From the NCBI GenBank assembly GCA_950295325.1, contig OX485806.1, positions 43,953,169-44,017,168 of the forward strand: 64,000 nt of DNA. Reading direction: 5' to 3'. The notes beneath the pieces were generated by a model that saw nothing but the letters and a program-made list of their open reading frames with translations, made no database searches and was not told the origin of the DNA. Origin of the DNA: Polytrichum commune (lineage: Eukaryota > Streptophyta > Polytrichopsida > Polytrichales > Polytrichaceae). Positions 1 to 64,000 of the stretch are shown here, piece after piece (the first letter of the stretch is position 1; each line of letters begins with the position of its first letter). The position numbers were made by a program, and so were the translations under genes.

Positions 1-3000
1 TCCCGAAGGTCGAAAATTCCATCACTTTCAAATTGATCTTCCAGACCTACATCGTTCAACAGGAATGAACTTCTTTTATTGATAACCCCCCGATTCTCGT
101 GGTGATCAGCTAGCATTGCCTCGTGCACTGGAGACTCGTAGTAACCATTTGAATTCTGCTGACTACTGGAGGCAATATCAAAGAGAGGCTTAAGCTGAGA
201 TATACCCTGCAATGATCGCTGACTTAAGCCAGTTGAACGCCCAGCTTCAGCCTCCCCATTTGCTTCATACAGGTACCCACCAGTAGCGAATGTAGTATGC
301 TTGTCAGCATCTTGAGAAAAAGATCGGCTCTCCTCTCCACTATGTCGAAATCTATCGTCCCACTCTTTGATTGTAATTTCCTCCTGGGCTGGTGATGAGC
401 ATGAAGTTGTGGTGTGGATAATTTCAAGTTCATTAACTTCACCTTGCTGTGGTTCCCGCTGCTTACTTCCCTGCTTGTTCTTCAACAGCACATTGTCATT
501 TTCCAATGCTGCACTTGTACCATTTTGATGAACTCTAAGGAGTTTGAGCTTTTCATTTATGTTGTGGGCGCCCTCTTCCAGGACTTCAAACACGCCTTTC
601 TGCTCTGTAGGGGAACTCAATGGTGAGCAAGCTGAAGAGGACACAAAGTGTTCTGTAGGGTCCTCCGAGTCATGACTTGTGCTTAAGCCGAGTGGAATGG
701 ATGGCTTTGGTTGACCTGGAAGTTTTCGAAGGCGTTGACGACTCTGAAGCATATCAGCATAATCAGCATAATCAGCATAAGGTAATGCGAAAAAAAAACC
801 ACTAAAGATATCTCTGAACTCCCACCAGGTCTGAGTGAACATGCTTATTGAATGCTTAGAGCCTGGTCCATTCTTAGTGATATCAGTATACACTGGAGAG
901 GCAGATCGTACAATGTAAGCCCAAATAAAACCTACAAAATGTTCACAAAACACCTGATGGTCAAGGTAATATTTACTGAAAAAATAGTTACTCTATCACT
1001 CCCAGCTCAATCACAAATTTCAGATTGTTAAATTAAACACACCTCCATAATTCCACTTCCAGCTTCATTTTGAACTGTGAGACTCCGTTGGACACTAGTA
1101 TCTGAAGTCGTCCGACGGAAATGTGGAGATGGTTTAGCTGGCTTGGACTTATATTTCTCACCAGCCATTGCAAATTCACCCTTCTCAAACCGTTCCTTGA
1201 ATCCTTGAAGACTTGCAATCTCCGCATCTTTCTTTGCAGCAGATTCTTTAAGGAGAGCAACCTGTTATGAAAATATCACCAACTAATGAGTTTAAGCTGG
1301 TTAAGCTGTAATTGAATTTTTGCACACTATTCAAAACTTAGAATCATCAAAAGATATTTCAGTTAAATACATATCTCAAAACTCTTAATATTACTAAACC
1401 CAACTATAGAGATGAAGCACGTGACTTCCTTACTCCAGCAAATTAACACACCATGTTATTTTAGAATCAAAAACAACATTTAAAAACATATCCATCTATC
1501 CAAAATGATGTCCAATTATGTAGGCTTTTGATGTAGGGGTGATAATTTGCATGGACCATGTAGTAAACACCAGATAATCTCAAACCCAAAGAAAATTGAA
1601 ATCTCAAAGCTTCTTCCAGAATTTGAAGAATGCATAGTCAGGTCAAATATGCATACACTAGTGACTAGATTTCACAGAAGTCTATACATGAGAAAGTAAA
1701 TCTTCACAAGAAAATCAAAACAAATCAATTCCCAAGTATCACATAAGTACCTGGTCCTTCAAGGTCTGAATTTCACCACTTTCCTTGTTACTACGTGCGG
1801 CCCCAAGCTCAACAGATGACACACGCTCAGCAAACTTTAGTGTACTGACTGTCTCCCCAAAGGACTCCACATCTGGACTTATGTGCACAAACATAAGAGT
1901 TTTTGCTTGTCCACCTGCACAACATCAACAGAAGCTCAATACCAGACATTGAATGCAACTATATAAAATGGGCGGCCAAGAATTACCAATCTCTGTCATC
2001 ACATGCACAACACCTTTTGCTTTATGACCAATAATCCATTACCTTGTGCAACAAGAGCACATTATAATGTCTGCACATTCAACTCAGGCACCCCAAAAAA
2101 GGATTAAAATTTGACATCTTGTTTTCTTATTGGTAGCAGGAAAACTCCGAGAAACACCAGATTTAACGTTTGTGACAATAATATCCCAACACTTCACTAG
2201 GAGCAAGGATAGAATTTAGAAGTTAGCATGCTAGGCAGTGCTGCAACTGTTAAGGTGCTGAAAGGTGCAAAGAATACCTAACGAATCTTGCAGTAGCTGC
2301 GTAAGCTTGCTGTTTCTGTAAGGTACATGCGCATTTTTCTGTGCCAGTGCAGCAATAACATCACCAAGAGCTGATAACGATTTATTGATATGTTGGGCTT
2401 CTTTCAGTCTATCCCCAGTGGCTTCAGACCTGTCCACTCTCTCACTTCCAGCAAGGTCAACCAGATGGAGTGAGCCTCGTAGAATGGCTCCAGAATCCAG
2501 ATCTGTGCCTTGCACATGCACTGTCAGCACACTGCAAGGAAAAAGAGTTAATTAAAACCTTACACAATGTGGAATTTGCAGACTACACCAAGAGCATCCT
2601 CATTCTACACAAAATCAACCGTAACATTTGAGAACCCTGACAAGTACATCTTTCATGAGCAATGACCTCCATGAGAATCAAGGTCTGTGAGTAAGATAGA
2701 TGTTTTAACATACTCATGGAGATGTAATATATGTCAGAGGAAGATGACCATGAGACCTGCTATGACGTTACAAGTAGTCATACCTATGAGATCTGCTACT
2801 CCTTTCATTGAGAGCTGTGGCACCAACAGCCCTGTTTTTCTGCCCAACTTTCATCAACTCCAAGACATCTTCAGTTGACCTAACTGACATTCTACTGGCA
2901 TCGGGTACATTCAGTCCATTTAGCTGAGAATTGTTCCGAATCTCAAGCGTAATGAAGGTCAAGGAAGAACATTGATAACTCATCACAAGTTAATGGATAA

Positions 3001-6000
3001 TCATATTGGCTGAGCATACTAACATTGGATACAAGATATACACAAGACAAGCATGGCCATGCTCAACTAGCAAGAAGACAGTCATTTAATCAATAGACTA
3101 CTTCGTTTCTGACTTTGCAGTGGATAACCAACATGATTGTTAAGAAGGATATTTTTTCTGCACTCCATCTACTGCAAGGAGATCACGAACTTGTTCATTG
3201 TAAATCTCTAGCATCTGTACTCCAATCTCATAGCGAAAAACTTCATGTCTGCTCTGAGTCATGTGAAAGAGATCATGAAGAGCTCTGTAGTTTACTCCCC
3301 AATCAACTGAACTCATATTATTTGGACCACTCTGTTCACAAAGGGGAGGAAAAGAGGTTAGAATTTCCTAGCCCAGAAATGGAAAACAAATCCTACACCT
3401 CCTGATAACACTTGCTTTGAAGCATCAACACAACCAGATAATTGCTTTAAGAAATGAATATAAAAAGTACTTAGGAGAACATACTAATATATTCTACATT
3501 CATGGAACTTACCATAGTAAAGGTTTTCCCAGACCCAGTTTGACCATATGCAAAAATGCAGACATTGAATCCATCCAGGACAGACCGAATCAATGGCTGA
3601 GTGTCCAGAAAAACTTCCTCTGAAGAACAAAACCGAGTAATATCTCTTAGAAAACCATTGGAAACTATAAATTCAAAGTGCAACGCATTCATCACAATTA
3701 AGAATAAAGAATGGACTCTCTTAAGCTAAACCCTGTACTTCAAGAACCTCAGGAAAATATATTACTCAACTGAGTATGACATTGAAAATAAGAAACAACT
3801 TCAAAATGAGAAATCACACCTTGAGTTGCATTTGGACCAAAGCACTTGTTGAAAGAGAATGACTTGCGAGAGTCTTTTCCCCCATTTTTGCCAGGGTTCA
3901 CCAACATTAACTCGCCATTCTCTCCAATGTAATCAACAGTCGTCAGCCTTCCAGGTGATGCAGTGAGGAAAGGCCTCACTCTGCAATAGACGCGAATATT
4001 ACCTAGAGACCATCAATGGGCAAGATGAGACTCTGTCAACAGTACACAAATAGCACCGCCAGAACATAGTACAACCTTCATAAAGCCAAGAACAGACTGA
4101 CTCAAGTCAGATTCTTGGTCACAGAGAACCTCCTTTCTGGCCACACCAGCAACATCATGACAATTATTGAGATGACTATGTTCACAAGCAAATGCAATTC
4201 ACAGCAAACATGGGTTTGCAAAGTTAAGCAGACTTTCATCATGCTATAAATAGCTCACTCAGTGACACTGTCCTGCTCATAGTATGATAAGAAACAAGCA
4301 TTGAAGTACCACTGATAAACCCAAACTGCATGAACACATCAATATCTTAAGACTGTACTTTGCTACAGAATAGAAACATACCTTTAAGGTCTTGCACTTC
4401 ATTGTATAGTATTCTGTTCTCAGCCAAAACTTTGTGATATCCTGATGCTGCCCTTGCCATGCCCTGGAGCTGTTCTTCTGCACAATGAGGAGGATTATTG
4501 AACAATTTGAAATGCTAGTGCATATCAGCAAAAAAATCCAACACAATGAAATACTAGTACATACCAAGATCTGTGAACTGATGCTCCCATTGCATTTGCA
4601 TCCTCAAGACCTCATCTTTGGCGTTGACCTGAGCCAACCTGAGATCCTGTAAAAGTTCACAGGGCCAGAACAAGTACACAAGTGATCTACAGAGGCTTCA
4701 ACCTTTGCTTCTAAAGGTCCACAATCCAAATGCCTCATCATTTCCATCCATATTTCATTCATGATAAGAGGGCTCATGAGAGTGAAAGACCTCCAAATAC
4801 TGTAACTTGCAGATTGACTAACAGCATTTACAAATGAAATCATAGGAGAAAAAAACACCTTATAATCAAGAAGCTGCCGGGAAACAAATGCTTGATACTG
4901 AGTATCCTTCAGTCTTAGGCTTCTCATCTCTTTAGCTGCATTAATTTCCATTTCTTCCATCTTGTTGTATGAATCTTGAAGCTGCAACTCCAGCAAAGCA
5001 ATGCTCTCTTTGCACTCCATCTCAAATTCTTTTTTCTGATTTTCAAACTTTAGCAGAAGTTCTTTGTCTAGGCGCTTGATGTTATCCAGCTCATGCTTTA
5101 GTGCTTGAACAGCTATTTGTTTCTCCTTGTTGTCTTTGATGAGACTGCTCACCTCGTTATCCCTTAGCCTCTTTTCCTCTTCAAATTGCCTCTTCTCAAC
5201 CTGCTATTCCAGAAAATGTCCCAAAATTTCAGCGATCCCAGAATTTAACCTCAAATTTAACAAACACAAACACACAAACACAAATTTAACCTTTTCCACT
5301 TTGAAGACAACCTCAAGTCAAATAGTGTGGGCCAGAGTATTTTCCAATGAACAAATCTACAACTCAAATTCTGGTGCCATCCAATAGAAGCTTGAGGCAT
5401 GGTGATATTAGGCACCCACACACTTAATAATATAAGATGAAGTCAAAAATACACAAAAGTGTCACACACCTTAATGCTCTGAAGCATTCTTGAGTACAAC
5501 TGCCAGCTCCCACATGCCAGCAACCAGGAAAAAGAGACCTTAGATCAGATTTTATCACCACCTTGCAATAAGTCTAGGGATTCTATATCCTACAATCTAT
5601 TTCCTTGATGACCTCCAAAAGTAAGATGACAAATCAAAAATCATTTGAAAGAAAGTATTCAAACATCACCTGCTTAGAAAATGAGTGGTGAGGTTCACAG
5701 TAAATTACCTTTATCTCTTCTTGTGTACCAGCTGCCAATGTTACCAGCACTGAATTCTGCGTTGCAAGCTTTTCTTCTCGTACCAGTATTTCTTTCAAGG
5801 CACTTCTCATCTGCAGCACAAATGCCATTAGTTTCTAAGAAACAAACTACGTCATTGATAATACAACCAATTTAATATGTACACACCAAATCATACAGAA
5901 TCCGTGCAACAATCTCCTCAAGCACTATGTAGCTGCAAGTCAGGCCTATTCTAGTAAAGGTAGGTGATTCTTACTTTCATAACTTGCTTCCTTTGAGTAA

Positions 6001-9000
6001 GGAGGTGACGCTCAAACTCCTCCATTACTTTCCGCAACATAAACTCAACTAACTGGAAAGACACCAGAGAATTCGGCATAGAATCCCCATTCAAACAGCT
6101 CAGAATCTCAATTACAGAGTCTCATCTATATTTAGAATCGGAAAGACAATGGTAGCAGAAAAACATGTGAAAGCTCACTACACACAAAAAAAACAAGGTT
6201 TCATGCTCTTACCATGGGCACTTCCTCTGCAGTTTTGTCACCCAGAATAGCGTTGATTAGGCTCAGAAGTGACTGCGAAGGCACATTCTGCTCATGCACC
6301 AATTCAATCGTCACCACAGGGCAAAAAAGAGTGTAACAATCTCTAGAATCTTAAAATCTCACCAAGCATGTTATTGTACTAGAACATGTTATTGTATCAA
6401 AGTGCTTGAAAGTTATGTACAAGAGCATACTCACAACATGATTTCATGCAGATCAAACTTTCGGAACTGAAGATAGAATTTCCAATTTAGACAACTCTGG
6501 GTTTGACAATGATAATGTCCACAGAAAAACTCACATCCGTTGTGGAAGTTGGAGTTCCTCCACCATAACCTTCTGCAGCAACCAGAGCACTGTTGACACC
6601 TTGGATTCCCCTGGTTTTTACCTGTAAGACCTCGCGGAATTTGTGCCCAATGTGCTGAAGCCAGGTAGACTTGGAAACTGCAGGGTGATAAAGATGATAA
6701 TGAGCAAACAAATTTCCAGGAATAAACGCATAATTCTTGCTATGAGAATTGTGTACTGTAGGAACCTCAGATAATCATCCAATGTGAAGGGACAGATACC
6801 AATAATACCACTGCCATTACCTGATGTATTCCCATTCGCTGCCACCTCATCATCAGCAATTCCATTGGAATTGTCATTTTTTTCAAAAGGGGAACTTTGC
6901 AGGGCTTCAGAAAATGGGGCTGGAATGCTCTTTTCAAAACTGAGCGAAACATCAGGCTGGGTGGACGAACAAGTTAGGGAGTTGTCATCAAGACACTCCT
7001 GATCTGGGAGTGCCCATTTTTTCCGAGAAACATTTGAACCATTCATGCTCTTGGAGCGATTGAAGTACTTGGATGTATTTGTAATGTATCCTGTTGGGTG
7101 ATTAGGGGACTTCAACCTCCAAAATCCCAATGCACCTCCCTGCTTCCAATCATGATAAGATTTTAGAGCTAAAATACAATCCACTAGCTTTGCAGATGAG
7201 CTCGAGGACATAGAACCCTGTCAAAAAAATACCAGAAATTAAAGATTAGTAAAATGAAGCAGTCAGGCCTGTCAAGAGGAGACAGCCAACTGGACAAAGA
7301 AGCCAATCAACCTCTGATAGTCTTCTTCACAATTCGTTTGTAACAAAACTGGAGATATTTACTACATAGTAACCTAACAGGAAGAGGTAAGATGGCCATC
7401 CAACTTGACAAGCAGAAAACTGACTGGAAACTATTTAACTAAGATGACTACAAACACCTAAAATCGCCTTCAAACATATGCTCAAACGCTTGTCATGTAA
7501 AGTAGTAGATGTAAAGTCATAGACTTTCTCTCCGAGAAAATTGCAATTCTCTTGCTTCTGAGACCCTGCAGTGGTCTAAATTGAACCTAATGTTCCTACA
7601 AATGGGATACATGACTCTCTTCAACTATCTTCCTCAATTGAGAGACAAAACACCTAAAGGCACTGATAGGTAATATATAAGCCTTCCAGAACATAGTAGC
7701 ATTTTCCTTTTAAGTACTGACCAATTCAACTTATTTCTTAGAACTCTCCAATACAATCAATTTCCATCTTGGACTATAACATGAGAAATCCAAGATACTC
7801 TGTGCAAGCAAACCACATCATGGAGAAGACATGATACCTGCTCTAAGTCTGAGGCTTCGAATGAAGGCAATCCCATCTCCTCCACAGCCACCAAAAAGTT
7901 CCTGACGTTTTCGAAGTACTGATATGCAGACTGAGCTCCATCAACCAAATTTGGAAGTAATTGATTTTCTACCACCTGACATAGAGTTCATAATTGTTTG
8001 ATAACATTTACAAACACACTATGTTTTGCACAACAGCACAAGCATTCTGCACAGCTGTTATATCCTAGGTAGGTATAGTGATAACAACCCTGATTTGGAA
8101 CATGATCATTTCCATCTCAAAAGAAATGCCAATCTTCTTCAGAGCAGCCAAGAAAGTGTGTCCACAATACTTTCAGATATTTAAGCAAAAATTGAAAGCC
8201 ACAGAAAATTACCAAGAACACAGGTAGACATTGCAAACCCAATGTTGAAAAGGATGAGGACTTCAGAACTTAAAAGGCCCACAACTTTTCCCCTACACCA
8301 CCTACTTTAGACTTGAAAATCCAACCTCTTCAGATTAAATTTATTTCCAATTACATATGATTTCACTAAACCTCCCTAGATCAGACAAGCATACAACACT
8401 GTGTTCAGAATTACTTGCTAGAGCTGTAAATTAGGACGTCTAACCTTTGGAACTGCTCCTGGCTGGACTTTGTTGATGACTCTACAAAGGATGAGCCCAT
8501 TTCTCAAGCACAGCCGCAAGTCTTCCATTGTAGAATCAACTGTGAGAGGCAGATTTTCGGCCATCTCTTGCAACCACAGAATTGCTTGCTGCCTCCTAGT
8601 TGCTGAGTCTCCCACACCATAAACAATTGCATCAATAACATCAGCCTTACCTTCTTCAAATTGCTTAAAATATATACTACCAACGATTTATTCTAAAAGA
8701 CAACTCTCCTAAGCCTTCCAGTCAACACAAGATTCTTTCCTGCTGCCACCAAGAATCACTTCATTGCATCCAGCAACATGAGCCATGAAAATTTCCGTCA
8801 ACAGTATCCTCACTCCAATTTTATCATTCACCTTCTTCGCATAATGCAGATGCACATGGAAGTGTCATACACAATTTGATGGAACTCCAAACACCCGTAC
8901 TACTGTCCTCATACATCATCAAGCTTTCAGTGCAGAATGCGTGAGATTTGCTAGTTCCAGAGAAACCTACACCCAAAAGCTTCCTTCATTTTATTCTGAG

Positions 9001-9933
9001 AGCAAGAGCATGCAGTGCAGCGTGCCATCCAGACATGGTGCTTCTTAAAACCATGCGCTCTCATATTTGATGAGAATTATCAAACCCCACAATAGCAGAC
9101 TGCAAGAGCTTCACCATTTTTTGATACACTGCATTTGCCTTCACCAGGGTTCCTAAGAATGATAATGACAACGACCAATAGGTTCTTGAGAATCTGATCA
9201 AGTGTTCATGATTGGCAACCACGTGCTCCAACGGTGTGGAGGACGAAGAGAAACTGCAATGTTGCATTTGGCCACTGAAACGATAAGTAAGCTTGGACTG
9301 TCATTTCCGCTCGTAGGCACTTGAGAATACCCAGACATCATCATATGTTACCGCCCTCATCTACCGTGTTTCTTCGCAGAGGACAGCGGCTTCCTTGAGT
9401 ATTATCAGCGTTCCTTTATCTTTAGCATTTAGGACCCTAAGATAGGGTTTTTAATCGTGCCCTAAAGAAAGTCGTTAAGAAAAGCACCCTGAGGTGGTAC
9501 TCAGACCTAAGTTCCCGGATTTGCTGTGATTTAGGAAAAACAGACAAAAGAGAGACGAGGGAAGAAGAGAAGGGGACGCAGAAGGCTTGGAACCTGCTTC
9601 CTCTGCTCTTCTAGACGCCAGATGCGTATCACTCAATGTCACTCCGGCCAACGCTGCGCTGTTGTTTCGCAATGTCGCCGTTGTAGTTGATGATGTTGTA
9701 TGATCGCTGTGCTGCCTCTGATTATACGCGCAGTCATATGGTTGGCCTTTCAGCTTCTCAATGTCAGAAATAGATTTTTCGGGGAAAAACAGCGTCCTGT
9801 TGACCTCATAGCCGGTGGAGTCGACGGGTGCCAAACCAAGAGCGATTGTCCTTGCACTCGATGGGCAAAGAACAGAGGATGAACTATTGTTCCTAGAACC
9901 CCCCCTGATCGGGCTTGCCCTCAACTCCTCCAT
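1..9933 (-). CDS. Kinesin-14 with N-terminal CH domain and internal motor (3' end off window)
   Basis: Minus-directed microtubule motor of the plant KIN-14 CH-domain class, which is known to link microtubules with actin. Phase-consistent GT-AG exons: 9933-9594, 8602-8445, 7975-7838, 7217-6800, 6677-6535, 6287-6213, 6052-5975, 5810-5709, 5499-5470 (30-nt microexon), 5200-4859, 4646-4565, 4477-4382, 4002-3820, 3619-3513, 3331-3173, 2941-2784, 2531-2278, 1914-1751, 1261-1043 and about 750 to beyond 1. Order of domains: low-complexity N-terminus ending LASRRAEEA; split CH domain ([19 protein letters not shown]); [10 protein letters not shown]; coiled coil; neck then motor entry [13 protein letters not shown]-loop GQTGSGKT; switch I NERSSRSH; switch [28 protein letters not shown]; Ser-rich tail. 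No disablement seen. The start ATG at 9933 is the first Met of the exon that carries the conserved LASRRAEEA. The 3331-3173 to 2941 junction and the start of the last exon are least certain. More than 1,300 residues, longer than typical members. Confidence 0.93.
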
Positions 9934-11290
9934 GCTTCCACCACCCTACACTAGCAGCAGTTGCCAGCCAGAAATCCTACGCAAACATAATGAGAGAGGT
10001 CACAACTTGGAAAGGGAGAAGTCGGTGAGAAGAAATTGATGATCATAGGGGCTCAAAAAACGTAAGTCCGCCAGCGCCGCCTCTGCTGCTGCTACACTCA
10101 ACAACAAATGCCCTTCCATCCTTCCATGTCTGTGTTTGCTCAAAGAAACTCCATACCTACTAACGTGTCTACATTGGCCGCCATAGTACTGAACAAATTT
10201 ACAATGCATCCATGATCTGGCTATCCGAAACCAAAACACCCGTCGTCGATGCGAGCTTCAGTAGATCCCGACCACTCCTGCATGTCACGACGGCTGCGAG
10301 AGTCCACATTGATTTTTAAAAACGGTGAAAAATCAGCAAGTCCGCTACGGCCTCCACTGATCAGTGCCTTCAGCTACAACTCACACAGCTTACGCAGCTT
10401 CCCAATGTCGTTTTCCCCTCCGCGCACAACCATTTGTGCACTTCGAATCTTGACCTCAATGACACGCCATTTGAGGCCCCACAATCGAATCAAGATCCAT
10501 AGATGACAACCACACCCTACCACCCGAGATTGTCCATCTCACAATTCGTACGCACCTGCTACCGTTCCATAGTCCACCACCCGATCAATAAAAGCTCCCT
10601 CTCGCCATCGCTGCTCACCCCGATCTCTATCTCTCTCTCTCTCTCGACCTTAATCTACTTACACCGATTTGAAAGGCGTCGATGCCAGCGGGAGGGGGAT
10701 AAGTAACCTTAAGGGCAGCTTGCAATGAAATGATATCGGCCAATATTCTCCCCGTCCAACCAAGAAGGCGAGTCACCCCGCCGACCTGGTCACTCTCCTT
10801 CTCCGGTGCAGATCTAGAAAAGCGACGAGTCCGGGGCCCGTGGCGCGGCACGGCACGGCACGGCAGGAAAACTAAGTAACCGGAGGTAAGAATAAAAAGG
10901 AATAGAAATAGAAATTAGGCGGCTGCTCTGATAAAGTAGATGATACTTGACAAGCCTGCTACTCTTTCACCTTCCGCCGTATGCGAGTGAAGAGTCAGTC
11001 CGAGGGTTGCGTTTCAAGCCTTACTCACGAAGGCGCCTGGACCTCTCTCTCTCTCTCTCTCATCTGAGTCCCCGAAGTTGCATGGCTTCGGCTCGGCTTT
11101 GGCTTTGCTTTTGCTTTTGCTTTAACTTAGTTCCTTGTTCATTGTGTGCGTTTGTGTGTGTGTGTGGTTTGTATCCTTTATTATTCTTGTGTATGTACGT
11201 GCTACGGCTACAGGTAGCCCTATACGACTACTGAGCGCGGGTTCGGCACTGGGGCACATGGCCATTCCTTTTTACCAGGGCTTCAGTGGG
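9934..11290. other. Kinesin upstream region with microsatellites; no gene seen
   Basis: This stretch is more GC-rich than its surroundings and has CT-rich microsatellites (about 10,625-10,648 and 11,043-11,060), a short CGGCA repeat near 10,845-10,865 and a TG run near 11,150. CT-rich tracts are common in plant 5' leaders and promoters, so this is likely the kinesin leader and promoter. No convincing TATA box or transcription start could be fixed. The ORFs here are short and low complexity. Confidence 0.4.
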
Positions 11291-11564
11291 CCCACTGCCC
11301 TGTCTTTCAATGCCTTCACTGTTCATGTTTTCAAACTTCAACGTCATCTTAACTTTATCTCAAGAACTGTTACTTGTTTCCCATCCCCCCTGTAAGTAGG
11401 GCATCTCCACCACCCACCATGTGATATGGACATTACAGCATATGTACTACATTAAATATGCATGATCCTTGAGTCACTGTTAATAACGAGAACAAGAACA
11501 AGAAATGACTACGATGTTGCCATCAGCGTGTATGATGTGTTGTTTCATCTTCGAGTTGGGTTAA

Positions 11565-13510
11565 GGGCCGCTTTACACTACGGTGGAGAAGTCCTCCGGT
11601 CAAGAATTCTAGGGGAATTTTAAAATTTGATTGGCCGAGAGTGCCACTCTTGTCCGGTGGTGGTTTACACTATGGCCAAGAGTCTTTTGGTGGAGAACTT
11701 AGTACATGGATGAAATAATGACATGGTTGGCAATGTGGCGACACTTTTTCCAAGGGGAGTTCTCCGGAGGTCCAGTTTCTTGGGCAACCTCAAAGCCTCG
11801 GACAAGAAACTTGGCCTCCGGAGAACTCCAACTTCAATAAAATATTTCTTCCTTAGAGAAATCTCTAGGGGGGCGCACTTCATTGTCAAGTTGAATACCA
11901 CGTGCGATAAAACAAATCTACTTTTTACATATAGCATCACCAAAATGGGTCAAACTTTTATCAATTGTTTTTCATGAGTAGATATACACAGTGTTTATTA
12001 CATGGTAAAAAATGATAACCAACTTTGATATTTAAAAATAAAACAAAAATAAAACATATTGTTTCTAACTAGAATGACGCAAAATTCATTTGAAACAATT
12101 ACTACAATAAATTAAGATGCCTAAAAATTTCAAATATATATATATAAGATATTATCAATGGTTATGCATATGTAAAAAAATTCATAAATTTCAAAATTAT
12201 ATATGGCATATAATATAGGGTAGCAAATATTTATCACACGTGGTTATGAAACGTAAGGGGGTGTGATGGCCCAAGAGAAATCTCTGCACTATTTTTCTCC
12301 CTCTTTAGTATGACATTTTTGGGAAATACGAAAAAGTCATATTATTGAGTTGTCAACTTGTCGTCTTCTCATTAATATGAAAAATGACGTAAAGTTGTCA
12401 TATTATTGAGGGAATATGAAAACATAAGTAATATGAGCTTTAAAATATATAGAACAAGTTTAAGCAATATAGATGGTATGAAATAATAACTTATAACTCC
12501 AAACAATTACAATTACAAATATTCTCAAGAACTCTTAAAATAAGAGTCCAAAGATCTTTGGTGTTGCCTACCCAAGTTAGCAACTGTCATCTTGTCTAAA
12601 TTCCCATCTAACTTTTGGAAACTAATAATTTCATTAACACCAAAATATAAAGAGTTCTCTAATAAGAAACTAGACAACAATGATGCATGACGTTTAGCAT
12701 CAAGATATTGGTGATACTATATCACCTGTGTGCAAGCAACATACTAGGCAAGAGGCCACTCTCACCCTAACTATGTCCATTCTACACTAGTAACCCTAAT
12801 TACCATTAAGTTCCAAACAACAAGTGAAGTTCCTAAGCGGTTTCCAAGTGAAAATGGATGTATTTTAGATGTACATTGTATAGATGAAAGGAATTCTAGC
12901 ATTAACTACCTCTTTAATATGACAAAACGGAGATTCTATATGTTGCATTATCGAGTGTTGTAGTCGTATAAAAGAGGGAGTTTTGAACTAAAAAGTTTGG
13001 TCTCGTAAAAATCTGTCGTAATATTGAGGGTGTCCTATAAACGAGTGTGGTATTAACAAGGTTGGACTATACCAACATGTAATTTCTTTAAAAATCAATA
13101 AGAAGATAATGTTACCTACTTATTTACCTTAATTTGGATGTATTATAGAGGTGGAACATTTTCAAATAAATTATTGTCATGAAAGAAGTTCTAAAACATT
13201 TCTATATACATTTTTTTATCAATTTTTATAAAAAAATATTAATACAATGGTCATGTAGGGGATAAGGTTTCTACTATGGGCGGCTTTGACCATTTTGTGA
13301 AGTAGTCCGGTGGACTTCTCCTCTTGGTGAAGTTGTCCAATACACTTCTCCTTTAGGTGGTTACACTACGGCCAGTCAAGACTTCTTAAGGCATTATTTT
13401 ATTGTCTTTTCATCTTCTCCGGCATACCATCCCTTGCCTCAAACAACCATGTCTTGGGCGAAAATTCTTGACCGACTAGTGCACTTCTCCACCGTAGTGT
13501 AAAGCGGCCC
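11565..13510. mobile_element. Non-autonomous PIF/Harbinger-like DNA transposon
   Basis: 1,946 bp bounded by a perfect 28-bp terminal inverted repeat that begins GGGCCGCTTTACACTACGGT. It is flanked by TAA on both sides (11,562-11,564 and 13,511-13,513). TAA/TTA target duplications and G-rich termini are typical of PIF/Harbinger elements. A second inverted pair with TTACACTA[TC]GGCC lies inside at about 11,666 and 13,361. The interior is AT-rich and has no transposase-like ORF. The local repeat copy near 13,822 keeps the uninserted site, which supports the ends. Confidence 0.85.
11756..11829. repeat. Long near-perfect hairpin inside the PIF-like element
   Basis: The 27-nt left arm (11,756-11,782) starts GGAGTTCTCCGGAGG and is the reverse complement of the right arm (11,803-11,829) except for two mismatches. 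The loop is 20 nt. ORFs on both strands through here are a by-product of the inverted repeat. Confidence 0.8.
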
Positions 13511-13880
13511 TAACTCTACATGTAAACCCAAATGGGCATCACATGATTTAGAGGGACCAGGTACTATGCCTCTTTCCAAAGGTTGTCATTGTTCATGTTT
13601 TTGACCCCCCCCCCCACATCATCAAAGCTTTCTCACAATTGTAACTTATGTCATTCCCCTTCCCCTTGTAAGCATAACATCTCCACCAGCAACCATTTGT
13701 ATGGACACTATAGTGCTACAATAAATACACATGATCATCGAGTCATTGTTAATAGCAAGAAGAAGAAGAATTGATTACGATGTTGCCACCTATGTGTATT
13801 ATGGTGTTGATTTATTTCCGAGTTGGTCTAACTCTACATGCAATCCCAAAACGGACATCACGTGAATTAGAGGGCCTTTG

Positions 13881-15109
13881 AAGTTTTCAAAAGCAAACAC
13901 CTTGAATGAGCGCAAATAAACCAATGTGCATCTATCTCTTCTACATCCAAGCTTCCAGTTTTCACATGGTTAGTTGAAAATATCGCCCAAATTTTCCCAC
14001 TGTGATTAGGTGGACCATAGGTGGTAGTAATCACCAAAAATCAAGTGTTGAGAAGGTCACTCATGAATGCATTATTTTAGCCTTAGGCAACTCAAACTTT
14101 AAACTTCCGATGGAATATGAGTTGAGTTTAATTATTTTCTACTAATAGAAATTCAACTTTTTAGCAGTGTTTTGGCATATTGTTGTTATCCCTTTAAATG
14201 TCATGTATCAAATCCCTCACCCCACCCCCCACCGTCATCACAATCCTCTCACGTATGTAACATGTTCTTACCCCCAACCAAATAATGTACATTTAGGGCA
14301 TCTCCACTAGCAACCTTTCATATGGTCACCACAATACTAAAATCATGTGAATGATCCTCAAGTCATTGCTAACATGGAATCAACTTTGTTTGCATGATGA
14401 TTTGTTAAACTCCTCATGGGGTAACCCTTAGATGAGAAAAATCAAAGGTCATTGCAACGAGAATAATGGACCGGTTTTGTACATGTGAAAGTTTTAGGAT
14501 CCACTTACCCTAAATATGCTAAATTGCCAAAGTTGCATGCTTGAGCAAAAGGATTAGTGGTATATAATGCCCCAGGGGGGGGGAGGGGAGCATTATGCAT
14601 ATAAGGCCCTGCATCGAGGGCAGAGCACGAGAGGTGGGTCTGTAAGTGCATAATGGCCCCATTGAGGACATTTTATTGCGTAAAGTCACTACAGCTTTTT
14701 CTAGCCGTTGAATTTCTATAAGATCCCACCCACACTTTAATACTCCGCCATGATTCACAGTGGGGAATTCCCTACGTAACTGGCCCACTGACATAGAAGG
14801 GAAATAGTTGCATGGGCTTTACAGAGACATAAATCTCATAAATGTTATGTTGTTTGAGATTACATCATTTCAAATATTGTATATAGTGTCATATGGTATT
14901 CTATGTCACTGTGATAACTTCGTGATGACACTTCTTATGAATAAATGTACGAATATTCTCATGGATGATGGTTGATAACTTTTAAAGTTCATCCATTGCC
15001 CAAAACCCTACCTGGTTGTGTTTTCTAATACAAGCTGGCACAAAACGAGGTATTCTAGCCATTCGCTTTGTCTTGTAGTTGGAGTTAGCCGTGAAATAGC
15101 AAACTGAGT
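13881..15109. other. Intergenic stretch without a recognisable gene
   Basis: Apart from the diverged repeat copy at about 14,200-14,420, this AT-rich stretch holds only short ORFs. A run of G near 14,575-14,590 and C runs near 14,220 are low complexity. Nothing functional is recognised. Confidence 0.5.
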
Positions 15110-15430
15110 TAGATAGGGATGAGTGAATCATAAAAAAACTCTCCAGATTGAACATTTCACACCTTTTATAGCCCATTAGCTAGCTGGGCTAGCCCATATT
15201 TTTGAGGAATTAATCTTGCCATAGCTAGGCTAGCCCATATTTTTTGAGGCCTCAATCTAGCCATAGCTAGGCTAGCCCATATTTTCTGAGGCCTCGATCT
15301 AGCCATAGCTGGGCTAGCCCATATTTTCTAAGGCCTCGATCTAGCCATAGCTGGGCTAGCCCATATTTTCTAAGGCCTCGATCTAGCCATAGCTGGGCTA
15401 GCCCATTTTTTTCGGGTACCGTTTTTAGCT
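15110..15430 (+). repeat. Tandem array of about 57-bp units next to the hAT gene
   Basis: About five units contain the self-complementary core GGGCTAGCCC followed by AT-rich sequence and GAGGCCTCGATCTAGCCATA. A similar array in the same orientation lies at about 19,537-19,790. Both are preceded by a TAGGGATGA segment (15,113 and 19,538). The pair brackets the hAT gene in direct rather than inverted orientation. Confidence 0.75.
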
Positions 15431-15527
15431 GGACTAGCTGACCTAATAAATTAATTCATGTAGCTCATATAATGAATTCAAGGAGACATTGTCTCATCAA
15501 TACAATTATATTTCATATCAGTCAAAA

Positions 15528-17999
15528 TCACTCATCGTCATCAATATCTAAAACATGTTGCTCATCATTCTCTACCAACAAATTGTCATCATCCTCTATC
15601 TGCAACTCCTCATCGAAAATAGGGCGTTTGGGAATGTGATTCTTCCAATCGGAATTATCCAACAAGATCAACTTTTCAGGATCGTATGGCATTAGATGTT
15701 TGTTCAACTTCAACATCATTGATGCCTCTGCAAATCCTCCCCCGAGCGATGATCTCTTTGGAGTAATGATATCATTTAGACTGCCAAAGTCACATTCTAG
15801 CCCACCCGATCCGGGCTTGGAGGCTAGTAAAGCGGCGGCTACTTCTGCCAAACACGGCATTCTATATCGTTCATTCCACCACCAACTAACCAAATTCCCA
15901 GGTTCTGGGAAATTTTCACTGGCGATGGAGAAATACATGTGTATCTCGGCCGCCACCATGGCCACCGGATCATGTTCAATATCCACCTCTTCACTCTCCT
16001 CCTGGCTAGTTTGCACTGCGTCGCCAATGAGATCCTGCAACATTGCTCTAGATGCTATAGGATCCGATGCTATCTTTCGACGCTTGACTAGACGGCCGCG
16101 GTCAGCATTGATCTCCGGGAGAAGGGATATGATTGCCTCAGCTTTCTTCTCCGCCAATCGCTTGATGGTTTTCCAAATCACACCATCATGGATGAGATCG
16201 TAAAATTTCTCGATCACGCCCGCCACGTCAATCGAGCCCCTTGGCAAATCCACAACGGCAATATTTGTAGACATCTTCGTGATCATCTTTTTGAGCAAAG
16301 CCCCATCTCGAAGATCTGGGCAAAGAGCCGCTTGCATGTCCAACAAGTATGAGAAGTGGGTATCAGCTCGAGATATTGTAGCTTGGGTTTTCTTTGGCGA
16401 TGCACCAAAAAAATCCACCGGCCTACGAAGGGCGTGCAATGGATGGTAGCGGTTGTAGAATCGCTTGGACATTGCAGCCAGAAGATCATCACGGATTTCC
16501 CGAGTAAGCAAGTTCAAATCCCATGTTTTTCGAAATACTCTGGCTTTAGGATCTTGAGGGCAGCCAACAAATGGAATAGAAGTCGGATCATGGATCTCAA
16601 GATGGGTCTTTGAATCTAGTACCTTGAAAAGCATGTTTGCGAAATGAATATAGACATCAACACAAACGAATGATCTCATTGACTGTGCTAACTTCTGCAG
16701 GTTCCTTACAGGATGGATGATGGATAAGAACTCGATCAAAATATCCCGAAGGTCAATCAAATCAAATGCAAGGTCCAAAGTGCGCGTGGTAGTGATGCAA
16801 ACATCCCACAATTTGATAAGTGAACTAAGGACGTCCTCCATTGCAGACCAACGGTGTTGGGGGGAGTTATGCAACTTCAGAAAACGTTCAAAGACATCCT
16901 TCACATTCTCATCAAAGACGGCTTTGAACATACCAGACTTGTTGACAAACTCAATAAATCGTCGGACTCGATTGAAAATAGCTTTGGCCTTCTTATTCTT
17001 GCTTTTATTCTTGTCCACACATGTCCCGAAGGCATCGACGAGAGAAAGATTGAGAAGATGCGAGGTACACCACTCACGGAGAGTCTTAAATACTACCTCA
17101 AGGGCCCGCTTGATGTCGGACCCAGAATCAGTCGAAGAAGTTAGAATGTCGTCAAGATCAATATTGAATTCAACAAGAACTGCACGTAGCCAATTGATGA
17201 GAATATCGGAGGCTTGATTATTACGCCGCTCAGTTGGAGTTGGGTTGTATTCCCTAACGGCGAGATTGTGGCTTAAAGAGCCCCCGGAACAATTCATGCT
17301 AGCAGGAATACCAATGAACTTCATGCTAGATGATTTGGCAGTGACAAGATCGATTTGAATTGCTAGAAATGGAATGTTGAATTGAGACTTGCCGATGGCA
17401 AAGGCAGTAGTGATGGTGCTCTTGACTGTCATATAATGCTCAATAAGGTGCTTGCGAAGGTTGATCGGAGCCATGCCATTCGGACCACATGGCAATTTTG
17501 CAGCGATGACCTTCCATCGCTCAGATTGCATAGCTTGAAATGCGAGGGAAGGCTGCTCACAATGCCAAGCAGTGATATTGCATGCAAACCATCGTTGAGG
17601 ATCCTTGACAAAAGATGGTTCAGAAGTATCAAGAAGCTTCAAAATTTGATCAATCTTCTTGCTAGTCGCAACAGTCTTGGCTGAGACTGCCGCATGCACT
17701 TGCCTAATGTGCTCTGTTGCATTGCTAGTGGATGATTTACTGATCCTTATGAGAGTTTGCCTGGCATAGCAATCGCCAACCAAACATCGAAAGAAAAATG
17801 ATTTTTTTTCCTCGTTTTGCACTCTCACACCAGCCTTCTCAAGAATGGATTGGCTGGCTAACTTCGACTTCGTCATACGTACGACCTCTTGATTCTTAAG
17901 ATTGCTATGAACAGGATGCAACTTGAACTCCTCTATCCTCCTCATGAGCTCCTTGCTGGAATCAAAAATCACGCTAGCATCTTCTGCATGCAGATCCAT
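15528..17999 (-). CDS. hAT-family transposase, uninterrupted
   Basis: One 823-residue reading frame without introns. The N-terminal part has a BED-like zinc finger (FFRCLVGDCYARQ, then HIRQVH). The middle has the hAT catalytic-core landmarks DSGSDIKRALE, WCTSHLLNLSL and HRWSAMEDVL. The C-terminal hATC dimerisation region has LVSWWWNERYRMPCLAEVAAAL then a variant of the usual S-S-x-x-S-E-R box (GSGGLECDFG) and KRSSLGGGFAEA. Length is normal for hAT transposases. It catalyses cut-and-paste transposition in the nucleus. No frameshift or stop is present, so the copy is young or selected. Terminal inverted repeats and the 8-bp target duplication could not be located with confidence. Confidence 0.9.
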   Translation of the reverse strand: MDLHAEDASVIFDSSKELMRRIEEFKLHPVHSNLKNQEVVRMTKSKLASQSILEKAGVRVQNEEKKSFFFRCLVGDCYARQTLIRISKSSTSNATEHIRQVHAAVSAKTVATSKKIDQILKLLDTSEPSFVKDPQRWFACNITAWHCEQPSLAFQAMQSERWKVIAAKLPCGPNGMAPINLRKHLIEHYMTVKSTITTAFAIGKSQFNIPFLAIQIDLVTAKSSSMKFIGIPASMNCSGGSLSHNLAVREYNPTPTERRNNQASDILINWLRAVLVEFNIDLDDILTSSTDSGSDIKRALEVVFKTLREWCTSHLLNLSLVDAFGTCVDKNKSKNKKAKAIFNRVRRFIEFVNKSGMFKAVFDENVKDVFERFLKLHNSPQHRWSAMEDVLSSLIKLWDVCITTTRTLDLAFDLIDLRDILIEFLSIIHPVRNLQKLAQSMRSFVCVDVYIHFANMLFKVLDSKTHLEIHDPTSIPFVGCPQDPKARVFRKTWDLNLLTREIRDDLLAAMSKRFYNRYHPLHALRRPVDFFGASPKKTQATISRADTHFSYLLDMQAALCPDLRDGALLKKMITKMSTNIAVVDLPRGSIDVAGVIEKFYDLIHDGVIWKTIKRLAEKKAEAIISLLPEINADRGRLVKRRKIASDPIASRAMLQDLIGDAVQTSQEESEEVDIEHDPVAMVAAEIHMYFSIASENFPEPGNLVSWWWNERYRMPCLAEVAAALLASKPGSGGLECDFGSLNDIITPKRSSLGGGFAEASMMLKLNKHLMPYDPEKLILLDNSDWKNHIPKRPIFDEELQIEDDDNLLVENDEQHVLDIDDDE

Positions 18000-18529
18000 T
18001 CATACACAATGCCAACAACACAATGAAGTAGTTCAAAGGTTCTGATCTTGCGCAATTCTCTGGGAAGCCTGCTCGGACCATGCACATTCACACAAGGATC
18101 AATAGTCAAGGTCAATCATATGTATCGCCATATATATTACAGATGAGATCCGACTACTAGTTACAGATGAGTTGGTTGAGTTTCAGAATTAATCGGTTGA
18201 AGTTCTTGTTCAAGACTTTAAGAGAACGACCCATCATTTTAGAGGAATGTAGAGAATATAGCCACTTGAGTAAACACATATCCAAAGATGTAAACATGTA
18301 TCCGGTTGCACTTGAAACCACTTGGATATATAGAGATGATCTCAACCCTAAATCTTCCCTGACATTGGATTGAAGTGTTTACAAGTAATCTTTACCTCTG
18401 CCTCCTTGTTCTTTGAGAGCCCTTGAAGCAACGCCCTGTGCAGATTTAAAAATCAATCCTGGCTCAGTTGAAACTGAATTGGATCATGTTCTGTGCAGAT
18501 TAAGTTGATCCTCGCTCAGTCAAATTGCT

Positions 18530-18735
18530 GAGCTACTACTTACAGATGAAATCCGGCTACTACTTACAGAGATCCGGCTACTACTTACAGAGATCCGACT
18601 ACTACTTACATAGATCCGGCTATTTGTTGCAGGTGAAATCCGGCTACCAGTTACAGAGATCCGGCTACTACTTACAGAGATCCGGCTACTATTTACAGAG
18701 ATCCGACTACTACTTACATAGATCCGGCTACTAGA
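18530..18735 (+). repeat. Minisatellite of 20-30-bp units
   Basis: Tandem units of the form AGATCCGGCTACTACTTAC, some with an ATGAAATCC variant. They read as a YYLQRSG peptide repeat in one frame, but the frame exists only because the unit is mostly a multiple of three. Confidence 0.85.
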
Positions 18736-19109
18736 ACTAGTTGCAGATGAGTTGGTTGAGTTTCAGAATGAACTTGTTGAAGTTCTTGTTCAAGACTTGA
18801 AGAGAACGACCCATCTTTTGAGAGGAATGTAGAGAATATAGCCCACTTGAGTAAAGACATATCCAAACTTAAGATGTAAACATGTAACCGGTTGCACTTG
18901 AAAACACTTGGATCTAAACAAATTATCTCAACCCTAAATCTTTCCGGACAGTGAATTGAAGTTTCTACAAGTACAAGTAGTCTTTACCTCTGCCTTGTTC
19001 TTTGATGAGAGCCCCTTGAAGCGCCGCCTTGTGCAGATGTAAAAATCAATCTTGGCTCAGTCGTATTGGATCCTATTATGTGTAGATGAAGTTGATCTTG
19101 CTCAATCGA

Positions 19110-19325
19110 ATTGCTTGGCTACTAGTTACAAATGAGATCCGGGTATTAGTTGCAGGTGAGATCCGGCTACCAGTTACAGAGATCCGGCTACTACTTACAA
19201 AGTTCCGGCTACCAGTTGCAGAGATCTGGTTGCTACTTACAGAGTTCCGGCTACTACTTACAAAGTTTTGGCTACCACTTGCAGAGATCTGGCTGCTACT
19301 TACAAAGTTCCGGCTACTAGTTGCA
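19110..19325 (+). repeat. Second minisatellite block, same family
   Basis: Tandem units related to the 18.5-kb block, alternating AGATCCGGCTACCAGTTAC and AAGTTCCGGCTACTACTTAC. They are more diverged, with TTTTGGCTACC variants. Confidence 0.8.
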
Positions 19326-19536
19326 GACGAGCTAGTTGAGTTTCAGAATGAACTTGTTGAAGTTCTTGTTCAAGACTTCAAGAGAACGACCTATCTTTTT
19401 AGAGGAATGTAGAGAATATAGCCCACTTTGAATAAAGACATATCAAAAGATGTAAACATGTAACCGGTTGCACTTGGAAGCACTTGGATATGGACAGATG
19501 ATCTCAACCCTAAAATTTTTATGGTAGTGGTAGGGA

Positions 19537-19790
19537 TGACATGGCTATGCCTTAGCTTGAGCCAATTGAGTTACATGACTTATCTTTAGCTAGCTAATAA
19601 CTAGCTGGGCTAGCCCATATTATCTGAGGCCTCGATCTAGCCATAGCTGGACTAGCCCATATTTTTTGAGGCCTCGATCTAGCCATAGCTAGGCTAGCCC
19701 ATAATTTTTCAAGCCGCGATCTAGCCATAGCTGGGCTAGCCCATTTTTTTTTAGAACCGTTTTCAGCCATAACTGTTAGCTATTAGGTTA
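19537..19790 (+). repeat. Second array of GGGCTAGCCC units, plus terminal hairpin
   Basis: Direct-orientation counterpart of the array at 15.1-15.4 kb, about four units. Just after it, about 19,790-19,826, a hairpin is formed by AGCCGCTAGCCCA and TGGGCTAGCGGCT. It could mark one end of the hAT element, but no partner end was identified. Confidence 0.65.
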
Positions 19791-19829
19791 GCCGCTAGCC
19801 CAAAAAGTCCGTGGGCTAGCGGCTGTACA

Positions 19830-22230
19830 AGGTCTGGAACATTTTAGTTGGAGCAGAATGCCCTAGACATTTTTTTTTTGAAAATTTGCAGCTTCTTGAT
19901 CAAAACCTATTGAACATTGTCCAAACCAGTGAAGAGCACCTGACAAGAACATCTTCATCTTGTTTGTTTGCCATCATAACGTGTTAACCTAGACAGTAGG
20001 TGTTGTTGGATGACGAGCGGACTGGGAGCGCTATAAAGAGGCAGGAATGAGTACATACTGTGAGAATGTACAAGACTATGGGATGGTGGAGTTGAGGGAG
20101 ATTGAGAATTTAGGTTGTAAAGGTTTCCAACCATTTGGTGCTAATATTATAGGACAGTGGTGGACCTGCAACATGTTTGTTATGCCTGCATAGTTGGTGT
20201 GAAATAGACTAAATTCCAGTGTGGTGTAGAAACGGAGGGGCAGTGGATGCTTCAAACTTTGAAATCCATGCCAATCATTCAAACAAAAGTTTGGTATATT
20301 CACGACAAAGAACACGAGGCCAAATCATTGGATGATGTCACAAGGGGTCTTATGTCACTACAAAATATGGGATATATTACATTAAAATCCAAATGTGGAG
20401 TCCAAAATCATTCATTTTTGGGTCACGGTGATTATGAACACCAAAAAAATGATGTTACGGTATGCGACGTCGACGGCTGCACCTTATCCGTTGGGTTTTA
20501 TCCATTTAGATTTGAATGGATGAATTTTAGATGTGAAGAAGGAGGCTCCTAAGTGAGGAGCCTCTTCCTTGGCTTGGCACTCAGGTTTGGCATTATTACC
20601 AAGTCAAGCCTTGTGAGTGAGTGTGTGGAGAGAGCTTGTGTGAGGTGAAGATTGCATGTTTTTGCAATAAATCTTGAGTTATTTTCCCCCTACTTACACT
20701 CTTGGATTCTCCTATGATGGAGTGAGAGATAACTTGACTCATTGTGTGCATTTGAAAAGAAGTTTAAAGCTCTTGCAAATCTTTGATTCTCTTCCTTCTC
20801 ATTTGGCAAGAATGCCTCATTTTTTTCTTCTCTTCTTCATTTTTAAGATATGACACGTAAGGGAGGGCGTTAGGACAAGGAGTGATGAAGTTGCAAAGTG
20901 TCGGAGCGAAGAACACCGCAAATCTGCAAAGTAACAAGAAAAATAATGTTTGTTTGTTATGATGATGAATTATTGAATTGTCCACGAAAATTCTTGTGAT
21001 TTGTTTGCTTGCAAGCTTGAATTCACATGATTGAGTTTGTGAAGAGCATTTTTTATTCCAATTTAAAGAGCAATTCATTCAAAAATAAATAAGAAAATTT
21101 AGGGGAGAGGCGAAGGAGCCGTCTCCGGGAGCTGAAGCCCTTGGCCAACCCCTCTACTATGCATGGGCTTCGGCAGCAGGCCTCCCCCTACCTCTTTTTC
21201 CTCCTTCCTCCTCCCCCCCCCAAAGTTAGCCCCCTACCCCTTTCCCTACCTAGCCCCTTAGCCTAACCCCATAGTCTAACGCACCCCCCAGGCTAGCCCC
21301 TACCCCCAACCTAGGGCTTAGGTGCCAACCCCTTGGCCTATCAACTTCTCCCCGGGTTTCCCCCCCCCCCCATGGGTTCTTCCATCACAACGGATTGGGC
21401 AGAGGTACTTGGTATAAGATGGTATTTTTATTTTATTTTGCTTAAAAGAAAAATAATCAAACAACCACATACATGTTTCTTGAAGGGCAAGTTGTAGGCG
21501 TTGGGATTCATTTAGGAGTATGTGTATGAGATTGCCGAGGGATTGCTATTGAGAGTTGTTTGGCACATGAAATCACCATTCGATTTAACAACATAACTAT
21601 TAAGGCAAAATTATATTTAGCTACAAAAATTCCAGAGATTGTTGTGGGAGGGAGTTTTTATGTTGTAGTGGAAAGATGAAAGATATATTTATATGCCAAT
21701 GTTTTTTCACGGCAACAGGGGTATCCCATGTTTAACCACCAACTGCAGGCAACTGCCGGTTGTGTGCGGTCAAATTGAATTTTGCTTAATTATTGTTTGA
21801 GAAAAATGATCTAGTGCTACATTTGTATTGTTTCCGTATTTCATTGTGGTACCTTCCCCCGTGACGGGCTGTATTGGTGCATGTTGCTCGCATTGTTTTA
21901 TTTTGTATAATACTAGGTTGTGATAGGGTATCGTGGGGGTGAGGTCGGAATAATGACCAACGGGACCCTTGTGAGTGCATCGAATGGGTGGTGCTTGTAT
22001 TCCCTTATGATGAAGCTAGATTGATGACCAGTAGATCATAATGTTGGTGGTTGCAAGTATAGATTGTTTTTCATATTTTGACCTTTATCTTGACACCATA
22101 CTAGTTTAGGTTGTTGGCTTCAGTGACTGAACCCATTATGAATTTATGGTTATAACTCGGAGCTAACATTATTGTTATCCATCTCCAGAGGCATCAAAAT
22201 GTCACTCTTCATCCCTCTCGGACATTGCAC
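19830..22230. other. Unassigned region between the hAT-associated block and gypsy 1
   Basis: No supported gene. It includes C-rich low complexity near 21,120-21,380. A segment near 20,640-20,710 has an AATAAA-type signal and could be transposon-derived 3' sequence. ORFs up to about 100 codons look random. Confidence 0.45.
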
Positions 22231-22859
22231 CAGTGGTAGGACCCGACAAGGCTTTTCAGCCTATTTTGGCATGGAGGACTGTCACTCGGTCTAGAGGATT
22301 TGTAACAAACTGGAGGAAGAGACGTGTGGAGGAATCCGAGACCAATCTTTTGGTCGAGCAAGAATTATTTTCCTATAAAATTAGAAAATTTGATTTAGGA
22401 TGTGGATGCGGGAGAAATATCAACGCAATACCAATTTTAATGACTGATATGCATTTGAGTTTTTGCCCCAATATTTGGAGCATGAGACGCTCCAAACTTA
22501 CGAGCAATGGAAGAATGCTCATTGGATGGAGATTCAGTGGAGTGATACCGGGAAACGCGAGTGAAATTGGTTTCCACATTGAGGGAGGGTGCAACTTTCA
22601 ATTCATTGGCCACTGTTGTGGTAAAACAGAGCAACCGAAGGGCGTATTTGTAGTGGATGTGAAAGGGACCTTTTCTGGTGAACCTAAGGAAAATGTTTAT
22701 GCTTCCACATCTACGAATATATCGAGCCCGGTCTTTCCACTATCTCGTTTTGCCCAGATTACCTATGCGGCATTAGCTTATGTAAGGGCTCCACCAAATT
22801 TTGATCCTCTGCAACTTTTCCAGCTTCATTTGGAGGAGGAATATGGAAGTTTCCATCGG

Positions 22860-24253
22860 GATCAAATGTAATGGATCCAAGACTTCAAGCGGGAAAATGA
22901 CGCCTCACCTCATACCATATACACAAGGTTGGCAATATTTGTTGGGGAATTTGGAGGTGTTTTCACGGAAAACTACTTGGTGAAGGTTTTTTGTCCTAGA
23001 TTGACAAACTGCCTCATTGATTTAGCATTGCCCATGATCATCATGGATCATGATGAGCGGACAACACTTGTAGAGGCATTTGCTGTTTTCGAGCAGTGTC
23101 GCGCACCTCTCCATGAGGAGTGCCTGAAACACCATGGGCACAAGGGGGACCCCGGAGTGACACCCGGGACTTGTGGCACCGTTGGTGAGAGGGCCCAAGT
23201 GATCCTAGTGTGGGTGAGGGCCCCGGGCGTTGGGAACGCCTCCCACCCACGGAGACTATGAGGCATGAGGGTAAAGCCAAGAGCAATGCGTAGTTCATGG
23301 CGTGGTGATTCTAGAATGCTCAAGAACACCTCAATCGGAGGTGTGAGCTATGAGTTATGGGCATTTGAGTGGGGCGCTGTCCCGGGACAACGCCCTGGTA
23401 CAGCAGTGCCTGGGAGTGATTCCCGGGACTGCCAAGGTTCAAACAGGCATAACTTCCCCAAGACTTTCCTGAATGGGGCAAGTGAGGAGTCCATCGGCAT
23501 CTACGTGAAGCGTAGATGAAGATGGAGTGGTTGGTTGTTATGATCATACATCGTACAAGGAAGTTATGATGGTCTGAAGCTGCTGGGGGGGTTCTAGGCC
23601 CAGCAGCTAAAGGAAAATGTCCACTTGGCCCCAACTCTTGGTAGAGAGACAAGAGGTTGGTTGGCGGTGGGGTAGGGGCCCCGCATAGAGTCCTAGAGGC
23701 TTATATGGGTGAGGTGGTGTGGCCTCACCCACCCAAGGCCGAACGGCACGGCCTCCATGGGCATTGGCCCATTGTGAGGCTATAGTTGCCTAGTATGCTT
23801 CGGGTTGTTGTAGTGTTGCTCCGGCAATGCGATGATCAACATAGGATTGGACTTCCATGGATGGAAGTCCACATCTAAGAAATGGGTTACCGATTAAGGG
23901 GTGAGTCCCGAAAGCAAAGTAGGAGGGTTGGTTCCCCTTTTATGAACTATATGGTCCAGGGTAGGAGGAGCTAACCATTAGCATGGCGGAATGCGAAGGG
24001 TTAGCGCTCGTAACCTTTGTTAAAAAAGAAAATTGGCAAGATTGCTAAGGGAGCTAGTAAGGGTTGCGACAAGCAGTGTGATCGTGCCTTGTGTCAGCAC
24101 AATGCCACTGACTTGGTGTCCTTGCTAGAGGACTCTAGCAACTTCCGGAAGTCTTTGGTAGTAACTGTAGGATTGGCGGAGGCGGAAGGCGACAAACTTT
24201 ATATTGTTGGTCTTGTGGACAGTCGGGCCACGTTAAGAAGGATTGTCCTTTGA
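22860..24253 (+). pseudogene. Gag remnant with CCHC zinc knuckle, split by a solo LTR
   Basis: Before the LTR, the frame RLAIFVGEFGG then LPMIIMDHDERTTLVEAFA resembles the capsid end of gypsy Gag. After the LTR the frame resumes at CDRALCQHNATDL, and a knuckle CWSCGQSGHVKKDC follows at about 24,204-24,245 (C-x2-C-x4-H-x4-C, RNA packaging). The ORF at 22,233-22,871 upstream may be Gag N-terminus but is not recognised. Confidence 0.65.
23097..24071 (+). mobile_element. Solo gypsy LTR, 975 bp, with 5-bp target duplication AGCAG
   Basis: Begins TGTCGCGCACCTC and ends GGTTGCGACA, with AGCAG directly on both sides (23,092-23,096 and 24,072-24,076). The same LTR appears in reverse orientation at 59,222-60,195 and from 63,204 to the window end. 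The ends TG..CA and the 5-bp duplication identify a complete LTR. No internal sequence is attached, so it is a product of LTR-LTR recombination inside another gypsy element. Confidence 0.93.
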
Positions 24254-25747
24254 AGCAAAAACGACCCACACCGTGAATCATCCAAAGCGGAAGCCAATTG
24301 TTCCAACTAACAATTCAACAAACGAGGTTGGTAAACATTTACCGAAATAGTTGTAGTATTATCATTGTGGGCGGAACAATCACGTAGTGGAAAATTGCTT
24401 CGTTCTTCATCCAAAAGACGCCCTTCTTTCGAATGGAAAAAGACGTTGGAGGCAAAGTTTGGCGCCTTAAAGGAGATGTTCAAGAATTTGGCATCATCTA
24501 GCCAAATCTTTGAATCACTAGTTCCACCCGAAGCTAAAGCTAATACGTCGACTCCCAATTATTATATGTTCAGGGTTTCGAGGGAGATGGTGAGTTCGAC
24601 AGCGGTAACACGTGCTCAATCTGTGTCACGAGCCCCCACATCGACCACATGGGAACCTGTGGAGACCTCACGGGCTAGGGACAATGATCGCGTATATTAG
24701 ATTGGTCAAGCACGTCTACCACTGTCTTTGGGATTGGTAGATGTTGTCAAATCTATCAGTGGCCAAAATTCAAGTATGGAGGCTTCGAATCCGGCGACCG
24801 ACATGATGCACACATTGGCATCCAAGGTGTTGCATACACCTTTGTTTATAGCAATGGAGTGGTCGTCACCCGACATCCAACTGGCTAAGGTTTTCTACCT
24901 AGCAGGTAGGATTTTGGAAGGAAATGCATCCCCGTCCTCTATGATTGTGGCTCAAGCCATCGCAAACCTTCCTATAATTGAGGATCCCGAGAAAACGGCC
25001 AGACGACGGGCGAGGCTTGCAGCGGAGGCCATTGCGTCTTTTGACGCACACGCCTTGGATGGCTAAGAACCGACCACATCTTATAATTCACCAGCATCCA
25101 CGGGAGCAACTTATTTATCGAATGTAGCTGCTAGACTAGCTCGTGAGCATCGAGGCATTCTACCTGGCGTTGTACATATGGTGAATGATTCCGGCATTTT
25201 GGTGGTCAGTTGGTCTAGGGACAACACTATTCGGGTTGTTCCCTAGTGTGTAATGATGGATTTGGGGGGCATAATCCGTTATGAGTGAAGCCTAAAGATC
25301 TAATCGCACATTTTTTTTTCAAATATGCGGTGACGAATGCGATCAACTACAACATTTTAGTTGGTCAACAAACACTTTTCCCTCTCAATTTTGGTTTAGA
25401 TAATTGGACTGGGGAGGCGTGGATCTGACCAGGTTGGTCGGCTGGGGATGGCCGTAGGAACTTATTCCTGTGGTATTCACAGCAACCGCTACCATAACAC
25501 CATTATCCATGAATTTTGGATGTGGTTTTTTTATTGACACATTGCCCTATGGTTCAGCATTATTGAAGGAATCATTGGCATTTATGGAGAGTACTGATGA
25601 TCAATGAGAGATGACACCTAAAAGAATCCTCTTCCTCCTTATCGCGATTTTGCCAAGCTATCCGGCGGTGTGAGGACAATATCCTCTCTCTTGGTTCTAT
25701 AACACCGGTCATACCACATAGCCCATCGGCGTTGGCACATCCCATTT

Positions 25748-25885
25748 TATGGCGCCCGCCAAACAAGGGGATTACTTTGGTGGAAGTGTTTGGGGACATT
25801 GGAACATGATTGGCGGCCGTGTTGGAGGTTGGTTTAACGGTTCGACATTATATCTATGTGAACAACAGTCAAATGCAACAACATT
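25748..25885 (+). pseudogene. Possible C5-cytosine methyltransferase motif I within gypsy 1
   Basis: Reads ITLVEVFGDIGT, then a stop, then LAAVLEVGLTVRHYIYVNNS. This resembles the SAM-binding motif I and following strand of DNMT3-like C5-methyltransferases (F-x-G-I-x-T-G..L...G). Downstream motifs IV-X are absent because the sequence switches to RNase H at about 25,895. Capture of cytosine methyltransferases by gypsy retrotransposons is established in some eukaryotes; the assignment here rests on one motif. Confidence 0.45.
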
Positions 25886-25894
25886 GCGGAGGCC

Positions 25895-26422
25895 AATTAT
25901 TTGTTCTACGAGGAAGAAACATTGGCGGAAGTGTGGGCTATTGCCCATTTCCGGCCATATTTTTATGGTCAACGCTTTACTTTGGTGACTAACCATCAGC
26001 CATTACGGTGGCTTATGGAGTCGGACAAGCTTACTAGCAAGCTCGCCAGGTGGGTTTTGTTGCTCCAGGATTATGACTTTGAAGTAGTGCACCATGTTGG
26101 GATTACCAACTTGGATGAAGATGGACTCTCAAGCAATCTAAGTCCTTTGGATGAGGACTTAATCGAGGCCAGGTGGCATGGAGATTGTAACCGAGAGGCG
26201 ATTCCAGATTGGGACACGGTTGCTTACCTCACTATGTTTTTGGGCGTTGTTCTTGAGGTTCCAATACATGGCTCGGACGATGAGACTGATCAACCTCAAG
26301 CTATTGCGAATATATGGGAGGATCTTCCCGTATTATGTAAGCTTAAGGAGTGGGCCTTTCCTTCATCGACCTCGGCAATGGAAATTGATAGGATTGGACA
26401 TCGAATAATAAGGTTCCGTTGA
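25895..26422 (+). pseudogene. Gypsy RNase H fragment
   Basis: The frame FYEEETLAEVWAIAHFRPYF then VTNHQPLRWLMESDKLTSKL, LARWVLLLQDYDFEVVHHVG and NLDEDGLS is the typical plant gypsy RNase H region. It removes the RNA template during reverse transcription. The usual catalytic D of VTDH is N here (VTNH), and an upstream deletion has removed reverse transcriptase. Confidence 0.88.
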
Positions 26423-26584
26423 GTGAACGATTTGTTATTTTGAATGTGGTCGGATGGGACAAGGCGTATCGTCCCTAGACTGGATCAAAGGGCATCTTTG
26501 GTGCAACAAATGCACAATAAACTTGGCCATTTTGGCATACGCAGGACACATTTGATGTTGCGTGGCCAATATTAGTGGACTGGC

Positions 26585-27088
26585 ATGTATCAACAGGTGG
26601 CTATTAATGTCGGGAGGTGTGAAGTTTGTGACCTGATCAGGTCTAGCTTTAACACCTTATCACGCAAGTTACAGCCCTTACCTATCATGGGATTGGGCTA
26701 CCATTGGTCGCTCAATTTTGCAGGACCGTTGGTTGTTATACCACGTGGAGTAAAGTACATGTTGGTGATGGTGGAGCATTTTAGCAAGTGGATTGAGTTT
26801 GTTGCTCTACCCCAAAATTCTGCAGAGTTGGCCGCAACCGCCTTTTTGGATCGTGTGTTGGCATGTTTTGGAGCCCCGGTTGAGGTATTGACGGACCAAT
26901 GGAGGGAGTTCCTCAGTGTTTTTGAAAAATTGTGCACTAAGGCTTTCATAGATCACTGCACCACCTCTCCGGATCATCTGGAAGCGGATGTCTTGGCTGA
27001 ACGGGTTGTTCAGACAACTAAGCATGGCTTGAGGAAGCATGGATTACTTTCGGGGAGCCACCGGGATTGGGACTTTATATTGTTTTAG
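26585..27088 (+). pseudogene. Gypsy integrase fragment
   Basis: Contains CEVCDLIRSS (end of the HHCC finger), HWSLNFAGPLVVIPRGVKYM, VMVEHFSKWIEFVALP, VEVLTDQWREF and AERVVQTTKHGLRKHG. This is the rve core. The first catalytic Asp of the usual LDF appears as Asn (LNF), the second Asp (LTD) is kept. Stops follow, so it is inactive. Confidence 0.85.
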
Positions 27089-27591
27089 ATTGCTATGGGC
27101 TATCGATTTAGTAGGCATGCCTCTTTGGCGTCTTACAACCCGTATTTGTTGTTGTATGAACGTGAGCCTATACTCTCGAGTTTTATTCGGGAAAAACTAG
27201 TTCATGTTGTGGACTTGGATGACCCAAACATTTGGGTAGAGTGTTTGCAGGAGCGGGCTCAATTTTTCTAGAGGACCATGCCTATGGCCATGGAAAAATT
27301 GACTATTGCTTAGCATCATGACACGTTGCGTTATGCACGCATTTGTAGTGGTGCTTATGTATCTCACTTGTGGACATTCCAACAAGGGGATTATGTCTAT
27401 CTCCAACGTGAGGCGCCCACGACAATGGATGTCAGGGTGGGGCGCATTATTTTTTAGGTGAAGGAGGTGTTGTTGAGTGATTTGTTATTGTTGGAAGGCA
27501 AAGATGGCCGGGAATGTCATGAACATTCCAATATTTGCCCCCATGTCATCTACCCATCGAGGGTACAATTCATCCTGAACTAGCCGTCGTG

Positions 27592-27760
27592 CCTGAGGGC
27601 CTTCCATGTTTTGTGTGTGGGGAGAAGAAATGAGTGGCCACTGTGTTTTTGTGTGATGAGTGTCAACGTGGTTGGCACATGGCATGTTTGAAGCCACCCT
27701 TAACCTCTCTACCAGTTGGACGGTGGAGTTATCCTCGTTGTCGAGGATCTTCAGAACATG
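27592..27760 (+). pseudogene. PHD finger downstream of integrase
   Basis: The frame PCFVCGEKK, then a stop, then FLCDECQRGWHMACLKPP and PVGRWSYPRC matches the C4-H-C3 spacing of a PHD finger, a histone-tail reader. The usual W-x-C-P-x-C ending has Tyr for the first Cys. It follows integrase after a C-terminal linker, so a targeting module analogous to a chromodomain is plausible. There is one in-frame stop. Confidence 0.7.
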
Positions 27761-28263
27761 GTGCTTCCACCAATCGTACTCAATGATTGTGTGTGGCTTT
27801 CAGCGTGTTATACATGTCCAAATGGAAAAAGATGAGTTATAATTTAAAGACGCGATCAAACATGAGACAATAGAATTAATTCCTTTGAATCTGATGGCCA
27901 AACATCAGAGGCGATTAAGGATGGGGCTTACATTACACCCAACCTACAGTTCTTTGGAATGACATTCATCACACTAGTTGATTGCGGAGCAGTCTTTCAT
28001 TGTCCATGCCTTTTGGATTGGCATTGGTCCTAGCTGCTTGGCGGGACTCCATAGTCAACTAAGGGAGGGCATGTCGAGGTGTATTGTTTATGTGTGACTT
28101 TGCTATGTTTTAGTGTTGTTTGTTAGTGGTGGTTGGTACTCGAGCTGCAATGACACACGATTGTTATTTATACAACAATGATAAAATTCATTTTTTTCAT
28201 TACATGTTGTATCATCGGTGTGGCGTTCGATCACAACTATAAAAAAACATGCCAAAAACGCTA

Positions 28264-28273
28264 TGTTTTATGC
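28264..28273. other. Target-site duplication, left of MULE A
   Basis: TGTTTTATGC directly precedes the left end; the identical 10 bp follows the right end at 46,399-46,408. Mutator-like elements duplicate 8-11 bp. Confidence 0.92.
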
Positions 28274-28330
28274 GGACGACACTTGTATGTCAGCGTAGAG
28301 CGGAGAGCGGAGATTTGGAGAGCGGAGAGC
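28274..28330 (+). repeat. Left terminal inverted repeat of MULE A
   Basis: GGACGACACTTGTATGTCAG followed by repeats of GAGAGCGG. The same start (GGACGACACACCTATGTGAG) occurs at 56,253, which defines the left end of copy C. Confidence 0.88.
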
Positions 28331-28788
28331 GTAGAGGAAATAAAATAGTAAACTTGTCAGACTAAAATTAGGATATTCCAAAATAGCCAAGAATATACCA
28401 AGAATATTCCAGAATTTGACAATAATAGTAAAAAAATTGGACCTATTTCCGTGGGATGTATAGGTCATAAAATAAAATAAAAACCCTGAATTTGAAATGG
28501 TCTCATTAAGTTTGGAAACCGTGAGGTGGTTGAATTATTAAAACCAATGATGACTACAAGAAAAATCAATGAAAATGGATTTTTTGAGATTGGTATAATT
28601 GAAGAATGAGTCAATCAATATACAAAGGAATCAAAATAATAAACTTGCTTGGTTTTTATTCATCACTTTTTTCTTTGTCTTATATGTGAGTCTATTCTAT
28701 AGCTTGGACTTTAGCAATTATCGTTTGTGGCCGAATAGATTATAAATTGGACTCATACCCAACATAATTGTATATACAGTTGCACACA

Positions 28789-29256
28789 ATGGGAGATGAG
28801 AGAGACATGTTTGCTGGATTAGGATGGGAGAAGGAAATTAGAAGTCTAGGAGATCCTCATATTCCATTTAATCCATCGCCGGAATTTGAGTTTGCTGCTG
28901 GAAATCAAAGTAGTGATGACTACGAGCTGACTCCATTTTCGCAGTCTACACAAGCATGGAGGTGGAGGGTGCAGGAGGAGCAAAAACAATATGAGAAAAA
29001 GGAAAAAAGGCAGGAAGATGTGCCGGAGAAGGATGTTGATTTAGATGAAGACAAATCGAACGAAACGGAGGAGGAGGTGAAGGTGGAAGGGGAATCTTCG
29101 AAATCTCTTTCATTTCGCGAACGGATGAGAGGAATGACGCCGCATCATCTTCCGCTGAAGGATCGAAAGAGAGATAAGACAATTTCTTATATGGATTTGC
29201 TTCGACCGGGTCCACCTCCCTCGCAATCATCTAAGAAGTATGCAAAACGGAAATAG
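28789..29256 (+). CDS. Small acidic protein of MULE A, function unknown
   Basis: 155 residues from the ATG that is conserved with copy C (MGDERDMFAGLGWEKE); an in-frame upstream extension to 28,768 lacks an ATG. It has a conserved block DDYELTPFSQSTQAWRW, a charged E/K-rich coiled-coil-like middle, and a basic C-terminus with LSFRERMRGM and LRPGPPPSQ. It runs toward the oppositely oriented transposase and ends about 160 bp before that gene's stop. It sits where second genes of MuDR-type elements are found, but no homology to a named family is recognised. C's copy keeps the blocks despite a stop, so the protein is real. Confidence 0.75.
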   Translation: MGDERDMFAGLGWEKEIRSLGDPHIPFNPSPEFEFAAGNQSSDDYELTPFSQSTQAWRWRVQEEQKQYEKKEKRQEDVPEKDVDLDEDKSNETEEEVKVEGESSKSLSFRERMRGMTPHHLPLKDRKRDKTISYMDLLRPGPPPSQSSKKYAKRK

Positions 29257-29417
29257 AGTTGATAGACATAGGAAGCATTGTAATACAAAATTTTGAAGCA
29301 AATAAAAATAATCATTGAGATTATACCTTTATTATATCAATCAATTATTGCTTCACAAGAGGTCCAGAAATGGACACATATATCATAGCCCAAAGTACTG
29401 CTAGGCTGAGATAAATC

Positions 29418-32400
29418 CTAACAAGTAGACTTTGTCAAAAGACCCCCTTCGAGGATGAGTTTAACTTCGTTGAAGCTAAATGTCGGGGCGTGAATGAACA
29501 AATTCACTTCCGCATCCAAATTAGAAACCTTGATGAAAATGTAATACAAATGCTTACAATTCAAATAAGAATTTCGTTTGCGGCTGAACTTGGAAATCAT
29601 ATCCAAGAAAAATGCGCAGTTGCACTCTGGAAGAGAACTGACTGTCACTTGGTAGATCGGTGGTTGGGGTTCTGATTTGGACTGCAGTGTGATAATGCAA
29701 CCAAATCCCGGTTGAGGGATCATAGTTAACTTCATAACGGTACCATGCATAGCTTCAGCAGAGGCCACCATCTGCCTCTGCTTTGCCGAAGGTGCGCTAC
29801 TGGATCGCCGAACAAGCTTGGACAATCTTGTCGGAGGGATCATGTCGGGGTTTTCTGGAACACGGATTCTAGACATATCCAGCGGGGGAGCAGAGTTGGT
29901 GAAGAGTTGAGTCGGTGTGATGCGCTCCTTTGGTGGGAGTTGAAAACCTGCGTTCTCAAGGGCGAAGATATCCGAGCGGGTGAGGTTGGTACCAATCTTC
30001 ACGGGCCAGATTGGGGGAATAGGAGGCTTCTGGTCATGAGCAGAGAACGGCATGACCCATTTCCGACGAGGGCCCTTCACGCAACGCTCAATGTCGTCGG
30101 GGCAAAAGACAAAGTCCGTGCGTTTCATAGATTGGAGTTTGTAATGATGCCACATACCGGTGTAGGTCGGCGCAGGGACGCTCTTATTATTAGTGACGAT
30201 TCTTGCGGTGCACTTCTTCTTCGTGCCCGCATGATTAGCCCAACAAGACTTCCCAGACATATAGGGTATGCGGGCAATATGCCAAAGAGAGACATCTACT
30301 TTGGTTTCTTGCACGGCAGTGACACGTTGGAAACCAAGTCCTGCAGGTGAAGGCACTTGAACCTCTTGTACAGAGGGGGAAGACTCCTCAATGATAGTGG
30401 GTAGTGTTTCTGGTTGAGATCGAGTGACACGTTTACCGGGGGGAGGGCGAGAGAAGTTCACGGTATCGGGGCGGTGGGTCTCGCCATCATCACCAATTGG
30501 AGTGTCTGATCTTCGCTTCTGCGATCCAAACACCTCGGCGCCCTCAAGGTGTGGATCGCGAGTGCAAAATTCTTCCCCACCGGACATGTCAAGCAAGACC
30601 TTCTGCAACACTGTGGGGTCGCCAGTACGCTGAGCTCGACGTTGAGCACCCCTGAGCTTTAGTTCTTCTTTGCTTGGACCATCTCCGCCAATTCCACCTT
30701 TAAGGAACTGGTAGTATGCAACAACTTGTAAGAAGGCGCGAATGTAGTCGTCAACCGTAGCCACGTATAGATCTCCACCCTTGTTGCTGGAGGCTTGAAG
30801 CCATTTGTTGTGGACGGACTCCGCAAGATTGCACGACGGCATCTCGGCCAATTGGTCTTGGGTTAAAACCTTTTCCTGATTGGAGAAATCAAGTATTAAT
30901 ATAAATGTACAGAGAGAGGAAATCGAATCCAAGAAAAACCAATAATGAATTATGAAGGAGATGTACCAGTTCCATGAAACCACCCCATTGAAGGTAGCGG
31001 AAGTGCCAAAAAGCAAGCCAGAGCTGAAGATGCTTGAGACCGTCCTCACTTGTACAATTCGATGACGCCCACCAAGCCTTGATAGCTAGGTACCTAGTCT
31101 CAGCCTCTTCCATAGATGACGCATTTCGATATTGAAGGCAAAGATGTCTATGTTGGTCTTGTAACTCATGCTTTATATACGATTTCGTATGCTTTTCGAG
31201 CGATTGTTTCCAATGGAAAAAACAAGTGCGCTCACGACCCTCCATTGGAACTTTGGGATCCCCCGAACCATATACAATGCGAACAGCGTTCCAATTGGCT
31301 TGGGCACTGTCCGCCATGAAGCCTATAAAGTTTGGATGTGGGATACCGTGTCGGGCCATGACGTGGTTGAGGTTCTGCCAGAAGAGAACTTGGGCATCCT
31401 TATCCTCCGATTGGAAATCACAACATGAAATGGTCATGACCCGTTGATAAGTCCCATCGTACACATGAGCGGCCATGGTGGTCCACCCTTTGACCCGCTT
31501 CACGTGATCGGACATCATCCACGCGTTCTCCAGGTCCCCACCCGGTTGCATCCAACGAACCAAATCCACTCCACTTCCAGGACCAACCTCCGACATCTTG
31601 AAGACGAACACCTTGTCTGTATCGTCACCTTGTCCTGGGAATTGGTTCCGTTGGACGTAGGCCCAATTGCTAACGCCTCGGAGCTTTGCGATGCCATCCA
31701 TAACACCAAACCTCCGCAAATATTTGAAAGAGGTAACCTTAGAGCGAAGGTTTGGGGAATTCAACTCTCTACAGCTCTCAAAAACAGGTTCAAGCTCTTT
31801 TAAAGAGAAGAGACGGTGTGTGTCATTATCGCCAGAAAGGAGAAACTCACCAACAATGTCCTTGCTAGCTTCAAGGACGATCTTGCTGTGGGTGGCTTGA
31901 GGCGTACGTTCAACGTGCTCCTCAAGAAGTGCATTGATACGCTTCCGACTGTCTCTGCAGTCTCCAACCTTCACTGGATGTTGATGAGAACCGAGATGAA
32001 TGCAGGCTCTTTGGGATGACTCCTTCCCATGGACGTAGAAGATTTTGGCCTCGCATAGTGCAATGCATTTGGGAGGCTCTTTACAGATCCTGCAGACAAG
32101 AGTAGATCCGGATGGCACAATGCCAGAGAGACGGAAAGGATCTTTAGTGAAACCTTCAAATTCTGTGTCATTGACCTTAGAGGTACGATGGGCGCGTTGA
32201 AGGTAATCACAACTCGGGTTTTGGCATTGGAGATGGCCAACACAGGTAGAGGAACGAAATGCAAGGCCAACGTCGTTTGTAATGTTGGTGGTTTGAGTCT
32301 TAGTCCAAACATGGCCATCATATTGCTTGTCCATGCCGTCCAACGACTTGGCCCTGGTTTGAGATGAAGAGACTTCTGCTGCAGGGAGGACAAATAACTG

Positions 32401-33090
32401 GGTGCCATCGAAACGAGGGGGAAGGTGATTAACTTCTTGGATTTTGATTTTATCGTAATCTATTTTCTTGAGGACGTTCTTACTACCGGGCATAGAGCCA
32501 AGACGACGAAGACATTGAACAATAGTTTGAGGAGGTTTAGACGTAGGGACCGAAGGAGTTGAAGGGACAGAGCTAGATGGAGAAGGCGTTATGTAGGATG
32601 CAAAGGGAAACAAATGAGGGGAATCATGGACAGCAACCTTATACACTGGTACATCTTCACTCGAAGAATCAGACAAGTCTATAACGTTGTCTACACCAGG
32701 CTCGGTCTTGACGCTTATTACGGGGGGTGTGCTAAAGGCAACAGTGGATGATCGAAGAGGAGGAAGGATTTCTGTTGACACTTCCATCTGAGAATCTGGC
32801 CAGCCACAAACCCTATACTTTCCCGCGCCAAGCTCCCACACTACATTGCCATTGTCAGTTATCTTGGAGGTCTCATGGAAGGTATGAACGAGCAATCCAG
32901 TATCAGGATGGTAGATCTCACGCTCTACCCATATTGTACTAGCTTTCAAAGAGAACCTAATGCTAAGATGAAGCTCCGAGACAACAACAATACCTTGTGC
33001 ACCAATGGGGAATATAATAGGGACCCCGATGCCATGTGAACGAAGTTCGGCCATCTCAGAGACGGGAGGAAGAATTGAGGTGGAAGCCAT
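29418..33090 (-). CDS. MuDR-like (MULE) transposase with SWIM zinc finger
   Basis: Two exons, 33,090-30,967 and 30,875-29,418, joined in phase 0 by a 91-bp GT-AG intron; 1,193 residues. The start is set by the MAS[ST]S conserved with copy C. N-terminal part: Ser/Pro-rich linker with an acidic IDLSDSSSED segment. Then Cys/His regions CVGHLQCQNPSCDYLQRAHR and CRICKEPPKC. Catalytic MULE core: VYDGTYQRVMTISCCDFQSE, FMADSAQANWNAV and the C-x2-H RTCFFHWKQSLEKH. C-terminal SWIM finger CNCAFFLDM..NCKHLYYI. It cuts and joins the element's inverted repeats in the nucleus. It is open throughout and probably functional; the divergent neighbour gene starts 319 bp away. Confidence 0.9.
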
Positions 33091-33409
33091 GAAGGCAGAG
33101 AAAGCAAACGTGAAGGAACAAAGATGCAAAGATGCATAGAGAAGGAGAATGGTGATGACGATGAAGTTATAAACAAATACGCATGAATATCAGGAAGGAG
33201 ACAAAACTGTCAGGCATCCTAAAAAAAGATACCCCTAATTACAAAGATGGTTGTCAGATAGTAAAGCGCGCCTCCCATCGGGAGGTATTGCAATTATATA
33301 CTGAGAAGAATGCGATTGCTCACTTTCTTTCCAATGTGTGAGTTTGATGTGGTGAGGTTGTGGAAAGGAAATAGAGCGAATAGGTCTGAATTGCGGGAGG
33401 GTTGAACAC
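33091..33409. promoter_or_regulatory. Probable divergent promoter between transposase and basic-protein gene
   Basis: A 319-bp gap separates two head-to-head starts. TTTATAAC on the minus strand (about 33,166-33,173) and TTATATACT on the plus strand (about 33,293) are TATA-like at about 80-115 bp from the respective ATGs. Copy C has a TATATAG on the minus strand about 105 bp before its transposase ATG, which supports core promoters here. No experimental signal can be seen. Confidence 0.4.
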
Positions 33410-34357
33410 ATGAAGGAAATAGGCAATTCACAACCTCCGACAACGGAACCATCTAAGAAAAAGAAGAGGAGGCGATCGTCTACACATTACACTGATAAGA
33501 AGAGAAAGACAGTGAGGACACAAAAGTCACAGGCAAGGAAAGCGCCAATTGAGGGCCGTGGGACGCCCGAGGATTTGAGCCAAAGCATAAAGGACCTGCG
33601 GAAACCTTCGTGGAGGTTAGACTGTGGGATTCGGCCTTTTCATTTATCACCGATTGTAGAAGAGGCGGACGGAAGTAAAGCGCAACCAATGGCAGAAGTG
33701 GAGGAGTTGGGAAACGACAGCATCCAAGAGGACTCACGCGAAGAGACAAACTCTACAAGTGTCGTACGTATTCTTCGGGTTCTCCATATATTCAGTTGTT
33801 TGAGCACATAATGAAAATGGTAGAACATATTCAACTGTGAAACAACTTTTCTTTTAGATATTATGGTTTGTCATCATTGTTATAAACATTGTTTTATCTT
33901 AAATATAGGAAGAGGGGGGAGTGGAGATAGTGGAAATATCTATGAAGAAGACAACAAGGAGGTAGCACAACAAATTGAGAAGGCGTTAGAAGAGCGAGAA
34001 CCGATGTCGGGACAACCAACGATTCAAGCAAGAGAAAAAATGAAGGCGTCCAAGAGGAAAGCGGCAAAGGAAGATCTGAAATCAAATTTGTTGGGAGGCC
34101 GCGAAAGAGCTGAAGGAGGAGACCCATGCGCAGAAACCCTAAGTGTGGATGTTGTGACCCCTGCTTCAAGATTTCTGCGAAGCAAGGCGGGCGGAACACA
34201 ACAAACATCAAGGCGAGGGCGTGGCCGCGGGAGAGGAATGGCGCAAGTAAACCTCAGAGATTCGAGAAGCACTCCAATATCGCCGACAGAGGACGGGACC
34301 TTGGAAGATAGTGGCGCCAATATAGGGGCTTCAGTGGAGGGCATACTCCAAATTCTG
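33410..34357 (+). CDS. Basic nuclear-looking protein of MULE A, possibly the 5' part of the ParB/methyltransferase gene
   Basis: Exons 33,410-33,767 and 33,909-34,357 joined by a 141-bp GT-AG intron give 269 residues with no stop at the end. Contains NLS-like KKKKRRRSS and KKRKTVRTQK, an acidic region, and AT-hook-like SRRGRGRGRG. The second exon ends in phase 0 at GTAAGG, just before the satellite. The exon that begins at 41,263 (GAT then ATG at 41,266) follows an AG and is also phase 0, so both may be one gene with a 6.9-kb satellite-filled intron. Otherwise a short tail encoded in the satellite edge would end the protein. No domain family recognised. Confidence 0.55.
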
Positions 34358-37300
34358 GTAAGGTGTCGGGATCTCGGCCAAGCTATGTTCGCCAACGTTT
34401 TTGCTTTCTATCACCTTGATTTCTCATAGTATTTGGAATATCAGCTTGACTTGCTTTCGGCCTTGTCTTGATTTGGGTTTAGGAACATGTTAGGAAAGGT
34501 ATGTTTGTGCTTGAAAAATCAAAAGGTTATGTGCACATCATGTTGCTCTCGGCCTTGTCTCGTTTTGTGTAGTGCACAAGAACGAGCTAGGGCAAGAGGC
34601 CTCGGATCCGAGGCCTCATATTTGTGTAAGTTTGAGTATGTGAGAGGTAGGGTTTTGAGGGAGGTGAGGTTCTTGATTTCTCAACCTAATAGAATGTCAA
34701 CTTTCTTGCTTTCTTGATTCCTTGCTCTCGGCCATTTCTTCTATTGTGTAGTGCATAAGTGGGAGCCATAGGAAGAGGCCTCGGATCCGAGGCCTCTTAT
34801 TTGTGGGTAGGTTTGTGCTTGAAAAATCAAAATGTTATGTGCACATCAATTGCTCTCGCCCTTGTCTTGTTTTGTGTAGTGCATAAGAAGGAGCTAGGGG
34901 AAGAGGCCTCGGATCCGAGGCCTCTTATTTGTGTAAGTTTGAGTATGTGAGAGGTAGGGTTTTGAGAGAGGTGAGGTTCTTGATTTCTCAAACTAATGGA
35001 ATGTCAACTTTCTTGCTTTCTTGATTCCTTGCTCTCGGCCATTTCTTCTATTGTGTAGTGCATAAGTGGGAGCCATAGGAAGAGGCCTCGGATCCGAGGC
35101 CTCTTATTTGTGGGTAGGTTTGTGCTTGAAAAATCAAAATGTTATGTGCACATCCATTGCTCTCGCCCTTGTCTTGTTTTGTGTAGTGCATAAGAAGGAG
35201 CTAGGGGAAGAGGCCTCGGATCCGAGGCCTCTTATTTGTGTAAGTTTGAGTATGTGAGAGGTAGGGTTTTGAGAGAGGTGAGGTTCTTGATTTCTCAAAC
35301 TAATGGAATGTCAACTTTCTTGCTTTCTTGATTCCTTGCTCTCGGCCATTTCTTCTATTGTGTAGTGCATAAGTGGGAGCCATAGGAAGAGGCCTCGGAT
35401 CCGAGGCCTCTTATTTGTGGGTAGGTTTGTGCTTGAAAAATCAAAATGTTTTGTCCACATCGATTGCTCTCGGCCTTGTCTCGTTTTGTGTAGTGCATAA
35501 GAAGGAGCTAGGGGAAGAGGCCTCGGATCCGAGGCCTCTTATTTGTGTAAGTTTGAGTATGTGAGAGGTAGGGTTTTGAGAGAGGCGAGGTTCTTGATTT
35601 CTCAAACTAATGGAATGTCAACTTTCTTGCTTTCTTGATTCCTTGCTCTCGGCCATTTCTTCTATTGTGTAGTGCATAAGTGGGAGCCATAGGAAGAGGC
35701 CTCGGATCCGAGGCCTCTTATTTGTGGGTAGGTTTGTGCTTGAAAAATCAAAATGTTTTGTCCACATCGATTGCTCTCGGCCTTGTCTTGTTTTGTGTAG
35801 TGCATAAGAAGGAGCTAGGGCAAGAGGCCTCTGATCCGAGGCCTCATATTTGTGTAAGTTTGAGTATGTGAGAGGTAGGGTTTTGAGGGAGGTGAGGTTC
35901 TTGATTTCTCAACCTAATAGAATGTCAACTTTCTTGCTTTCTTGATTCCTTGCTCTCGGCCATTTCTTCTATTGTGTAGTGCATAAGTGGGAGCCATAGG
36001 AAGAGGCCTCGGATCCGAGGCCTCTTATTTGTGGGTAGGTTTGTGCTTGAAAAATCAAAATGTTTTGTCCACATCGATTGCTCTCGGCCTTGTCTCGTTT
36101 TGTGTAGTGCATAAGAAGGAGCTAGGGGAAGAGGCCTCGGATCCGAGGCCTCTTATTTGTGTAAGTTTGAGTATGTGAGAGGTAGGGTTTTGACAGAGGC
36201 GAGGTTCTTGATTTCTCAAACTAATGGAATGTCAACTTTCTTGCTTTCTTGATTCCTTGCTCTCGGCCATTTCTTCTATTGTGTAGTGCATAAGTGGGAG
36301 CCATAGGAAGAGGCCTCGGATCCGAGGCCTCTTATTTGTGGGTAGGTTTGTGCTTGAAAAATCAAAATGTTTTGTCCACATCGATTGCTCTCGGCCTTGT
36401 CTCGTTTTGTGTAGTGCATAAGAAGGAGCTAGGGCAAGAGGCCTCGGATCCGAGGCCTCATATTTGTGTAAGTTTGAGTATGTGAGAGGTAGGGTTTTGA
36501 GAGAGGTGAGGTTCTTGATTTCTCAAACTAATGGAATGTCAACTTTCTTGCTTTCTTGATTCCTTGCTCTCGGCCATTTCTTCTATTGTGTAGTGCATAA
36601 GTGGGAGCCATAGGAAGAGGCCTCGGATCCGAGGCCTCTTATTTGTGGGTAGGTTTGTGCTTGAAAAATCAAAATGTTATGTGCACATCAATTGCTCTCG
36701 GCCTTGTCTTGTTTTGTGTAGTGCACAAGAACGAGCTAGGGCAAGAGGCCTCGGATCCGAGGCCTCATATTTGTGTAAGTTTGAGTATGTGAGAGGTAGG
36801 GTTTTGAGAGAGGCGAGGTTCTTGATTTCTCAAACTAATGGAATGTCAACTTTCTTCCATTTTTGATTCCTTGCTCTCTGCCTTGTGCCCCACGGGCGAA
36901 CGCCCGTGGGCCATGTAACAAGTAACTTGGTTAGGCATGTCTTTATGAGGCACTTTGGTTGGTTCTGAGTATGTAAACTAGTTTGTGTGTGAGGCCTCGG
37001 ATCCGAGGCCTCTCGGCCGAGGCCACTTGAGGTTTTTTGATTCAAAGTATAACTTGTATGAATGAGGCACTTTGCTTGTTTTTGAGGATGTAAACTAGTT
37101 TGTGAATGAGGCCTCGGATCCGAGGCCTCTTTTATGTGTTCCAAAACAAGTGTAGAGAAGAGGCACTTTGGTTGGTTTTGAGTATGTAAACTAGTTTGTG
37201 AATGAGGCCTCGGATCCGAGGCCTCTTTTATGTGTTCCAAAACAAGTGTACGGAAGAGGCACTTTGGTTGGTTTTGAGTATGTAAACTAGTTTGTGTGTA

Positions 37301-37756
37301 AGGCCTCGGATCCGAGGCCTCTCGGCCGAGGCCACTTGAGGTTTTTTGATTCAAAGTATAACTTGTATGAATGAGGCACTTTGCTTGTTTTTGAGGATGT
37401 AAACTAGTTTGTGAATGAGGCCTCGGATCCGAGGCCTCTTTTATGTGTTCCAAAACATGTGTACGGATGAGGCACTTTGGTTTGTTTTGAGTATGTAAAC
37501 TAGTTTGTGAATGAGGCCTCGGATCCGAGGCCTCTCTTATGTGTTCCAAAACAAGTGTACGGAAGAGGCACTTTGGTTGGTTTTGAGTATGTAAACTAGT
37601 TTGTGTGTAAGGCCTCGGATCCGAGGCCTCTCGGCCGAGGCCACTTGAGGTTTTTTGATTCAACGTATAGCTTGTATGAATGAGGCACTTTGCTTGTTTT
37701 TGAGTATGTAAACTAGTTTGAAAATGAGGCCTCGGATCCGAGGCCTCCTTTTAGTG

Positions 37757-38450
37757 CCCTCGATCAGCAGTCCCCAGGGAGTGGCTCCCGGGACTCCGAA
37801 TGTTCAAACAGGCATAACTTCCTTGATTTTTGCCCAAATGGGGCAAGTGAGGTGTCCATCGGCATCTACATTTCACGTAGATGACGATAGAGTGGTTGAT
37901 TGTTAGATTCGGAGACCACACGTGGAAGATATGGAGGTCTGAAGCTGCCGGGGGGGGGGAAATGTGTTTTGTTAAGTGCATATGTAGAAGCTAGGAGAAG
38001 AGGCCTCGGATCCGAGGCCTCTTTTATGTGTTCCAAAACTAGTGTACGGATGAGGCACTATGGTTGGTTTGGAGTACGTAAATTACTTTGTGTGTGAGCC
38101 CTCGGATCCGAGGCCTCTCAGCCGAGGCCACTTGAGGTTTTTTGATTCAACGTATAGCTTGTATGAATGAGGCACTTTGCTTGTTTTTGAGTATGTACAC
38201 TAGTTTGAAAATGAGGCCTCGGATCCGAGGCCTCCTTTTAGTGCCCTCGATCAGCAGTCCCCTGGGAGTGGCTCCCGGGACTGCGAATGTTTAAACAGGC
38301 ATAACTTCCTTGATTTTTGCCCAAATGGGGCAAGTGAGGTGTCCATCGGCATCTACATTTCACGTAGATGACGATAGAGTGGTTGATTGTTAGATTTGGA
38401 GACCACACGTGGAAGATATGGAGGTCTGAAGCTGCGGGGGGGGGGGAAAT
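37757..38450 (+). repeat. Gypsy LTR fragment captured and duplicated inside the satellite
   Basis: Segments of about 200 bp at 37,757-37,960 and 38,243-38,448 match part of the LTR at about 23,405-23,590: CAAACAGGCATAACTTCC, GGGGCAAGTGAGG, TCCATCGGCATCTAC, then a TCTGAAGCTGC..G-run. The two copies are about 487 bp apart and each is preceded and followed by palindromes, so the fragment was amplified as part of a satellite unit. Confidence 0.85.
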
Positions 38451-40023
38451 GTGTTTTGTTAAGTGCATAAGTAGGAGCTTTGGGAAGAGGCCTCGGATCC
38501 GAGGCCTCTTTTTTGTGTCAAGGTTTGTGCTTCAAAAATCAAAATGTTAGCTTCATTTTTGAATTCTCTCGGCCATTTTCTGTAGTATGTATTTCATAAG
38601 GAGGGGCATTCGGAAGAGGCCTCGGATCCGAGGCCTCATTTTTGTGTCAAGGTATGTGCTTGAAAAATGAAAATCTTATGTTCATTTTTGAATGCTCTTG
38701 GCCTTCTTGTTTTGGGTAGTGCATAAGTAGGTACTTTGTGAAGAGGCTTGGATCCGAGGCCTCATTTTTGTGTCAAGGTATGTGCTTGAAAAATGAAAAT
38801 CTTATGTTCATTTTTGAATGCTCTTGGCCTTCTTGTTTTGGGTAGTGCATAAGTAGGTACTTTGTGAAGAGGCCTCGGATCCGAGGCCTCATTTTTGTGT
38901 CAAGGTATGTGCTTGAAAAATGAAAATCTCATGTTCATTTTTGAATGCTCTTGGCCTTCTTGTTTTGGGTAGTGAATAAGTATGTGTTTTGGGAAGAGGC
39001 CTCGGATCCGAGGCCTCATGTTTGAGTCAATTTTATTTAAGAAAAATCAAAATGTTATGTTCGTGTAAGATTACTCTCGGCCTTCTTGTTTTGGGTACTA
39101 CATGAGTAGGAGGTTTGTGAAGAGGCCTCGGATCCGAGGCCTCTTGTTTGTGTAAGTTTGACTATGTGAGAGGTAGGGTTTTGAGAGAGGCGAGGTTCTT
39201 GATTTCTCAAACTAATGGAATGTCAACTTTCTTGCTTTCTTGATTCCTTGCTATCGGCCATTTCTTCTATTGTGTAGTGCATAAGTGGGAGCCATAGGAA
39301 GAGGCCTCGGATCCGAGGCCTCTTATTTGTGGGTAGGTTTGTGCTTGAAAAATCAAAATGTTATGTGCACATCAATTGCTCTCGGCCTTGTCTTGTTTTG
39401 TGTAGTGCATAAGAAGCAGCTAGGGGAAGAGGCCTCGGATCCGAGGCCTCATATTTGTGTAAGTTTGAGTATGTGAGAGGTAGGGTTTTGAGAGAGGCGA
39501 GGTTCTTGATTTCTCAAACTAATGGAATGTCAACTTTCTTGCTTTCTTGATTCCTTGCTATCGGCCATTTCTTCTATTGTGTAGTGCATAAGTGGGAGCC
39601 ATAGGAAGAGGCCTCGGATCCGAGGCCTCGGATCCGAGGCCTCTTATTTGTGGGTAGGTTTGTGCTTGAAAAATCAAAATGTTATGTGCACATCAATTGC
39701 TCTCGGTCTTGTCTTGTTTTCTATAGTGCATAAGAACCAGCTAGGGGAAGAGGCCTCGGATCCGAAGCCTCCTATTTGTGTAAGTTTGAGTATGTGAAAG
39801 GTAGGGTTTTGAGAGAGGTGAGGTTCTTGATTTCTCAAACTAATAGAATGTCAACTTTCCTGCTTTTTTGGTTCCTTGCTCTCTGCCTTGTGCCCCACGG
39901 GTGAACACCCGTGGGCCATGTAACAAGTAATTTGGTTAGGTTTTAACATCATCAAATGTGTGCCCCACGGGTGAACACCCGTGGGCCATGTTAGAGGTAA
40001 CTTGGGTAGGATTTAGCATCATC

Positions 40024-40340
40024 ACGGGGAGATGTCTCCATGTCAAATATTTTTAAAAATTATGATTTTTTTTCTCTATATTCATAACTATTGATTATAT
40101 CTTTTGTATATTTTTTTGAAATTTTTTGTCATCTTCATTTTTTCTAGTAATTGTTTTAGTTGAATTTTGCGTCATTCTAGGTAGAAATGGTATGTTTTCT
40201 AGAAAAATATGGTCATCAAATTTGGTCATGATATTTTAGTCCGTAATAGATATTATGTATATCTACGTCCCAAAAAAATTTGAGAAAATTTTGACCCATT
40301 TTGGTGATGCAACTTGGCAATGGAGTGACCTCCCCTGGAA
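40024..40340. mobile_element. Small MITE-like insertion inside the satellite
   Basis: An AT-rich block of about 317 bp bounded by GGGGAGATGTCTCCAT and, inverted, GGGGAGGTCACTCCAT. Its reverse complement is similar to the interior of the PIF-like element at about 11,938-12,230, including TCACCAAAATGGGTCAAA and AGAATGACGCAAAATTCA. No coding capacity. A clear target duplication was not found. Confidence 0.65.
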
Positions 40341-41265
40341 CATCATCAAATGTGAACCTCACGGGTGAACACCCGTGAGCCATGTAACAAGTAAATTGGT
40401 TAGGTTTTAAAATCATCAAGGAGGGGCATTTGGAAGAGGCCTCGGATCCGAGGCCTCATTTTTGAGTCAGGTTGTGTGCTTGAAAAATGAAAATGTTAGG
40501 TTCATTTTTGAATTCTCTCGGCCATTTTCTGTAGTATGTATTTCATAAGGAGGGGCATTCGGAAGAGGCCTCGGATCCGAGGCCTCATTTTTGTGTCAAG
40601 GTATGTGCTTGAAAAGTTAAAATGTTATGTTCATTTTTGAATACGCTTGGCCCTCTTGTTTTGGGTAGTGCATAAGTAGGTACTTTGTGAAGAGGCCTCG
40701 GATCCGAGGCCTCATTTTTGTGTCAAGGTATGTGCTTGAAAAATGAAAATCTTATGTTCATTTTCGAATCCTCTCGGCCTTCTTGTTTTGGGAAGTGAAT
40801 AAGTATGTGTTTTGGGAAGAGGCCTCGGATCCGAGGCCTCATGTTTGTGTCAATTTTATGCTAGAAAAATCAAAATGTTATGTTCGTGTAAGATTGCTCT
40901 CGGCCTTCTTGTTTTGGGTACTACATGAGTAGGAGGTTTGTGAAGAGGCCTCGGATCCGAGGCCTCATTTTGGAGACAATGTATGTGCTTGAAAAGTCAA
41001 ACTGCTATGTTCACATAAGATTTCTCTCGGCCTTTTTCTTTTGGGTAGTGCATAAGGAGGAGGTAGGAAAAGAGGCCTCGGATCCGAGGCCTCTCATTCG
41101 TAGGTAGGTTAGTGCTAGAGTTGAGCATTTGACTTAGCATTCGGCCATTTCCATTTGTAGTTTGCTCTCGGCCTTGTATTGTTTTTGTGAGGATTTGTTT
41201 CTTTATAGTTACGAAGTTATTGACTTTTCTTTGTGAAATTCTCATTTTCTCCATGTTCTTAGGAT

Positions 41266-44200
41266 ATGGACTCTTCACAGGTTGCGCAATCGCAACCCCA
41301 ATCTGGAGAGGATGTTGTTCTTGCGGCCCCCGCGGTTGAAGTTGAAGCTGTGCAGGTTGAGAGTCTCAATTCGCAGGGCCCATTACAAGTAGAGGTGAGT
41401 TGGATAGTTGTTGAATAATTTGTTAAGCAAGTTTTTTGAGTTCTAGCTTTCTAAGCATGGTTTTATTGTTTGTGTTTTTGTTAGGCTCTCGCAATGAGCG
41501 AAGATGCCGTTCAAGCAGTTGCCGACACGGATCCCGTGGTGTGTGAGCTTGAGCTTCGGAAATCACAAAAGGAGGACTCCATTGGTGTTATCCAACGCCT
41601 TCGGATTAAGCCAACATGTAAGTCCCGCTTATCCATTCCTTTATGCCGCTTGAGAGCCCTCCCTCTCGTCTGTCCTATCAGTGAGGTTGAGGTGCAGCGC
41701 TTGGAATGTGAATTTGTAATGGGATACCGAGAGGGTGATCGGGTTCTTTACGTGTCTTCTTTCAACGACGTTCCCGTGGATCTCCCCATTCCCCCTGGCA
41801 TTATGGCCTCTTGGAGCCCTCTCTGGCAAGAGGCCTCCGCAGAATTTGACGCCAAGCTCAAGGAGGATCCGGATCTTGCACATTTCGCCGGGAAGATGTT
41901 CTTCGTCTGGGAAGGCAATCATCGTCTCACCGCTTGGTGGAGACACATCAATAACCACCACGCCGATGACAAGAGTTGGCATATCTTGGTGGATTGCATT
42001 GTTGTTGACCCTAGAGGATACACCGGTATATTCCTCAATGCCATGAGCGACATTAATTGGTAAGCTCATTCATTTTTTTCATTCATTTTTCATTTTTGTT
42101 TCAATTCTTTTCCATTCTTTTCAGCTCACGTTCCTCACATATTTTTTCTCAGGTCAACCGAGCATGATTATGTCAAGGCAAACATTCCGGCCAAGCTCCT
42201 TCGAATCCGCACTTTTGGGAGGTTAGAGTTGTCCACCTTCAAGGATCTTATATCGCCATCTGACTACAAAGCATGCGAGAAGATAAAGGAGAGTCGCCCA
42301 ACTTGGTACACCTTGACCGCGGATGTGTTCGTTAAGTTTCTTTACAAGGTATGGTTTTATGCATTCAATCATTTAGAGCTTCCAACATAGATAATTTCCA
42401 TACCGATTATATGAACTCACAAGGTCATTTCTTGCAGAGAGACATTTCGGCTCAAGCAGACCTTGCAGTGAGGCATTATCGTGAGACCACACCCGTTGCG
42501 GAGAGGTCGGCCACTGAGATTTGGAATGTTATGACCAAGGCCCAGGAGAGGACAATCAAAAGTATTCGGGCCCGTTCTTTTGAGAAGTACATATCCGTTG
42601 CACACCCTGACAATGGAGAGGATTTCTTTCATGAGGTACTCTTTTGAACTCAAATCACTCTTAAACGCAATTCATCCAAATCACTCTTCAACTCTATTAC
42701 TCTTTTGAACTCAAATCATTTTTATTTTGTGCACAGATTGACCGTCATTTTAATGAGTTCTCTTCGACGGACATGACAATTGAAAAATTGCAAAAAATTG
42801 TCACATGCCCGGTCGAAGCTTCGTTCAAAGCTAAGTGGCTTCACTGGTGGAACGCCCCCCTTCGTGAAAGGTTAGATAACAAGTTCCCCGTCGACAAGCC
42901 TATGAGGGAGAGGGCTTTGGACGACTGGCTACACAAGGCGTCCTTCTGGGCTCAAGTAAATCCATTCCTCGGCCTTCTTCATTTTCATTTTCCTCTATTC
43001 CATTTATCTCATATCTAATCATCTCCTTCTCTGCAGTTGGAGAAAGAAGTCGCGGTTGAAATTGAGATCTTAGAGGAGAGCCTCTCCGTCGACATTGATT
43101 GGGACGCATCAGAAACTATCTTGCGCCCTCGTGAGTACGTTGATCATTGGCGGATTGTTCTTTGGGACAAGGCCTTCAAGCCTTATCTCGGCGATAAGCC
43201 TGACATCGCATTTGCCAAAGGTGATAATCTCTTGGAGTTCGAGGAGGGGGCTCTCGCTATCAAGCGTGTAGCCTATCGGTAATACATCTATCCTCCACTT
43301 TGCACCTCTCCTTAATGTCATTTCTTGCTCGTTTTGTTGGTTTTCTTACATTCTTGTTTTGTCATGTAGGTATATCATGAGAGAATTGGTTGTGAAGAAT
43401 GCATTGGCCTCATCTTCCTTGCCGGACTACCTCTCGGACTGGGTGAATATTTTTTCTAGCCTCTGCGTGTATACGACCGCGCAAACAAACAAGTTTTCCG
43501 AATTGCACTTGCAGGGTGGTGGATGGTACTTGGATTGTGCTGCAGGATTTGTCCCCGGGGAAGAGAAGGCTTTGTTTGCTAGCCTTGTGGGTAGTGCTCT
43601 GGATAATAACATTGTTACCTTGGAGGACCCTGACATCGTTGAGCTTCCCCCTCCTCCTCCTAAGGCACCAAGGAGAAAGGGCAGAGCAAAGAAGACCGCC
43701 ACTCAAGCATCTTCCCAAATTCTCACTCGGTCTGCTTCTAAGACCCCGGTTGAGCCACCCACCCTTCCACACAGTCCATCTATCGCTCCCTCCGTTGCTC
43801 CCTCTCTTGCCCCTTCTGTTACTCCATCTGCATTTCATCCACAATCTCTTGCCACTCCATCTCATAGTGGCACTTCTCTCCTCTCTTTGCCTCGCAAGAG
43901 GAAGGCCGCTCTCTTGGATACCAGTGCCACCTCTTCGGATGCCACTAACACGCTTACCCTCATCGAAAATGTGGACATGGTTCAACTAATGCTGGATTCC
44001 GAGGTTGCCGGAGGTCCCCTCCCCGCATATACCCGCATCCAAGAGTTCATTGCCAAGGTTTGTATACTTGCCTTCGTCAATTCTCAATTTTTTTTCCTTT
44101 GCTTTGTTTATTTCTTTCCTTCTTGTTTTCTCATGAAGTTTCAATTGCAGGTTGGGGCAGGTCGTTCCCGTGTGAACACCTCGACTACAACTCACAAGGG

Positions 44201-45390
44201 CCTCGATTTGCTCTTCGCCGACATTCCCGAAAATTTGCCGGTGCCGAACATCTCCACCGATGTTCCTGCTTGGAACAAGCTCCATGAATCATACTATGAG
44301 TGTCTTTTTGCATTTGCGAAATCTAACCTCTATGATCATGGTGTCCTTGTTCTTGCCCATTGTGCGAGTGCCAGTGTTTCTAGGAGTATTTTCGATTGGG
44401 CACACACTTATGACTTCTACGTCGCGGAAGATTGGTTTGGAATGAATGATTTAGACCTCCAATCTCCCGTTGTTCCCTCTGGAGTGGTAAGCAAGTCTCC
44501 CTCTCTTCCCCTTCCGTATTGCTTATCATTTCAATTTCAATTCAATTTCAATTCCATTTCATTTCAATTCAATTTCATTTTCATTGTTGCAGACTCGGAA
44601 GTTCAACATCAAAGTTCTTGTTCGTGTTAACTCCGTTCTTAGAGTGCGGGAGGAGGCCATACAAGAGTATGGTTACAACCTCCAACGAGATGGATGGTTG
44701 AATACCTTCACCGATGAGAAGAGCCAGACGATGCGCAGTGATGGGGTACCTTGGCGAGGTGCCCGTGAGAAGCATCCTGTTTTTTTTCCATCCTTCTCGC
44801 TACTCTCACCGACAAGAATGATGTTATTATGGACTGGCAGTGTGGTGTAGGTACGCCTTCTTTTTCAACTTCATCCTTACTTTGAATTTTCCATTATTTT
44901 TCCTTGACTAGTTTTCATACTAACATTTTACCTCTCTTTGCTTTAGGTGGTTCGATTACAGCATGTCGCTCCCTTGAGCGGCATATTGTGGCCCTTGAGA
45001 GTGACCCCGTCATTTTCAATTCACTCCTACTCCCCATGCGCGATCCCCAGCCTGCGCGTATATCTCGCTCAGTTGCCGCACCGTCTACATCTATCTTTGA
45101 TCCTCCTCAAAAGATGACCAAGAGGGCATTCGGATTTCTTTGTGCGTAAGTTTGCTTGGGTGTTTAGAGAGCCAGCGGAGGTCGCAGTCATTCGTCGAGA
45201 CATGTTTTCAAGTCCTCCGAAGCCGTTTGAGCTTCCCCCGTATGCTAGTGCAATGGTGGATTGTTTTGCGAAGGCGGAGTCCCCATCTCCTCCTCGCGTT
45301 CGTCATTTCTCGCGTGGAACACGAATTCTTTTCTTGTTAGAAGCAAATGAGGGTGAGGAGAGTGATAGGGAATGTTTTCCAAGCCCTTAG
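41266..45390 (+). CDS. ParB-like domain plus permuted DNA methyltransferase gene of MULE A
   Basis: Exons 41,266-41,394; 41,485-42,059; 42,153-42,348; 42,438-42,635; 42,737-42,955; 43,037-43,278; 43,370-44,057; 44,151-44,486; 44,593-44,850; 44,947 to about 45,390, with phase-consistent GT-AG introns; about 1,090 residues. Exon 2 has VWEGNHRLTAWW (41,905-41,940), like the ParB/sulfiredoxin-fold G-x-H-R box. A Pro/Ser/Ala linker follows (exon 7). Exon 8 has LLFADIPENLP at the place of amino-methyltransferase motif IV (usual D/N/S-P-P-Y) then HGVLVLAH. Exons 9-10 have MDWQCGVGGSITACRS and ERHIVALESD, like motif I (D-x-F-x-G-x-G..E-x-D), so the order is permuted as in N6-adenine/N4-cytosine enzymes. 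One base is missing in T8 at 44,780-44,787 relative to copy B, and the reading frame in the last exon near 45,140 is uncertain. ParB-methyltransferase fusions are known in bacteria and phages. Activity is inferred only. Confidence 0.65.
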
Positions 45391-45784
45391 TTTATCATTT
45401 TGGTTTTGGAGATTATAACTCCGTTTGTTGTTGTTATCCGGCTTTAATAAAAGTTGTGTGTTGGTTTTATTTTTGATATCCGGCGCAAGTTTCATTCTTT
45501 CTTTCCATTATTTCATATTCATATGTCAACCCGCATTGCATTCTTTATTTTTTCTTCATCGTTCGGATCTCTTAACTTCTAGTCACAAAACAATCTAGCT
45601 CTCGGCTCTTAGTGTGAGATCTTAGTTATAGGGGGACCATACTTTCTATTAGTGTGGATGGTTTATTTTATGGTTGTGCACACTAATCACATTGGTCGTC
45701 TTCCAATCCCAATTGCTATATAGCAATTGGAAGTTTTGTTTGGCATGCGAACATAACCTCGTCAAACTTTTTAAATTGAAATTC

Positions 45785-45982
45785 ATGTTGTTCTCAAAGA
45801 GCCGGCACGTCACCTCAAAAATTTCCAAGAGGATTCTAAGGTTGGACTTGGGGGATTTGTCTTTGAGGTCTTTGGCTAAGCTAAGGACTGAATTGGAAGG
45901 CTGTTATGGTGCGACGGAGTTTTATGGCATGTTCTTTGGATCATTTTACCCATATTGGACATGCCCGGCAGATAGGGTGTAG
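45785..45982 (+). CDS. Small conserved 65-residue protein near the right end of MULE A
   Basis: MLFSKSRHVTSKISKRIL then LGDLSLRSLAKLRTELE and the terminal YPYWTCPADRV. Copy B encodes the same length from an aligned ATG to an aligned stop (50,872-50,675, minus) with many substitutions yet no indel. Similarity extends a few codons upstream, so it could be the last exon of a longer transcript. It has the same orientation as the methyltransferase gene. Function unknown. Confidence 0.6.
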   Translation: MLFSKSRHVTSKISKRILRLDLGDLSLRSLAKLRTELEGCYGATEFYGMFFGSFYPYWTCPADRV

Positions 45983-46319
45983 ATGGCCCTAAACTAGAGT
46001 ATATAGTTATTTTAACTAACTACCCATTTTTGTAAGTCTTCAGGTTGGCTACATTTTGTTGACCAATAAAATATTTTGTGTATGGTATTTTGATTTCAAT
46101 TTGGTGACGTCAGCCCTAATTTAATATGATACATTTGAAAACATATACTATAAGATGTTTGATAACAAATGCAATCTTCCACGCCTATAGGATCCGTTGG
46201 TTTCTCAAACAATTCTGGGTTATTATGTCCACGGGAATGGGGGTACCTTTCCAAATATAGAATTCAAACTATCTCTAATTCCACGGAAATAGGCACTGCT
46301 TCTCCTAAAATTACCCAAC

Positions 46320-46344
46320 AAAATCTAAATTTTCCGCTCTCCAA

Positions 46345-46375
<31 letters not shown>

Positions 46376-46398
46376 ACGCTCACATACTTGAGTTTCCC
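46320..46398 (-). repeat. Right terminal inverted repeat of MULE A
   Basis: Read on the minus strand: GGGAAACTCAAGTATGTGAG, then five GAGAGCGG-type repeats. It is followed by TGTTTTATGC. The same end is found inverted at 50,138 (copy B). Confidence 0.9.
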
Positions 46399-46599
46399 TG
46401 TTTTATGCAGACACTAGAATTATGACAAAAAATTGTCAACAAATTGCAATGTGATATAGGCAACACTACCGTGCATGTTGTTTGCAATACAAGATGCTAA
46501 AGCCTAGTTGTAATGTCAACCTTGTAAATGTGCAATCACTAGCAACACATTAACATGCAAACAAATAGAGGATGAATATGATTTAAGACAATTTTTTGC

Positions 46600-46720
46600 C
46601 ATGTTTTTGCCAACTTAATGTTGTGTGTTGTGAAAAAACTTACTATGTAAGGGATTCAAACCCCAACTACAAAATGTGGTCTTGTCCATTGAGGTCAGAG
46701 TACCTCAACGACCCACAAGT
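46600..46720 (-). mobile_element. Possible tRNA-derived SINE head
   Basis: On the minus strand TGACCTCAATGG resembles a pol III A box and GGGGTTTGAATCCC a B box, about 35 bp apart. This spacing fits tRNA-derived SINEs. No clear tail or target duplication was seen, so this is weak. Confidence 0.3.
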
Positions 46721-47734
46721 TAATGAATATCATTAGGGAACCAACTTCAAAAGTTGTTCACATCATCATGAAATTGTGGCTCCAATATTTGCTTAACGAA
46801 ACTGCATGTAACAACCAATCCAAGGAACTTATGAACATCAAACAACATGCATTAAATATGTGATCAAATAAAATTCAATAGCCAAAATGACATGAAATAT
46901 CTGAAAGTCCAAAAACAAGACCATTACGTTAGGTACGATCACCACCCTTGACAACATATCTCCAAGTGAATGAACATGACACATCAGTCATAAGCACACC
47001 ACAATTATAAATGTATTGATTATACGAAAGGATGAATTTGAAAAAAATAAATTGTTTTGTTACTTCACATATTGAGGTGGGTTAATATGTAATGTGTTTT
47101 GTGATCTACTTAAATCCTAACATGTTCAAGATTTCTTGTATCCTGGAACTTCACCATCCCAGTGCCAAGACGCAATCACCGACACAATACACATTAATCC
47201 TAACATGTGCAGTCGAACATTAGCCAAATCTATAGAGAATTGATTACTAAATTTTTTGAGATGTAGTTCGTCCCACCCAATGCAATAGAAACTTTTAATA
47301 CAAAGCTTAGTGAAAGAAAATTTGAATACAAAACTCTTATTAGAAAAAATAAAAACATACCAACATCGAGCAACCGGACGTGAATTTAAGCCCGTTGGCC
47401 TTACCATGCTCAAGAATCCCCTTGGTGCATGGTAGGGTTTACTGCCTACCTTGCGGTGGGTGGGCTCTTGTTTGTAAAACTATATGAAACAAAACAAAGT
47501 AATAATACATTATATTCATACCTATTTACTATGTGGGAGGGGAATATTGGTTCTTGTTTATTATCAAATTTTCTCTTATTAAGTGCTAAGTATGTGAGAT
47601 ATTTGATGGCTATTTGGTAGATGGTTTTCATTGTTTTTTTTATAAATGATGTGCAAAGATGTAGATTCACAAAGAGTTCTATGCTTCTTGTGTGAATGGC
47701 TCCCCTTACCTTTGTGGTGATAACTATAAGGGGT
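46721..47734. other. Intervening AT-rich sequence, no gene seen
   Basis: Only short ORFs. It may contain LINE 3' sequence, since the LINE fragment on the minus strand ends at about 47,735. Confidence 0.4.
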
Positions 47735-50136
47735 TTAATATTGCAGCCCTATGTTCTTATTGCATTTATTAACGGGTTGTAGTTCTTTTGTTTGTATGGC
47801 TTGGTCAAGGAATCTATCGTGCATAAAGGTGAATTCAATAATTTGAATGGTTAGGTCCGGTGTAGGTATTAGTGGACCATATTGTTCATATGTAGCGCCT
47901 TGTATGTAAATGAAATCCGGTCTTAGTTTGGGAGGCATTCACATTGTGTGGTGTTGCATGTGCAACTAAGTGTCCATGGTGGGATGATGTTGTCTTGGTG
48001 GTTGCCATGTTGGTTACTAGCATTAATGAGTGTAAGATGTCTAGTGTATACATGTGACTTTATTAGGTTGGTGAGTTTAGGGTTTAGGATTATGTGTGGG
48101 TATGTGTAGGTTGTAAATTTCTTGAATGATTTGGTGGAGTCGTGGGGCGAAGGTGTAGTGTGTGGGTGGAGAGTCTTGGCTATATATGCATATGATTGTT
48201 GTAAGTGAGGTTTCAAGTTGGTTGTAGTAGGAGGGCCATTGGGGTGCGGATGGGTATCGAACGGCGTTTGGCAGGATGTTGGCTATGGTATGAATGTCTT
48301 GGTGTTTTGCTTGGTCTAGTTGTTGGGGGTTCAATCTTTATGGTTTAGGGTCATGATGGTGATATTGTGTGGGTTTTATTTGGCTGCCATTCCGGCCCAA
48401 TGTATGAGTTTTATTGTTGTGCAATGATTTGTTAGGTGTGCATATCTTGCACCGTTCCATTTTGAAGCTAGTGCGCAACCTTGTGAGCCAAAGATGGCAT
48501 CTCTAGTAAGTGGTGAGTTGTATCTTTTGAATAGAAGTGGGCATGTGAGGGGTGACAAGTAATATGAGTGGGTGAGTTGGAATGTGGATATTAGGAGGAC
48601 CGTGATTGTTGGGTGTATGCTTTGGTGTTGATTGATTGGAGTATGCTTTTGGGTTTTTTTATTTATAGTATGGTGACGTATCTACAGAAAAACCATGCAA
48701 TTTCAGTGGCAAAGTCTTGTGGAGGAGGTTGTAAGGTGGCTACTAGTGGGTTGGTTTGGTTTTCCACGTGACGTTCTCATAGCCATTTGAGTCATTCTAG
48801 GGATATTGTAGATATGTATGTTGTAGTGCGGTCAAATATCCTTGTTTTTTTTTGTTCTACTTGCATTGTCGGTTGCAAAGCTAGTATGTTTTTGTTTGGG
48901 TTACATTTTTGTGTTATGAGAGTGAGGTGCAAGGTTTTAATTGGAGGGCAGACAAAGCATGGGTCTCTAGTTTGTGGGATGTGGAAGTTGTTGGGGTATT
49001 GGTGGAGTTTTTCTTTGTTGGATTTGTCCATGAGGAAAATGTTAGCTAGTGCTAGGTTATATTCATAAGTTAGGTTATATGTGTTTATGATGTGTTGTTC
49101 ATTGATCCATTATTCTATGGGTCTGTCAAGTGTGTGCCATTGGCACAAAAATTGTTGGTGTATGGCTTGGGCTCCCCATTGATCTTTCCTCTTCGTGATT
49201 CCTTCGTTAATGATTGAATGAATGAGGCTTCCGTTTGTGTTGTTGGTAGTTGGGTGGGGTATGTCTGTTTGGTTTTAGTTTTGATTTTTGGGGGTGGTAT
49301 CTATCTTTTGTTCTGTGGGGAAAATAATGTTGGCTTGTTGGAGAGCCTTTTTTAATTATTTTGGGGAGTGCTTTGTATTTTGTTTTTGATTTTTTCCTTG
49401 GATATGATTGAAATTTGGGTGTGATTTTTTATTTGATGGATTGTGGTTAATTGTATTGGTAGAATTTGTTGGAATATTTTATGGATTTTTGGTTTTCTTC
49501 ACTTGGAAAAGCAACATATTGTGAGTTGGAACGCCATTATATTTTGTTTAAAGTTTGTTGGATAAGGAAGTTTCTATCTAGGGTGTCGATGCGGATTTCA
49601 AATTTTCTTTCAAGTATGAAGATGGTTCTAGTTGTGGGGGATCTAGAGCATGCTTGGTATGTGAGATTTGGTAGGTTGAGAGAGCCACCGTATTTGGTAA
49701 GTTTATACTTGGTGAGTCCTTGGTATACTTTGCCTAGTTGCTTTGGGTCGTTGAGGGTTTGGATTAATTGCTTACCTATGCATGTTAAATAATTTGGAAG
49801 TATAGATGTGATGTTGATGCCAAAGTCTTTGGTATTGAGGTGAATAAGTATGTTGGCAATACTTATCGGGATTTTGCATATAGTTTTGGTGAGTTTGCTT
49901 AAGATCTTCTCTATCTTCTTTGTATATGGTTTAGAAAAAGGTCCTCCATAGTATGCATATGCTATACCTGGTTTTATGACAGTATTGAGGATTTTTATTT
50001 TTGGCCGGATTGTTAGTGACAAGGCTAAAAATAGTTTACTTTGTTCTTTTGCTTTATTCAAGGTTATATCTTTTTGTATTTGCCATTTAGCGATAGAACA
50101 AGTTGTATGCCTAGGTATGTATACGGTTCGTTTTGA
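47735..50136 (-). pseudogene. LINE reverse-transcriptase C-terminal fragment
   Basis: Minus-strand frames in order: EPYTYLGIQLVLSLNGKYKK (50,130-50,070), the Y-x-Y-L-G-I motif that follows the RT palm in LINEs; then KIKILNTVIKPGIAYAYYGG (thumb region), TCIGKQLIQTLNDPKQLGKV and GGSLNLPNLTYQACSRSP; and near the end RPDFIYIQGATYEQYGPLIP and IQIIEFTFMHDRF. Frameshifts and stops separate them. The palm/YADD part would lie above 50,137 but MULE B begins there. Confidence 0.7.
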
Positions 50137-50674
50137 GGGGAAACTTAGTAGTGTGAGCGGAGAGCGGAGATTGGAGATCGGAGATTGGAGAGCGGAAAAT
50201 TTTGACTTTGTTGGGTAATTTTAGGACAAACAGTGCTTATTTCCGTGGATTTTATAGATAGTTTGAATTTAATTTGTTGGAAAGGCACCCCATTCCCGTG
50301 GAGATAATAACCCAACCAAGTTCAAGGAACAAACGGAACATAAAGGTGTGGAAGATTTTATTTGTTATCAAAGATCTTATAGTCTAGGTTTCAAATGGTT
50401 TCATATTAAATTAGGGCTGACGTCAGCAATTGAAATCAAACATCAACATGTGATGAACAACTTAAGTGTACTTAAATGATTTCTAGAAGGTGATACATTG
50501 CCCCAAGTAGCCAGGGTACTCTTTTGCAGTACGCTTAGATCTCCAGAATTCCCATACACAAAATATTTGATTGGCTGAGAAAATGTAGGTGAAGTTAGGT
50601 GCCAAACTGAAGACTTACAAAAATGTATATACAGTTCAATTTGCTATAAACAGTTTACTCCAATTTATTTTCAT

Positions 50675-50872
50675 CTACACCCTATCGGCTGGGCATGTCC
50701 AATACGGTGCACTTGGATGAAAGCTCATGCCATAGAACTCCACCGCACATAATGACATCTCCAATTCATCCCTTAGCCTAGCCAATTTCCGCAATGACAA
50801 ATCCCCCAAGTCCGACATAAGAATCCTCCGCGAAATTCGTGAGCTGATGTGCCGGCTATGTGAGAACAACAT
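50675..50872 (-). CDS. Small conserved 65-residue protein, copy in MULE B
   Basis: MLFSHSRHISSRISRRIL, LGDLSLRKLARLRDELE and APYWTCPADRV. Same start, stop and length as the copy in A, although the rest of B is full of stops. Function unknown. Confidence 0.55.
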   Translation of the reverse strand: MLFSHSRHISSRISRRILMSDLGDLSLRKLARLRDELEMSLCAVEFYGMSFHPSAPYWTCPADRV

Positions 50873-51518
50873 CAAGTTATGTTGAAATTGAATGATGAGG
50901 TTATGTTTGCGTGGCAACACACCCTTATGACATCATTGGGACACATGGTGTATAGCGCATGGGCTTGGAAGTTATCCAATGTGAAAAGGGTGCACGGGGA
51001 TGTGACTATCATTGGGATGATATTCATTTCGATTGCATTAGATTAATGGGGTGAATCTTAATTTGATTGAGGGATCGTAGCTAATGCTAAATATGATCAA
51101 CGGGGATGCAATCTTTATCATAATGACTATAATGCCAGATGCAAAAATCTGGTGCATACCCCCAACCCCTTAACTTGAGATATATCAACCCAACCAACAA
51201 AGATACAAGGGTCCACCCGAACCTCCCTAGACAACCAACAATCAAGTGTATACCCCCAACCCCTGGACCCTCTTGGAACCGAGAGTGTCCCTACATTGTC
51301 CAAACCTTTAACTGAAGACATATCAACCCAACCACCAAAGATTCAATCCGTCAACCCGAACCTCTCTAGAGAAGTGAAATGAAAAACACCACAGTAAGAT
51401 GAAGAAAGAGTTGAATGGGGTTTGCAAAAGGTACATGGAAATTATACAAACAAACTTATAAAAACCTTAAATAAAAACCATATATATGAGATGGAGGTTC
51501 CAAACGCACGAGGCGTAG

Positions 51519-54500
51519 TCAAGAACTTGGACTACCATGTCTATCTCTATTCTCGCCCTGCTCGGCCAATACTAGTTTGTTTAAAAGGGGGATGCGACTA
51601 GGAGGTGGGAACGGTGTTTCCGCCAAAAAATGGGCAAGCTCAGCAGTATAGAAAGGGAGCTCGAACGTCGTCGAAGGCGTTGCAAACATGTCCGCATCAA
51701 GGACGCGAATGGGGCTCTCATTTTGAACTTTGCACATACATGAAGATTTAAAAGAAAATATGAGCACCTGTCTAAAACTATAATAAGAAAAGATAGAAAT
51801 GCAAACAAGTTAGAATCCAATAATGAACTTATGCACATATCAAATCGAAATTGTGCTTCGCCATCTTCCGAGGAGGAGGAGCAAAAACCGAGCTTCGTTG
51901 AGGGGCGGCGTATTGAGAGGTGTGTTCTTACTCATGCTCACAAATGGGGAGGAGGATGGACTTGAAGACATCAATGTCCAATTCAAGCACAACGATATGG
52001 CGTTGAATAGAGCGAGATGAAATGATGGAACCTCCTAGAACAACAAAATGTGAATAGGTGAGGATAGGAAAATGAATGGGAGATGAACCAAATACAAAAA
52101 AAATTAAAGCATCAAAAATCAAAAACATGAGAAACAAGGAGGTGAAGAATGAAGCAACGCCATATTGCCAATCCAAGATAATGTTGTCCTTGTTCGTAAG
52201 GGCGGAGAAAATGATGGAGAAAAATTCGGGGCGTTTTTCACGAGCACCTCTCTAAGGTACCCCGTCGTCCCTCATGGATTGTTTCTTCACATCAGTGAAG
52301 CTGTTGAGCCAACCATTTCTTTTGAAATTGTAACCCATGTCCTCGAAGTCGGACGTCCGGACATTCAAAACGGAATCATTACGCACAAGCACTTTGACGA
52401 AGCACTTTGACGAAGCACTTGCGAATCTGCATGAAATTTGAACGGTAGAATTAGGAATATATAAATGAAAGAAATAAGGTAAGAATGAAAATGGATGAAG
52501 CCAAAAAAAATTACCATTTTAGAAGGATTAGTGGGCAATTGGAGATCATGGTCATTCATGCCAAACTAGTCTTCGGCAACATAGAATTCCTCTGTATGTG
52601 TCCAGTTGTGAATTGATCTAGAAACCTCAGGATCAACGGCGTGTGCAAAGACGAGGACGCCATCGTCATGGAGGTTGGCATTTATGAAAGCAAACAAAAC
52701 CTCAAAGTATGTGGAAGAACGCTTGTTCCACTGATGAACATCCTCGGATGAGGCCGACGTGTTTGGCACATTGAGGTTCTCGGGCACATCTACAAAGAGT
52801 AGATCAATGCTTGTGTGAACCTTAGGCGTGGTGTTTGGACGAGTACGGCCCGCTCCAACCTGAAAAATCAAAATCCAAAGAAAATCAAAATAAAAAATTA
52901 AATGTGGAATTGCATTGAAAGAATGGATAAAACAAGATAACGACATACAAACTTTGGTTAGGAATTCTTCTATGCGGCGGTAGGCGGGAGGGAGAACCTT
53001 CGTCTTCATGAGATCCTCAATGAGCTCTCCCATGTCCACATTCTCAATAAAAGAAAGACTAGATGAGCTCTCCGAAGAAGTCGCCGATGTATCTGGTGCA
53101 ACAGCCGTCCTCTTGCGAGGCACCGATGGGATGGTTGCGCCGCTATGGGAAGGAGTGGCAACAGGATTAAGGGCAGGGGCAGAAGGAGTGGCAGTAGGAC
53201 TTCCAACCACGGTGGTGGCTGGAGCAACAATGCGTTGAACGGAGGCCTTGGTGGATACTTGAGAAGAGGCATGGGCGCGACCCTTCCTATCCCTTCTTTT
53301 AACTTTGACCGGCGCAACGTCCTTTTCAATGGATGGAGGAGCGGGATTTTATTCTTCCGGCTCTTCCTCCAATTCAATGACCTCAGGGGCAGAGCTTACA
53401 AGGGTGTTGTAAAGGGATTCTTCCACTTCTGGCACGAATTCACGAGAGCAATCCAAGTACCAACCACCGGCCACCAAGTACACGTGTGGAAACTTTGCAA
53501 CTTGCATGGCCGTATGGACACAGAGATTGGAGTTGACATCGACCCAATCTAAGAGGAAAGTGGGCAAGCATGAAGGAGGCAATACATTATTCACAACGAG
53601 CTCATGATGAATGTACCTGGAAAATGAAGAACATTGAGTAAAAAAATGGCGGTAGAAAGGAAAGAAAACAATATGCAGTAAATGAAAACTGAAAATATTA
53701 CCGGTAAGCAACGCGTTTGATTGCTATGGAGCCTTCCTCAAACTCCATGAGGCCAAGGCCTTTAAGAAATTTCAAATCGCCCTTGTCGTCAAAATACACC
53801 CAGAAAGCCTTGTCCCACAAAATGAGCCTCCAATGCTCAACATAATTGGACGGTTGCAAAATAGTCTCCGTAGAAATCCAGTCGATGTCGACGGAACACT
53901 CGTTCTCAAACGATGTGATCTCAGCCTCAACCCCCTTTTCCACACTAGAAATATCTACGTACACATACATGCCTCACAATACTCCACTCAAAATCTGGTC
54001 CTTATGAGCCTACCCCATGACCCTCTCAGATCTGAGAGGGTCCAATTCTAGCCCATTTCCAACTAGGTCGAAATACTCTAAGCAAGTCAGCTTAAAATCT
54101 GGTGCCTTGGCCGACTGGAAACAACTAAGCCGAACCAATCCACACAAGAAATATCTACCTACACATGCATGCTTCACAACACTCCAATCAAAATCTGTTC
54201 CTTATCATCCTACCCCATGATTCTCTCAGATCTGAGAGGGTCCAATTCTAGCCCTTTTACAACTAGGCCGAAATACTCTAAACAAGTCAGCTCAAAATTT
54301 GGTTTGTTGGCCGACTAGAAACAACTAAGCCGAACCAATCCACACAAGAAACATCTACCTACACATGCATGCTTCACAACACTCCAATCAAAATATGGTC
54401 CTTATCATCCTACCCCATGACCCTCTTGGATCCAAGAGGGTCCAATTCTAGCCCATTTACAACTTGGCCGAAATACTCTAAACAAGTCAACTCTATCTAC

Positions 54501-56252
54501 ACATACATGCCTCACAACATTGAGCTCAAAATTTGGTCCTTATGGCCGACTCGAAACTAGTAAGCCGAACGAGTCTACACAAGTCAACTCTATCTAGACA
54601 TACATGCCTCTCAACATTCCACTCGAAATCCGGTCCTTATGATCCTACTCCATGACCCTCTCGGATCCTATTCTAGCCCATACATAACTAAGCCAAACCA
54701 GTACACACAAGAAATATCTACTTAAACATACATGCCCTTCAACATTCCACTCGAAATCTGGTCCTTATGATCCTACCCCATTACCCTCTTGGATCCGAGA
54801 GGGTCCAAGTCTAGCCCATTAACAACTAGGCCAAACTAGTCTAAACAAGTAAATTCTATCTACACATACATGCCTCTTAACATTCCACTCGAAATATGGT
54901 CCTTATGATCCTACCCCATGACCCTCTCGGATCCGAGAGGGTCCAATTCTAGCCCATTTACAACTAGGCCGAACTAGTCTAAACAAGTCAACTCTATCTA
55001 CACATACATGCCACTCAACAGAGAGCTCCAAATCTGGTCCCTTGGCAGACTGGAAACAACGAAGCCGAATTAGTCTGAACAAGTCACATCTATAAATTCA
55101 CATACCCCACAACATTGAACTCAAACTCTGGTCTATATGGCCTACCCAAAATTATAAACCGAACTAATGTATCTAGTAGAAATTGAAGAAGAGGGTATAA
55201 GGAAAAACTCCAAAAAGAAACAAATAGTAGGCGCACCTCGTGGAAGAACTCTTCGCCATTATCCTTATGGGCGACGGAAATGTACTTCTCGAAATTTTGA
55301 GACCGAATGTTTTTGATGAGTTTATCTTGGGCTTTCGTCATAGTTTCCCAAATTCTAGGAACGGTTCTAAAAACTTCGGGAGTGGTCTCGCGGTATAGCC
55401 GTGGAGCAGTATCCGCTGCATTGGATATCTATCTCTAAACCAAAAAAAAAATTGTGTAAGGAGAAACGCCAAAAACATGAGGACGGAAACAAATAAGAGC
55501 GAAGAGAGAAATTACCTTGTACAAGAACTTAACGAAGACGTCCAATGTAAAGGGATACCAAGTTGGATTCTTCTAATCTTAAACTCGCACATCTTATAGT
55601 TGGCAACGGATAAGAGGTCTTTGAAATCCTCAAGTTTCATTTTTCCGAAGGTATGGATGCGAAGCAATTTGGCAGGGAGGTTGTCCTTAACATGATTGTG
55701 CTTCGTGGACCTAGACAACAAAGTCATGAGAATTCAATAAACAATGAAACTTGAAAACAAGTAAAACAGAGACAAAGAAAAAAGAAACAAGGAAAAGGTA
55801 TTTGAACTTACCAATTGATGTCATTCATCGCATTCAAGAAGACTGCGGTGGAATTTCTTGGATCCACAACAATACAGTCAACAGAGATATGTCAATCTTT
55901 ATCCAGCGAATGATGCTTATTAATGTGCCTCCACTAAGCCATCAATCAGTGGTTCTCCTCCCACACGAAGAACATATTGCCAAAAAGGTGAGCAAGGTCC
56001 TTGTCATTCCGGATCATTGCTTCGAATTCTTCATTGGCCTCTTGCCAAAATGAACTCCAAGAGCCGCGGATGTCATTGGAGACATCAAATACCTCATTAA
56101 GGTTGTTATAAAAGAAATATACAAGGCGCGGTCACCGTCACGGTAACCCATAATGAACTCATTTTCCAACCGAGCGACGTCAATCTCGTTGATGGGACAA
56201 ACAAGTGGAAGACAATGCACACGAAACAAAGGGATAAAGAAACGCAACTTCG
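51519..56252 (-). pseudogene. ParB-like/methyltransferase pseudogene of MULE B
   Basis: Matches to A's exons: exon 2 at about 56,252-55,811; exon 3 at 55,712-55,512; exon 4 at about 55,432-55,240; exon 6 at about 53,957-53,703; exon 7 at 53,620-52,951; exon 8 at 52,860-52,525 (LLFVDVPENLN, DGVLVFAHA); exon 9 at about 52,430-52,150 (RGAREKRPEFFS, LDWQYGV); exon 10 at about 52,040-51,519. Exon 5 is missing, and a palindromic array lies at that place. Stops in the ParB-like box at 55,946-55,948, 55,934-55,936 and 55,892-55,894, other frameshifts, and truncation by MULE C show that it is dead. The linker is Pro/Ala-rich as in A. Confidence 0.75.
53970..55110. repeat. Palindromic tandem array of MULE B (about six copies, 200-bp unit)
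   Basis: A 24-bp palindrome (half-site GACCCTCTCGGA or GACCCTCTCAGA plus reverse complement) occurs at 54,019, 54,219, 54,419, 54,654 (right arm lost), 54,782 (imperfect) and 54,920. The first three are exactly 200 bp apart. At 54,419 the centre changes symmetrically to CTTGGATCCAAG, so symmetry is kept. Units also contain CCAATTCTAGCCCATT and ACACATACATGCCTC. Confidence 0.92.
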
Positions 56253-56797
56253 GGACGACACACCTATGTGAGCGGTGAGCGGAGAGCAGAGAGGAAGTAA
56301 AAATAGTAAACTTTTATAGACTAAATTTAGAAACATAAAAAAAGATTAGGATATACCTAGAATATTCTAGATTATCCCAAAAATAGTAAAAAATGTGACA
56401 TATTCCCGTGGAATGTTTAGGTCATAAAATAAATAAAAAGGCCCTGAATCTGAAATGGTCTCATTGAGTTTAGAAACCGTGAAGTGCTAAAATGATAGAA
56501 AAATTGTGATATAATAGATAAGTAAATGATAAAAACCAATGTTGATCCCAAGAAAGAATAAATGATTTTTTTTTTAGATTGGTATAATTGAAGATATAGT
56601 CAATCAAAATACAAAGGGCGACCAACTTGCTTCGTTTTTATTCCATCACTTTTGTCTTTGTCCTATGTGTGAGTCAACTCTAGAGCTTGGACTAGAACAA
56701 TTATTGTTTGTGGTCAAAAAGATTATATTAAGCTGAACATATATGAGGACATAATTTAGACTCATACCCAATATGAATGTAGAGACACACGAACACA

Positions 56798-57352
56798 ATG
56801 GGAGATGAAAGAGATATGTTTGCTGACCTAGGATGAGAGAAGGAGACTAGAAGTCTAGGAGATCCGCATGTTCCTTTTAATTCATCGCCGGAACATGATA
56901 TAGGTGTTGCAAATCGATATAGTGATGACTACGAGTTGACTCCATTTTCGCAGTCCACACAAGCCTGGAGGTGGAGGATGCAGGAGGAGCAGAAACAATA
57001 TACAAAAAATGATAAAAGGCAAGCTGATGTGCAGGAGAAGGACAAAATAATGTGCATGAATAGTGAGGCAAATGATGAGGCTGATTTGAATGAAGACAAC
57101 TCAATCGACACGGAGCAGGAAGTCAAGGTGGTAAGCGAATCTTCGAGGTCTTTGTCGTTTCACGATAGGATGAGAAGATTATCGTCGCATCGTCGTCCAT
57201 TGAAGGATCGAATGCGGGATAAAACGGTTTTGTACGTTGATTTGCTTCAACCAGGTCCACCTCCATCAAGAAGGGATGATGAAATGAAGTCCAAATCATC
57301 TAGGAGAGTAGAGTTGGTAGACATAGGAAACACCTCCAAATTGAATATATAG
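56798..57352 (+). pseudogene. Small acidic-protein pseudogene of MULE C
   Basis: Collinear with 28,789-29,256: MGDERDMFADLG, then TGA at codon 13 where A has Trp, then DDYELTPFSQSTQAWRW, a charged middle with a short insertion, MRRL, RMRDKTVLYVDLLQPGPPPS. Otherwise open, with a longer C-terminus. Its preserved frame shows that the protein was under selection until recently. Confidence 0.7.
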
Positions 57353-57528
57353 TGCTCAACCGGGCGAGTGACACATGACACAATTGAATATTGTAATACA
57401 ACATTTTGAAGGGAATAAAAATAATCCATGAGATCATATTTATAATAGTAAACAATTATGAGTTCACATGAGGTCCTGAAATGGCCACATCTATGAGGGC
57501 ACAACATAGTGCTAGGCTGAGAGGAATT

Positions 57529-60500
57529 CTAGAAAGTAGATTGTGTCAAGAGGCCCCCTTCGAGGATGAGTTTGACCTCACTGAAACTAAATGTCAGGGC
57601 GTGAATGAACAAATCAACATCCGGGTCTACATTAGAGACCTTTACAAAGATGAAGTAGAGGTGCTTACAATGCAGGATGAATTTTGTTTGCGGCCAAATT
57701 TTGATATCATATCCTTGAAGGCCGGGCAATTACACTCGGGCAGAGAATTCACGGTGAGTTGGTAAATGGATTGTTTAGGTGCAGGTTTGGACTGCAACAT
57801 GATCACACAACCAAATCCAGGAGGTAGAATCATGGTGACCTTCAAGATGGTCCCGTCCATAGCTCGTGCAGAAGTCACCATCTGCATTTGTTTTTTTGAT
57901 GGTGCGGTGGCAGACCGTCTCGTAGACTTGGACTGCCTGGAAAAAAGATAAACGTCTGGGTTGGCTGGAACGTCTACTCCAGTCCAGTGGAGGAGCGGAT
58001 GTGTTAAAGAGGCGAGTGGGCGTGATGCGTTCTTTTTGCGGGAATTGAGAGCCGGCATTTTCAAGCTTGAGGATCTCCAGACGAGTGAGGTTGGTACCAA
58101 GCTTGGCAGGCCACACAAGAGGGATCGGAGGTCATTATTGGTCAGCATAGAATTTGTCGACCCACTTGCGTCGTGAACCTTTGACACAACGCTCAATGTC
58201 GTCAGGGCAAAAAAAAAACTTCTCAACTTCAGGTGTTGTAAATTTGTAATAGTTCCAAACTCTAAGGTATGCCGGGGCAGGGATGCTCTTGGAGTTGGAG
58301 ACGATTTTAGCAGTGCATTTCTTCTTGGTGACAACATGCATGGCCCAATATGCCTTGGAGGAATTGTAAGGAACGTGAGCAATATGCCAGACCTACTCGT
58401 CCACTTTGGATTCTTGAACAGGAGTGACCCGGCGAAAATCCAGACCAGTAGAAGGGGGTGGTGGAACCTCTAGCACTGACGGAGAGGTCTCCTCGACGAT
58501 GGTAGGCAAAGGAGAAGCATGAGATCTTCTAGTTCTCTGAGCGACACGAGGGCAAGAGAAGTTGATGGTGTCGGGGAGGTGGGTTTCATCATCGTATCCA
58601 ATGGAAGTGTCGGGCTTGCGTTTGTGCGAGCCGAATATCTCTGCACCCTCGAGGTAGGGACTACGGGTGCAAAATTCGTCCCCGCCAGACGTATCAAGGA
58701 GAACCTTCTTTTGAACAGCGGGGTCACCGGTACGTTGAGCACGTCGTTGAGCACATCAAAGCTTGAGTTCTTCTTTGCTAGGGCCATCACCTCCAACGCC
58801 ATCCTTTAGAAATTGATGGTACGCCAGAACTTGGAGGAATATCCTCACGGCTTTCCAATTGGCTTACACACTATCCGCCATGAAGCCATTGAAATGAGGC
58901 TTGGGGTTTCCATGGCGAGCCATGACGTGGTTGAGATTATGCCAAAAAAAACTTCAGCATCCTCATCCTCGGATTGGAAGTCGCAGCAAACGATGGTCAT
59001 GACGCGCTGGTAGGTTTCGTCGTATACGTGGCAGGCCATGGTGGTCCACTTGGTGACGCGTTTGACATGTCAGACATGATCTAAGCATGCTCGAGATCCC
59101 CGCCAGGTTGCATGCGCTTGACCAAGTCGACCCCATTACCAGGGCCGACCTCGGACATCTTCAAGACGAAAACTTTGTCCATCTCGTCACCCTGGCCTGG
59201 GAATTGATTCTGCTGGACATATGTTGCAACCCTTGCTAGTCCCCTTAAAAATCTTGCCAATTTCCATTTCTAGCAAAGGTTACGAGTGCTAACCCTTCGC
59301 ATACTGACATGCTAATGGTTAGCTCCTCCTACCCCGGACCTTATAGTTCATAGAAGGGAAACCAACCCTCCTACTTTGCTTTCGAGACTCACCCTTTTAA
59401 TCGGTAACCAATCTTTAGATGTGGACTTCCATCCATGGAAGTCCCATCTTATGTTGATCATCGCGTTGCCAGAGCAACACTACAACAACCCGAAGCATAC
59501 TAGGCAACTATGGCCTCACAATGGGCCAAAGCCCATGGAGGCCGTGCCGTTCGGCCTCGGGTGGGTGAGGCCACACCACCTCACCCATATAAGCCTCTAG
59601 GACTCTACGCGGGGCCCCTACCCCACTGTCAACCAACCTCTTGTCTCTCCACCAAAAGTTGGGGCCAAGTAAACATTTTCCCTTAGCCGCTGGGCCTAGA
59701 AGCCCCCAGCAGCTTCAGACCATCATAACTTCCTTGTATGATGTCTGATGCGAACAACAAACCACTCCGTCTTCATCTATGCTTCAAGTAGATGCCGATG
59801 GACTCCTCACTTGCCCCATTCGGGCAAGTCTTGGGGAAGTTATGCCTGTTTGAACCTTGGCAGTCCCGGGAATCACTCCTAGGCACTGCTGTACCAGGGC
59901 GCTGTCCCGGGACAGCGCCCCACTCAAATGGCCATAACTCCTAGCTCACACCTCGGATTGAGGTGTTCTTGAGCATTCTAGAATCACCACGCCATGAGCT
60001 ACGCATAGCTCCTAGCCTTACCCTCATGCCTCCTAGTCTCCGTGGGTGGGAGGCGTTCCCAACGCCCGAGGCCCTCACCCACACTAGGATCACTTGGGCC
60101 CTCTCACCAACGGCGCCACAAGTCCCGGGTGTCACTCCGGGGTCCCCCTTGTGCCCATGGTGTTTCGGGCACTCCTCATGGAGAGGTGCGCGACACTCAC
60201 CCCCACCAAACGGAGTCGATGCCCTCATCGACTATACTCGTAGTCGGCACACCAATTCTCAAGTTGCCATCCTCTATGGTGCCGCATTGTGTTTACCTTA
60301 GGGCGCGACCCCCACAATGCATCTTCAAATTTGGCATAGTCCCAAAGGTGTCGTTCCTAGGTGGTCCGTTAGCGACCTTGGATCTCTCCTCGAAGGACCT
60401 AACCTACACTAGACCCACCTACTTTGGGACTCACTTGGGTTGCCCCTCCTTTGGGGCCTCCCTCGTTAGGCTCCACTAGCCTAACATGACACATCTAGGC

Positions 60501-62279
60501 GAGACCTCAACGCTTCCACTAAGTTGTCTCGGTTGCAACTCCGAGATGGCTTTCCATTGTTAAGCCACGCCTCGATCGCACGGGGGTGATGCCAAGTCCC
60601 GCCCGACTCGGTTCCCACTTTGCTCTTTCAAGACATGGGTTCATGACTCCCATGCGCCAACTCTCGTTAGCTCGCGGGTAGCACTTTTATGAGCACGGGC
60701 CACAAGGTGTCATCCTTAAATGGCTTTAGGATTGAGACATAAAATGTCGGATGCACTTTGATCTCGAGCGGTAATTCCAACTTATACATGTCCTTGAACA
60801 CTTGTTCCACAATGCGAAACGAAGCTCCAATTTTGGACATGAACTTTGGAGTGAGGCCTTCCGGCTAAGTGAAGTTGTTCACCTTCAACAACCCTTTTGG
60901 CCCACCTCATTCTCCACTTCGCGTCTTCCGGCATTGACTAGCACTTCGTAGCACCTTCAAGCTTTGTCCACCAACAACTTGGTCATCTCCAATACTTGTT
61001 TACCACCCTTGGCCAAGTCCTCACCATCTTGGTTGAACTATAGTGTTGAATCTGCCCCCTCGAGAACTAGGTTAATAGGTTGGAGCGCATCCACTCCATA
61101 AGCCACCACGAAAGACCACCCCTTGGTAGCCAAGTGCGTGGCTACATTGCAATTACACTCTGCTCGACCCACATAGTCCGCCCAATCTCCTTGGTCCGCC
61201 CCGACCATGTTCCTCAAGTATTGCTTCAAGACTCCATTCACACGCTCCGCTTTCCCATCTCTTTGGGAATGTGAGGTCGTGCTAAACCTTAGTTTCATTC
61301 CGACCTCAAAATGCACTTGTGAACTTTGGGTCGTTGGTAAATCCATCGAATTCAGTATCATTGACTGAGGAGGTACGATGAACACGTTGGAGGTAGTCGC
61401 AAAGAGGATTATGGCACTGGAGGTGGCCAACGCAGGTGGAGGAACGAAAAACAAGGCCAAAGTCATTGCTAATGTTGGTGGTTTGGGTTTTGGTCAAGAC
61501 ATGGCCGTCATAGCGTTTGTCCATGCCGTCCATGGATTCGGCCTTGGTATGAGAGGAAGAGATACCAACGGGGGGGAGGACAAACATCCGATTCCCATCA
61601 AAGCGAGGAGGGAGGAAATTGACCTATTCGATTTGCAAAGTGTCATAATCTAGCTTCTTGAGGATGTTATTCTTACCGGGCATGGAAGCAAGAGAACGTA
61701 GGCATTGAAGAATGGAAATGGATGGTTTGGCAGGGGATGGAGGAAGAGGACATAAAGGTTGAAGGACTACAAGGGGGGTCAGAAAGGGGGAATTGAGAGA
61801 GGAAGGGGATGACTTGAGAATGAGAGTGGATAGATGGGGCTCATCACCATCGGAGGAATCTGAAAGATGTATGACAGTGTGTATACCAGGTTCAATCTTG
61901 ACTTTGACCACGAGAGGAGTGTGTAAAGTGGAAAAGGAGGAATGGGAGGGGTACGGATTTCCGTGGATACATTGGAGCACGAATGTGGGAGTCTGTACAC
62001 TCTGTATTCACCAGTGCAAAATTCCCACAATGATGATCCATTGTCGGCAACCCTAGAATTCTCACGGATGGTCAATGAAAAAATAGAAATAGCATTATCA
62101 TAAATCTCGCATTCGACCCATATTGTACTATTTTGCAACAAAAACCTCATACTAAGGTGAAGGGAAGAGACAGATGCAAATTCGTTCGCATCTATGGGGA
62201 AAAAAAGGGGGATCCCGACGCCATTGGCAAGGAGCTCAACCATTTCTGATAAACATGGCATTGTGGATGAGGAAGCCAT
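57529..62279 (-). pseudogene. Transposase pseudogene of MULE C
   Basis: Start MASSSTMPCLSEM at 62,279 and the end EVKLILEGGLL at 57,529 match A's transposase. Frameshift at about 61,930. The segment equivalent to A's 31,655-32,130 is replaced by a gypsy fragment (59,222 to about 61,318). A further deletion near 58,850 joins ANWKAVRI of the catalytic core to FLQVLAYHQFL of exon 2, removing the C-x2-H box and the intron. Several stops and frameshifts. Confidence 0.8.
59222..61318 (-). mobile_element. 5'-truncated gypsy fragment with complete 3' LTR
   Basis: Minus orientation. Integrase end KLRFSTTSHSQRDGKAERVN and QGDWADYVGRAECNCNVATH (61,320-61,140), then the LEIKVHPTFYVSILKPF domain about 60,700-60,790, a polypurine tract GGTGGGGGTGAG directly before the LTR start at 60,195, and the LTR 60,195-59,222 (974 bp, TGTCGCGCACC to GGTTGCAACA). 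Everything upstream of the integrase end is missing. Confidence 0.85.
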
Positions 62280-62989
62280 GGACAAAGAGACAGACGAATA
62301 AGAAAAAAATCCAAAAAAATGAATATGAGGCAAGGCGACTAGACGATTGGAAACCCTAAACTTTCAACAGTGCTACTATATAGGTATGAGAGGTAGGTGA
62401 GGGGTCATTTTGTTAGTGAAGGAGATGTATGCCCAGATAGTAGAGAACACAAAAGATAGCAAGAGAGGGGAACTGGAACGTACACATGAAGGAACCAAAC
62501 CAAAATATAGTCTCTACAATCGATCCAAGTAAGAAGCGGGAGGCACGAATTTCAGCAATTCGAAACAGAGGAGATGGAGAGAATTTAAGAAGAAGGAGGA
62601 AACATGCATAGAAGGGAGAGGGACCCTTATAGACTCGCAAAATATGTGTGCAGTGGACAAGGGAGGGTTGAATCTACTTTCGATAGACGAAGAAGCGGAG
62701 GACATTGGTTCACAAGCACCATCTATGGCACAGAGCGAGCATCGGAACAATTCAAATGAAAGCGGGTTTCGCGAGGAGAGAAGAGAGAATTCGATTATTA
62801 CAGTAAATTTGTCGTAGAAGTTATATGCACAAGGGACACTTAAGAATTTAGGTTTATGGGAATAAGAGAATGGAAATTCAAATCTATAGACATGGAAGAG
62901 AATTTGCAAACAATAGGGCAAGCAAGATATGGGTCGGGATTTTGAAAACAAAAAACTTGAACATCGGTGGGTTTTTGACTTGAAAGAAG

Positions 62990-63203
62990 GGTATTGTATA
63001 TGTGTATGTATATGGACTAGTGTATATGTATGTATGTTGAAATTCTTTGGGAATGCACTAGAGTCCGACACTCTCAAAACCGAGAGAGTCTTGATTTAGA
63101 TTGCTTGGACCAGATTTTGACTTGAATGGGTTGTAATATGGATGTCTATATATGTTGCCTAGCTAGGGTGATAACTTAATATTCTTCTGGAATACACTAG
63201 AGT
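62990..63203 (+). repeat. Start of a palindrome-related array in MULE C
   Basis: CACTAGAGT..GACACTCTCAAAACCGAGAGAGTC, then GGACCAGATTTTGA..TGAATGGGTTGT at 63,055-63,150, resembles the reverse complement of B's repeat unit. CACTAGAGT recurs at 63,195, giving a period of about 140 bp. The second unit is interrupted by the LTR at 63,204. Confidence 0.55.
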
Positions 63204-64000
63204 TGTCGCAACCCTTGCTAGCCCCCTTAGCAATCTTGCCAATTTTCAATTCTAGCAAAGGTTACGAGCGCTAACCCTTCGCATACCGCCATGCTAATAG
63301 TTAGCTCCTCCTACCCAGGACCATATAATTCAAAGGAGGGGAACCAACCCTCCTACTTTGCTTTCGGGACTCACCCCTTAATCGGTAACCCATTTCTTCG
63401 ATGTGGACTTCCATCCATGAAAGTCCAATCCTATGTTGATTATCGCGTTGCCGGAGCAAGACTACAACAACCCGAAGAATACTAGGCAACTATGGCCTCA
63501 CAATGGGCCAAAGCCCATGGAGGCTGTGCCGTTCGGCCTCGGGTGGGTGAGGCCACACCACCTCACCCATATAAGCCTCTAGGACTCTACGCGGGGCCCC
63601 TACCCCACCGTCAACCAACCTCTTGTCTCTCCACCAAGAGTTGGGGCCAAGTAAACATTTTCCTTTAGCTGCTGGGCCTAGAAGCCCCCAACAACTTCAG
63701 ACCATCATAACTTCCTTGTATGATGTCTGATGCGAACAAGAAACCACTCCATCCTCGTCTATGCTTCACGTAGATGCCGATGGACTCCTCACTTGCCCCA
63801 TTCGGGTAAGTCTTGGGGAAGTTATGCCTGTTTGAACCTTGGCAGTCCCGGGAATCACTCCTAGGCACTGCTGTACCAGGGCGCTGTCCCGGGACAGCGC
63901 CCCACTCAAATGGCCATAACTCCTAGTTCACACCTCGGATTGAGGTGTTCTTGAGCTTTCTAGAATCACCACGCCATGACCTACGCATAGCTCATGGCCT
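63204..64000 (-). mobile_element. Gypsy LTR, cut by the window end
   Basis: Starts TGTCGCAACCCTTGCTAGCC (the reverse complement of the LTR 3' end) and follows 59,222-60,015 closely throughout. The 5 bp before it are AGAGT. Whether it is a solo LTR or the end of a full element cannot be seen. Confidence 0.9.

Follow-up and report, generated by a model that had tools for sequence, protein, structure and literature searches.

The 64,000-nucleotide stretch of Polytrichum commune DNA analysed here (the window) contains what appears to be an accessory gene belonging to a Mutator-like transposon of plants that has been very successful. Judging from its sequence, the encoded protein would be a self-recognising DNA binder, most likely one that counters silencing; we give this reading a probability of about 0.42. 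Arrays of a short palindrome ahead of the gene are a new observation.

The element, its gene and their relatives

A Mutator-like (MULE-like) element of 18,125 bp, element A, occupies positions 28274-46398 of the window and has inverted repeats, imperfectly matched, at its ends and is bordered by a 10-bp duplication of the target site. It carries a methyltransferase-like (MTase-like) gene, and a decayed second copy of this gene lies farther along:

28264..28273, no strand: left target-site duplication, TGTTTTATGC, identical to 46399-46408
28274..28340, forward strand: left terminal inverted repeat containing AGCGGAG units, from alignment of 28285-28340 with the right end
29418..33189, reverse strand: transposase-like gene, with open frames at 30889-33189 and 29418-31085
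33356..34429, forward strand: candidate accessory gene, from open frames; similar DNA lies upstream of the gene in genome copy L053
34498..41093, no strand: tandem arrays containing 40 exact copies of the palindrome CTCGGATCCGAG, from site similarity in arms versus flanks
41266..45390, forward strand: MTase-like gene, copy A, 11 exons, from splice borders and homology to copy B, 20 fetched genome copies and Adiantum proteins
46331..46398, reverse strand: right terminal inverted repeat ending CTTGAGTTTCCC, from its alignment to the left end
46399..46408, no strand: right target-site duplication, TGTTTTATGC, identical to 28264-28273
51525..56250, reverse strand: copy B (B1) of the MTase-like gene, decayed, from exon homology to copy A
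56252..64000, reverse strand: second element (B2, transposase half), from alignment of its left end and 70-75% identity to 28317-33035

The basis for the MULE label is the ends and the target duplication. MULE target duplications are 8-11 bp long (PMC6446971), and here a duplication of this size lies beside terminal inverted repeats, in one copy. The duplicated sequence occurs just twice within the window; as a control, at least 10 exact shared bases were found in 6 of 20,000 random pairs of 16-nt windows. The preliminary description had placed the gene in a plant DNA transposon, and these Mutator-like features bear this out. The left repeat matches poorly over its outermost 11 bases. The transposase-like gene includes DGTY, CFFHW and a SWIM-like stretch (C-x-C...C-x-H), all recognized by eye only, and its DNA is 70-75% identical to that of the second element; a Pfam search of the element returned no transposase domain.

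The MTase-like gene was originally described as a spliced gene of ten exons. It is spliced and lies where it had been placed, and the other copies indicate 11 exons. Exons 1-9 have GT/AG borders (41266-41394, 41485-42059, 42153-42348, 42438-42635, 42737-42955, 43037-43278, 43370-44057, 44151-44486 and 44593-44850), and exons 10 and 11 (44947-45145 and 45168-45390) were read from the sequence and the genome copies. Copy A is damaged: a frame shift in the T run of exon 9 puts the exon with motif I out of frame with the rest of the copy. Exon 9 is in frame in genome copies L047, L050 and L051. The last intron of copy A has shrunk to 22 bp; this feature was also considered as a second frameshift, which was rejected by comparison with the genome copies.

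B2 is inserted in exon 2 of copy B and extends beyond the window. Copy B holds a second palindrome array (about 53940-55072), has no match to exon 5, and is interrupted within the aligned codons by 7 stops, of which 4 fall on tryptophan codons. Both of the motifs that had been said to recur in copy B do have their regions there. Differences between copies A and B fall mainly at third codon positions (231, 180 and 420 at positions 1, 2 and 3), and across 734 codons, dN is 0.34 and dS is about 2.5, which is saturated. Because of this third-position bias, and because full-length relatives exist, the gene is not a product of chance. At the codon level, the two copies show past purifying selection on the MTase-like protein.

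The 408-Mb genome yields at least 150 matches to exon 2. From the 150 copies listed, 20 were hand-picked across identities and fetched at 10 kb; 7 of these are close to copy A and 13 are not close relatives. The right end of the element recurs with a differing flank in 9 of the 20; in the remaining 11 it was not found within the 10 kb fetched. The family is also found in the fern Adiantum nelumboides (hypothetical proteins L7F22_*, here P0001-P0009), with a profile match of 99.8% over 738 columns. A search with an alignment of the two copies led to one Adiantum protein, and a three-sequence alignment led to the remaining ones. These relatives, which are known from proteins alone, share 15-25% identity with copy A across the MTase part. 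Several of the gene models are incomplete, and P0001 and P0004 each carry a GNHR motif plus motifs IV and I (see below). A search with the full-length protein, low-complexity stretches included, found nothing at E values up to 1. Among viral contigs, 32 stretches matched the pattern and none was a relative of the MTase part; among phages, there were no relatives of P0006, and two records of one Caulobacter phage appeared at E = 0.8.

Palindrome arrays and their possible reader

In the array of element A, sites have a mean pairwise identity of 0.99 in the palindrome arms and 0.50 in the flanks. More broadly, arrays of the 12-bp palindrome CTCGGNNCCGAG precede the gene, and in some subfamilies they also break into it within an intron. 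At least three exact sites were found in 17 of the 20 fetched copies, and in 10 of 13 once close relatives of copy A are set aside. Among all 1,024 five-base arms, the arm of this palindrome ranked best, and the runner-up reached 7 of the 20 copies. Across the 11 sources examined, the arms were 0.91-0.99 alike among sites and the flanks 0.43-0.70, in a comparison where picking sites by similarity favours the arms. Genome-wide, there are 7,400 sites, versus 154 for a control (the reversed pattern). The spacer is mostly array-specific: the commonest one among the fetched copies gives GGATCC, and other arrays have AA, TT, CT or GT.

We propose that the protein, probably as a dimer, would bind the palindromes on its own family's DNA, which could recruit or protect the element. 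The effect would most likely be to oppose host silencing, as VANC does for VANDAL elements, and not ordinary methylation; array-specific spacers would keep subfamilies apart. A narrower version, in which a permuted amino-methyltransferase fold of bacterial type was taken up by a plant transposon superfamily, lost its standard catalytic motif and has become a dimeric reader of its own palindromes, with one spacer code per subfamily, so that self/non-self recognition evades host silencing, is a tentative idea that we regard as possible but doubtful.

The closest parallel, by analogy, is the anti-silencing system of VANDAL and VANC in Arabidopsis. According to PMC5735166, the short motifs bound by VANC form tandem arrays within the MULE family that encodes it, in introns and non-coding parts. 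In both systems, a Mutator-like element has an accessory gene, short motifs are repeated in tandem in non-coding DNA and introns, and the motifs vary between subfamilies (PMC5735166). The system described here differs in having a 12-bp palindrome and a methyltransferase-like domain, and it is known from sequence alone. None of the open-access titles and abstract openings that were screened reported such a gene. If our reading is true, this would be a second, independently built route to self-marking by Mutator-like elements, via a plant protein domain of the bacterial methylase type, and a protein family would be tied to an explicit DNA code, CTCGG-NN-CCGAG, at thousands of places in one genome.

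Some observations are counterpoints to this reading. Three of the 20 copies (L057, L058 and L061) have no exact site and carry a one-base variant instead; contig C1 holds several clusters of sites that are not accompanied by any of the 150 scored exon-2 matches; and no VANC-like Pfam match was obtained. Also, tandem duplication keeps arrays alike and so preserves sites too, and the transposase or a host factor is an alternative candidate for the palindrome binder.

In particular, the palindromes might be transposase sites, like the subterminal motifs of other transposons, with the methylase-like protein having some other job. Any dimer suits palindromes, and the array of element A has the transposase gene on one side and the MTase-like gene on the other. 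However, that array is over 5 kb from either end of the element. Also, arrays sit immediately upstream of exon 2, and in four of the 20 copies (L059, L060, L062 and L064) exact sites are found downstream of exon 2 as well, in tandem arrays inside the gene. Overall, we consider transposase binding to be somewhat unlikely as the explanation.

The encoded protein

Three motifs were located in the MTase-like gene:

41899..41940, forward strand: FFVWEGNHRLTAWW motif, GNHR-type and ParB-like by eye only, from a seven-sequence alignment
44205..44237, forward strand: motif IV equivalent, DLLFADIPENL, aligned with the DPPY-containing part of YhdJ and of phage methyltransferases
44826..45005, forward strand: motif I equivalent, IMDWQCGVG/GSITACRSLERHIVALESD, interrupted by an intron and out of frame in copy A

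The first of these lies in a stretch whose M, V, W, E, N and H are invariant across the seven sequences. A ParB-like domain had been proposed here, and only the GNHR-type motif survives from that proposal. Searches of Pfam, NCBIfam and PHROGs found no ParB match, and all 11 PDB matches for this part of the protein were unrelated. We also compared profiles, using YbdM and four of 25 listed phage matches as the ParB profile. The scores (14.3, 13.5 and 13.5) were close to the shuffle means (12.5, 11.1 and 12.2), and a post hoc rerun without the middle insertion was still negative, with 27 of 200 shuffles scoring as well. The best local alignment does match GNHR to the ParB motif G-x-H-R, which is the sole agreement. 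More broadly, the first 926 residues have no match to any Pfam domain or family at E values up to 1, and for VANC homology this covers Pfam profiles only.

A true ParB/sulfiredoxin fold of the N-terminal domain, fused to a methylase and acting perhaps as a nickase or an NTP-driven clamp, would be compatible with either self-recognition or transposase sites. The motif and the order of conserved blocks look ParB-like by eye, in agreement with the best alignment, and a ParB-methylase from Bacillus cereus is reported to nick DNA (PMC5512222). Such fusions (for example, Bce_0392; PMC5512222) have the proposed pair of domains, but their hosts and lengths differ, and the ParB part is unsupported here. 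With scores no higher than those of shuffles and no family match, we view a ParB fold as unlikely.

In contrast to the ParB claim, the description of the C-terminal part as a permuted amino-type methyltransferase held up. Profile comparisons support the C-terminal 230 residues as a homolog of these enzymes, with motif IV before motif I. E. coli YhdJ, DpnA, CcrM and phage enzymes are beta-class amino DNA methyltransferases, and they share this motif order. When aligned by hhalign to a beta-class profile, the family matched with a probability of 90.9% over 200 colinear columns; 100 column shuffles never exceeded 2.1%, and the reversed profile gave 0.4. With copies from the same genome in place of copy A, the value was 84.0, and shuffles reached at most 1.3. 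The beta-class profile was built from YhdJ and three phage genes, or four of the seven translated methyltransferase genes; P0010-P0012, which have long insertions, and L005 and L009 were left out. Similarly, five of the six sequences found in the PDB were DNA amino-methyltransferases: two DpnA entries (E = 0.015-0.016), CcrM (E = 0.43) and two N4-C enzymes (E = 0.71-0.77). Unlike the beta-class enzymes, this protein is encoded by a far longer, intron-containing transposon gene and has D-x-P-x in place of DPPY.

The catalytic motif of beta-class amino-methyltransferases is [DNS]PP[YFW]. As first described, the equivalent is DIPE in copy A and DVPE in copy B. Exons 8 and 9 could be read in 16 of the 20 fetched copies, and 15 of these have DIPE or DVPE and the sixteenth has NVPE. 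The Adiantum proteins, which belong to the same family, have DFPx (DFPP, DFPT or DFPI) or DLPF. The catalytic motif is thus missing from all 16 genome copies read and from the fern relatives, and as judged from these sequences, its replacement is a family feature. The altered position makes catalysis by this domain doubtful.

An active amino-methyltransferase could mark its own element with 6mA or 4mC, for example at the GATC within the palindrome. The motif I region and the domain order are kept, the commonest spacer gives GGATCC, and P0004-P0006 retain an aromatic residue in motif IV (DLPF). Nevertheless, the genome copies have other residues at the first proline and at the aromatic position of DPPY, and arrays with the other spacers lack GATC, so we find an active enzyme improbable. 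The domain does raise the question of whether there are plant elements that produce 6mA or 4mC; 6mA in plants has itself been questioned by reports (PMC12695648).

Finally, the gene might be a captured fragment of a host gene, functionless for the element (as in Pack-MULEs) and beside an unrelated satellite. MULEs often capture genes (PMC6446971), but this explanation is very improbable given the many copies across deep divergence, the purifying selection, the right end common to 9 of the 20 copies, and the motif common to arrays that otherwise differ.

Element A and its genomic copies

The methyltransferase-like gene resides in a transposon, as the preliminary description had proposed. The relevant features of the window are

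28274-46398 (18,125 bp): element A
41266-45390, plus strand: copy A of the gene, inside element A
51525-56250, minus strand: B1, with the second copy of the gene (copy B)
56252-64000, minus strand: B2, a second element (transposase half)

Element A is flanked by two copies of TGTTTTATGC, which are a unique pair within the window, and its terminal inverted repeats are imperfect and contain many AGCGGAG units, with poor matching at the outermost bases. Of 20 genome copies that were fetched at 10 kb (L045 to L064), nine share the right end of element A, CTTGAGTTTCCC, but continue into differing flanks; it was not found in the remaining 11 stretches. The target duplication is documented in a single copy, element A. 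Conservation between element A and B1 extends into the 3' flank of the gene, and L053 and L061 carry upstream DNA resembling positions 33875-34390 and 32706-33159 of the window. By eye, the transposase of element A has MULE-like and SWIM-like residues; a Pfam search with it gave no matches. Alignments suggest that B2 was inserted within exon 2 of B1. Three repeats of about 0.8-1 kb (23095-24072, 59222-60197, and 63203-64000) are 93-94% identical; one sits between the transposase pieces of the second element, and pieces that are ~78% related lie at 37756-38443, inside the array of element A.

Across the 407.8-Mb assembly (64 contigs), exon 2 yielded 1,095 candidates and, among them, at least 150 scored matches. 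Of the 150 matches listed, 53 (including the window's own) are at least 91% identical and the remainder are 61-87% identical, so the family is probably old, with recent activity. Many of the diverged copies map distally (41.9-59.0 Mb) on contig C4, which holds the window at 43953169-44017168.

The gene had been described as having ten spliced exons. The splice borders are indeed GT/AG, and once these exons are spliced, the first 926 residues of copy A are in a single frame; the proposed last exon is instead exon 10, a 22-bp intron remnant, and exon 11. In exon 9, a run of T holds a frameshift that puts the motif-I exon out of frame. Among the seven A-like copies (L045 to L051), L046 has the identical frameshift and L045 and L048 have stops in the exon alignments. 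The other four (L047, L049, L050, and L051) have neither stops nor this shift in exons 2-11, so less damaged versions of the gene exist. Copy B, the older of the two, has decayed: it has seven stops among aligned codons, four of them at tryptophan codons, as would be expected from cytosine deamination. L057 and L058, which are 65-66% identical to copy A in exon 2 and 87-90% identical in exon 8, look like recombinants between subfamilies.

Relatives and domains of the protein

All of the protein relatives found are from one fern, Adiantum nelumboides: nine hypothetical proteins, of which P0001 led the query alignment and the rest had E values of 5e-99 to 4e-20. The ParB-like motif (GNHR) and both methylase motifs are present in P0001 and P0004, and GNHR with motif IV (the DPPY equivalent) is present in P0005 and P0006; the others are partial or resemble fused gene models. 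A profile of copies A and B matched all nine at 99.8% (E = 9e-28, 738 columns), so a chance splice is very unlikely.

By homology, the C-terminus is a permuted amino-methyltransferase, in agreement with the preliminary description. Copy A had a below-threshold Pfam match to N6_N4_Mtase (E = 0.075) that covered positions 171-215 of the 221 in the profile, at its motif-I end; copy B had none. PHROG methyltransferase 18293 matched both copies (E = 0.001 for A and 0.015 for B). In Pfam at E up to 1, two of the nine Adiantum proteins matched Methyltransf_23 (best E = 0.017) and one matched N6_N4_Mtase (0.084), all weakly. Against PDB at E up to 10, the A+B profile found six sequences: two DpnA, CcrM (with motifs IV and I aligned in order), two N4-cytosine methyltransferases, and one unrelated chain. 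A profile of the Adiantum proteins matched nothing in PDB. An eight-sequence family profile aligned over 200 columns with E. coli YhdJ plus three enzymes from phages, at 90.9%, versus at most 2.1 for 100 column shuffles and 0.4 for both the reversed profile and the N-terminal profile. With seven genome copies replacing copy A, the score was 84.0 (shuffle maximum, 1.3).

The DIPE or DVPE reported at motif IV recurs in 15 of the 16 genome copies read; L064 has NVPE. The Adiantum variants are DFPP, DFPI, DFPT, and DLPF, and motif I reads EMIYGTSP in P0001, DMGCGTSP in P0003, and EFGCGTAP in P0004. At motif IV, the second proline is kept throughout and the acidic residue is kept in all except L064; the first proline is replaced, as is, mostly, the aromatic residue. 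Our reading is that catalysis has probably been lost or changed while the methyltransferase fold was retained.

The proposed N-terminal ParB-like domain was not supported by profile similarity. By eye, VWEGNHR and the subsequent helix and strand resemble ParB, and the best ParB profile alignments do land on its GxHR motif. However, their scores (14.3, 13.5, and 13.5) were near the shuffle means (12.5, 11.1, and 12.2), family library searches with the N-terminal part gave no ParB matches, and its matches in PDB were all unrelated.

Palindrome arrays and a comparison with VANC

Element A contains 40 exact CTCGGATCCGAG sites (34601-41088), and B1 contains one, along with several variants; there are none in the other 39.7 kb of the window tested. 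At least three exact sites of CTCGG-NN-CCGAG are present in 17 of the 20 fetched copies (7/7 A-like and 10/13 others), while the runner-up among all 1,024 arms reaches 7. The other three copies (L057, L058, and L061) have no exact sites but have CTCTCGATTCCGAGAG-type sites, one base off. Four copies (L059, L060, L062, and L064) have additional exact sites on the downstream side of exon 2, among intragenic tandem arrays. Spacers are mostly uniform within each array.

Spacers of palindrome sites, by copy
AT: A-like copies, L052, L054, L055, and L064 (7 of 8 sites)
GT, some AT: L053
AT and TT: L056 and L060
AA, some TT: L059
AA: L062 (30 of 31 sites)
CT: L063

Arms are 0.91-0.99 alike among sites, versus 0.43-0.70 for flanks 15-55 bases off, with sites picked at up to two mismatches, which favors arm similarity; 28 kb of the window outside the element has just two such sites. 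Genome-wide, there are 7,400 palindrome sites, versus 154 for the reversed pattern. We compared the stretch of contig C1 spanned by the first 100 listed sites with the 150 scored exon-2 matches: it contains two of these matches, each with an array at most about 0.75 kb upstream, and its other site clusters have none. Arrays with TA or GA spacers (one AA) at C1:468612-471931, C1:2492785-2493792, and C1:2515385-2517231 have no scored exon-2 copy nearby.

Because the motif survives where the surrounding DNA is unalike, these comparisons argue that some protein requires the palindrome. As described in PMC5735166, VANC proteins bind short motifs that form tandem arrays in introns and other non-coding DNA of the MULE family to which they belong, and they cause loss of methylation there. 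The array layout of the moss element is parallel to that of VANDAL/VANC, but the parts are apparently unrelated. We therefore favor the reading that the methyltransferase-like protein is a self-recognizing anti-silencing or recruiting protein; it, rather than the transposase, would read the palindrome.

Elsewhere in the window, a hAT-like open frame (15528-17999, in 15181-19751; Dimer_Tnp_hAT E = 0.087, below threshold) is flanked by two arrays of 42-bp period; their repeat unit includes GAGGCCTCGATC, a sequence that is close to part of element A's palindrome, and a host factor could possibly be common to both. By eye, frames at 25862-27088 are like retrotransposon RNase H and integrase, and frames at 4604-9945 (minus strand) resemble a kinesin with a calponin-homology start.
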